Positions 1 to 64,000 of a DNA stretch of 64,000 bases are shown piece by piece. Position numbers and translations under genes: made by a program. Source of the stretch: Todiramphus chloris collaris (taxonomy: Eukaryota > Chordata > Aves > Coraciiformes > Alcedinidae); NCBI GenBank assembly GCA_025345505.1, contig JANVCC010000130.1, positions 6,987,125 through 7,051,124 of the forward strand, in the 5' to 3' direction. Position 1 is the first letter of the stretch; every line of letters begins with the position of its first letter. Below the pieces are notes generated by a model, which saw only the letters and a list, made by a program, of their open reading frames with translations, did no database searches and had not been told where the DNA came from.

Positions 1-1732
1 CATCATCTAACCATTAGGAAAACTACAGAATAGCACTTGCAAAGAAGCCACCTCTGGGATTGTCCCAGCTAATTCGTTACTTCCTACAGTGGACTGTTCC
101 CAAACACTTTCCAAGTCATCTTCAATCATTATTTCAGCTATTGTACAGCTGTGTTCTCCAGACAAACTGTCCTAAAAATTGGTGGGTGGGGGTGCAAGGT
201 GTACACTTCTGTAGATATTTGGCTATACAGAGACATTCATTTGCACATGTGAGGTCTTCTGCAATGCAGGTCCCTGCCTACATGTCCAGGGTAGACATGG
301 CAGTATAGTCCCCCATGTTATCAGTAGAGTCAATAGCCACTTTACTGGGAAAGACCCAGACAAACCAAAGACACTTTGGCCTTCCGAATGCCATCTGTTG
401 ATCCCTTTCATTCTCTAACATTTTATTTCAATCTTTCTTTCATTACTAATGTACATGAAAAATGAGTTCTCACCACCTGTTACACATCTGGACACTTTCA
501 TCTCGTTTTGTGCCTCAAGACTTCTGATTTTGTTGTGCCTACATGCTATTTTTCTATTCTTGTTCTTGGAAATCTGACCTACTTCCCACTCTGTAAAAAA
601 ATTTCTTCTCTTCAGTGTCCATGACAAGCTAACAATTTAGCTATACTGGTCTTCTACTGCACTTCCATAACTTTCTTCCTTATTGGAAGACTTGGCACTT
701 AATATCTCTTCTTTAAGGAGCTGCCAGCTCTCCTTAACACCTTTTTCCTTTACCCTTGCCAGAATCTTGCTACACTGCTTAAGCTTGTAAAATGCAGAAG
801 CCTATTTTATATTGCATACAGGCTAATGGGATAGTTTTACATTCTTAGCAACACCACCCAGTGTAGTAAACTACTGTCACTGAGCTGACACTACAGACCC
901 GTTTTGAGCAAAGATGAGCTGTTTTCAAGTAAAGGAGTACATAGCAGGATAATAAGCTGAAGGAAGAGACTGATTTAGGTACTCTCATAAGATGATTACT
1001 GTAAGATAAAACACGGGCACATTTTTAATGTATACATAGACTATCCTATTTCATGCAATAACAAGGGAAACTTGGGACACACTATCAAAGTTGAAGTATC
1101 CTCTTTAAATAAATGATCTGTTATCTAACTTGTCAGTGAGTATCTGCTCTGAGGATCAGAAGTGCAGCTAGAGAGACCATCACTCACTGGAGTGCTGCCT
1201 CGTTTCTAATAGTTACTCAAGACACAGTAGAATGAGAAGAAAGTGGCTCCGGACACGTGGAAGTAAGCATTATCCTTGGAGAAAGTATTGTATGCTAGCT
1301 TCTGTTCCACAGTTCTTATGTGCTGCTAGGGAAGCCCTTTACACTAAATCTCAACTCAGCTGGTCACCGAATAAGTACTCCTTATATCTTTGGTCTTCAG
1401 TTTCAAGCCCAGAAGCCCAGACTGCATAGCTCCTGAGCACTGCTAATGCCACCGAAATCAACGACAGGGAATGTGCCTTGATCACACGAAATGTATTAGT
1501 CCAAGAAAACAGGTCATGGAATGGGGCCTTCACACTCTCAGACCTGTGCTTCAACCAAAAGCCTGCACTCCTGATTCATAAAGTAGAGATATCACATCAC
1601 CTCCTCAGAACTGCTAATGATATATTAACATTTCTGAGGCACTCAGACATTACAGTGAAAGACACTACAGTGAAAGAGCAGAATAACAATTCCCACAAGG
1701 AATTTTGTCTTCAAAGCAAGGTTTGAATAGTG

Positions 1733-1734
1733 GA

Positions 1735-1778
<44 letters not shown>

Positions 1779-1781
1779 AAA
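1733..1781. repeat. (GAAA)n microsatellite
   Basis: About twelve uninterrupted GAAA units, ending in aggtggg. Pure polypurine on the plus strand, so length variation and slippage are expected. Confidence 0.97.
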
Positions 1782-4700
1782 GGTGGGAAAAAAATTATAG
1801 GGCAACACTTGGAAAAGTATCTTGCATCCAGTCTTAAATTGAATGCTGCTCAATCTGTGCAGTCTATAAGACAAAACTCTGGAAGACACGGCTCCACTTA
1901 GATAATAATATACGTGATATAAATCTCATCGCATCTGTCTTGAAAGCAAAACCCCTTCCTAAAACCAAACCAAAACTGTTCCTAATTGCATAAAGACTGT
2001 ATATGGAGCATGCACAGGGAGGGGCCCAGTTACTGAACAAAAAGCCTGTTAACTATAATGCTGTAACTATGACACTAACCATAGCATTGCCTTTTTAGCA
2101 CTCTACTTTATGTCAGTAGTGCTCCCTTAACATATTTTTGGTGTGTGTAGTATTGTATATATATAAACACTGCGAGGAATGAAAGACAATTTTGGCCATA
2201 AATTATAGTACTCCGTCTCTTTAAACTGGGTACACAGTAACGTGTTTGTGTTTACTGGAATAGCACCAACATGACTGACAGTGTACAGTGGATTTCATTT
2301 ATCAGGTTTTCCTGATTGTTTCTGCAAGCATTTGCCTCCTAATTGCATAACCTATGCTATAGGTTCATATAGTAGGAATGAAAATGGATTTGGTATGAGA
2401 ATGAACCTGAAGTATCTTAGTGAAAGATGAAGTGTCACCTCTCTCTGAATGGACAAAGTACTAGCTGTACCTGAGAATCCTTGAGCCTATAAAAATCACT
2501 AAAAAAATTACTATGGGAGGCAGCTGTAATATATTCAGGGGTGGGATTTTGCTTTTTAGGAGGGGAAGGAGGTTGCTTTTAAGTCAAACGCAATCAGACT
2601 CATATTCCGTCTCGCATTATCTAAACACTCAACAACCGCTCTGCGCTTCCTTCTCCTGTGCAATCAACCATTTCTGAATGCAGTACAGTAATGTTGCACG
2701 AAAACTCCTGGCAGCATGGTAATCTGCTGCAGAATACCTGCAAGTGCGATTGAGTTCCCACAATCACAGACGTGCCGTCAGAAACAGAAAAGAAAATTGA
2801 AGGGATTTGGTTCCAAACAAATCCCTTAAAACATCAGTGCTTTTAAAACAGAAAATAAAATAATGTTTGCAGATGAGCGGCATCTTTGCAGTTGATGCAA
2901 GAATTCCCTCCCTATTAAGCTGTTCCTTAGGCTGACCCTTTAGACCCAGTTATTGGCTTGTTTGTCCCTGAGTCAATTTGGCTTCCTCTGTATTACTAAA
3001 TAATTCAGGCAAGTGACTCTTCCCTGGCTCTGAGGCCAAGTGGTATAGAGCACCTCCTGTCCCCGAGGTTAAATCACTTTCCTAAAGAGAATAGTCATAT
3101 CCAAACTGCTTATGGTCATGGTTCATGTTCACCTCCTGAACTGTTCCCATACCACTCCTGGGGGACAACTAATCAATACAGGACAAAACCATGCAAAGAA
3201 GCATGTCAATATGGACATCTGTAGGACCTACACATGAACTAAAATCCTGCCCCTGTTTTATTCTGGAGTATAACCGTAGCCTTGTGTGATTCATAAATAA
3301 TTTGCTCCTTTTCTGAGTTTGTCACTAGTAGGCCACTAGTTGGCTGAACCTCTGGCAAGCCAACAATGACTGCCTGGAGCAGACACAAGGGTAGCAGCAT
3401 CACAATGTTCCCTCAGAAACCTTCTCTTCTTTGGAAGAAAAATGAGGGATGAATGTCTGCAACCAGCAGGAGAAAGTTGATGCAGCCATGCACTCTTAAA
3501 ATATCCTGAATAGCTGAATCTTGAAAGAACCCAAAGGGCATCTTTAAAGACATTTAAAAACCTACGAACTCTGAAACCTACAATAGAAGCCATTTACCTT
3601 CACAAAACCAGCAGCTAATCTACTCCGTGTGCTTTGACAACTCAGGAAGAAACTAAACTCTGTAGAACAGGATCTCAAACTTTGTTATCTTAGACTAAAT
3701 CATAGCCTAGTGCTAATAAAACCTATCAAAAAAGGTTTTCTTCTGCTGGAGTCAGCCCTTAGCACTGAAAGCCTGGTGAAATTCAGATACAGAACTAAGC
3801 TTTAGAGCACACAAAATCCCAAATTCTAACAGTAACTCCTACACTAATTCTGGCATTAGATACCTAGCAAACACCATTTGCCTTCAGTAGGTCCTCAGCT
3901 TTCCTCTAACACAGCAGCATTTACAGCATTCCCCTGCCCATCACCTTTTTCTCTCTTCGTGGAAATTTTTGGGGTATGTCCCCATTACAAGGGGTTGTTC
4001 TACTCCCAGCTCTTGTGTATGACACGCAGCATCTGTGATAGCTCTAGCCTGAAATGGTCTAGACTTTCTCTCCCTGGGTGAGCTCCAGAAATGATGAGCG
4101 GGCAGCAGCACTAGCACATCAGCAGGTTAATTTGTTCTTCTTATTTTCAAAGAGGGTTGCTGCCCTTCTCTTGCTAAAAATGTACTTGTGATTAGGTATT
4201 GCCACCCTGATTAAGAAATTGAATTTTAAAACTGAATTCAATGAAATCAAAAACCATAAAGTTTGTAGCATGAAGACAAGACTCTATCCCCATGCTTCAG
4301 ACAGGAATTATTTGTAACGTCTTTTCATAAGATTACTTGCTCAATTCCACTTGATTGACAGGTCATCACCACCAGTTCAGCCAGCAGGTGGAACCAGTAA
4401 GCCCATGAACTGCTCATATGGTATTTCATCCAGTCAGTGGCAGTGGCATGACACTAACAGATCAACATAACACTTCCTATTAATAATAAGTAACAGAAAA
4501 GAAACCCTGAGATATGTCCAGGAATATATCTTATGAAGCCTGCTGTAAGTGGATCATGAAAGTGGGAAGGCAGAAGGTGAGTCCTTACATTACTTTTAAA
4601 AATTCCCTGTCAGTAAACTGATAGAGTATGTTCTTTCAAACTTGCTTGGTGTTTTGTAAAAGGAAAAGTCATGCTCAGCTCTCCCTACTTTTGTGACATT

Positions 4701-7700
4701 CAAAGACACATTGTGTAGTGGCTTGTGGTTGAACCAGGACAGCACTGTGTTGTATGCTTTTAAAGACAAAACGGTTCCTTTATGTTGTATACCCTGTAGT
4801 TCATTAGCATTTCCATCCAGCAGGTTCTTGCCTATATAGGTGTTATAGCCACACTGCTCCAAGATGCGTATCACTTTTCTCTTCACAAATCATCACACTG
4901 GAGCAAAACCCAACTCCTTACCCAAAGATCACAGCCTTCAGGGAGGACAAAGTCTCTGGAGTGCCATGCCCCAGGGCGGGGAGACCGCTGGTTCCCTCCC
5001 ACCCCCCTGCTTTACCTGCCATGGGCTCCCAGCCATGTAATACCAGAGGTGATCACTACAGACAGATGTCGTCTCTCCCAAAGCTGGCTCTTCATATTCT
5101 TCTCCAAAAACTCCAGATCCAAATCCTCAGATGCTGCACATCCCACACTGCTGCTCCTGGGTGACTGAAGTCAGTCATCTTTGCCCATTAAAACTACGTG
5201 CACAGATATTTCTTCACAAACACTTTCCCAAAAACCTTTCCAGACCATCATTAACTCTGCTGATAGTCTATTATATTTTTCTCCCCTCTATAAAAGTCCA
5301 TTTAAAACAAGTTTGATTTTATTATCTATGATTTAGGAGGTGTTCTTATAGCTGTAGAGGGAAAAATAAAATCACTAAACGAACTCCAAAAAGCTTATGT
5401 TGCTTTGCAATTTCATAAAAGTGCCTAGTAAAACTTTTTAGCTTAATTTGACACCAACACGCTTGCAAGGAGGGTGAGGAAATATCCGTGCATTATCTAT
5501 TTCATTAAGCTTTTAGGTTCTCCTTGGTCATTAAGGTACTTCAAATGAGTGTTACAAGGTGGAATTGGTTTCATTGATTACGGCAGTTGTCTTCCAGTCT
5601 ACCGTATAGATCAGTCTATACAAAAAGGCATCTCTGAGCCCATTCTTTTGTTGTCAAGTCAGGATCTTCAGCAACTGACTAATAGCTACTCTTCATCATT
5701 ACTCATTGGAAAAATGGCACAGCCAACACCATCTTACAAGTAATACTGGCTTTTTTTTCCCTCTCTGTGGCATGCAGCCTGGAAATATCTGCTCTTGTCT
5801 TCGCAAACATTCTCTTAAGTCATGGTTTTGTCAATAGAAACCAAAGCGAGTCATTGCAATGAGGTAAATATAACCATTCATAAATGCTAAAATAAACACA
5901 TATGGCCTCCTGCAGTCTGACCCAGACTGATGCAAGTCACACATCATTCCGTTTGTTCGTGTAAGCAACATCAAAATTAAGTCCGTGTCTTCCTCAGTTT
6001 GCATATGGTGGTCAGTTTGCATATTTGGGGTCAAAACAATCAAAGCAAAGGAAAAAGTATTTACTGTTAATTAACGGGGAGTTTTGGTATTACAAACAAA
6101 TTCAGGTTGTATTAGAGAACCTGTGCCCCATACACAGTTTCTGCTGTGTTCAGAAGCAGTTTTGAAATGTTTAAATCTACTTTCCAGCTGATGTAACTGG
6201 ATTTTTTAATGTTGGATAAAATCACAAGACTATTAAAAGCCTCCTTGTTTATGTACACTTTTCCTAGAGGAAAGGTTGAGGAACAAAACATTCTTTTTAT
6301 GGATTGTAAGGAAAAATTGGTTAAAAACAGTCCCAAATAACGTTTGCTACAAATATATTCCCATTCTTTCAATCATTGTCATACACAGGAATGGCAGGCA
6401 ATGTCCATAAGAGCTTGGGGCTAGATCTTTCCATTACATGGGAACATCATATCTGCTTGTTGAGAGACATCTCTTCAGAACCCTTGGAGATTCTGGAGAA
6501 TACCAAGAGAGACTGTAAGCACCACCCAGCCTCCCACTGCCTGTCCTCTAGGCTTCTGATCCCAGTCATAATCCTGACCCACAAGCCTTGTGTATGTAGT
6601 TAGATACCTCAGAAGAGGGTTTACTAAAGTTGAGCACAGAGTTGTCCAATCTGCCATGACAGCAATGCAGGAAGAGTCCCATACTCCCTAGGGCCTTGTC
6701 ACCTACCTCCTCATGGACTTCATAACACAATGCGCTCTAGAAGAAGAGGACACTACAGCTGTGATCAGGGATTTCTGCCTTTCCTTCAACTGAAAAGTGA
6801 AGGTAGTCACGGTGGTAACTCACTTTCATAACGTCACAGCGGGAGCCAAACTCACACATAGGAAAAAAATTGAAATTCCTTCCCATGGATAAGGATGGGG
6901 AAGAAAAGTAAGAAAATAAGGATAATGAAGAAGGAAAGGACTATCACAGTAAGAGTGCAGGCTAGGAGAAGGTGCTGGGAGGGACAGTTCTAAACCCTTC
7001 TGTCCTTTCCAGGGCGTACTTACAAGTGAACTGAGACTGGACTGTGAAAAGGGCTTCAGTCCCAGTTCCTCTCCAAGACCTGTTTATATAAAACCATCAT
7101 TAGGTAAGATACATGACTAGTAGTTTGTAGCAGTATCTGAAACCTTGGCCTCCCTGATCCAGATGACTGCCCCATAAGGCTGCAGAGATTCATTAACATC
7201 TCTACCACGAATGCCAAGGACCACATGGAATGTGGCATAGCTTCAACATCTAAGGCTGCATGTGCATCTTCCCCACCGATCACCAATAGGTTGCTAGGTA
7301 GGGAACTTCCCAGATAGGTGAGATGAGCACCTTGGAATAATTTCCAGCAGAAAAATGCATAAAAGCCTTTCTCTTGCACTCCAGGCAGCTCCCTTTGTCA
7401 CTGGGGACTGTACTGAAGAGGCACAATTCCATCACTTCCTCTTGTGATTCAAAGGAGCATGTTTGCTACTGCTATATTTTCTTCAGAGCCTGACTCACCA
7501 GCAATTTCAAAGGTACCTGTGAGGTCCATCTCTTGTTGAAGATGGATCATATTCATAGGTCTCCTAAGTTAGGCATGGGTTAGGTCTCAAAACTGCTAAG
7601 CACTTGGGCACTAAAGTGCTTCTGACCATGCTTAGAAAAAGAATGGCAGGTGCCTGAGAAATTTCAGTGTTGAAATCACCAGCTTCAAGGGACTCAAGGG

Positions 7701-8259
7701 ACTTGCAAGCACTAGGTATGGCTGAGCAAGAGGTTTTAATCTGCATTTTCATATTAAGCTCCTCAAATGGGGGTTAAATTCTTAGGACTTTCTGATTAGT
7801 AGCAGAGGCAAGCTAGCCAGTTGAGTGGGAGGCTTACCAATGGCTTAGTTTAAAAATATTACTTGTATGCAAAACTTGTCTTCAAAGCAGAGTGTATCTA
7901 AACAATGTCAGTTTGTCATGTATTTCATACTATATTGACAACTTTGGTTTGACTTTTTTCACTTATATCTTGTAATATAGAAATATAATTATAAACAAGC
8001 AAGTCTAACTTAGAATCTCAAATCACTGTGAAACACTAAAACTAAACAAGTGAGTAAGTAGTAAAGTATGATCAAAAGCTGAGTGTCTTTTCAAACAGTT
8101 ACTATCAGTCTTCCAGCTTCACATGTAGCACCTAAAAGCTGTTGCTTAATATCCCGTTCCCCATGTGACAACAACCTGATATATGAAGTATACTTCAAAC
8201 TGTCATTTATCTAATTTGAAACAAAACATTTGGAATTAGAACTTCAGACCAATGATCCA

Positions 8260-8381
8260 CCCAGGCTGGATGACACCTTGAGTAACCTGGTCTACTGGGA
8301 GGTGTCCCTGCCCAAGGCAGAGGGGTTGGAACTAGATGATTTTTAAGGTCCCTTCCAACTCAAGCCATTCTATGATTCTCT
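8260..8381 (+). mobile_element. CR1 LINE 3' end, 5'-truncated
   Basis: The block runs from ccaggctggatgac through ggaggtgtccctgccc and gttggaactagatgat to the diagnostic end, ccattctatgattct. This is the 3' untranslated end of chicken-repeat-1 LINEs, in plus orientation, so antisense to TBXAS1. Only about 120 bp remain, with no reverse-transcriptase sequence, which is typical of heavily 5'-truncated CR1 copies. Confidence 0.93.
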
Positions 8382-11102
8382 CTCCAATACATGCAAAACA
8401 ACTCAAAGAAAAAAGCATTTAATCTTTTTTCTCCCCAATGCCAAAATGAAAATTTGAAAACATCAATCAAAGTAAAGCAAAGCAAAGTTTGCTTCTGAAG
8501 ACTCCTCATGGGTTTCAAAAATACAAATGGGTTCAAGATGCTATTTAAATTAAACTACTGGAAGAAAAGAGCTATTAAAAATTACAAACAGGGCTGCAAC
8601 CTCCACTCAGTAAGTCAGCCATGGACAGTAAGAAGTTAGGGGTCTATTCTGTAGGAAATACCACCCTGTATTTTCCCTGTTCTTCTGCTCTTTCTTTAAG
8701 CATCTGCTGCTAGTCAGAGACAGAGCACTCCCTGCCCAAATATGTCTCTTTTTATGTTAGTTTTCCTTTGAAAAATCATTCAGAAAGAAAACACCAGGTC
8801 AGCTGTAATGGCTGCACGACAAGCTGTCAACAAATCACATTTGCAATATCTGCTTAACAGAAGAATTTGAATTCCCTGCCCACTACTTCACAATTGTTTC
8901 TAATTACGTTAAGTGTATATTTACACATCAGGGGAAAAAACCAAACTTCTTGTATTAAGATCTCTACATCTATCTGTCAAAACACTAATGCATTTTTCTG
9001 ATAGTAGTAGCTGCTTTCATTCCTCATTTATTTGTCCCTCAAGAAGAGCTAGGCTATAAAACTTTGTAAGTAGTTGCATAGCACACTTCCAGGATTTTAT
9101 CTTCCAAGGTTTCATATTTGTGGTTATTTCTACAGCTTCAATCAAGTAAACAAAAATAAATCCTAATTTATCAAAACATGTTTATAAAAGAAATAGCATT
9201 TGTTCATTTGTATCTCTCAAATTAATTTGAGCATATCAAGAATTAAGAGTTTGTCATAAGATAATTTCAACAATAATAAAGTCCTATTGTGTACAGATAA
9301 TATTACAGGAACTTATCATGAGTTCCCTGGAGCTCACAATTTCAGTAAAACAGCCTCACTTCCCAAACAACCTGTAACCAGACTGTTCCTCACATCAGTC
9401 TTACTTGATTTCTTCAAGGAGAGCAGGTAAAATGCTCCTCTGAGTATCAGCAAGTACCTCATTCAAACTAAATTAACAATTTAGTATCAGCTACTTTTGT
9501 ATTCTCAAACATATTAGGTTTGTAACAGCAAGAAGTGCAGATCATGAAGCATAAAGCACATCACCATATCTTGTCATCTTAAAAGTTCTAGGATAACAAA
9601 AAAATTAAAAACACCACAAAATCACATGAATTGGAGCCCAGGCCCCAGAGTTCACCTATACCTTTCTTGCAAAACAAGCCTCCTTCGGGTGATGCAGCAT
9701 TTGGAGGGCCTGTTTCACACCCCATTGCTTTGGTTTTACTGAGCTGTCACTGTGACATGAAAATAAGGAACAGGTCAGATCCTGAATTCTCCCCTCTTGT
9801 GTTGCTCAAAACACCAGCGCTAGCATTTCAGCTGTAGACAAGCTGGAAGCTCAGCTTACACAGTAGGACAGAGCAGTATTAGGGATTTAAATTCTCTTTT
9901 ATTGAGTGCCCAGGGAAGGAACATGTGCCAGCCGTGAGAATAAAACACCTGCAACCTTTCGCTGAGTATTAACCCCACAACAGCCAGGCACACATGGAAA
10001 GGCAATGGAGAACTCGAGTGGAGGTTGCCATAGTCCTGCCTGATGAGACTCCCCACGTGAAGGAGAAAAGAGGTTTCATCTCTCTAGGAGACCATGCATC
10101 AGTGAAATTTCCAGGCTGCACCCATACTCAGCACACAGATTGCACTTGATGGCATGCACCTAGAGTTTTTGCAAGTTATCAGGATCTGCACTTCCAAGCC
10201 CAGCTTTATTGATGGGTGGGAGAGGGGGAAAGGAACGGGTTGTAGTTTCCAACCATCAGTGCTGGCTAGTGTAGCACACACTCCCACATCACAAGAACTC
10301 ATTTTGCATCTGCACAGCTGCTTCTCCCACATCTGAGGTCCGTGCTGAATCCTCCCAGCATCCAACAGCCTGCAAAATAAAAGGGAACTCGAAATTGAAA
10401 AAATAACCCTCTGCAACATCTCTAAAACCCTGCTGAAATTTTTACTTAGAATAAACCTTAACCCTGGGACCAGCCTAAGTTCTTACAGACAAAACTAACT
10501 GTGCACTGCCATTATAATATAAAAGCTACTATGAGAACCAAGGGAAGAGCTGAAAAAAAAAAAGAGAGCTGCCCCTTGCTTCTTGACCACTGAAGAGGGA
10601 AAAACCAAGGCTGCAACATCCAGCCACCAGGGCATCCAGAGAAGGTCTAATCTGACACAGTGAAACACCAATTAGGAAGAGGGCATTCCCTCTAAAAACT
10701 CAATTCAAACATTAAACAAAATAAAACCAGAGCTGGTTAGAGAGGCATAAATAAAGCAGCATGGCTGAGAGAAACTGGAAATACTGCAAAATCAGTTCAT
10801 TTCTCCAGGCTTTCTGTAAGAGAAAAAAATGGAGAAATGTTCCAACAAAATGTTATATATCTTTTTGGAACAAAATAACTTTACTTTGCAAATTCAAACA
10901 ACTTTGGCTTTACATTAGAAGCTGTAACTGAAACAAAATATTCTAATCAACTTCTTATTTTTATTTTGGCTTTCAACTCTTCAAAATCAACCACAACATG
11001 CAACTTCTATCTTCCACACATTTCCTAATCAAATCTCAGAAAACATTAAGGGCCATGTAAGGTATATATATTTTTTTTATTCTTGATGCTGGCGATATAT
11101 AT

Positions 11103-11280
11103 AGAATCATAGAATTGTCAGGGTTGGAAGGGACCTTAAAGATCATCTAGTTCCAAGCCCCCTCCCATGGGCAGGGACACCTCCCCCTAGAGCAGGTTGG
11201 TCAGAGCCCCATCCATCCTTAAAAACTTCCAAGGATGGGGCTTCCACCACCTCTCTGAGCAACCTGTGCCAGTGTCTCAC
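11103..11280 (-). mobile_element. CR1 LINE 3' end, 5'-truncated, minus strand
   Basis: It starts with agaatcatagaatt, the reverse complement of the CR1 terminus. It continues with gggttggaagggacctt, gatcatctagttcc, cccatgggcagggacacc and ending aacctgtgccagtg. It is close to the usual avian CR1 consensus as I remember it, so probably one of the younger CR1 copies here. AT-rich sequence (gatatatatag before, aatatatag after) flanks both ends and may be a short target duplication or may simply be local composition. Confidence 0.95.
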
Positions 11281-13649
11281 CAATATATAGCATGCCATCT
11301 TTTCCTACTGCAGTCAATTACAATTATATTAGGAAGAAGTTAAGATAACAAAATAGAGCATTAAAAGGTTTTAAAATATTAGACTGAGTGCAGTCTTTGT
11401 ATCCTAAAGCATATGGAAAAATGGGGCCAATTCTTTACTTATGTTATTCTATACTGTTTTTCCCACAGAATCTCAATTTGATTGTGCAAATGTAACATTT
11501 ATAAAGAAAATACCGTCCTGAAAGTTTTTAATATTACTTATGAAAAAAAAAGAAAAAAAGTCTTTAATGTGAAACGAATCCTTCACAAGCTCAGGATTCT
11601 CAACCTTTAGACATAAAGCTCACATGACAACTTGTAGAAGTTGGTAGTGATCTGTAGAGTCCTGTCACCAGAGAGCGATACTAGCAAGTGAGTTTCCTTG
11701 TTCTTTAATAATTTTTTGTTGAGTCTGTGTTTACTGAGATTCTTCAGGGGCTTATAAACTTAAGCAGTTTGGTCAGCTTTTCAAAGTGTTTTTTATATCC
11801 AGCCCTTACACTAGAGGGAACAAAGCCAAAGTTAAAGAAAAAGGCTCTGGGATTATTTTTCCCCACAATGGATAAATAACCTGATCTTTTCCCCAAGCTT
11901 CTTCTCCAAAATAGTGAGACCATTTTGACTGAAAAATTTGTAATGGAAAAAACTAATTGAAGCAGTTAAAGTTTGATAATCTACTGAAAGGTATACATTG
12001 TAATAGAAGACATTGGGCAACTTTTAATAATAGATATCACCATCGCCTCTGCAACAATACAGCTTCTATGGAACTGATGAAATACCAGTATAGTTCTGAT
12101 GACATTAAAACGTGACTGAAGGTCAATGGCTGGTTAAACTGGAATGTTTCCGAGCCATTGTTAAATTATTCAGAATTATTTTAGGAAAGCTGCATAAAAA
12201 GTGCAAGAGTGCAGTTTTAGCTTCATCTAAATGCGCATACTGAAACTGGAAAAGGAAATGGGGAAACTGTCCTTTGCAATTGCCTTGAAAAGGGAAAAAA
12301 AGAATATCTTGTTTATCTTCAACTTAGAATTAATCTAGCAGGGAAGAACAGTGCAAGGTAGTTCTTGTTTTTACTACTTATTTCCCCAAATCCTTTTCTG
12401 CAAGAGCAAGTGTAAAAGGAAAAGAAGAAGAATGGAGCATTACTTCAGGAAAGAATGTAGTTATTTTAGTTTCTGTTGCTTAACACTAGTAAGAAAAGAC
12501 TGGCAGAAGTAAATAATTAACAGTGATAAACAATCCTTTTCTTTTGCTGCAGGATAGGTGTTTCCTGATCCCTGTATATATCTGTTGCTGGGTATGTGTC
12601 CATGGGACTAAATGGAGCCTCCTCTAGCTGTCTCCAAGTCTTTAAAAACAGGTGAATCAACATGAAAATGAGCAGTGGCCAGGTGTGCTCAAAAGTACAG
12701 AGTACTCATGCTGCAGAGCTGGGAGCAAGCCATGCAGTGTGAGAACTTGAATTTTACACCCCTCCTCCTCTTTCCTTTTGCTTTTAATTGTGGTGAATTT
12801 AACACTGATGAAAAGTCAGCAGCACCGTCAAGTGCTCTGCAACTTCCCTTGGTCGTGGTCAGGAGCATTGCATACACAGCACAGCATTTCCCCAGCACCT
12901 GCATGACACACTGCTGTGTGTTCCTTTCCTAAGGTTCAGACCAGCCAACTATTTGCTATCAACTATTTACAACAAATGGTGCCAAGATACGTGGTTGCTA
13001 TATAAACAAGGAAGAATTCTCACTAGAGACTAAAATAAGACCTGCCGACTCATTTTTCACTTGTGATCCATAAGATTTCTAGCTGTAACACACAGTCAGT
13101 GGTAAGGAGGGCAGCAGCTCTACACATCCTTTCCCATGGAGGTTTTGCTCTTGCAGAATGAACATTACGTAGGGTACGATCACAAGGAAAAAAACAGGAT
13201 GGCAAAAATTTTTGCTTAGACCAAATCTAGTGGAGTTAGTCGCTAGGTAATTTTGTGAAGATCAGAAGAGAACTTTCCAGTCTCCGGTCAGAGAACCACT
13301 ACTAAAACAGCTGCATCAGTTTAAGATGCTCCTACCCCATCAGCTATTTGCCAACCCCCATCTATTGTAGATTACCACCATGGAAATGGAGCCGGTGGAG
13401 AGCTCTTATGAGCACTCATCATCTGCTTCAATGCCAAGTCAGCCTGCATAGTTTTGAAAAAGTCCATGCTGATACATGAACTAAGATGGATTAGCTTCTG
13501 AGCTGAACCAGATGAGGAATGCTCACATGATCCATTCTGTAGGCCTTGCTGTGGGAATGGTAAGTCCCGCTAAGACATCATAACAAAAGGTTGTTAGAAT
13601 TGTGCTAGATAAGAATATTGTCATTATATCAAATAAAAATAAGAAAAAA

Positions 13650-13694
13650 GAGGGAGAGGGAGAGGGAGAGGGAGAGGGAGAGGGAGAGGGAGAG
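13650..13694 (+). repeat. (GGGAGA)n, left of assembly gap
   Basis: About seven hexamer units of GGGAGA, pure polypurine on the plus strand, running straight into the N run. Apparent long frames through it are repeat artefacts. Confidence 0.97.
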
Positions 13695-13794
13695 NNNNNN
13701 NNNNNNNNNNNNNNNNNNNNNNNNNNNNNNNNNNNNNNNNNNNNNNNNNNNNNNNNNNNNNNNNNNNNNNNNNNNNNNNNNNNNNNNNNNNNNN
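13695..13794. other. Assembly gap, exactly 100 N
   Basis: One hundred N characters. This round number is the usual placeholder for a gap of unknown length. It sits inside the polypurine tract, where assembly would be expected to fail. Confidence 0.99.
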
Positions 13795-13899
13795 GGAGAG
13801 GAGAGGAGAGGAGAGGAGAGGAGAGGAGAGGAGAGGAGAGGAGAGGAGAGGAGAGGAGAGGAGAGGAGAGGAGAGGAGAGGAGAGGAGAGGAGAGGAGA
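13795..13899 (+). repeat. (GGAGA)n, right of assembly gap
   Basis: About 21 perfect pentamer units of GGAGA. The unit differs from the hexamer on the left of the gap, so the tract is compound. The plus strand is pure purine. Confidence 0.97.
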
Positions 13900-15923
13900 C
13901 CTTTCATATGTTTAAGTTCAAATATAAACATAAAGGCGGGTAAAAGGATTAAGATATCTGAATGAGTGACTAAAGAGAGAATTATTCCCACTATTTCTGA
14001 AATGACAATACTACTTTTAAAAGACTTAAAATGAAAAGCAGAGGCTTGCAAGGGTTAGTATAATAATGCCCACATGTATTACATTAACTCTCACTGAAGA
14101 GGAATGAACTTCACTTGCACACACACCAGTCCCCATATATAACTCTTATCACATTCAAAACAAAAAGCCCATCCATGAGAAAAAAAGTCACTGTAATAGT
14201 TAATAGAAAGGATTCAACAGTGGTGGGAGAAACTGATTTGTAGCCAATGGAGCCATTGTGAGAAGTAATGCCCAGATGCAACCTCTGGCACTGGAAGTCA
14301 TAACAGCACTGGTTGCTGGAGGCTGGGTAGATACGCCAGAAGGAAGATTACTGTCACTGTCTCCCTTTAATGCAAGTCTTTTGACTTCTGCTGCTAACCA
14401 CCTTTGAGAGAGGATGCTCAGCTAGTCTACACAGCTCTTAGGCATGATACATGACAACCATTCCAACTATCATATATCGCTGTGTCACATCTGCTCCAGT
14501 GCTCACTGCTGAACTTCCATGCCTCTGAGTGTGTACATGTAAATCACTACCCTGTGCTGTGGAACTGCACTTGCATAGACCTAAATGATGCTTCAAAAGG
14601 ACTTTCTTTTCATAAGCAGGTAAGTTATCTCCGAATGTGGATACAGACATCAAACCAAAGCAAAGTACTGGGTCTGAACTCTGAGTGCTCAAGTATGTAA
14701 AAAGGCCAACATGAATTTTGTGATCTGAGTCTATATAGATACTGGAACAAGTGCAAACTAATTACTCTTCTCCTGATGAAAGCAGACTGGGAATGAGACA
14801 GGAATCAAAGGACATGATGCTCTACTATATGTGAAAAACAGGGAAAAGGGAGAAAATCATAAACAAAAGAACCAATCTGCTGACAAATAACAGTTTTATG
14901 TTTAAAACCTGTGCTGTAAGACTGAATAAGCTTCACAAAAAATAACTCTGCAGCATATGCCCACAGAAGTAGGATAAGTTGAACTTCTTTTTAAAAAAAC
15001 CAACAAATCAACAGAAATCAAAGGTCAGGACCAGCAAAGCCCAGCACAAACTGTATCTCCACTCCACATGTACCACACCTACTCGTAACACAGTCAGCTA
15101 AGGACAGGAATAGAAAAAGAAGCAATACTGTATTTAAACAGGAAAAAATATTCATCAGCTTTACGATTTCACATATTTTATCGATCAATAAAATGTGTTC
15201 TTTAAATAAGGATCTGAGCCCTGAGAATAGATAGTCCTTTTCTGTCTAAAAGTGTTGTTTGTTTTCAGCATTGCAGTATAAAAAACCACCCCAGTGCTGC
15301 GAAACCAGTAAATAAATAGCCAGTGTAAGTTTGATGAAAGATTGGCTCAGAAGACTGCTTTTGGCCTGAATAGAAAGATACGCTTTCATCTTGTTTTGAG
15401 TATACTTATACGTTTACCTAACATAATTGGATGTAGTTAATATTGCAGGAGCCTTCAAGCAGCGCACATTTCCCTCATTAGTGGGTTTAAAGCCTTAATG
15501 ATATCTCCTGTGCTGCAGAAAAGCCCAATGTAGGCTTTAAAAGTGATTGGCAAGTTTCAACAGGAGAAAAACTGGGGGAAGGGAAGGCAAAACCTAATAA
15601 AACTCTGATCTTGATTTCTTCAGTCATTTAGAAAAGGAAATTTTGCAGGATGATAGAACAAAGAGGAAAAAGGTGAGGACAAACAAGCCAAAAAAGATCA
15701 TTTCAAAAGTTGATCCTACAGTAGCTCAAAGAAACACATGACAGAAACAGGGGGAGGGTAGAAAGAGAGAATGTCCCTTCACATAACTGCAGGACCCTAA
15801 TACTTAGTCCTACACAAACTCCTCATAAACAAGTGCATGCGCGCAGAGTATTGTCAGATCAGCATCTTCTTACACCTGCAGTAAAACCACCTTTTTGTAG
15901 TTTCATTATGCAGCATTTTTCTT

Positions 15924-15936
15924 CCCCCCCCCCCCC
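15924..15936 (+). repeat. Poly-C run (13 C)
   Basis: Thirteen consecutive C after ctt. G-rich on the minus strand, that is, in the TBXAS1 transcript. Confidence 0.9.
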
Positions 15937-18511
15937 GCCTTGAAGTCTCAATAGAGTTGGCAGAGAAGTCTTGAATCTAAGAAACGGAATGTCACAATAT
16001 ACCATTAACTAAGTAGATGCAAAGGGTTTGGGGTTTTGTTGTTTGTTTGTTTTGGTTTTGTTATTGACTAATTTTGACCATTTTCCAGGAAGACAAATTT
16101 CACAGGCTGGTTTAGTTTCAAAAGAAGCATAATTATGTACAGCTGTATTCAGTATTTCTTAACTGCCTTGAACAATCAGTGAAAGGGAGATTTGCACACA
16201 TTATCAGCCACTATCATTAGTGCTGTAAAGTATGTAATCCATCTGGTGTTCTGGTGTCTACCTAGGAGCAGGTATTTAACCAATGACGGCTGCAGTATGA
16301 TAGCATAAAGAAAGAGCATTAAAAATGAACGTAACAACACAGCAACCCTAGTCATATCTCCATACCAGATTGTCCTTGAGTTTGTATTCCCTCATGGTTT
16401 TTGCAAACCATTTTTACATGTATAAGCGTGGAGAGTGGAGAATTAAAAATGTAAATTTCATCAACATGCAGTTTTGCAGTCTTCACAGGGGAAGAGATAG
16501 CAGGATACCATGGTGATGGCAGCACTGCAGCCCATTAATAAACCAGAGAAAGACTCAGGGATAGATTCAAATACTCAGAGTCATGCTGAAAAATACCTCT
16601 TATAATAAATCCTGTAAAAGATAAGAGGACTGTGCATCTCAACGTCAGCTGTGGTCTCAACCTACTGATTCATCATATCGTGTCTTGATGTGGGGTGAGG
16701 GAAGAGGAAACTTGTTTTTAAGCCTCCTAGCCTCCTTACAGTCAATTGCATTGCTTTTATATTGCCAAGGTTTATGGCCCATAGCACCTGAAAAGAGACA
16801 ACCCGTGTCTGGAAAAGAGAAAAAGTGGAAAGTTTCTATTCTTGTTTTCCATCTGTGTGTAACCCATCTATTTCCACCATCACTGCTTGCTCTTCATACA
16901 GGAAGGATCAGCTGGTTCTGTTTGCTATCTTACCTGGAAATGTGACAAGTATTGGTGTTTGCTTACTCAATTAGAGGTTAATAAATCTTAAGCAAACAAA
17001 TTCACATGACCTACCTAGACAACAATTTATTATCCAGTTAAAATATCAGCCTCACGAGAAGTGTGGCTTTCTTCAAGCCCAACTACAGTCTGACCACCAC
17101 TGCTGGGTATATGCTGACCTCTTGCAGGAGAGGTCCCTCCAGCCACAACAACACAGCAAACCTTCCTCACACAACAAACCATCTAAGTAACTGTTCAAAG
17201 ATAATAAAATGTCTGTTAGAAGCTATCCTCTTTAACTGAGGGTCTTTCCAAGTTAGTCAATTAGACTATCCTTAAACTAATTGGACTTAGCTAGAGTCAG
17301 CGTTTCCAGATAGCTTGCTTGTAAGCCATTCTATGGCACTCTAAACTGTTACCAGTATTTTCCTAAATCTTAAGAAACTTGTCTTTATCAAATACTTAAA
17401 CATGTGAGAAGAGGCCATTTGAGGCACAAAAAAATCAAGGCTCCTGTTTAAGGGACCATCGCCATTGTGGACAGACTATTAATAAATATACTTAGATAAA
17501 TACACACTCACAGCTCATTGTATTAAATGCGACATAAGAATATGCAAGGAAATAAGTAAATGCTAATGTGTTTTTAGCAATAGTAGTTAGCAGAGGCATG
17601 TGCCAAGTGTTCAAGGTAGGTACAGATGAGCTTTCCCGCCTTGAAGGACACAGATTTCCCTTGGTTTCCTATTCTGAATTAGAACTGCAACTAAAAATGA
17701 CAACTCAAGAGAAGATAATCCACAAAATACAATCATTTGAATCTGATGCTAATGGTAATATTAACTTTACCATTTCATTATTAAATACCTAAAAAATACT
17801 TTTTAAAAACACAAAATTACTTAAGAGGAAGGGGGAGCATGGGGAAGAGAGTTTTTCTGAAGCTTCTTCTAAGAACAGACAAAAAAATAACATCCCACCA
17901 CAACTACTGAATTAACAGGTAAACCAAATCCCAACCCTTTGCCATCAGTTCTGAAGCACTAACATTCACTAATGATAATGTTCAGCTGGAAATTCCCAAC
18001 ATACTCTTTTACATTTGTTAAGGTGACAAAGCACTTCCTAAATGCTTTGCCCTTGTGAACACAGGAATTCTGTAGCAAAGCCAAAGACTGAGCTCAGACC
18101 TCCTAAATCCCAACCTAAAGCCCTAATCACAAAACCAGATTTCTTCTCACTGGGATTCAGAGGATTGGGTGGTTCCCACAACACAGTCTACTAATATGTC
18201 AAGTCTTTCTTTAAGGCTAACGGAAGCCAAAGTCTGATTAATTTTACAGTCAATAGCAGTGATCACTTGACATCAGTTTTGTGCCATTAGCTGCAGCATA
18301 TAGGGAATAAGGGGCAATTTGTTGTGAATGCATAAAAAGACATACACAGTCTGAAAGAAATGACCCTCTCAGTATTTATTATTTTAATTTTAACGTGTAT
18401 ATGGCAAGCATATGTGCTGTTACTTTAAAGCATTTAAACAAAACTGGATTTAATTGCTCAGAAAAAAAATAACCAGCAAGCCTTGAAAGAAAAAAGAGGA
18501 AAGAAAAAAGA

Positions 18512-18545
18512 AATCCAGAATTAAAAGCAATCCAGAATTAAAAGC
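18512..18545. repeat. 17-bp perfect tandem duplication
   Basis: Two adjacent identical copies of aatccagaattaaaagc. Confidence 0.95.
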
Positions 18546-20325
18546 AATCTTATCAGATAAAGAAGGCAGCAAAATAGTTACATACACACTGACCAAGCTA
18601 GAAAGGTATCCTGGTATGTCTAGAAGACAACCACGGGGGAGGAGGCACACTGAGAAAAGCAGGCAGATACATCATCGTGGTTCTTGAGCCTAGGAGCTCT
18701 TGCTCCAGCACAGCCCATTGAGAACCATCAGGTTCCAGCTTCCTGGAAGAGACTGGCACTGGAAGATCTCTCAGGCATCTGGGCTCATGTGGCTATACAA
18801 AAGCACCCACAATTACACAGTCAAACAAATTAATATTAAAAAGTTAAGCTCTACACTGCCAAGCACATTCCCTGCTAGCACAGTTCCCTTTCTATAGTGA
18901 TGCTGCACCAGCCAAGACTCCAGACCAGCTATGATCTAGCAGCTGTAGAATACTGCTAGGCAAAAAAGTAAATCTTAATAAATTCATTGCTTGGACACCT
19001 TTTCACTTACCCTCATAAGGCACAGAATGGTTTTTGGAAGCAATGAATATTCTCAGCTCAATGAGACTGAGCCTTCTTGTACACGTGGCAGGATCCACAT
19101 TTGCTTGAATTTGTCCTTTGAAGTCGGGGAGGGAGGGAGGAGGCAACGTCACAGCTCCGTATCACAACAAAGACTTGGATGTTCAAGGCATGGCCTGGCA
19201 TCAAGTGTGACGGCACATTTTCTGAAGTTTCCATAAGATATGGCACAACTGATACCCGCAAGGCTTTGGTGACAACTAGAAATTCAGCATTTCCTCAAAT
19301 GGCAAAGAGAACTCAAATCAAGACACGCGCATCTGTATGCATCCTTAAATATATATAGATGTGTGTGCATGCTCACATGCAGGTGTAGCTGCTGGTCACC
19401 TTTCATGTCCTATGTGAACCCAACAAAAACCCAAGTTGAAACCAGATGAAGGAATGGGAAAATGAAAACAGATCTAAAAAGACTGAGTCAGTGAACAAAT
19501 TTAAAGCATGTTCTTTCCCTCTGCTTCATTCCCACAAAACCCAGCTTTTTTTTGAAACTAAAGATCACAACCAAATTGTTAACACACACTGGAACATCAC
19601 TTGTGTACTAAACCATCTCATCGAACAGTCACTTTAAAGGGTGGGAAAATGAAGATCCCATGATACATATTTTACCCTTTTTTTCCTCATTTGTTTGAAT
19701 TATTTTCCAAATATTGACTTACCCGTTGTCATACTCTGTGTCACTAGTGCTCCAAACCACAGGCCCATGCAAAGGTGAGCCTCCAACAAAGCACATGCAT
19801 CATCTGTTTACAAATCAAGGTCGTTGCACTTTGCAACAACAATTTGAAAATAAACTAAGAAATTCACATGAAAGTATGATGATGACAGCATTGACACAAA
19901 CAGAAATAATCCCAGGATGTTGAATTAGAAGAAAAGAAACATTTCTAAACCAAACAACCAAGGGTACAGGGTCAAGACAGCATGTATATGCATCTTTTGG
20001 CAACAGTACCCAACTCATTCCTGAACTATTTTTCCATGACATCTCCAAATGAGTATGTTACTGGGTTGATTTTTCGAAACAAACCCTGTATTTGTGAGAG
20101 AGGGGATGAAGAAACAGGCCAGCCCATAAGTTAGATCAGTCTATGGGTTTGGATACACAACTGAATTACCACTGTTTACTGAATGACAGAACATCTGCGG
20201 GGCTGCCACGTACAGGCAATGCCTGTACTCTAAAAACCAAGGCAGGGTGCATCAAGTAAGATCTTGTACAAGATATGCAAGTGACCTTTTACTTACAAAA
20301 GCCCAAGAACAATCACAGTCAGTTC

Positions 20326-20330
20326 CTGAG
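20326..20330. repeat. Target-site duplication CTGAG, left copy
   Basis: The 5 bases directly before the LTR boundary at 20331. The identical CTGAG follows the other boundary at 21015-21019. Confidence 0.8.
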
Positions 20331-21014
20331 TGTCAAGGTTTAGGGCTGGGCCAGCCACTAGATAAATGACAAATGCTCTCTATTAACCACTCTCCCTTCC
20401 CAAAGGGAAGCAAACTAAAACAGCTTTAATGAAAACAGTAACAATAAAATGAAATACATAAAATATATACAATACCAATATCAAACCCAACCGCCTTGAT
20501 GGCAATTACATCACTGTCACCACTGATGCTGTGGGCAAGCACTGAGTACAAGCAGCAGATGGAAACTGGATTCAGAAATTCATGGATTAGGATGGAAGGC
20601 AGAAGAGACAGAGTCCTCCTTGGACCGGCCATTGGAGAAGAGAGCTTGACCCTCATGATCCCTCAGCTTCGTACTGAATATGATGTATATGGGATGGAAT
20701 CCCTCATTGGTCAGTTTAGGGTCACCCATTCTGTATGCTCCTCCCCGCAGGTATGAACTCTTACTTCACTCCCAACATTGTACATGAGATTTAGCAGTGG
20801 CCTTGGTTTCTATAGGAGCAAGTATAAGGAAGGGCCTTTCTGCACAGAAATCCTTGATAGTAACTATAAACATTGAGTGTTATCATCTCTACAAACTGAC
20901 ACTGTCTGCACAAATATGTTGTTAGCTTCAGAAAGTACAGTTATGTAGAAGAGATTTAGCTGAAAAGTAAAATCACTGAACAGAATTAGTTCTGTTCTAG
21001 CTCAAATCTGGACA
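20331..21014 (-). mobile_element. Solo LTR of an ERVL-type endogenous retrovirus
   Basis: Read on the minus strand, the element starts TGTCCAGATTTGAGCT and ends CCTTGACA, so it has TG...CA ends, and is 684 bp long. A perfect 5-bp direct repeat, CTGAG, lies immediately outside both ends (20326-20330 and 21015-21019). A 5-bp duplication is what ERVL integrases usually leave. Internal blocks such as gtatatgggatggaat and ggtcagtttagggtca resemble avian ERVL LTRs as I remember them. An ATTAAA poly-A signal lies at 20423-20428 (minus strand). No internal viral genes are present, so it is a solo LTR left by recombination. It has the same orientation as TBXAS1. Confidence 0.88.
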
Positions 21015-21019
21015 CTGAG
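21015..21019. repeat. Target-site duplication CTGAG, right copy
   Basis: The 5 bases directly after the LTR boundary at 21014, identical to 20326-20330. Confidence 0.8.
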
Positions 21020-21160
21020 GCACCACTCTGAGCTCTCTGAAGCCAGTTGTGCATCCCAACCCCACTCTGGAGATGCATAATTGCTATCAGTTGGTGTAGG
21101 GATGTCTGAAGTTAATGGGAGCATGCTGATTTATGCTGGCTGAGGGCCTGACCCAAAATT

Positions 21161-21225
21161 CACAGAATTAGAGGACTGCTGAGGTTGGAAGTGAACTCTG
21201 GAGGGCATCTTGTATCCAATTTGGA
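21161..21225 (-). mobile_element. Degenerate CR1 3' end remnant
   Basis: The plus strand reads cacagaattagaggactgctgaggttggaag, then ctctggagggcatct and tatccaa. This resembles the reverse complement of a CR1 3' end (cacagaatcacagaattgctgaggttggaaggg...), with several substitutions. It is older than the copy at 11103. The match fades after about 65 bp. Confidence 0.7.
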
Positions 21226-24200
21226 TACACCTTTTGACTAATATTCACAGTTTTCTTCCCAGTACTGCATCCCCTACAAAGAGACCAGAAAGAACAGCCA
21301 ATGCAGGAGTACAGCAGCCGTCCTGGACCATGGCTGAACAAGATGCAGAAAACAGGGTCCTTCCTACTTGGTGGCTGTATCTTACTCGTTTACTGCAACA
21401 GGTAGGCCTGAAGCTTTATAGATTTAACAAAATAAAGATGAAGCCAAGAGCTTAGCATAACAGGCAAATTCTACGTGTGAAAAGAACAAATTTGTCCTAC
21501 GCAGATGAACTAGGAGAAGGGAAAGGGAAAGGATAGAAAAGCAAAAAGAAAAGAAGTTCAGGCAACTTGTTTTTCCTTCAAGAGGGATACAAAGAATTTA
21601 TATTGGCATGTTATATCAACGTCCTCACCACTTTTTTGTTCTTACTTTTACTACTTCATTATTATTTGTTCTTAACCTATTGTTACTTTTTCAACTTTAC
21701 CAGCAAAGCTCCTGATGAGAAAACAGTGATGTTTTCTTACAGCTACTGGAATTGGTGTAGATTTTTATATTTAAAAATATCACCTTCCTCCAACTGGTTG
21801 GCATACAGATTTAAGGGTTTGGTCTGGATCAACTATGAGTTTCCACTTGTGATAGCCACATGAATCCTGGCAGAGCAAAGATTCCAGCAGCCTTGCAAAC
21901 CCTGACTAGCCAGTACTTAACTTTGCCTTAGGGCTCCACATTTTTAGCAAATCGTTTGGCCTCCAACTTCTGAGTCATTTAAGTTACCTACAAAGTATAC
22001 CTCTCTTCACATTGTTCCACCTTAACATTCTGCTCCTACATTTTTAAAAGTACTCTTTAATGACTCTTGAGTACTAATTCAAAAACAAATTTTCAATGCA
22101 GAAATTAAAAACAATCTGAAAACAGATTATGTGTCATTATCCCGTCTGGCAGAAGGCAACAAACATCATAAACCTATCCCACTCACAACACAGCAATGCA
22201 GCTAAAAATGGTCTTTAGTGCTCTTAACAGAAAACTGTTCAAGAGACAACTTACCATAGTTGTGAGAAAAAGGTATCATTTACTGCAGCACAGCCCTGCC
22301 TAGAAAGTCAGATGAGGTTTCCATGGTTAACCTACATTAAAATCAATTCTATACTTTTTGGCAGAAGGTCTATAAGCTAATTTTTATCTTTTCTTCTTCA
22401 ACTATAATTAAAAACATAGGGAAAAGGCTTCATATGCCTCAAGTATGAAAGTACATTTTTGGGTTTAAATGGTTGCAATGTTCACCTTCATCAAGTCAAA
22501 ATTAAGTGGGAAAAAAGAATGTCATTATCGCATGTGTTTATACAGTTAACAATAGATATAACCCTTGCCTACAGGGTAATAACACCCTGTGTGCTAGATT
22601 TGCTTGCTTGTTCTAAAAGGAAGTGAACCTTAATGCAGATTTGCTCTGCGTCACCATAGACTTCTGTCACAAGAATTACTGATAAGTAACTCAAAACCAG
22701 CCGAAGATGGCACGGGAACCTAAAAGTCTTTTTACAGTACTATTTGAAAGGCATTCACAGGAAAGATGTGAAATATATAATATCAAAGGGAAACAACTGC
22801 ATAAAGTGAACAGGATTTTGGCTTCTGATCACATGCAAAATCTGCTTTCTCCACATGAGTGAGCAGATAGATTCAATGTGTGAGAAGCGTACAAGCGGTC
22901 CAGGTCTCTCTGCATGTGGAGACAGGACACAAAACGCTTCCAAAAAGTCCTCTCAGCAAATTAAAACCACCCTGATTCCATAAAGGTCTTCTTATGACTT
23001 CCCAGTAAGCAGCCAGCAAGCGTGCAATCCCAGATTAAGGTCATTCTTCTCACAAACACTCAAAGACATGATGTCACATTATGGACAGCTTTAATAAAAG
23101 CTTGGTGTTCACCGAACCATCATTTTATCCGCTTCTGTCTATCAAGTACATCTACCATTTTTAATCCTTCACAACTTCAATTTCCCTTTGTCTCTTACTC
23201 TAAAATATACATGTTTTAAGATGAATTGAAAAAGCATCAAAATAAATATGGAATATAAACTTTTCCTACACTTAGCTTTTCGAATCAGTCCCGCACATCC
23301 TGCAATATAGTGGCACTTTGTTGACATACGATTGCTACAACTGCTGCAGAGTGTGGTGAATAATCTCTGCTTGTGCAGTTCCAGGTTAGATAACTCACAT
23401 TTCACATCTGGTGGATGAAGTACAAATCCCGATTTTGGAATTGCACTGGCGGGAGAAGAAGAGGAAGCATGGTGGATTTTACCAAGGCCTGCTCAAACTC
23501 ACCAGTCGCACTACCTTTCTCTTCCTTCTCACCCTTAAAGATTGACACTCTTAAGCTAAAAAAAAAGACTTTGAGTTGAAATAAAAAGTGTATGCCATGT
23601 CTGGACTGAAAGACATTAGCCTAGCTTTGTGAACAACGCTAACTCCAATGCCAGTTCTATAACCACTCACCAGCAGACCATTTGGAGAAGGAAAGGGTAA
23701 AATAAGGTAGGGGGATCTGTTTTGCATTTTGAATTTTCCAGAAGCAAATACAAACCCTCACTTAAAGTAGAGGAACTCGCTTTGAGCAATTTTAAAAGAT
23801 ATCAACAGAAGCAATACTATTAAAAGTCTCAAAATGACATTTATTTAGTAAATATGAGAAGAAAGACTTCTATTACTCAGGAAGTGCTTTTCTCACTCTC
23901 ACCTTTCAACTATTATCCACATTCAATCAAAATCACATCTGAGTAAATTTCTCTGGCCTTCATTACATATTATCCATCATTGTTTATTTTCATATTGAAT
24001 CCTTAGTGGACGGGATTGCTGAAAACTTCACTGAGAGAGCTGACTGTGAATTAATCAGGAGAGGCAGCTTCCAGTGTGAAAATTCAAGCTCTCCAAGGTA
24101 GATGTGGAAGGATCCAGAGATAGAATGCTACTTACCTTCAGTAAGTGAAAAGCAATGGGTGGAAAAGGGAGAACAAAGTAGAAAGTGCAAAATAACAATG

Positions 24201-25687
24201 CTTAAAGATTGTGGGTGTGTGAGAAGACCATTGAACAAGCAGATAAAAGCTTGTAAGACAAAGCAAGTTCATTTGAATTAGACTCCTGGGCATTAAGTAA
24301 GCCAGAAATAGCAACAATGCACATGGGGAAAACTGTTCATTTTGATAGAAAGATGGGTAGGAATTAAATTTTTGCATCTGCCACAGGCTTTCTGGTTTGT
24401 GGCAGGGACATCACTGAGTCTGTGCCTTAGTCCCTCATCCATAAAGCAGGATGTTGTGCAGAAAATGGTTCCAGGCACTATCAAGTGTTAAGGACGAGAT
24501 ATGAACTTACATATACAGCAGATCCCTAACAAATAAAAAAAGGGTAGAGAGACTCTCTATAGTGACCAGACCTACCTGAATTTTAGAAAGGAACACAAAT
24601 GTTACAGAGCATGACAGATGGATGTACAACCACAAGAGAGAGAGATAAACCTCTGACCATAAAAGCCTGGAGAGAAAGAACAATTTTGCCTAGTAAGAAG
24701 GGAGACAATGCACAGAGAGATATATTCAGATGATGAGGCTTACTAAAATTAAGAGCAGAACAAATATCTGAACGTACCCTCAAAGGAATGCAGTCTAATT
24801 TCAGGGAGGTGTTATGTGGGCACCAGCTACTGCTATGATTAGTGGGTACAATCTACTCCTATCAAACATACAGAAGAAAAACACAGGAAAGTTACAGACA
24901 GGAAGAAACAGGGTTCCTGCTTGGGGGTAGAATAAGAGAAGGGGTGGGTATTCCTTCGAATATAGAGACAACGAGGAAAAGACCCTTGCCACACACAACA
25001 ACTTCAGCCTAAGAAGCTTGCACACTGGGATTCTTCCATTCAGATGTGAGTTATAGGCAGAACAGAGGGTGACTGGTACAAGTGGTTATTAAAGAAGATA
25101 CAGGTATTCACAAGATGAACTTCATGTACCAAAAGAAGGAAGCAAAGGAGACAAGCAGTCTGCAGACACTGTCTGGTTGCAGAGAGGATCACAGGGGCAG
25201 AGGAGACAGACAGACGATCGGAAAGGAAATTTTCCTTGAGGGCACAAGCAACCTTCCTGAATACATGTGAGTTTATTTGAGCAGGTTTGTGCGTACAAAG
25301 GAGCCAGGAGGAAGAAGGGAATGGATGGCACTGAGGCAGCGTGTGGTCACAGTGACAGTATTTTCTTGTAAAATGCTGAGGAACTGCTGGAAATCTTTAT
25401 TGCTCCTCTGATCATTCCCCCCCTCAGTATTTGATCTAACCAGTACTTGAAAAAGAGCTCTTTACTATGTAAGCATGTAAATAACAGCATATGTATAATC
25501 CTTGCTAACTTCAACTTCATTCTTTATTCTTTTCAGAATGACCAAAGTATGACAAAGCAACACACATTGGCTGCAGGAGACATGTCCCCGTCCCAAACAG
25601 CCTTCTCCTGCCCTAGAAAGTTTAAAAGCACAAAACCATGGGTGGGAGAAAGCAAATAATACCCTCGTCATGTTACGGATTGAGAAC

Positions 25688-25780
25688 CAAGGAAGAGAGA
25701 TAATAAATGATTTTCCCAGGATTTCACAGAAGGTCAGCAGCTAAAGTGGATGTTGCAACCCTCTCTCTTCAGCATCCATC
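25688..25780 (-). mobile_element. MIR-like ancient SINE fragment
   Basis: The order of blocks fits the reverse complement of the MIR core: taaatgattttcccaggatttcacag, then gtcagcagctaaagtgg, then gttgcaaccctctctcttc. Compare taa-tgacttgcccaaggtcacacag-ctagtaagtgg...gaaccca. It is strongly diverged and the call is by eye. It lies only about 240 bp from the 97-bp exon. Confidence 0.6.
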
Positions 25781-26023
25781 TGGTGCCTCAGTCACAAGGG
25801 TAGTGGATCTCTTTTAAGGACATTCTCTTTCACTCTCAGAGTGTCCTGGTAACAAGAGTATTTGAGTGAATGTATATATTGACTTTATATAGTTTTAAGT
25901 CTTACTGAACCATGTAGTACTTTTCTCCTCTATTTCCATCTCCCTTGCATTCACTTTTGGTCTGGGCTCAAATTATCAGTACTACTAATTCCATCCACAA
26001 AGTCAGTATTTTTATCTACTTAC

Positions 26024-26120
26024 AGTTCTGTTGGTGAAGTTACTGAAGTCTGTCACTAAGATTTGCTTGATCATCTCTGGTGTGGAGACCACTACAAACA
26101 TCTGGCGACCAATGTAATAC
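26024..26120 (-). CDS. TBXAS1: TBXAS1 internal coding exon, 97 bp (P450 beta-1 strands and B-helix region)
   Basis: Read on the minus strand, this is one base plus 32 codons. It encodes [12 protein letters not shown], then [10 protein letters not shown], then [10 protein letters not shown]. From memory, human thromboxane-A synthase (CYP5A1) has YYLGRRMF, PDMIKQVLV and FSNFTNR at about residues 80-110. CYP3A enzymes have the related but more distant GFYDGQQP, PDMIKTVLV and FTNRR. TBXAS1 is an ER-membrane haem enzyme that isomerises prostaglandin H2 to thromboxane A2. This segment should form the beta-1 strands and start of the B helix; the haem-binding Cys lies in later exons that are not seen. 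A TAG acceptor preceded by a short pyrimidine tract (ctttctttgtag) and a gtaagt donor flank it. The first base completes the split Gly codon from the 53-bp exon at 48625-48677, and the exon ends in phase 0. There is no stop or frameshift, so it looks functional. Gene identity is very likely; the orthologue call is from memory. Confidence 0.93.
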
Positions 26121-26741
26121 CTACAAAGAAAGAAAGTGCAGAGTCATTTTAGCAGATAATGACCACCAGAGAAACAACTCCTTTCCCCCTTCCCCAATAC
26201 CTCCTTCAGGAGGTAAATCAGTATTTTTTCTCATCCCTCTCAACTATTAAATTAAGATGTATTGTCCTAGAATTTAAAGGAAACAGCTTAAAACCTTTTA
26301 CTGATTAATCAATGCTCAGCCAACATCTTAACCCAAAGGTTTACACACTCTATGCTCACTACGAATTCTGTAAAATGTGATGTATCACTAAATCAAACTA
26401 CAGAGGGGCAAAACATTAGAAACCAACAACCCAAAAAATCATGAGAGACCTACAAAATTGGTTATTCTGCAGTTAGCCACATAAACTGCCTTTCCATGGC
26501 AAAGCCCTGTCTACAATGAGGCTTTCCAGAAGTCCCTCCAGTATGGCTGCAGTAAAGGCACGCTTCCACTGCTTCTACTAGCACTGGAGCCCACTGCAGA
26601 TCAGACCCTAGGCTCTGCATTAGCATGAACGTAACTATCTAACAGATACCATCTCAACCCTACATAAAACCAATGGGCAGTTGGGGGAAGAGAGAGACAG
26701 ACAAGAAAGAGTTCATGAAGCATAAAGGAATTAACGAAACT

Positions 26742-27194
26742 TCAGAAGAAAACTTGGTGATAGTGATCCCTCACTCTCTGCTTGTACACTCTCCATCTCC
26801 CTGCTCTCCATTCAAGCTGATCTTGTGGAGTCAGGGTCTGTCCTTGGGTGACTTCACACCGTTGTAGATGCCACAGAGGTACTGGGACACATCCCAGCTC
26901 CACAACTCCTGAAGGTGAAGAGATCTCTTTCCCAGCAGTATCCCCACCAAGGGTCCATGGGCAATCCATGGTTGGATGCTCTTTCAGGGTGAGGAAGAAG
27001 TACCACCAGCAAATAGAGGTTGCCTGCAGTTCCTTTGCTGACTGCTGGATCAGCAGGTGGTGCTGCCTTTGCTTTGCCAGGACAGAGGAAGAGGAGGCTG
27101 GACGTAGGCGCAGGAGGGCCAGGCAGCTCAGAGCAGAATACAAGAGCAATACCAAAGATGCTGCAATACCGTGATAATATTGACACCAAATCAT
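26742..27194 (-). other. GC-richer pocket with overlapping open frames, no recognised product
   Basis: The minus strand is open for 150 codons. The first third is rich in Leu and Ala (IAASLVLLLYSALSCLALL), like a membrane segment. A second minus frame (111 codons) and a plus frame (108 codons) overlap it, which points to low stop density in GC-richer sequence rather than a gene. I see no homology, splice signal or poly-A signal that would support a gene. It may be a repeat remnant. It lies about 620 bp upstream of the 97-bp TBXAS1 exon. Confidence 0.3.
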
Positions 27195-30156
27195 TTTGAC
27201 ATGATATAGCTTAATATCGATATATTGCTGATCACCTGTCTACACTGCAGCAACAGAACAGACAAGCAAACCCTGGGCTGAATTAAATTTAGTAACTGGA
27301 GGTTCCCATGGCAATGAAGCTGTAGCAGCACTGATTTCACTGAGGGCAAATAAGTCAGACAAATATCTTAATTCCAAAGCGGGGTTTCACAGTCTACCTT
27401 GACTCCTGTACCACCAAAACTTAAAACAAACAAATGTCAGAGAAGAACAAGACAATAATTTTCTTCAGGAAGGAGGAGATCTTCTTTTCCTCTCTGGTGG
27501 ACTTCCAGAGGAAACTGTTATTTCCCAAATCCAACCCACAGGCTCCACTTGAACCTTGGATACAGGTAGTACATTCTATTAAAATAAACCTTTTTCATCT
27601 CTCCCAGCTTTCTAAACCACAGCAAAACAGCTGGCTGTTAATAGTCAAACTTTCATTCAGAATCGTAATAGGAGCATAAGAGTGAGCTGAGGCCTCATTT
27701 TAAAGAGTGCTTTGATCACAGTCTTTGGCAAAAGGGGATAATGTCCTATGTGCCCCTTACACGTACACTTCTTACAATTTCTCTGGCATCAGAGAGGCAA
27801 AGCAAGCTCCCAAAATGAGGACCTGTGCTGCTCCAAACCTACCCGGGACGATCAGCCATGAATACTGACCTCTCACACCCACACCTTGCTTTTCTCTTCC
27901 CCTCTGCAAGTTTATCAATTTCCTTGTCTCATTTAATGGTTAGGGACTGATAGTCCTCCAACACACAGCTCTTCACAGGGATCAAATCCCTAAAACCAGA
28001 TGCCAAATCTGAATCAGAAGCTGATTGTGTCTACCCAGACAGCTTAACTCTGATCACCAGGAGGCACCACATGATATGTGTTGCAAAGTGTGTGTGTGCC
28101 TTGGAGTGTGTGCTTGTGTGTCTGTCAGAGACGCTTTTCATTTATTTCAAATCTGAGAAGCTGCAGAGCTCCAGCTCTGGTCCACTGGAACAGCAACACA
28201 GTACTCGCAGTCAGAGACCTTATGTCACAGTGTAGTTTGTGCTTGAAAGCATTTAGGACTAAAATTTGGGACAGGAGCATCTCCTACTCAAGTTGCTTTT
28301 CTGAGAAAGTGACTCACAAGCCAAGCTTCTGCAAACAAATCTATTCATCATTCTCCAACTCAGACCAGTCACCCGAACTCCCAGTTCTGCTTCCAGAGCT
28401 AAGCTCTTTCTTTTTTATTTACTCTTCTCAACTTTCTGTCTATAGGCACCTGTTTTTCCTTTCCTTATCCATTTATAAATAAGGGCAGAGAAGGATAAAA
28501 AGGGGGAAAAAAAAAACCCCTAAAATTAATAAATTAAAAATAATGAAAAAAAATCTTAAATTGGTCTTTAAGGAAAGTTCTGCCTGCTTTTAAGGAATGA
28601 CTGCTGTAAAGCACACACAGACTACCACCTTTTATCATGTCTCAAACAGCAAAAGCTCTCTTCCTGACTTTCTTCTGTTCGCCTACTTTCTGTGTATAAT
28701 CTTTCTAACCTTTTCTAGGACATAAAAAGAAGAGGGTGTGTATGGACATGCTTTGGAATTCAAATCTGTGGGCTAGAAGCATGACTTCCATGACATTCCC
28801 CTAAATTTAAGGAAAAGGGACAAGCAGAGCTAAGCATGAAACAAGATCATCTGAGCTATTTCATTTAGCAAACACAGGACCAGAATTTGCAAAGCCACCA
28901 GAAGGATGCTTTACTGAGTTTTAACATATTTTAAACCCTTTGTAGGATCAAGGCCTCAGTCACAAACCAAGAGGATATCTCCCAACTAGGTTGGTTTTTG
29001 TGTTGGTTTTTTTTTCAGCTTGTTCTGAAATGGCAAATAAAAGATAAAATCCTACTGAATAATAATCTATTCTTCCCGAGTAAATAACGTATTCACCCCT
29101 GCCATGTAACTTCATTTTGATTCTGTATTACTACATGAGGATATCACCAGTCTCACATAGACTTAGATTTATTATTGAACAAAACCCGATATTCTTGTCA
29201 GATTTTAATAAATAAGAGTTTGAGAAAAACAAAAGCCTCCCGGCAAGTGCATTACAAATGGATTCATGAATAATTTAGCACAGCACTTTTTATTAACTTT
29301 CTCTAGGTTAATCTTCTCACAAGGCTTGTCCACACACAAAAGTCCTACCTTCAAGTACGGTGATACAAAACCATTACACTGCTTGACCCAACCCTTTGCA
29401 ATATTTTCATGTAGGGTGTTCAGAGTGTAAAGCAAATGTTCAGGACTACCTAGATAACTCCTGCAGAGAAACAAAAACGCACAAAGGTAGAACAGTGTCC
29501 TCAGAGCGATGCAACTGTCCACATGGGAATCTATTGTAACGCTCATATCAGTAAGATAAAAATTTAACGACCCACACATGAATTTAATTTTCCTGTGTAG
29601 ATAGGGCCTTAGCTATTTAAGTTACACTGGTAGTGTAATTTCTATTAAATTGTGGTTTAAACTGCAACCCTCCAAAATAGTGGGGAAAAAAAAAAAAATC
29701 ACATGTTTTAGATTGGCAGCCTTAGCTCCATTGGAAGGTGAGACAGGAAAACCTGGTGCCAGTACATCAACAGCATGAGGACAGCGTTAGCTTCCTCCAG
29801 CAGATGAAAGGGCAGATGAGGAGTCATCACCCCAGTGGCCCGCATGGTTCTACTCCCAGAACTTGCGGAAAAGGCAGGCTGCCTTCCGGGGTGTTCACCA
29901 AAGGGCTCGCAGGTCAAGGGGGTGATTATGTTACAGTATATGGAGCAAAGGAAGTTAATCTGCATCCAGAGTGTTTTCATAACTGAAGAGGCTACAAACA
30001 CCCAACACACTCAGCTGCAGCAGTTTGGGTTGTAAGGACAGACAAGCACCACTCTTACGGCAATTAATGAGAAGGAGGGACACTTCTGCCTTGGGTTCAG
30101 ATTTTACCTGAGATACTGCGGTCCTCTTTGCAATGATTTAGACATTTAGTAAGCAC

Positions 30157-30209
30157 TATTTTATTTTATTTTATTTTACTTTATTTTATTTTATTTTATT
30201 TTATTTTAA
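30157..30209 (+). repeat. (TTTTA)n microsatellite
   Basis: About ten TTTTA units with one interruption (ttttac). Confidence 0.95.
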
Positions 30210-31853
30210 TCCACAAGAATAAGCAGCAATCCAATAACGATTTCTGCTGGTTTGTGTGTGTACCAACACCACTTATTGTCAGAGATATGGCCCAGATGTC
30301 TCAACCTGCACCTAGTGCCTGCTGTGGCCATGGAGGTAAGAGATGCCTTCCAAGTCCAACTACCAGCTGCGGTAGGAGCAGTGAGACAAGGGGCACATTG
30401 GGCTGCCCAGTCCCTCCTGCAACGTCCAAGCACGTCGCCTCCCTTTCCAGCATTTGCCAGGGACACCCCAGGAATGCAGATTTCTGTTCTCAGATGTAGC
30501 AAATCAATCAGCTACTTTTAATGCACAGGGCCAATGTAGCATTATTCTTTCTGTGGTGCCAAGATCGTTCTGGCCACACCGCATGGTCATCTACAGCTGA
30601 CAGCATCCCCCAGGTCCTGGAGCCACGCATGTGCTCTCTGAGCAAAGCCCACAGCAGTATTGCCTTGCTGCACAGGAAAAGATGGGAGTGCACACACAGT
30701 ACATCATGGCAAAGAGCCATATGTTTTTGTGTAACACCCATACGGGAAACACCTGCAAACCTTTCACCTTGTTTATAGTGATGCTGTCAATTCACAGAAG
30801 ACTTTGATCTCCCTAGCTATTATCAGTCCCATGTATTACAAACACATCATGTTCATCATAAAACACATATATGCTGTTAGGCAATAAACAAGACTTTGTT
30901 TTCTATGCTGCAGTCTGGTAAAGTACACAAAGATCATCTGGAAAGCTAAATGAAAGCAGAAAATTTTATTATCTCTATCTTCCTCAGGGAAGAGCAAAGA
31001 ACAAAGAGCCAGGGGGAAAAAAAAAAAGGAGGTATGCAGTGACAAAATTTTCTTTGGACACATAAATAAGTCCTTGGTCGCTCTACCTCTTTTGTTTAGA
31101 GACACCCATTCAGTGCATGCAAAGAAACACAAAAATGAATAGGGCACTGCTTGTTTAAAACATGACTGAAGCCTGGCGTTACTTGCTTAATTATTTCAGA
31201 GGTCAGCAAATTGATTTGTCATGAGCACTGTCCCCTTCCAGCTCTTGCAAGCAATTCAGACTCTGTAGGACTCTGCAATATGTAACAAACAGCTGTAAAG
31301 CCCAAAGCCATTCTTCATTGAAAGGGTAACTTTGGGCTGAGAGGAAAGGATGGAACAAAAAATTGTCAGGTACTGTGAGTCCTATTATTATTTGTGATAT
31401 ATTAGAAGCTAGAGGCCTCCAAGGTCCCCAGGCCCTAATTTGGCAGGAGTTACACATAAGTAGAAGGCTTATTCTAGGCCTGTGGAGCCTAGAATTTAAA
31501 TAACCTGGAGTGACAAACTGGGGAAAACAAACAATGCCCTCCATTTTCCATCTGAGGGACTGAGGGACAGGCAGGGATGGAGGAGACGGAATTGCCAGCT
31601 ATCACCTATTCTTTTCTCTGTTGATAGCCTGTGACAACAGAAGTCCTCAGCTGCCATGTACACCTGGAAAGACCATACCAGCTTTCTTTGGGAAGACTGC
31701 TGGAAAGCCAGGAGCTAACTCCATGCCACTTCTCCTGCATCCCAGGCCATGACTCTAGCTGGCAGAGTGCCTTCCTAGGCTATTTTTATAAACCTCTGAC
31801 AAACTGAGTATCTCTGGATTAGCAAACTGAGAAATGCACATTATGACTTAAGG

Positions 31854-31874
31854 AAAAAAAAAAAAAAAAAAAAA
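31854..31874 (+). repeat. Poly-A run (21 A)
   Basis: A 21-base A run followed by an A-rich stretch. No retrocopy was recognised upstream of it. Confidence 0.9.
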
Positions 31875-33895
31875 GGAAAAAACAGAAGCAACAACACAAA
31901 AACAACCGCAACACCCTAGAAACAGGTGAACTTGAAAATGAAGCCCTGGTAGGACTGAGCAGTCTCAGGCACAAAGAAAAGTTCCAAAGCAGAGCTCTGC
32001 TGACACACACACACACACGCCTCAGCCAGAGACTAATCCAACCCATTGTGTAAATTCATCAAAAAGAAGACTTGGCCACAGTGATTTCTATTTAAGAATA
32101 AATTGTCCCTTACTTCCTTTTTTGACAAAGTATGCTTCTTTTCATGTCGTGAAAGCTTTAAAATAAGCATATAGAACTATTAATTTAATTCCTGCCTGTA
32201 TTAAAAATATCATGTAACGAGATGCCCCGACGCTCGCGCGCACTTTCTGCACTGCTCTGTATTGCTGTGCACCCACCTCTTTGTCCACATACCCGGGATT
32301 AAAAATGCTATCTTCTACATACCAAGAACCTCTGCACTATCTCAAACTTGCACCTTGCCAAAAGACCTCTGCTTTCTGACATGCTTAAGAAAGTATCAAA
32401 AATGGAAGAAAATTCCAGGATTATTTATATTCTCCTCGCCACTAAAAGCATGGCTATTTTTAAAGGACTTTCTCCCATGTCAGGTGCAGTAAGAGACTCA
32501 TTGTATGAAAGTAATATATTTAGGGTTGACAATAAGGAGGAGGGCAGACTGAGGACACTACAAGGGACCGAAGTGGTAGAGTCTTTCAAGTATCTTACAC
32601 CAGGGTGCAAATGAGATCTATTTCTGAGCATCTCTAACCCCAGCTGGGGTTTAGCAACTTGAGGGTGGCACACACGTTTACTAATCCCTTCCCCCTCCCA
32701 AGTGAGCAGTGCAGGAGACACAGACTCTGCATGGCTGTGCTAATTCATTCATGAAATGAAGTAGATGACATTTACCCACATATAAGGAATGACAGGGATT
32801 AAATTAAGCTCGCAAAGTGCCATGAAGAGAGAGAAAAAAACACCTCTGAATTATACAAGCATATTTGGCAATCTATGTCCATTTGGTTTTCTGAGAAAAT
32901 CTGAGTCCAGATCCAAGTACAAAAACTCATGCCCACGTTCAGGAGTTGGGAAAGGAAGTAGCAAAGGGTATGGACAGGGATAACGGGATCGTTTTCTTCC
33001 TTGCTCCAGGTGGGCTGTAGAAGAAGGCAGGCGCCAGGGCAGCGTGTAGCCGTGGGGTCCCAGGCTATACTCTGTGGCAGCTGGAAAGCTGCCACTTCCC
33101 AGAGCTGGTGAGGTTTATTTTTATCCTGGAAACTGGGCTTAGATGATTGCCACCACCGCCACTGCTGCTCCGCGTGCTTGCATCATACTGCTAGCGCTGA
33201 TTAGCTACATCAGTATTCCACTTCATTAATGCGAAATGGAAGCTGTAAATAGGGTACTGCTTTTATAGGATGCTATTGGATATGAGGAGCACTGTGATAT
33301 TAATAAGAAACCAGTTGCTCTTCCTGCCTGGGTGTGCAGTGCTATTGCTACCGGGTGATGCTGAAAACACCCATAGCTCTTCACCTTGGCAAGAGTGCCA
33401 GAAGAAGGTTTCTAAATCTTTTCCCATGGTGTTTCCCACCAAGCTTGGATTGTATTAGTCTGTGTTTTGTTACCCATGTTTAGACTGTGACATTTTCACC
33501 AAGGCTTGTTTTGTCTGTGCTCGTTAAAGCACGGTATGCCTGACTGACCTCATGTGATGGTGCAGCAGACGTTTCCTGTGGGTTTCAGCATTTTTCTGTG
33601 CCTGGCCTTTCTGTGGGTTTGTGAGACATGGTGTGAGAGCAGTCTCATCTCGGGCTCTTTGCACCTAATTTGCTACCAAGTACTCCTTTGCCATACCTGA
33701 GAGAAAAACTATCAGGTTACTATTTCCAGAACACTGCATTATTATTTCTAATGAAGCGTACATCTGGGAGAAAGCAAACTTTCTGCTCATCTCCAAACCT
33801 TACTTGCTACCATCTACACACTGTCCATTTGTATGGATTTGTATGAGTCAGTTATATTCAACAGTGCTACCTATTTTCATCAGTTCTGTGAAAGA

Positions 33896-33913
33896 AAAAA
33901 AAAAAAAAAAAAA
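33896..33913 (+). repeat. Poly-A run
   Basis: About 18 consecutive A after gtgaaag. No retrocopy was recognised. Confidence 0.85.
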
Positions 33914-36900
33914 GACTACAAGATGGCTGAGAAAGATAAGGAGACAATGTTATTTGGGATAAACAAGGGCAGGTTTTTCTTCATCTCTTTTTTTCCATAT
34001 AAGGGAGGGAGAAGGATATGCTGAGGTCTTATCCTGATTTCTAGTCAGAGGCTCTAAGCAGCTTCTCTTGAGAGAAAGGTAAGCAATTGCTGGGAAACAA
34101 CAGGCAGTATTACCCCAGAAGAAGATGAGGGATATGACTGTGATGGTACATCAAATAATGTGGCCAAGAGAACACACAGAAGGGAAGCGTGCGGCACAGG
34201 GCTGCTTTCTAGTAACGTGGAGAGGACCCATCTGAATGGATGGCCGTGAAGCCAGAGAGGATCCTCAGTGTCCCAGAAAGCCAGAGAGCATGCATGTGTC
34301 ATGGTGCAGGCTCCAAGGAAAATTTGGCATCATGGAACAAAGAGCATATGTGTGACCATATGGAGAAAATGAAACAGGAAGGAGGTCAAAGGATTTAAAT
34401 ATAATTTGTGATACTATGACATTGCAAGATATGCAGGCTATAAACCAGGTTGCCTATAATAAAATCACAAGTGTAATAAAGTTGCTAGTTACACAACCAT
34501 CGCTAAACTCGATATAAGCAAACACACTTCACAATGACTAAAACAAAACCACTATGATCTGACTTCTACCTCTCATAAAGCATTTCTGAGGTTTGTATTC
34601 TTTTTCCTCCCTGAGACTTGACATCAGGGTACAAAGAAAAGCGATCCGTAAGTCTGCATTTGTGCAGCCTTCATCTCATATATACTTTACACATCATGGC
34701 TAGGACTCAAGTGTGACTACAGTTTTTCACATCTCCTCTTTTTGTTGGCCATTTCAGCCCCGGAGGAAAGAAAGGGCTTTCAGAAAACACTGAGTATCCC
34801 TATCTGCTGAAAAGTCACGTCCTCATACATATCTTCAAAAGAGGCATTCAGAACAGAGACATTCAAAATCAGTAGGCTGTTTCTGTTTGGTTTAATTCTG
34901 CACTTTATATTTGATTTCTTCGTAGGCAAGACAGCTCATGTGCCTCCTGTAAATACGATCAGCAGTGGTGGACAGTACAATATTTTATTTTTGCATGTGT
35001 CTGATATACACATATACATAATTTTCTTTCAGTCTACTTCTTGCTGGCATTTTGATATAAATCAATGAGAGAATTGCAATATATTGCACACCATCCCTTT
35101 TTATTCTTTTGCTCTGTTTATGTTAATGCAGATGCATGCACCTCTAAAATAATACGGTGTAGATATTAGAAAATTTTAATTCCTTGATGATAGCTAGGAC
35201 TCAATATACTGACTTTTTTACTCATAAACATAACATGATGAAACGAGTAAGCCAAACTGAGTTTGGTGTTACTACACATTCATAGGTCATTTTGTTGAAC
35301 AAAGAAACAGGACACTTCACCTTGGTCATGCCTACCAGCCTGAAGATGTCTGAAGTTTAAACAAATGAAAGCAGGGTTTCATAAGTGGGAAGCAGTGGGC
35401 AACCCATTAGTCAGGTTTGCATCCACTGCAGACGCAGATCCCCACCAAGACTGGACAATTTCACTTAGGCAAGTAAAGGTTTGCCACACAGGCCACAAGG
35501 GAGACAATCACTGGGACTGCTTTTCTTTCTCGATCTGCCTTAAAACTATATGTTGAAACAAAGAAAAAAAGGATAGTAACCACCTACTGAGCTCCTGGGA
35601 ATGTACTTTTTTATGCTATAGCATACAAAATGCACAGAAGAAAGATTCATTTTTCACAATCCTTGCATACCTATGGCAATGTGTACTTTTTCTATACATT
35701 CCCAAGATCTACATACACACATATACACAAAATCATTTAATTTTGTTAATGCATTATTAAATGCACACTAAGCCCAATAAAAGTCATTCCCCAATGCTTT
35801 ATGCATTTATCATGAAACGACTAGCAAATTCTTTACAATAAAAATGCTAGCCGTACACATAACCAAACTAAATTATCTTTGGAAATGGCTAATATCTGAC
35901 CATGTGGAAACATTAGAAAGCAGGGCTTTGTTATAGGACTAGAATGAAAAAAAGAGATGTATTTTCTTACAGAAAAACTGCAATGATAAAAATATTTTTA
36001 ATAGCAAAAACCATCGCAGCTCCAGGAAATTTTCCTGAATCAATTCAATCTGTGTTGTGCCGGACTTAAAAAAACCCATTAAAAATAACCGTGATAAATT
36101 TCCTAACCTCTTTCAGTGCACCACACAGAAGACAAAGGAAACTGCAATTCAACAGAGATAGAAAAGAAAGAAAGAAAAGAATGGAAAAAACTGATAGCTT
36201 GTGCATCAGTGGCAACATCCTCGCTAACAACGGGCAAACCTGCACCACAAAGGGTGAGAGGAATAGGAGTGATGTGTACAGCTGACAACGGCACTCCAAA
36301 GTAATGACTTCCAGGAAAATCTGCTGTTACAAATGGACAGCACGCTGCTGAGAAGCAGTTGAGTCACGACTTTCATAATACAGCAAATTATGTCGGCCTA
36401 AAAATGGACATACTGAAAAAACAGGATGTATATGGCTCTGGCAATGCAACTATGGGGATAACATCCTGCAAACAGCTAATATGCTCACCTGGTTTAAATT
36501 ATTAAACCTCACTGAAATTCATGCACATTCAGGGATTTTTCCTGACATTTAATGCGCAGTCACAAGGCACAGATCAGGTTTCAAATAGTAATGTAAGAGC
36601 CCTACCTAGTTGACCTGTTTTCCACTTACCACTTCGTACATGTTACCAGTTGTAACAAACACACTTTTCCTGCTCCCTTGTTTGGGGATATGAACCACTT
36701 TATCCTGAAACAACCCAAATCCTTGAGGATGGCAGAGTGCATTTAGCCCTCTCCCCTTCCATGGACGCACACTTTCACCACAGAACAGCGGGTCCAGTTC
36801 ACCCACCTCTTTCTTCTGACAGGCAGCCAGGGTGCAGCATATCACACTGGTGCTGGCACCCATTTCCCACGTGAGCATTGCACACGTTTGAGCTCTCTTC

Positions 36901-37323
36901 ACACATGCATTAAATGTCTGTCCTGGGCCCACATCTGGCTGCCCGGGAACACAAGTGAGATGTAGACTCAAGAATTTCTCCTCTTCGACTTGACCACAGC
37001 TGCTTGGCTAAAGACCTCAGAACTCCTGCAGACCTGCCTCATTGCTGAGTTGTCTGAATAAATGTTATTGTCCAACACCGCTTTGCTAAGTTACTCCCCA
37101 AACCCTCTGGACCTCCGGAGTCTACTGGAGCAGTTTCCCAGAGCCCTTCCTTCTAATCAGTTGAGTGTACATTAAACACCACCAGCTGTAGTTAGGATTT
37201 CCAAGAAGAACATTTCTGAACCAAAAATTTCATTTTTAATTGCTCACAGTCTACCTAGGGAAAAAAAAAAATAGGAGAACAAGTACATTTGAAAGCAGAC
37301 CTTCTAAATATACAGGTATTGGG

Positions 37324-37385
37324 GAAAGATCAAGTGACTTGATCCTCACACAACGACAGAGGCATAGCAGAGATACAACCCACTG
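37324..37385 (-). mobile_element. Possible MIR-like SINE fragment
   Basis: gatcaagtgacttgatcctcac, then agaggcatagcagagatacaaccc, resembles the reverse complement of the MIR core (ttaagtgacttgcccaaggtcacac...gcagagccgggattcgaaccc). It is short and diverged, so this is a tentative by-eye call. Confidence 0.45.
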
Positions 37386-39433
37386 AATCTATTCATAACT
37401 CCTGTAAATAAATCAAAAAAGAAAAATACAAGCACAACTGTAGGATGAACCATCACTGAAGTAAATATATTGATCTATCAAAAATGATTGAAGACTGACA
37501 ATAAAAGGGTTATAAATGCTTAGAAGAAAGAGAAAGCAAAAACACAAAACCAGCCCACTGAAAAACTCCCACCTGTATTCACAGGGAGAAATGGACTGGA
37601 ACAATAAAACACAATGGCAGTGCCTGTACATCTTTGATAGCTGCCCCTCCCAAAAGCTGGAGCAGTCTTGCTGTAAACCAAGCAAATAAAAATGTAAATG
37701 CACGAGCAATTGTCTGGGGGATTCAGATGCTTCATGTCCTGTAGGCAAAGAAGGGGGAAAAGGCAGGAAAGAGAGAGAAGGCACCACTTTTAATATTTGC
37801 AATTATTGATCCCCTCACTTGGAGCCATTGTAATCCAGCAGAGACCTTACAGTTAAATATGCAACCCTGCCTGCACGGCTGCCAGCAACACCCGCTTGCC
37901 CTCTGACCTCAGAACAATCCGCTGCTTCAACTGCCCTGGCAGGAGGTGGCAGGAAGGGACAGGCTGCGGATTTTGGAGGTGCCAGCCGGAGAGAATCACC
38001 TGAACGGCTGCCTGCAGAAATCCAGTCATCGAAATGGCAGGTTCAAAAGAGCCACGGGATGGGGAAAGAACGCTGAGCACAATGCCCAGAGCAGTCCTGA
38101 GTGTAGAAACACAGCAGTGTATCAAAGGGGTATCAGGGGCTACTTGAAGGCTTACGAACTGTGTATTTGTTTAAATATTTTGCTAAGGAAACAAACATGA
38201 GGAAAATTATGGTAGTTTCACAAAATTGATTCTGTTCTTCACTATTGATGGAAATCCAACTGTGTTAGTTATTGGGCAAAAGCAAATAAAAAGCTTCTGA
38301 CACGGGAGAAAAGCTGAGTTTGTAGTAAGTTTATGCACTTCAAGTATTAATCTTCTCATTTTGCAATACACTTCTCTTCCTCAAAAAGCAGAACTTATTT
38401 TAATAGAAAATAATTTAATATTTAACGGCTAATGGATTTCCACATGACATTATGTTACCTTTTGACCTATTTTAACATTTGCCTCTGTGCTGCACTTGTA
38501 GACCTACTTTCTCTTTCTCCTGCCCCATGCATAGGTTATTTCCTACTGGGCCAAATGGACAGCCAGCGGACATATAAAATTGTTAGGCTGCTTTGATAAC
38601 ATTTTACTTTGGTCGTTCACACAGAGTATTCCATAAGATGTTCCACGTGATAAAAGGTCCCAAAGAACCAAGATCCTCTCATAATGTCACTTTGAAAGAT
38701 TCAGCAGCAATTCCGAGAGTCCTTGCCAAGATCCTTTTTCAATAACATAGATTCCAACATTGACAGAAAAGCTTGGTTTATTGCTGAGTGATAAAATGTC
38801 TACTGCTAACCCTTACAGAGTCAGAACATTGGTCCCAACTCACTCCTTTTTCTGTAAACTACTTTAAGATGTCTGGATACATCTTAAAATTTGCTGTACA
38901 AAACCTAATTTTATTCAATAGGCACCACCATCCAAAAATCGAAGTCATATAACATGAGAGAGACCTAAAAATGTGGGGTCAAGATCCCCAAATAGTCACA
39001 GCTCTCTCTATGCCTTTAACCTTTAACAGAGTTACTCTGAATTAGGCAACAGCTTAAAGGTCCAGACCACTACCTTTGTTTATGTGGGGGGAGAGAGAAG
39101 ATTCTGGGACAAGAAATGATTAGAATCTTAATAAAATTAAAGTAGAAAAACCTACCGTGGAAGTACACCCCTATAGATACAGTAATTGCTGGATGAGATG
39201 GTCATTTTTTTTTTCTGATGTAGATGGTGTCATTGCAGAACTATCATGTCTGTGCATGGGAGGTTTTTTAGCATCACTATAGCTGCTTAATTATACCAGT
39301 ACAATTTTATCAGTATAACTAAAATAAATCCTCCTTCAAGACAAGCCTTCAGGTTTAGCCACCAAATTTAATGGAAGGAAAGAAAGATTCACAATCACCA
39401 GGGTGATTGTGGCTCAGATCATTCCATTCTCCC

Positions 39434-39720
39434 TGTCCTGGTTTGAGTGAGAACAGAACCATCATACTCCCCAAGCAAAAAAAAACCCCAAAAAAACAAC
39501 AAAACCAACCAACAAACAAAAAAGGAACAAAATAACAGCTGAAAACAACTTCTTCCTCCACAGTGGAGTATAGTTTTGCCTATTGCCTGATGAAATCATA
39601 CCCAGTTCACTAGCAGCAGAAGGTCTGACATAAAGCAGACTCTCTAGGGAAGGAAGAGAGGTAGTTGAACTGAGAGAAAGGGTAATTTGAAGACGGTGCC
39701 AAACCAACAAAGAAAAAGGA
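39434..39720 (+). mobile_element. LTR-like sequence start, possible degraded ERVL LTR
   Basis: TGTCCTGGTTTGAGTGAGAACAG resembles the 5' end of avian ERVL LTRs (TGTCCTGGTTT...), in plus orientation. An A/C-rich low-complexity stretch (about 39478-39530) follows, then anonymous sequence to about 39720. I could not find a matching CA end or a target duplication, so the right boundary is a guess. Confidence 0.4.
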
Positions 39721-40744
39721 AATATTTTGTTCCCCCTTACTACTAATAAAACATAGTAGACTCAAATTGATCCCCAGACTAATAAGGTAGAGGAAAAACT
39801 AAAACCTATATATGACAAAACAATAAAGAAGTAATGAAGAGATTTATGGAAGTACATAAAAACCTTGAAATGACGTAAAAATTGTCAGGTCATGTTACTG
39901 TTTTCAGCTCAACATGGGTAAGAAAACCAGGAAGGAATAAAACTTAGAGTGAGAAGGTAGGATAGCATAGGGCTGAAGAAGATGGAGAGAAGATGGAGAG
40001 AAATCTAAATCAGAGCAAACATTTAGAGGAGAAAAAAAAATAAATAGAGCAAGCCCATAAGACAAGGTTGTCATTGTAAAAAGAAAAAAAAATCAGAACA
40101 AACCCCAGAGCCAACAAAGTGGCGGCACCATTGAAGGACAACAGGCAGCAACTGAAGGGAAGTGCCTCCATAAATACCCGGCAGTGTGGTCATCCTCAAA
40201 AGAGAAAATTGACTATTTATGAGAAACTAAACAAGAGACATACCCAATCCATCCCTGTGCAATACTTTGGTGTCCTAAGGGGCAGAGACCCCACAAGGTC
40301 ATGTCTAAGGACTCCTCAGCATGGGGAGAGATGGTCTAACCAGCATCTGCATCATGGTGCTCTTAGAAGGTGGGCATGCGAGGGGACAGAGGCATGGATG
40401 CTCCACACTGTGCTGGGCTTGCAGAGAATAGTGACATGAAATGGACTGCTGATTTGCAGTTTCTTCTCTGTATCCTTGTTCTCTAGCCTCCAGTGGGGGG
40501 TATGTGGGGAAGGGAAATCCCTTTTGCTAGATGCTTCTTATGGCATGCAAGAAAGCAGTCACAAGTTGCTTCTAGATTTCCTTGGGCTGCCACAGAGAAA
40601 GGTAAACTGTCAGTATGAAGACACCTGGAGACGCAGTAACCTGACTCTCCTGTGAAGTGTTTTGTGACCAAGGAGGGCAGGAGTACCTCCTGAGTTGCAG
40701 CATTAAAGTTGATCTCCTTCAAAGGCTGGGAAAAAAGGCAAGGG

Positions 40745-40779
40745 GACACACACACACATACACACACACACACACACAC
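40745..40779 (+). repeat. (CA)n microsatellite
   Basis: About 17 CA units with one T interruption (cacataca). Confidence 0.96.
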
Positions 40780-43007
40780 TGGGAGGAATGATGCATTTTC
40801 CTTCCTCTGTGTAGGGTAGGGAAAAATGATTCAGGAACTTCATTTAAAAATTACTATGCGTGGCACTGGGAACACCAGTTCATAATCAGATAGATAGCGG
40901 GTGAAGCCAGAGACCATTAATAGCTACTGAACATTACATATTGTATGTATTGACATCAGGTTTGCATCAATACTTCTGGGTGCTGCAGGAAATTTTAATG
41001 AAAGAGTTTAATATGCGCAGCAAAATCTACCACATATTTTCCCGTATTTTCTAGTAGGATTGGTGTACTGAAATAACGCCTCAGATTGTTCAGTCCTTTA
41101 AAAGCCTTCAGCCTGCTTCTTCTGAAATGGTGGAAAGGGGGAAAAAAATCACAAGGTGGACTTTACAGCTTGTTTAGAAGATTAACAAACACAGTCTCTG
41201 GTAGGTGGTGAAGAGGGTAAATCAAGGTGAAATTGAATCTAAGAAACTAGTTTTTATAACTGTGGGGTTTAGTCAAAATATCTTCTCCTCCTGCCTTTAA
41301 TTAGGATGCCAGAGTCTGGTATGCAGGTGCTGATCATGATGGTGTAACGTGATAAGAAGAGGCAATCTGCTTAGCAGTCCCATCCCAAGACCTTTACAAT
41401 GGTGATTTTAAGTATTAATTAGCTAAGAAGCAGCCGATACAGATCAAAGATCACGCATGATTTATAATTTGGTATATGCTCCTCAGGTAGCATGTTTTCA
41501 AAATAAACTTCAGGTTTCAAATAATCTTAACATGGAGCTCACAAGGACTATGCTTTAACAGCTACGTGCTGCACTATCAATGGGCAAAGAAATGAGGACT
41601 CAAAGAAACATCTCCCTGGGAGCAAATGGAGGTGAAAACTCCTCCTAGCCAAAGCTGCTACCTGCACATGCAGAAGCAGACCGAGATTCCTCAAACACTA
41701 AGAGGTACATGGTACAAAGTCTGCACTCTGGTTCCCTTGTGAGTCTTAGGAGCTGACACAGTTCTGGCCAATCTCACAGAGCCTTTCTGCATCTGGCCAG
41801 TGCTGTCTCAGTGGAGCTGAACCAACCAGGGGATTTCCCTCTACACAAACACTAATTTGCTGAAGCTACGACCACAGCAGTTTGCACATGTTGTGAGTAC
41901 AGAAACCAATACCAGGAACATGGTGCAGGTGACAGGCACTGTCCTTTGCTGCCTTGCCAAGAGCTTATAAAATGTTGTCTGTCTCATTTGGTTGGATTTC
42001 ACACTCTCTTTCCAGAGGTGTAAAAGATTACATCAGGTCTTTGACTTACATTGGCTTGAACAGCTGCAGTAGAGTCATGGAGCAGTCATGGATGGAGGAA
42101 AGAAACTTGGAAAAAGCACAGCAGTGAGCACATGCTTGCAGCTCAACCACCCTAGGGCAATGTCTGGAGTCTCAGAGAAGAGATGGGGGGCTTTCTATGC
42201 AGAAGGGTTTACCACTTGCATCAAACATTTCCATCCAGATGTCTCTGCCTGCACTAAGGGTGGTGACTGTGACATTTTGGTGGGCTTTTGAGTCTCTGTC
42301 TGCAAATATCTAGAACACAAGTGTCCCTGGACCTGACTGGGACAGAAAGAGGGTACAGTAACAAATCAACAGCCACCACAGAGTAGAGAAGTTCAAGTTG
42401 CATGGTTCTCATGGGATATTATAGTCCACACATTAAGATTTATCCATGGCTAAGATGAGCTCATTAATGAATACCTTCAACATTACTGATACACTAAACA
42501 TCAATTTGCAATGTTCCAGAGACCTAAGTACATTTGAAACATGCCAGCATTAAACTAGTCAACTAATTTACCATAAATTCTGCCTATAAACTGCATCCCA
42601 TAGGTCTCCATAAGTAGAATGTAAAATACTCCATAATGATCAGGCAGCCCACAAAGATGATCACAACTGTAACAATAACACCAGACTCCAGTTCTCAAAA
42701 CAGTATGGTATGCCACCTTTTGGGTAAATCTTCAGGCATCAGTCCCATAAAAGAGTATGTTTAGAAAGAAGAAGAGAATCTGGTGATGATATACCCATAA
42801 GTAACTCACAGGACTTGTTCCAGCAGTTTGATTTAACCATTGGAAATAACTATAACCAAAACCTTATGGTTAAGCATGGGGGGTCAGATGGAGATGTACC
42901 ATGACACTACATTTCTGCCAGGAATATTGTTGAGTTTGGGCTCCTCTTTTAAAAAGACAACTTTAAAATAAAGGTTACTATTAACAAATTCTGAAAGCAC
43001 TAATAAT

Positions 43008-43023
43008 AAAAAAAAAAAAAAAA
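43008..43023 (+). repeat. Poly-A run
   Basis: About 16 consecutive A following ctaataat. Confidence 0.85.
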
Positions 43024-43310
43024 GCGAAGAAAGAAGGAATCTGAAAGTTTTTATTTAAGAATGTTAAGATTATCCTATTGTTCAGTCCATTTTTGAGATA
43101 ATCTTTTCCATTTCATAGAGAATGACTAGCACACTACGCAGAGGAGCAATAAAATTGCCTACATGCAAATTGCTGTCAAAAGAGGGATGGGGAGGGGGAA
43201 GAAATATTTTTCTGCCCATTAACTTCTTTCAGCTACAATAAACCTAGGTGTTTATGTGTATCAACAGCAGTAAAAGTATTTTTCATGCAAAATGCAATTG
43301 TTTCTTTTAC

Positions 43311-43430
43311 GGCCCTGATTCAGCAAGGTAGATAAACTTCTGCCTAACTTGAAACATGTTGAGTAATACTATTGACTCAAATGGAATTACTCATGTGCTC
43401 AGTTAGGCACATGTTTAAAGTTTCTGCTGC
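43311..43430. mobile_element. Palindromic ancient MITE-like repeat
   Basis: The block starts ggccctgattcagcaagg and is organised as a long imperfect inverted repeat. The centre has GAGTAAT (43361-43367) facing ATTACTC (43386-43392), and the outer arms carry gcctaactt...acatg against catgtgctcagttaggc. This resembles an old inverted-repeat element I remember from turtle, crocodile and bird genomes, in which sequence like cctgattcagcaaagcacttaagcac surrounds a symmetrical core (gtcccattgacttcaatgggac). It is probably a non-autonomous DNA transposon. The right terminus has decayed. I cannot give a family name with certainty. Confidence 0.62.
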
Positions 43431-46400
43431 ACCATATCCACAATTTGAAGGTATTTAAAAGAAAACGAGAAAACTCTAACTCACAATAGCAGTTCTGGGG
43501 CTGATGAACAATCCTATAAAGTCAAAGGACCTTATCACAACACATAAATGAGGAACATAGTGAGAAAAAAAAAAATCTTGATGGAATATAAAAGACTTGA
43601 CTCTAACCAAAAAAGTGTATCACTCTTTAAGAAAAAAAAAAATAAAATTCAAGGATGCTACCAGAAATCTTTATGAGGTTAAACATGAAAAAGAGATTAT
43701 GAAGAGGTATAGGAAAGGTGGAAATAGGAAGCCTGTTTTCCTTCTCTCCCTCCTATCCTTGCCCAGGTAAGATTTTCTCTAGCTGAAATGTGAAAAGTAA
43801 ATTGTTTAAAATATCAAAATAAAGGAAGAACCACAGGAGAGGTAATAAGTCCATTACAACCCAGGTGTAAAAGAGGAAATCAAAGGATAAGATTGTTTCA
43901 TAAAACTAAATTATTTTTTTACATGAGCCTTCAGAGACAACGATAAGAATACCTGTCCTGGGATTACTCTTTCCACATAAAGCAGAATAAGCTAGAAACA
44001 GAGATGAAGACAAAAAAAACAAAAAAACACCACAAAAAAACCCACCCACAACTTTGGGAAATTAAAATGGAAATAAAGACATTGTTTCTTCAGGTAAATT
44101 AACTTCACGATGAAGACATCAGTTGTTCCCTGCAGGAGGATATTCTGCCTCTATCCACCTTAGGTTTGCCCTGACATGTTTAAGGATGGCAGAAGGAAGG
44201 TTAAGGCTTTGAGAAAAGTTCCAGATGCCCGAATCCCAGAAATGCAAATCCCTCTTCTGTCCACGAAGGAGAAAAACCCCAGACCTCCACAGTGGCTAAC
44301 CAATGTTCCTCTGCCATGATGCAGAGGCCAGGAGCAGCAGCAGCAGAGGCCTGTTACTTGTCCACAACCCTGTGATTATGGACTCACCTGCGGAAATGCT
44401 AACTAGTGCCATCTGCAGTGACATTTTTTTGGGAGAGAAGTCAAGCATTAAAAGAGAACCAACTCTGGTTGCATAGACTTTGGAAAAGCTGTCAGCTGCC
44501 AGCATGGTTTACAATCACAACTCACCCCTGGACACATTTCAAGTTAGTGACTGGCTCCATCATCTATCCTAACTGTTTAAACCACCCAATCATTTAACTG
44601 ACCAGGCTTCATCTTCATTCCAATAATGACTTATCAGGAAACCATTTAAGGAACATTAGGAAGTCTTTAAGGAAAACAAAAGAAAAACCACAACAAAACA
44701 AAAAACAACACCATCCACAGATCAGACATTGTGTAATCCCATAATCACCTTAAGAAAAATCACCTGTCCTATTTTAAGCTGCTTTCTGTGTTTTACTTTA
44801 AAATGTGCTGAAGTAACCCAGTGCAAAACAAGACGCATTCTATATGGAAATGGAGCCCCATTCACATCTCTGTTTTCACAGGATGCTTCAGGAGCGCCTA
44901 GACCCTGACATGCTTTCTGTGGTACTGTGCTGATCCTGGTATGCTTATGCTGGAGCTCAGCAGAGGCTCAGCATAGGTAGATGCATTTTGCTGATGGTGG
45001 TTTTACTTGGGACTGAAAATGTTTACAAGTGGATCTTGTCAGAAAAGTTCTCATTAATTCCCACCCATAAGAAAATGCAGATTTTGAGTTTATTGCCTCC
45101 CTTTGCCAGCTTACAGCCTGAAAACCCTCAGCTCAAACACCCCATTTGTCTTCTGCTTTCTCGAGGTGATTTAATCTGAACTCCATCCTCCTGCTACTCC
45201 TAGATCCATCACTTCGTCTCTGCCTTACTTTGTCCTTGTCCTCTTCAGCACTTATTCTACTACGTAATTGTTCAGACTTCTCACAGCAGATTGAGAGTTC
45301 AAGTGAAAGAAGAGTAAGAATAGAGTTTGACCTGTTGTTTCAGATGCAAAGGGACATGAGAAAAGAGTGTCACCTACAAATTACAGTGAATTTTAATCTT
45401 ATGTTCTTACTCTTTGTTTATGCACATTGAGGTCTGTATTATGAACTCTTTACATTCTTCCCCACATCCAAATGAATTGCTACAGTTGAAGGCAGAATAG
45501 GTTCATCCATCCCAGAGGCAATCACCTGCCCGCTTGGGGCTGTATCACATTTTCTCTTCCTTCACTGACAGTGTGGTGTTGGGCCAAGAATATAGTACTT
45601 ATTTTGGCATTTATCTCCAACTCCAAATCAGCCATACATGCTTACAGTGCTGTAAAGACATAATAATACCATCACAGTAGAGTGATCAAATGCATATGAA
45701 GTGTGTATATAAAGTAAAATTAACTTGCTGCCTCTACATCTCTGCTCATGCTGTAGCAGTTGCTTTTCTGATTCCATAAAGTATACTCTCCCCCTTTATT
45801 TCTCCTCAGACAACTCAGAAGTTCTTTGCTTCTCTGTCTGCTCTTACCACTTATTTCCAATCAGTAGCCACAACCAACAATTGAAATGGAACCATTGGAT
45901 ATGGTGGGGCTAAAACCAAAGTATCAAAACATCAAAAATCATCCAAAAAATAAGTGACATACGTCACTGATTTCTACAGAAGCTAGGACTGCTTCTCTGT
46001 TAAACTTTTACTGTAAAATTGAGAATATTCAGGACAAATCTTAACACATATCAGTACATTGCTTTCCGAATAGGATATTTTTCACTTTTATTTTTGTCAT
46101 GAAGAACCAGCACGCATATCTTAGAGGAGACATTTTTATAGAAGGTACTTCAAACTATAGCTGAACCAAAGACTACCACTCTGTTGCAGGATCTTTTCAA
46201 AAGCCACATCAGTGGCTTGGACTCCCCAGTTGAACAGAAATGCTCCAATTCTGCTTTCGCATCCAACCAGGGATGTTTGTTTCTGCCTTGGCCTCCATCT
46301 TGGGCCACCTCTGTATGAAAACAGACAGTTTTCACAGCACACACTCACAACTGAAGACTATTTGCATTGTCTCTATAGGAGTAATACCATCACCTCTCCT

Positions 46401-48624
46401 TTGGATCCACACACGGGAGTGAAGGAAAAAAAAAATGCTTTTGTGACCTACAAAAGCCTTACTTGAAATAATTCTCTATGACTTGAGGCCTTTTGGAATG
46501 GAAGGGATATATTGTTTTGACTTGATTAAAGCTGAAAAGTTGATTTGACATCCTGTTGTCAAGGAAACCAATTCACACACAAAAGAAAACAGTTGTGATG
46601 GTATCATTCAGACTATTCAAGTGACCTTAGAAAGAAAAAAAGGCTTCAGTTCCAAAGATTTGTATTCAACTCACTTCACCACTGTAGAAATAAAGATCAT
46701 TGCTCTTTATGCTTATTGGAAAGCAGTTTTCAATCTGGAAAAAGCAAAATGCCACATCTTCTTCCAGCTGCCAGATCCAATACTTTGCTGGGACCATGCA
46801 CATTCACACACCTACCATTTCCTGCCTATTTCAAAGAACGACAGAAGGAATCAGATGAGATGTATAGGGAAGAAGAAGGAAATTCTTTAGTTGACAGGAC
46901 TGTGATAAATACCCCCTGACACATACCACACCTATTGAACAGCAGCTCCCAAGCCAGGTTTTAAAACATCCTCCTTCAACTACAAATAAAGCTTACCTCA
47001 AGCATAACAATGTTTGAGTCCAGCTTTGTTTTCCTGGGAGATATCAAAAAAGCAGTATTTTTATTCTGCCAGCCTCCTAGATCCCTCACAAATTGAGTTT
47101 TTCATACAAGCAATAAATGGGACATAGTTATGCTTAATCTGCTCAGTCTTCCTACCTACAGGGTCCCAGGAGTCAGAACTGTCCTGGCTGACCACTACCA
47201 CCACCACCATCCACCTCTGCAGCCCATGCAAGTCTTGCAGAGGTTTCATTCCCTAACAGCTGCGGGTAGGTTGGAAAAACGAAACTTTCTATCTATCCAC
47301 TCACACGCTGTAATTACAGCTCTCTTTCTCCAATGACACAGCCTCTGCCTGGCCAAGTGAGCAGATAGACAACTAAATAGCAACTTGTCTCAAATTGGGC
47401 TTAGAAAAAAACAGGCTTGATATTAATAAGGAGGGAAATACACTGAGGAACGAATGCCAGTGTTCTTACATTATTGTCATTTAAGGGCATCACACCAAAG
47501 GTCAGAGATAATAAGCCTCAGTCATTTTCCATTTGTTACACAACATACAAATTGCCACAGTGTTAATGAATATCTTTCTCCATTCCTGGCCAGCTAAGAC
47601 ACTGTATTATTTCCTCTTAGACAAGTACCTAACCCTTGGAATTCATTATTTCCATCACTTCTTGCAGCACTTTTGTCCTTAGGGCTGAGCATAAATGCCA
47701 CAAGGAGGCTGTGACTGGAGCATCAAATGCTTCATATGGCTTAGCCTGACTTCTTTCTGATAGATTTTTTTTTGGCTGGAATAGCATACAAAGCACATTT
47801 ACATCATTTATGATCAAATATGCACACACACCTTCATATATGCTCCCTTACAAGTGTCTTAAGCCCCTTGCAGATCAAGGTGGAGGGGGGGTAAAGACAT
47901 TGTCTGTACTCTGCGGATATTGCTTGATAATTATACACTGAAATAATTGTTATGATAGAAACACTAACTGACCACAACAATAGAAGCTACTGCGAAATAA
48001 CTGCATTTTCACTTAAAATGATGACAACTGGAAAGTAGTTCTTGGAACAGAAATGACATTCACAGAACTGTGGAAAGGCTTGTGTGAAGGGATGTACTGC
48101 TTAAACCCTCTTTACTCCTAATAAACTGCTAAGATAGCACAGCTGAGCTATAGAGAGAGGAATGCCTCATTTCTAATCTGTACTTCATTGTATTTTAAGT
48201 TTAGGAATTTTGCATAAATATAGATAGTAACAGCTGAACCAAATTCATACTGTTTCATAAACTGAGGTTTTTTAGGATGATAAATTATTATTTTCACTGT
48301 TCACTCAAAGTATAAAAAATATGCGGATGAAAGGAGAATATTGAAGGCTGGTAGCTTTGTACAGCTCTGAAAAAGACTAAACCTTATGTGCATAATTAAA
48401 ATTAGAAAGAGAAGAATGAAGTCCAGCATCAAATGCTGAACTAAAAGAAGCCAAGGTTACTTACTGAATATAATCAAACAACCTCTACCTCTGTCCCCTA
48501 GACTGAAACACAGCACTCTGCATTTTGATGAACATCTTATCTTGGCATTTTCTCCTCTCCCACCCAACAAATCCAAATAGCAAGTGCCAGAAAATAAGAA
48601 AGCTGATGGCACTGCTAAACTTAC

Positions 48625-48677
48625 CCGCAAACTGGTCCATACTCCATTATGAGTTTTGAGTGGTTTTCCCAAAAACC
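48625..48677 (-). CDS. TBXAS1: TBXAS1 internal coding micro-exon, 53 bp (P450 A-helix region)
   Basis: Minus-strand reading gives GFWENHSKLIMEYGPVC plus the first two bases (GG) of the next codon. Human TBXAS1 has GFWESQMELRKLYGPLCG here (about residues 62-79, from memory), so the Gly-Phe-Trp-Glu start and the YGP-hydrophobic-Cys-Gly end are shared. The exon follows a cttttattcag acceptor and is followed by a gtaagttt donor. The GG left at the donor joins the G at the start of the exon at 26024-26120 to make GGG (Gly), giving ...PVC-G-YYIG..., as in the human protein. CYP3A genes also have a 53-bp exon here, which supports homologous gene structure. It is too short for an ORF search to find. 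The segment is the A helix leading into the beta-1 sheet, on the membrane-facing side of the P450 fold. The preceding exon, expected at about 94 bp with a proline-rich hinge and an FIGN-like motif, was not found in the window. Confidence 0.92.
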
Positions 48678-48943
48678 CTGAATAAAAGAAAAATAACAAA
48701 GTATTTTAGAACAGTATGTAACAGAAACTCTATTATACATTGTAGCTAACACACCAAACCTTTGAACCTCAGCTAGGACAATCATGGTACTGACTCATAA
48801 TCTCACCTTTCTCCCATTGTCCATCTGTGACAGTAGAGTCTAGAAATGATGACTGAAAAAAGTCCCAACCCCAAAAGAGACCTGGAAAGCCCTGAAACAT
48901 GTTTTAACCAGGGTTTTACACTCCAAAATATGCTAACATTTCA

Positions 48944-48960
48944 TTTTTTTTTTTTTTTTT
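48944..48960 (+). repeat. Poly-T run
   Basis: About 17 consecutive T after catttca; on the TBXAS1 strand this is poly-A, about 270 bp upstream of the 53-bp exon. Confidence 0.85.
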
Positions 48961-50005
48961 AAACTAATTTCATGATTGGGGTCCTGACCCATAATTTCTT
49001 TCTGGTATGTGTGTGGATGGGAAAAGAGAGAAATTAGTAATGGAATAAATACATGACTTACTACACACAAGAGAAACATGGGAAACATAGAAAGTTTGTC
49101 TTGGTTTGGTCTGTTTGTTTTAAAAAAAAGCATAACTGCAAAGTTGAAGTTTAGCATGAGGCAGTCACCTGGGACACTCTGCAGAACAGTGAGCAGATTT
49201 ATTTTTAACAAACTTTTAATATTTTTACTGCATTTTATTTTCATAATTGATGAAAATTGGTATCCATTTATCTAAATAAACCTGCCACTATACTAAATTG
49301 TTAGTGTCCTAAATGAATTCAAATTGATTAATCTGAAGAAAGGTGTGCAAAATATACCCGCAAACATGAATACAAAAAATCTGTTTTAACAAAACTGTGA
49401 TATTTCAGAAACGTACTGCATTGTGTTTATGACTTGTCTATGGAAAAATAACACATTTGACTGCATTCATCTGCATTTATATTAATTCAGGAAAGACTAT
49501 CGTGATCCATCTTCATTCTTCAGAGGAAATTCACTAACAAAGTAGAATACTTATGCCTCATATTGAATCTTTCTTATTTTTCATGACATACTGCAGAATA
49601 TTAGCTAGAACAATATGAACTATTGTAAATACATTAACCACAGACAAAAATAAACAAGGCCATGTGATGTGTTTACTCTTTGGGAGCATTATACCACACT
49701 AAGCAAAAGGAAATCTGGTAATCAGAAGTAGTTATCACCCTTGGGTACTAACTTACCACCCAAATTAGCAAAGCACTTGCCACCACCTACAGTCCTCCTC
49801 CCTTCAATTATTTTTTATGCTTAATACAGTTGTGCTTTTTAATTTTTTTAATCCTGGACCTGCAGTATTTTTATTCTACAGGACAATATGTCTTCAGGTT
49901 AAGGCAAGAACTTCAGGTGTTCCTTAACTATAAAAAGCTAAAGCAGTGGATGGTGTGTAAGAAAACACACTAAAGATAAAATTATGACAGAAGTGGCTTA
50001 GGTAA

Positions 50006-50051
50006 TTGCCTGAAAAAAAAAAAAAAAAAAAAAAAATTCTTGCCTGAAAAA
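50006..50051 (+). repeat. Poly-A run (24 A) flanked by an 11-bp direct repeat
   Basis: ttgcctgaaaa (50006-50016) precedes a run of A to 50036, and the same word recurs at 50040-50050 after ttc. The pattern could be a minimal poly-A insertion with a target duplication, or slippage. Confidence 0.7.
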
Positions 50052-50214
50052 TACTTTCCTACTAAGGTAAGCAGAAAAGCCTCATCCATTAGCACACAGA
50101 AACGAAGGTGGACAAAGCCTTTGTAATACCATGGATAGAAACAGCTCGCTCAAAAAGGCTTTTATCTGCAGACACCGTGGGAGGGGAAAAGGTACATAGA
50201 CATTCACACTGAGC

Positions 50215-50660
50215 TGCGTTTCGCTATAGCGCTACTTCAGCGGTAGCAGGATTTCAGCCCGCAATCGCTAGGATCTCAGCCTTAACAGCACTCACCTCCT
50301 GCCTTCCCTTGCTGATGCAAGGGGAAATCCGGGGGCCAGTCCCCCCCCCAGTGCTATTCCCCAGGCAGCCATCTACGGCTGCACGAAGCAGGCTGAGCTC
50401 GCCGGTGCGCTCTGAGAGAGTCCAGCCTGACACGTACAGCCGCGCCAAGGCACCAGCGTGGCACGGGGTCGCTGGGCAGAGCTGAACCCGGGGCGCAAAG
50501 CGCTGCCGCATCGCACCCGTATTGGCTGCACCGGGCAGAGGGCCTTCCAGACTTGCAAGACGGTGCCGAGTCAGGTCTGCCCTCCAGCCCGCTTTCCTCC
50601 TAGCCTGAGACCTTCAGTCAGGAAGGACATCCCAAACTACGGCTCAAACCTCGCCTGCTA
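50215..50660. promoter_or_regulatory. CpG-island-like block, candidate alternative promoter or enhancer
   Basis: Roughly 30 CpG dinucleotides occur in about 450 bp, against near absence in the surrounding several kilobases. Examples are cgtttcgctatagcgc, ccgcgcc, cacggggtcgc, cccggggcgc and agcgctgccgcatcgcacccg. An ATTGG (inverted CCAAT) lies at 50521-50525. No TATA box or coding exon was recognised. It lies about 1.5 kb upstream of the 53-bp TBXAS1 exon in transcriptional order, so it could serve an internal promoter, an antisense transcript or an enhancer. Function is inferred from composition only. Confidence 0.5.
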
Positions 50661-52959
50661 AGTTTTGCTTTGGATTGCGAGCACGCACACAGGTATTGCT
50701 CTCGCTGTATCCACCAGCTGCATTCCAGCGAGCCAGCAGGATATTAACATCTACAAGAAGCCCAGGCTTTAAATGATTCAGTGAAAAAGGCTTCCAGAAA
50801 GCCACATTCTTGGAAACACTGCTCCTGGCTCACTACAGTAGAGGGGTCAGGCAGAACACATTTCAAATGAGGCCTGTTAACCAATAACTGGCTTTCCACC
50901 TCCAGGTCTACTAAATGGTTGCACTGGCTTAAAATTAACCACACTTAGTGTTTCTTCCCTAAAGTGAGAAGTACAAGGCTGTAGGATGGCAGGAGAGGAG
51001 GAGTTGAAAAGTATCTGGGAAAGACTGTGAGAAAGCATCATCCGGAGTAAAACCAGCACTTGTTCTCTCCACTCTGGGACACTTCCTCATGTCCTGCAAC
51101 ACCACACATACACACACACATCACTGCCTGCCTCTACCATCCACCCTCAGGACCCATTCCTATCCTGGCCCCCTTCATGGGCCTGGGGAGCACCTGGGAG
51201 CAGGTCTCGATGCCCTGCATGGGAAAGACAACCAAACAGCACATGCAGAGCCCTGCGAGGCTTTGGTGGCCAAAGCCTGGTCAAGGCAGAGGGAACATAT
51301 TATGAGATAACAGCATGTGCATCGGGAGGAACTGTAGCACTTCAAACAGCCACTCGTAACAATTAAGTGTAAAAGCATAGTCACTAATGCTTTTCCAAGT
51401 TCAGAAAAATCACTTTGCTTTTTCTTTGTTTGGAGGCTGCAGAATGTAAACTGTTATCAACAACTCAGAAAAGAGTTGGGGTAGGGGGGACTTGCTGTGT
51501 GTGGCCTCTACAGTGAGGTAACAGCCTGATGACAGCCCATTATCAAACAAGATAATGCAGGAGTATGAAAAGCTTCTTTCCCTGAAGAAAGCATATTTTA
51601 CAGCATCTGGTATACCATGGAAACAGCAGCTCAAGTGGGCTGACTGCTGCACACCCAGAAGGCTTCTTTGTTTACATGGCTGGCGGTTGCCTTCCTACAG
51701 GGAATTTGTGTTCTCCCCTTCCTCTGAGTGTGTATCTTCAGCTGCATCTGTGGGCAGAACCACTCACAAGGCCAAATCCTACTCTCAGGGATACAGGTGC
51801 AACCCCTATGGAAGGGAACAAGATTTAGGTCTGCATCAGCCAGAGCAAAGTCTGGTCATTGCCAACCATCTATCTTGAGATACCGAATGCTGAGGCTTCA
51901 GCTTGAGCAGCACATACACGAAAGGGCTTCAGAAAGGACTTTGTTGGCTCAAGTATCCCCTTTCCTTTTTTTCAATAGATTCTGCCACTCCAAGATGGAT
52001 GCTTCGGTGATTTCCTCCTTGTTGCATATTCACCTTGCTAGTTCCTCACAGAAAGGAAAAAATCTGCAGCAATGTCATCTTCACTCCTTGCTGAAAATGG
52101 GTGTAGGCACTAAGCCAGAGTTTTCAGAAAGAGGCAGTAGTACTATGCATTTCAATTTTTGGGGTGTCTAACATGAGGCATATACAACCTATTCGTATTT
52201 CTTGCTCAATACAAACAGATCCCCTGGCTGCAAATAGGGACTCGAGTCACTTTAAGCTTAAACTAAATCATAAAGTGACCCAGACTGAATGGAAGATGCT
52301 TTGTAACATTTCAGCTTGCTGCACATGGTTTATGAAATTAGCTATAGTCCTTAAAGGTCGCTAGAAAAAATGGTTCGACTGGTGGCACATGCATGCTCCT
52401 GACAGTAACTCAAAATTTGGAACTCCAAAAAAGTAACTTCCAGAATGCAGTAAGGGTAGCACTTGGATTCTGTAGTGTATTGAATGCCACAACAGCTACT
52501 GAGCTGTGTGGAGATGGACATTGTGTGCCCATCAAAATCCACTGCAAATGGGAAACATTACCCATGCAAGGGCAGCTTATTTGGTTTCTCCTTTCTGAAA
52601 AGTGTCACATAGTATACCTAATTCCAGTCACTTACCAGGACAGCCTGAATTCAAACCCATGACTCAGAAACCAAAGACACCACAGCCCATCAGCAGTCCC
52701 ATATATGCTCCTCTCTCACCACCCTGTATTCAGACATGATATTCTGTTTCACTGTGATATTAATAACCGCAGCATCATTGTTTGAGTGCACACTTATCAC
52801 AAGGCAAAAATCTATACAGTTATTTATGGTACATAATGACAATGCATGACATTTACGGATCAGATTTTTAGTATGCAATGGGCTTCAGATGGTTTTTTTC
52901 CCTTAGACCACCTGCAAAAAAAAAGAACTGCTAATAATCTCATATCCAAATTGATTTTT

Positions 52960-53006
52960 TGTTGTTGTTGTTGTTGGGTATTTTTGTTTGTTTGTTTGTT
53001 TGTTTT
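52960..53006 (+). repeat. (GTT)n followed by (GTTT)n
   Basis: About five to six GTT units, then ggtattttt, then about five GTTT units. Confidence 0.93.
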
Positions 53007-53339
53007 AATACAAGCTAACATTTAATTAAAGCAACCTTGTATCAGACTGCAGCCCACTTTGAAGGAATGACGCCAGACTGTACATCATCTCCAGTAATAA
53101 TCCTAGTGAAAACACTGGGATGCCAGCAGACAAGAGGAGGAAAACAGCATGAACTTCTAACCAGCCTGATTTCAAGCCATGTACATAGTTTGTTTCCTTT
53201 GATCATTACCTTTAATATCTGTCCTCTGTGTGTAATTTGGTTTAATTTATGTGTATGCCATTTTACATTTTAAGAAACACATATAGCCCTTACAAATTTA
53301 TTAAAAGCAGCCTTCCTACCCTTAATAGTTATTAAGAGA

Positions 53340-53420
53340 GGTTAGTGTTATGTAATTAAGTTAATCCTCATCTGTAAAGGCTAATTAACTGAACACTAAT
53401 TGAATCTGCATATGAAAATT
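53340..53420. promoter_or_regulatory. Homeodomain-site cluster, candidate conserved non-coding element
   Basis: Within 50 bp there are TAATTA at 53353-53358, TAATCC at 53362-53367, TAATTA at 53382-53387 and TAATTG at 53397-53402. These are typical homeodomain core sites. There is no gene or repeat here. In AT-rich intron such clusters can arise by chance, so the call rests on density alone. Confidence 0.3.
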
Positions 53421-53510
53421 TGGACAATGTGTTCTCATTACACAATTTTAAAAAAAATTACCTGAACTAAATACCAAACAAATTGTAAATTTGTTCCTTC
53501 TACCTTTTCA

Positions 53511-53552
53511 GGTCTAAAAACTAAGGAGGCAGGTCTGAAAACTAAGGAGGCA
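53511..53552. repeat. 21-bp tandem duplication, two copies
   Basis: ggtctaaaaactaaggaggca is followed at once by the same unit with one change (a to g at the sixth base). Confidence 0.95.
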
Positions 53553-53880
53553 GGTTTATTTATGTGTGCTGTACTAGCCTTTGCTGTCTGGAACAAGGAG
53601 CTATCATGTCACTGTTCAGAGAAACCGCTCAAGTCCTTCCCTGAAAGATGGTTGTTTCCCCTCTTGCATGAACTCCTCCCTGTCTCTCTATCCTCATCCC
53701 ATGCCTTTCCTTGCCCTCTTGTCCTTCTGCTGCCCATCACTCTGGTCAGAGAGGGCACAAGGTCTTGGGATCCAGTCGCGTCACCTGAAAGGATCAGATA
53801 GCACAATATAATTAATTCATGTCAATTTAGCACCCCAAAGCCTGCAAGAAGCCAACTCAAAGCCACCTGGGCAGTGTTGT

Positions 53881-53904
53881 CAAGGCACTACTCTTTAACT
53901 CCCA
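53881..53904 (+). repeat. 24-bp direct repeat, copy 1
   Basis: caaggcactactctttaact plus ccca, identical to 55441-55464. Flanking bases do not match. By chance such a match is not expected in 64 kb. Confidence 0.95.
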
Positions 53905-54689
53905 AAGACCTCTTGCCAGTGAAGTCCTGAGTGGAACACAGTCTCATGTCATTCTCCTCTGCCTGGGTGTGCCTGCATTACAAAATCAAGACACGGTTTG
54001 GACCCTTTTCAGCCTTTTCTTTTACAGTTTAAAACAGTCAGGTTTTCAAGAGGGAATTAAGAAAAGCACATCATCCTTTCTGGTATTTTCTGTCTCTCCC
54101 CATTAACCAGGTTAATGCCTGATCCTAATAGGCTGGTAACTGAAGAATCGGCAGGAGGGAAGGGAAGCCAAGCAAGTACACAATTGTGAGCCTGACCTCA
54201 ATAGCACAGAAGATTTCCCAGTGCATGGAACACACAGAGTCCTCAGATTTTCTCACAACCTCCAGCATATGTTTCTAACATTTGAGTCATAAGCACCGGC
54301 ACTGCAGAAGTGGCATGGCTGGACAGAGCCGCTGCAGCCAGTTCACAGCCCCTCAGGCACCATTTCTGGCCCACTGCTAATAACCTGGCACCCTGTTCCG
54401 CAGCAACTACCTCCACAAGAGAAGGCCAGAAGGATGGGAAATGGGATACACTGTGTGTTATCTTTCTTTGGGAAGATAACACATTTTCTAGGTGAGGGAA
54501 TAGTGGAAGTTGTACACAGACTTCAGTAAGGCATGTAGTCTGATGGCAGGTGAGCAGTCATCACACCCAAAAGGATGAAAATGAAGACAAAAATTGAGAG
54601 ATAGTAAACATGTAAGCTGTAGGGAAATAAGTATGGACTGAGGTGAAAGAAAAAGTACAGGCATGAAAGGAGGAAACCCATAGATTTCT

Positions 54690-55440
54690 CAAGGGTCAGT
54701 GTTGGGATAAACCTTGTTCAATGTTTTGAGGACTGGCGATGGCACAAAAAGCAGACTTTAGTGAAGCACACTCATGGCTCATGTTTCCGGGTGAAACAGC
54801 AGATTCTTTCCTCAGCAGGCAGAGAGGCTGAGATTGTTATATCAGAAGAACTGGATAACCTAAAGAACCTCAACAACTGCAACAGAGGAGGGTCTTTGGT
54901 TGAAAGCAAAGCTTCATGCCCTTAGAAGGACTATGTTAACGCCAAGAATTTCTGCAGTAGTTGATTATTGTTTGAAAATAACAGAGAAAGGAAAAGCCTG
55001 AATGGACACATCAATCACAGGATAAAGATAAACAACAAGTATGATGAAAACTACAAAGGTAGAATATCTGGGATACACTTTTTCTGGAATGTTGCATGCA
55101 AATCTGATCAGCCACATTCAAAAAGAATAAATTAAAAATGGAATGAGTGGAGAAAAGGGTTACGAGGATCCTCAGGGAATAGAAGGCCTGTCTTACAAGT
55201 CGTAATTAGGAGGGTTCATTTTAGCAAACCAAAGGTTCATTTTAGCAGACCAAAGGGAGGAGACATGCTTGCTGTCTATAAATGTACTGGGAGTAATCAT
55301 CAGGGAGGGAAAAATAACTATTTCATATAAAGGCCTACATTACTAAAAGATCAAATGAGTATAAACTGGTCATGGATAAACGTTGCCAGAAATTAGACAA
55401 AAGTTACTGACTATCAAAGCAGTAAGATTTTAGAACATGG
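54690..55440 (+). mobile_element. Old L3-like CR1 LINE fragment
   Basis: The best part is 55130-55440. It contains gagaaaagggttacgaggatc, gggaatagaaggcctgtctta, ggagacatgcttgctgtctataaatg, gggagtaatcatcagggaggg, ataaactggtcatggataaacg, ccagaaattagacaaaagtt and ctatcaaagcagtaagattttagaaca. The order and wording match the 3' part of L3/CR1-type LINEs as I remember them (gagacatgattgctgtctataaatac...ataaactggccatgaataaa...gaaattagaagaaggtttctaaccatcagagcagtgaggttctggaac). From about 54690 the match is weaker. There is no open reading frame, so it is an old inactive copy. Confidence 0.72.
55213..55254. repeat. 21-bp tandem duplication inside the old LINE
   Basis: ggttcattttagcaaaccaaa and then ggttcattttagcagaccaaa, one mismatch. 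It lies in the L3-like CR1 and arose after that element inserted. Confidence 0.95.
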
Positions 55441-55464
55441 CAAGGCACTACTCTTTAACTCCCA
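55441..55464 (+). repeat. 24-bp direct repeat, copy 2
   Basis: Identical to 53881-53904, and sited where the recognisable L3-like CR1 match ends. Confidence 0.95.
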
Positions 55465-55831
55465 GCAAGAACTCCCACTGTTTTGAGGCATGGGAGGTAA
55501 GACGTGGAAACTTAGGAAAAAGGGAGTATAGGATGAACAACCCAGACTATCTACACCAGCCCTTCAAAGTGTTACACAGCCACTTCCAGAATAAGAGAGA
55601 CTGTTCTCATGGAAAAGGTCTACTGCACTTTCTTATGTGCATGCTGCAGTCATACCTAGTTTGTTCACCTTAGCTTTCCAAAGCATTCCCATACGGATAC
55701 GGCCCCATACATTTATACGTATGCCATGCTGCAATGAGATTCTTGCTTTCTTTTTCTCTTTCTCTTTTCAATCTCATTTCACTTCAGAAACTTCGTTTCC
55801 ACAACATCTCTGAGATGGTAAATGTCCATCT

Positions 55832-55928
55832 GTCACAGGTGGGGAGTTGGAAGTACACAAGATTAAGCAAGTTGCCAAATGCCACACAAGAAGTCAAGAG
55901 ACAACTTGCAGGTTTCTCAGTTCTCCTT
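55832..55928 (-). mobile_element. MIR-like ancient SINE fragment
   Basis: cacaggtggggagttggaag, acaagattaagcaagttgcc, aaatgccacacaagaagtc and gcaggtttctcagttctcc follow the reverse-complemented MIR core in order (acagatggggaaactgag...agattaagtgacttgcccaaggtcacacag...aacccaggtctcc). This is the clearest of the MIR-like pieces here. Confidence 0.65.
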
Positions 55929-58900
55929 CTTGGTATCTGACAAAACCATTCCTCCTCTGCCACAGAAACACGGACAGTATACGAGATAGGAATATCATCA
56001 AATTTGATCTATTTCTGAGCTTTCAGATGTATTACATGCCTAAGGCTTTGGAGAAAGGCAAGAGGAAAACAACCCTACATACATGGTTAACTCTGAAACG
56101 CTTTAAATGGAGGGAGGTTTCTTCCTCACCCAACTGTTAGTTAAAGATTCAATTACTCTTATCATAATATGCATAGCTACATATGTAATTAGTCATAAAA
56201 TTATCCAGACCCTCAAATTATTCCAGCTGTTGTATTTGACTCCCTGATCCTTGCAATGATGAATTCTCCAGACTGATTACACTGGCTAAAATAATATTTC
56301 TTTTTATCTATTTTGAGGTTGCCTGCCAATAGCTTAGACCTTGTTTATATCTATTGTAGAGCTATAATTGCAAGCTTACTATTTTTATTAGGATATTGTC
56401 TAGATAACACTTAAACCTGCTAGGCCCTTTTTTTACTTAATAGTAAATGTCACAGAAGACACCTATTCAGGCTTCTAGGAACCTTTATCAAAAACAGAAA
56501 ACATGTCATTATGAAGACATGTACAAAGAGAAATACAATTTGTGCAATGTGTGTTCATGAAAGGCTCCATATGAGGTCTTACAGACTCACTGCAATTTCT
56601 GATCCTGTGATAAACATATATTTACAATGAGTCAAGAAACGAGGAAAAAAGAGAAAAGAATGATGGATTATTTTTTTACTAGAGTATGTAATTTCCACTA
56701 AATCTCTTCTAAGCTGTCTTCTTTCCAAACTAAGTGTAACCATCGCCTACACAAACTCTTCTTGCATGTAATTCCACTGGAATGCTAACCATCTTTGTTG
56801 CCTTTCTTAATATTACTACATCCTGAAATTACAACAGGAAAACAAGAGAATTACATTGCGCTCTATAGGAGGGAATTCATTGTGCAATAGAAGAGTATTG
56901 CAATGATGCGTATTTTCACTGTGTGCTCAATGTCTCTCAGATGAATTAGTGTAAGTATTCAGCACATCTTACTAATGGTGAATGAATTTTATTAGTTTCC
57001 TTTGCTGGCCTCCCTTAAGGGAAGAAAAGGAGTAATTGCATAATTTAAAGAAGCGGAAACAGCTTCTTGTAGGACAGACAGACATGCTAACTAAATCTAA
57101 GGAAAACAAACATCTGATACGGAACAGGTTTAGGGGGCAACAAGTTGCCATTTGGACAAATGAAAGTTCACTTCTTTCCCAAGAAAGGGAAAGAAAGTGT
57201 GGGGTTTTTTTTTTCTCCAAATAGTTTCTCCACTTCTGAAGTTTCCCCCTCTTTCTCAGATTCATCAACAGCAGATTTCTTCATATTGTGAAAATGTCAT
57301 TTTTAAGGATAAAAGATATTAACCAATCCCATTGTGCAATAGTATCTCTTAAGTGCCATAGAGCACAATCAGACTTTAAAATAAGTACTAGAAAAATGAC
57401 ATGCCCATGTGTAAATTCTGCACCTTTGCCTACAGAATTAGGATGTCAGTGCTTACGCTTTCTTTTCTGATGCAAAGTCTGGGCTATGTCATATTGCTTT
57501 AACTCAGTAGCTCCTAAGTGGATACTATTTAGACAGGTGGGTTTCAAGAAAACCTCAGCTTTAGAAAGCAATGTTAGTCATTCAGTGGGCGATGATACTT
57601 GTCCTCCTCAGAGACATTTCCCTTCTATAGTGCTAGGAGTCTCTACCATTTTTGATGAACTGATTATGAAATATTATGATATATGAAATGCCACTTAATT
57701 ATCTGTGACCAACAAGTCTGAAACTGTGGAACAGACAACTGAAAGAACTAGAGATTATCAGAAAACTCCATCTGCTCCCAAATTTTGACCTGTTATCATG
57801 ATGACACTAAGACACAAAACAGTGCCCAAATCAACGCTCTAGGCTGCACACGGAGTACTCCATCAAGGGAAGAGACCTGGAGAAAGCATTACATGTGACA
57901 GACATTAATCATGCCACTTAATGCATTACTGAAAGATACTAGGACTATTTTTGTATTTTAACATAGCAGAACAAGCCCAGCTTTCTCTTGTCTAATTCCC
58001 ACCTTGTATGGATGCAGGCTCTCAAGCATGAAAGGAGAAAAATGTCCCTATAGATTGTCCTGGCCTCTGATGCGGAACAGAGAATGCTGCTATCTGTAGT
58101 ATGGATAGGCCAGGCATAGGTGTGACAGGTCCCTTTTTACTATCATCTGTCACATGGCACCTCTGTAAAAGCCACAAGGTTAAGGGCAGACAAGTGACAC
58201 ACAAGCCTTGAGGCAAGTCCATACATTCAGCAGGGCACAAGGGGACATGTAGCTGCTGAGCTACAAGCATCTTCACCCTAGCCATGTGAACAAATAAGCA
58301 GTGTGCTTCATCCTGCTCCCAGACCAGCAGTCTACCATGTAGGACAGACCTACCCTAAACCACTATGGATAGAAATGTATTGTGAGATCCAGTGCAGAAC
58401 AGAATAGTTTTATCCCTTCAGGAAAAAGACAAGCTGCAGTCCCAACAACCACATTGCACCAGGCAGTTGACTATTCACCTGTCTTAAAATAACTATTCCA
58501 ACAAAATCTCTTTATTCTCATGAGGTAAGTTACTCTTCATGTTCTGTCCTGAAACCAAACACTGTTTAAGAACCAAGCCACCCACGTGGTAGCTGGAAGG
58601 ATCCAAGCATGGAAAACAGACACTAGAAAGACATATCGGGCTTTCCTGGAACGAGGGATTAGGAAGACACAGAGAGAATGGCAGAGAGCAGTTGGAGCTG
58701 AGATAGCCCAAGGAAACTAAACAGGAGGCTGCAGTGGAATGAGAATTTGGGAAAGCTCTAGGGAGCAGCAAGGCCACTGGCCAGCACCTAGGGTAAGCAC
58801 AGGAGATGCCAAGCAGAAGCACAGTCACAGCTTCAACTGTGATAATTTCATAGACAGAAAAGCTTGCTTTTGGAGGTGGGGATTGAATTGGCTTGTGTCA

Positions 58901-60780
58901 GCCATTCATTTCTGTTTCCAAATCATCACTCAGGGCTGGATTCTGCAGTAGCATCAGAAAAAGCACCTTGTCCATCCATCTGGGTTTTTTTTTTTAAATG
59001 AATGATGCTACACACCTGCAAACACCAGACATTTTCCAGAGGAACTGATGCATTTAGCTGCCCTTTCATAACTGCATTCATCTGCACCCAGAAAAGGATA
59101 GAGGGGCTTGGCACCCTCCCCTCCTTCAGTGCAACTGCAATACAGAACTAGATGCTTTGGCACAAGGCACAAAGTCGAGAGCAACCACTGCTCCTCCCTC
59201 TCCCTCTGAATTAAACACATTCCTAGGGATTGGGCCACTGGCAGAAAGTAAGCACTGCCTGGGACAGAAAACAACTCTTTCATCACACCCTCCCCATAAA
59301 GCAACAAGCTGGAGGGACTGTAGGGGAAAACAGCAGCAGGGGACAACAGCACAATCAAGCTCCTTATGAAGATATCCTCTCAAATGGAAAACTGTCAGCG
59401 CTTGCACTGTGCTGCATTTCCTATGTGTACGGTATCAACACGCCACCACCTACAGAGCTGAGAGTCCACACATTCCTGGCTCCATGATGGTCACATACAG
59501 TTATTAGTTCCAAAGCAGGGGCTTTCTCCTGCAGGTCCCCAAAGAAAAAAGGACCCCTCTCTAGTAAATGGCAAGAAATCAAATTATGGGCTCTTTGAAG
59601 GATCCAGAAGTAAGAATCAAAATAATACGATGCACTGTTAGGAAGTGATGCTAAAAGTTTAACCTGTCTGACATCAGCATTTATCCTACATGAAAAGGGC
59701 CAGAAGAGTGACCATTGGAGAACGTGGTGTCCACTCATGCCCTGAGTAGTAAAGGGACATCCCACCATACCAGTGGGGATGGTACAGGGCACACTACAAA
59801 AGCCATGGAGAAGCAGCCTTCTCTCTGCTGGCTGATCTCCAAACCCAGCCCTTGCACAAAAGGCACATCATGAAATAGTGGCATAAGCAGAGGGTGAATG
59901 GACTCCTGATCCACTGCGAGGTCCCTGAGAGCTTTCATAAAGACAGGATACTTTAGGGGCTGATCAAACTTCAGGGATTAAACTGGAGTTTTTTGACCAC
60001 TCTAAAATCTTGGCCTCTCCATCATAGATTTGGGTCAACACCTCTCTTTAATTCAAGATCAAAATGACAGGGTTGTTCTGGAAGTAAAAATAAAAACAAG
60101 ACCCAGATGAAGAGCGTATATATCTATTTCTCTGTCTCTCCTGCTAAAATTTCAAGCTAAAAGTGTTATATACGCACATCCCTACTTATATGTAAGAATA
60201 TATATATTTATTTATAACAACCTCAGGTTATTTATATGACAACGCAGGATGCACAAGAGAACCGGGTCCTCCAAAATATAGGCAAATACCTCAGCTCCTG
60301 TGGAACAGTTCATTTCTAGAAATTCAATTAAAGGAACACATGTGAAGCACTGTCTTTAGAGCAGAGTTCCTCTCTCCCACAAATCATTAACACAGTAGCT
60401 GGACATTTAGTTTTGTTACATGCCAAAACCTTTGTGCCTTATAAAAAAAGATGCAGGAAAGGGAATGTTAACAGCCTCTTTTCACAGTAGCCAGTTGTCA
60501 GAGTAGGTGGGAGAAAACAAACCACATAGAAAACAATTGCCAATTTGTGGTCTTGACCAGTTAAAAATGGATCCCAAAATAGTCTGCTGAATTGTTTCAC
60601 CCAGAGCAAAATTACCCATGAATATATATGCATGCACACAAAACCAGCATCTCTTGACGCAGTGCTGATGGTGACTGCAGTCAAGGAAGAAGCGTTATTG
60701 CATTCCACATTGTGAAAAGACCACAATGCAGTAATTATTCTGAAAGGTTTTCACAAAGCACAATTATTAAGCTAACATTA

Positions 60781-60900
60781 TCCCATTATTGTTTGTTGCT
60801 ATGGAGATAATATAATCAATATATTTTCTGGATTGATTTTTTTAATACTACTAGCACATTGCACTGTATAGCAAGATTTAACTCAATGCATTAACTGATT
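60781..60900. promoter_or_regulatory. Candidate conserved non-coding element with SOX-like and RFX-like words
   Basis: ATTGTTT (60788-60794, SOX-type core) abuts GTTGCTATGGAGA (60795-60807), which resembles an RFX X-box half-site arrangement. Further AT-rich words such as ataatcaatatatt and gattgattttttt follow. No gene or repeat is seen. The call is motif resemblance only. Confidence 0.25.
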
Positions 60901-61451
60901 TTAGTTTATGATTGGCAAAGTCTTGAGGCAATAGATTGCAATCCATCTCACGCCTATTATTCTATCAAGACACTTAATGTCAAAATCTCTGCTGCAAAAG
61001 CAAGTTTTCCTTGTTGAAAATGAGAAAAAGGGTAACAAATTTCTCAGAAGAGAGGCAATTTTTTAAGCATGAATTTAACACTTAGCCCTATTTTTCCTAA
61101 GCCAAACAAAAATTACCAGACTGACTGCAGAAGTAGTAGAAAAGCAAGTTGTGTTTGAACTCTTGACTTCAGATCCTTATTTATTCCAGGGGGGATGTTT
61201 TGAGGTGTTATCCTCCTCCTCCTCCATGGAATGCAAACTTTTCCTTCAGCAACAGGAGGCTCTGAGGCGGTGGCAGCAACTGCAGTGCTGTGCCAGAGCC
61301 CACCAGATGCGAATGCAGTTCACAGCCTTGCCACCACCTCTCTCTGCACAAGCCCGGAGGAGTCGCTCGCTACCTGCTCCTGTGCCCAGCAAAGACAGAA
61401 GGCTCTCAGCCGCTGGTTTCAACTGGTAGTGAAGTGAAACTGGTATAACCA

Positions 61452-61495
61452 CAGACCTTAGTTTCCTTGCCTATAAAACTGGAAGGACGCTTCCT
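61452..61495 (+). mobile_element. Possible MIR-like fragment
   Basis: cagaccttagtttccttgcctataaaactggaagg resembles the MIR segment gcctcagtttcctcatctgtaaaatgggg in forward orientation. Very short, so weak. Confidence 0.35.
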
Positions 61496-63382
61496 TTCTT
61501 CCAGGTCTGCCTGTGCAGATAAGCTTTTAGCAAATCAAGTGTCCACTCCTGTGTTAGGACAATGGTCAGTCTGCACAAAGCTGGGCCTCAGATCTTTGCA
61601 AGACAGGAATAGAACAGAACAGAACAGGCTTGGCTTCAATTCTGACTCTTCTTTCACCCTTTTACCTCTCCGAGGAAGAGATAGGCTCATCATTGTACAA
61701 GGTCTCAAGGTCTTTAAGCCTGTATTTGCCATAATTATTCTATAGAAGGATTTTAATAAGTTTTCCCCTCTCTGTGGTAAACTGCCTTTGCCTCGGTCCC
61801 AGATGTGAGCATATTTTGTCAGAGTGGTTTATGCTCAGGCCAAAATTTCTAAGTGCAGCATGTGAGGCTTTGCATAACTAAATAAAAGGAGCTACAGAAA
61901 TGTCTGAAAGTAACAACAAGCTAACTCGTGTGAGAATCATACGGTTACACTTTTAGGTGCCACAGTGTGGCTTTAGCTTCCTTGGGATAGACACCCGTAT
62001 ATAAGCATTTTGGCCACGGAGCATACAACCGCTTGCATGTTGAATGTGAAATTATTAATCATAGCAATCACAGTAATTTCGCCTTCTCCCTTCCCTAAAG
62101 GCATCAGATTGGGTGGTCTTGTCTTTCTATGTGAAGTGGGCTGAGGCCCAGTAATGCAACTTTTGGACTGTCTGAAGGGGATCCATCAGGAATGATCATT
62201 TGCAGATTAAATATGTTGCCTATGCAACACATCTGGCTCTTCTGGCCCAGGGGATAAGTAATAGAGTTAGGAATGCACATTCACAACCCACCTCCTGTAA
62301 GATTGCCACGCTGCCACTAACACAAGCAGGGCTAGGGCTGCTATTTAAGCCACCTCTCCACATGGCATGGATCATTCTCTTCCATTGTATTTCTCAGCGA
62401 TGCCACTTTTATCAAAATGGCTCTGCACGGCTATGTAGGCATGTGGCATGGTGTATAGAATAAGCACATACATAGGGTTGTTTGCCATCCCACCTCGTTC
62501 ACTTTTATGTTATCTTATAAAGGATTTTCCTGATGGACAGGGCTTAGACAAGTTGGTACGGCACACGTTCCAACAGGCTACTGTCACACGTGCAGCCTTC
62601 AAGGACACCATCTGCTAGTTCATCGCCACAGTAAAGAGCTGCTTAATACACACCAGTGTTCCAAACATGAAGAAAAACTTCATTTGTTTCAAACCACTGA
62701 CTGCATGCTGTCTGCCGCTGCAATGCCTTATTGTGCAACAGCTCAGAAATTCTGCAAAAATAAAACCTCATTTAGCCACGGTCAGTCAGGGGATATCAAT
62801 TTTGGTAACAAGAATGATACAATTACATGCCTAATCAATTGGTCTCAATAACAGACAGCATCTCCAGTAAATTGTCTGCAGTCCTGATTTTACCACTCTC
62901 ATTCATACTGAGTAGAGGCTACCAGCGAGACCCCATTTCAGAGGACTAAGGTACTACTTAGCAAGACTAAAGTAATCAGTGTCCTGCTGCAAAGGTCGAA
63001 GCTAATCACACTTTGCTTAGTTACATTCTGTAATTGCTGTGTATCTTCTACTCAAAGATTACAAATTTCTTTTATTTTTCTAATGAATGAAGTAATAAAA
63101 AAAATTTAAATAATTATCATTACTCCAAAACACAGAGACTGAACTTTGGTGCTGCAGGTTAAGCTCACGCGTAGGAAAGAGTCACGCAGCAGCAAGAGAC
63201 ACAGAGGCATTTGTAAAGTGGGAATCCCATCCCTGCCCAGCAGGATTTCTCCTGGAGATCAGCTTTGCCATCCTGGCTGTCCCTGGCCAATACATTGACT
63301 GGGCTGCCACAAGAAGGTACTGGTGTCCTACAGCCTTACCTTCCTGAATTTTCCTCACATATACAACACAACTTTAGCAGGG

Positions 63383-63467
63383 ACAGTTCTACGTAGGTCT
63401 ACAGTTCTACAGGCCTACAGTTCTACGTAGGTCTACAGTTCTACAGGCCTACAGTTCTACGTAGGTC
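63383..63467. repeat. 34-bp compound tandem repeat, 2.5 copies
   Basis: The unit is acagttctacgtaggtct (18 bp) plus acagttctacaggcct (16 bp). Two full units are followed by a 17-bp partial third. Each half contains a palindrome: ctacgtag in one and aggcct in the other. Confidence 0.95.
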
Positions 63468-63720
63468 ACGCCACAGTGCAAAACACTTGCGCAAATCTCC
63501 TTGTCTACCCCCGCCACAGCTAAACACAAGTTAACCTGAAGCACTTTGCCCATAATTATGTGAAAAGGCGGATTGGAGACGGGAGGCTGGAGGGGAAGGT
63601 GGCACCGCGTGGTGCAGAGCTCCCTTTGCCGGCTCGGCAGCAGTGCTGTGCTCCAGGAGACGGGAGCTGTTCAAATGTTTTGACAGAACATGCCGATTCC
63701 TCGGGAATGTTTTTATTCTA
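63420..63720. other. Mildly CpG-enriched stretch at the window edge
   Basis: About 15 CpG in 300 bp (for example caccgcgtgg, gccggctcgg, agacggg), clearly above the local background but below a classical island. A GGATTGG word (inverted CCAAT) lies at 63571-63577. No exon was recognised. Confidence 0.35.
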
Positions 63721-64000
63721 GTCGATGTGCCAATTCTGCACAGATTTCCAGTGGAAAGCAGGCAGACAGTCTGGATCTGCTGAAATAATACGGCTTCACA
63801 CAGAAAGAAGAGAAAGTTGCATTTTCAGGCTAAATTTACTCGATTTGAGACTGTATTTGTTTTAGTCAGTTTGTTGAGTTGTTTTCGATGTTACCTGGAA
63901 ACTCCATTTTCTAGCAGGCTCTAAAGACAGGCCACGAGGCACTAAGACATTGTAGAAAATTAAACCCAAGTGAAAGACCTCAGAGAACTTTGGAGATACC

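Follow-up and report, generated by a model that had tools for sequence, protein, structure and literature searches.

Coding exons 3 and 4 of the thromboxane-A synthase gene TBXAS1 in a 64-kb stretch of bird DNA

The stretch of DNA analyzed here (the window, 64 kb) is almost certainly an internal piece of bird TBXAS1 (CYP5A1), read on the minus strand; it contains the third and fourth coding exons with intron 3 complete between them, flanked by portions of introns 2 and 4. Its product, thromboxane-A synthase, is a known enzyme of the blood-clotting signal. The initial annotation had described the window as TBXAS1 exons plus intron; both components stand, and the description is refined by placing the exons third and fourth among 13 coding exons and by adding the two partial introns. 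The features, in window coordinates, are as follows.

48625..48677, minus strand: TBXAS1 coding exon 3 (53 bp; GFWENHSKLIMEYGPVC plus 2 nt of a Gly codon)
26024..26120, minus strand: TBXAS1 coding exon 4 (97 bp; the last nt of that Gly plus 32 residues)
26121..48624, minus strand: TBXAS1 intron 3, complete (22,504 bp, GT-AG, phase 2)
48678..64000, minus strand: TBXAS1 intron 2, 3' part (whole intron, 25,284 bp)
1..26023, minus strand: TBXAS1 intron 4, 5' part (whole intron, 27,129 bp)

As minus-strand sequence, with a slash at each border, exon 3 (48677 to 48625 in its own order) is ttttattcag/GGTTTTTGG...TTTGCGG/gtaagt (acceptor, ...TTTTATTCAG; donor, GTAAGT), and exon 4 (26120 to 26024) is ttctttgtag/GTATTACATT...AACAGAACT/gtaagt (acceptor, ...TTCTTTGTAG; donor, GTAAGT). 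Spliced together they give 150 nt, or 50 codons, with a Gly codon split GG/G in phase 2. The exon 4 donor, ACT/GTAAGT, scored just 2.2 on an approximate splice-site matrix. Both segments, their canonical splice sites, and the phase-2 Gly had been proposed in the initial annotation, and all were intact when reread from the sequence. So was its remark that no open reading frame (ORF) of normal length is present: the window has 117 stop-to-stop ORFs with a length of 80 amino acids (aa) or more, and the longest measures 165 aa. Ten of these ORFs (119 to 165 aa), searched against Pfam, reached no family cutoff (sole row, SNAD1; E = 0.0085, under its cutoff), and an Rfam scan of the window returned nothing at gathering scores. 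The window looks "gene-free" because its two exons amount to just 150 bp in 64 kb.

The bird's own assembly (1,173,753,469 bases, 889 contigs) was searched; in it the window is C90:6987125-7051124, and flanks of 110 kb below and 90 kb above it were analyzed on the same contig. The remaining 11 exons flank the window, on the same strand and in order, which confirms its reading as a minus-strand piece of TBXAS1. All coding exons of the gene, in contig coordinates, are as follows.

C90:7115824-7115727, minus strand: TBXAS1 exon 1
C90:7061179-7061086, minus strand: TBXAS1 exon 2 (94 bp)
C90:7035801-7035749, minus strand: TBXAS1 exon 3 (within the window)
C90:7013244-7013148, minus strand: TBXAS1 exon 4 (within the window)
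C90:6986018-6985902, minus strand: TBXAS1 exon 5
C90:6978729-6978641, minus strand: TBXAS1 exon 6
C90:6976180-6976032, minus strand: TBXAS1 exon 7
C90:6974330-6974200, minus strand: TBXAS1 exon 8
C90:6953504-6953190, minus strand: TBXAS1 exon 9
C90:6890656-6890568, minus strand: TBXAS1 exon 10
C90:6888112-6887975, minus strand: TBXAS1 exon 11
C90:6884579-6884417, minus strand: TBXAS1 exon 12
C90:6883779-6883705, minus strand: TBXAS1 exon 13

These 13 coding exons (noncoding 5' exons being outside the scope of the count) run in order on one strand over 232,120 bp from start codon to stop codon, exon 2 lying 9,962 bp past the right edge of the window and exon 5 lying 1,107 bp past the left. Introns were GT-AG in 12 of 12 cases, and the 1,608-nt coding sequence has a single, terminal stop. 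Its 535-aa product carries the ExxR motif as ETLR at 401 and the heme motif FGAGPRGCIG at 474; ExxR and the heme-cysteine are P450 motif patterns. The gene is an intact 13-exon, 535-residue P450 over 232 kb. Within the window, a search with pieces of one relative's protein (P0004) gave no convincing match for exons 1, 2, or 5 to 13 (best, exon 1; E = 0.012, 32% identical, plus strand). According to the accessible part of one article, human TBXAS1 has 13 exons and 12 introns (PMC9343182), a count equal to that on C90. Literature searches on bird genomes and on chicken thrombocytes gave no article, and the abstract openings listed by other searches contained nothing on the structure of TBXAS1 in birds. 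About 9 kb downstream of the TBXAS1 stop, PARP-domain matches lie on the plus strand of C90 (6873491-6873670 and 6874494-6874742). In human, the neighbor of TBXAS1 is PARP12, in convergent orientation, and this PARP-domain gene is its candidate counterpart.

Three repeats lie in the intron sequence of the window: a purine-rich microsatellite of AGAGGG and GGAGA units at 13649-13899, broken at 13695-13794 by 100 N that probably mark an assembly gap; an inverted repeat at 8263-8379 and 11103-11219 (117-nt arms, 82% complementary, 2.7 kb apart); and a tandem array of 2.5 copies of a 34-bp unit at 63383-63467 (100% matches).

At 53 and 97 bp, the two exons are short, which would favor a chance reading built from ORF fragments. 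In tblastn of the window, exons 3 and 4 of P0004 scored 42.7 and 65.5 bits; the highest values over 200 dinucleotide-preserving shuffles of the window (N removed) were 23.5 and 23.1 bits. Both matches are well above chance level, and a chance reading is vanishingly improbable. The 50-aa peptide of exons 3 and 4 alone matched Pfam p450 (PF00067) at 28.8 bits (cutoff, 22.8), and three further exons of the locus also matched this family. Its closest protein of similar length, and the sole one returned, was Antrostomus carolinensis "thromboxane-A synthase-like, partial" (E = 7e-25, 94% identical). In a padded-query protein search, 97 of 112 candidates reached E ≤ 1e-10; 93 were named thromboxane-A synthase/THAS (one of them, from a gecko, bears the additional UniRef label Cytochrome P450 3A), 3 were unnamed, and 1 was a "hypothetical protein." At E ≤ 10, the listing drew 75 proteins from 879 candidates: 72 were named thromboxane-A synthase/THAS, 2 were unnamed, 1 was "hypothetical," and none of these 75 was named CYP3A. 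An origin of the exons in a different P450 gene that shares this exon layout, be it CYP3A or some other, would draw on the relatedness of CYP3A and TBXAS1, and CYP3A7 and CYP3A4 were the best-matched solved structures; that listing (26 sequences) includes no TBXAS1 structure, so it was unable to show a TBXAS1 match. What the CYP3A family shares with the peptide is the P450 fold and the same general protein region: CYP3A7 is identical in 20 of 50 aligned columns and is one residue longer close to the segment end, whereas bird TBXAS1 reaches 48 of 50, the top identity, found in 14 of the 98 relatives compared. Searched against its own genome, the peptide hit four places, namely, both exons, C61 (40% identical, E = 0.29), and C7 (37%, E = 2.7). 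With the remaining 11 exons on C90 also matching TBXAS1, an origin in another P450 gene is exceedingly improbable. The proposed assignment to TBXAS1 rather than CYP3A is borne out, with no better match to another P450 among the proteins listed or in the bird's own genome.

Taken alone, the window offers two short exons and nothing further, as would an isolated copy of TBXAS1 exons, whether a pseudogene, a retrocopy, or a partial duplicate. The introns contradict a retrocopy, and all 13 exons share one unbroken reading frame across 12 GT-AG introns. Genome-wide, one TBXAS1 locus was found in a search that scored only the best candidates, so that a diverged second copy could escape it; other matches were weaker P450 places on C618, C61, and further contigs. 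Sequence remains blind to a silent promoter defect. Overall, we regard a pseudogene or duplicate as very improbable, and the gene as an ordinary orthologue of a well-known enzyme gene with nothing unusual about it. It shares with bird TBXAS1/CYP5A1 the 535-aa length and the 13 ordered coding exons, and the differences seen are ordinary species changes only, such as HSK and LIM in exon 3: among 107 proteins, LIM was common only to a barbet and HSK to a rhea, and HSK is present in a skink too (98 relatives). Over the full length, identity ranged from 93.6% (Aphelocoma) down to 57.9% in 50 relatives of 500 to 545 aa, the closest full-length protein being that of a jay. The affinities suggested by LIM, HSK, and the full-length protein thus disagree.

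Exons 3 and 4 were joined directly in 95 of the 107 proteins, which came from searches with these exons and are not an independent sample; two had exon 3 plus an insert, and 10 had no exon 3 motif. In the goose, dipper, tit, and sparrow models the sequence switches exactly ahead of GFW, the wagtail and hummingbird models have an insert exactly between CG and YY, and the antbird and bobwhite models have one exactly behind NRT; these points mark the borders of exons 3 and 4. We infer the splicing of the gene from its own sequence and from these related gene models. DNA resembling the extra or alternative segments of such models was located in the window as follows.

50979..51299, minus strand: like the alternative 5' segment in TBXAS1 isoforms X1/X5 of the goose Anser cygnoides (two stop codons; GT missing at the matching end)
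47169..47259, minus strand: like the additional segment that a wagtail (Motacilla) isoform has between exons 3 and 4 (frameshifted)
35350-35529 and 27869-27961, minus strand: like the flycatcher (Pitangus) extra segment before exon 4 (stops)
3070-3168 and 218-346, minus strand: like the antbird (Willisornis) extra segment (stops)

Weaker Pitangus matches were seen at 45186-45136 and about 38.1 to 37.8 kb, and the order of the extra-segment matches in the window fits their place in the respective proteins. As conserved coding exons, the wagtail, goose, Pitangus, and Willisornis segments were rejected here, the matching DNA having stops or a frameshift; for 47169..47259 the frameshift likewise excludes the role of a coding cassette exon here. 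These segments have the look of orthologous intron sequence or of lineage-specific exons, not of conserved coding exons. The alternative N termini of the dipper, tit, and sparrow models were also rejected as window exons: they match the exon 1 region, in another frame, as exon 1 plus preceding DNA (7115918 or 7115984 to 7115727). The match runs precisely up to the donor site of exon 1, the pattern expected if the 94-bp exon 2 were skipped, and that frame contains a stop in this genome. Since the sparrow N terminus belongs at exon 1, the sparrow match at 50444-50310, a weak one (E = 0.25), is most likely due to chance. Outside the window, C90:7067656-7067498, which precedes exon 2 by about 6.3 kb, encodes 53 stop-free residues 85% identical to a macaw (Ara) isoform N terminus, a possible conserved alternative first exon.

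Intron 2 also contains a CpG-rich stretch, which precedes exon 3 by about 1.5 kb.

50180..50720, no strand assigned: CpG-rich stretch in intron 2 (GC content, 0.61; CpG observed/expected, 0.67 versus 0.19 for the window)

The stretch is single-copy and is one of three CpG-rich spots detected with the same thresholds in 264 kb, another lying about 13 kb upstream of exon 1. Among 3,867 scored GT sites on the minus strand of the window, one inside this stretch, GAG/GTGAGT at 50295, was the second strongest, and this donor-like site is in phase 0 with exon 3 along a local 119-aa ORF. Goose isoform models begin in DNA just upstream of the stretch. The stretch may be a regulatory island, and we consider it a doubtful candidate for an internal promoter in birds; if it were such a promoter, transcripts from it would lack exons 1 and 2, and hence the membrane anchor. 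Against this role, the goose-like segment is frame-broken here and has no GT at its matching end. In a query that included the island ORF, the 75 listed proteins (of 879) aligned with approximately the exon 3 and 4 part only (query coverage, 43% or less).

By orthology, the spliced product would be a membrane-anchored heme-thiolate P450 that converts prostaglandin H2 into thromboxane A2. The part encoded by exons 3 and 4 would come directly after the N-terminal anchor and the proline-rich hinge, placed near the start of the P450 fold because Pfam profile positions 22-69 were matched. Several alternative segments in the TBXAS1 models of other birds correspond here to intron or to off-frame exon 1, which calls for caution with those models. 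A gene with very short exons and introns of 20 to 60 kb can be recognized from raw sequence, as confirmed here.
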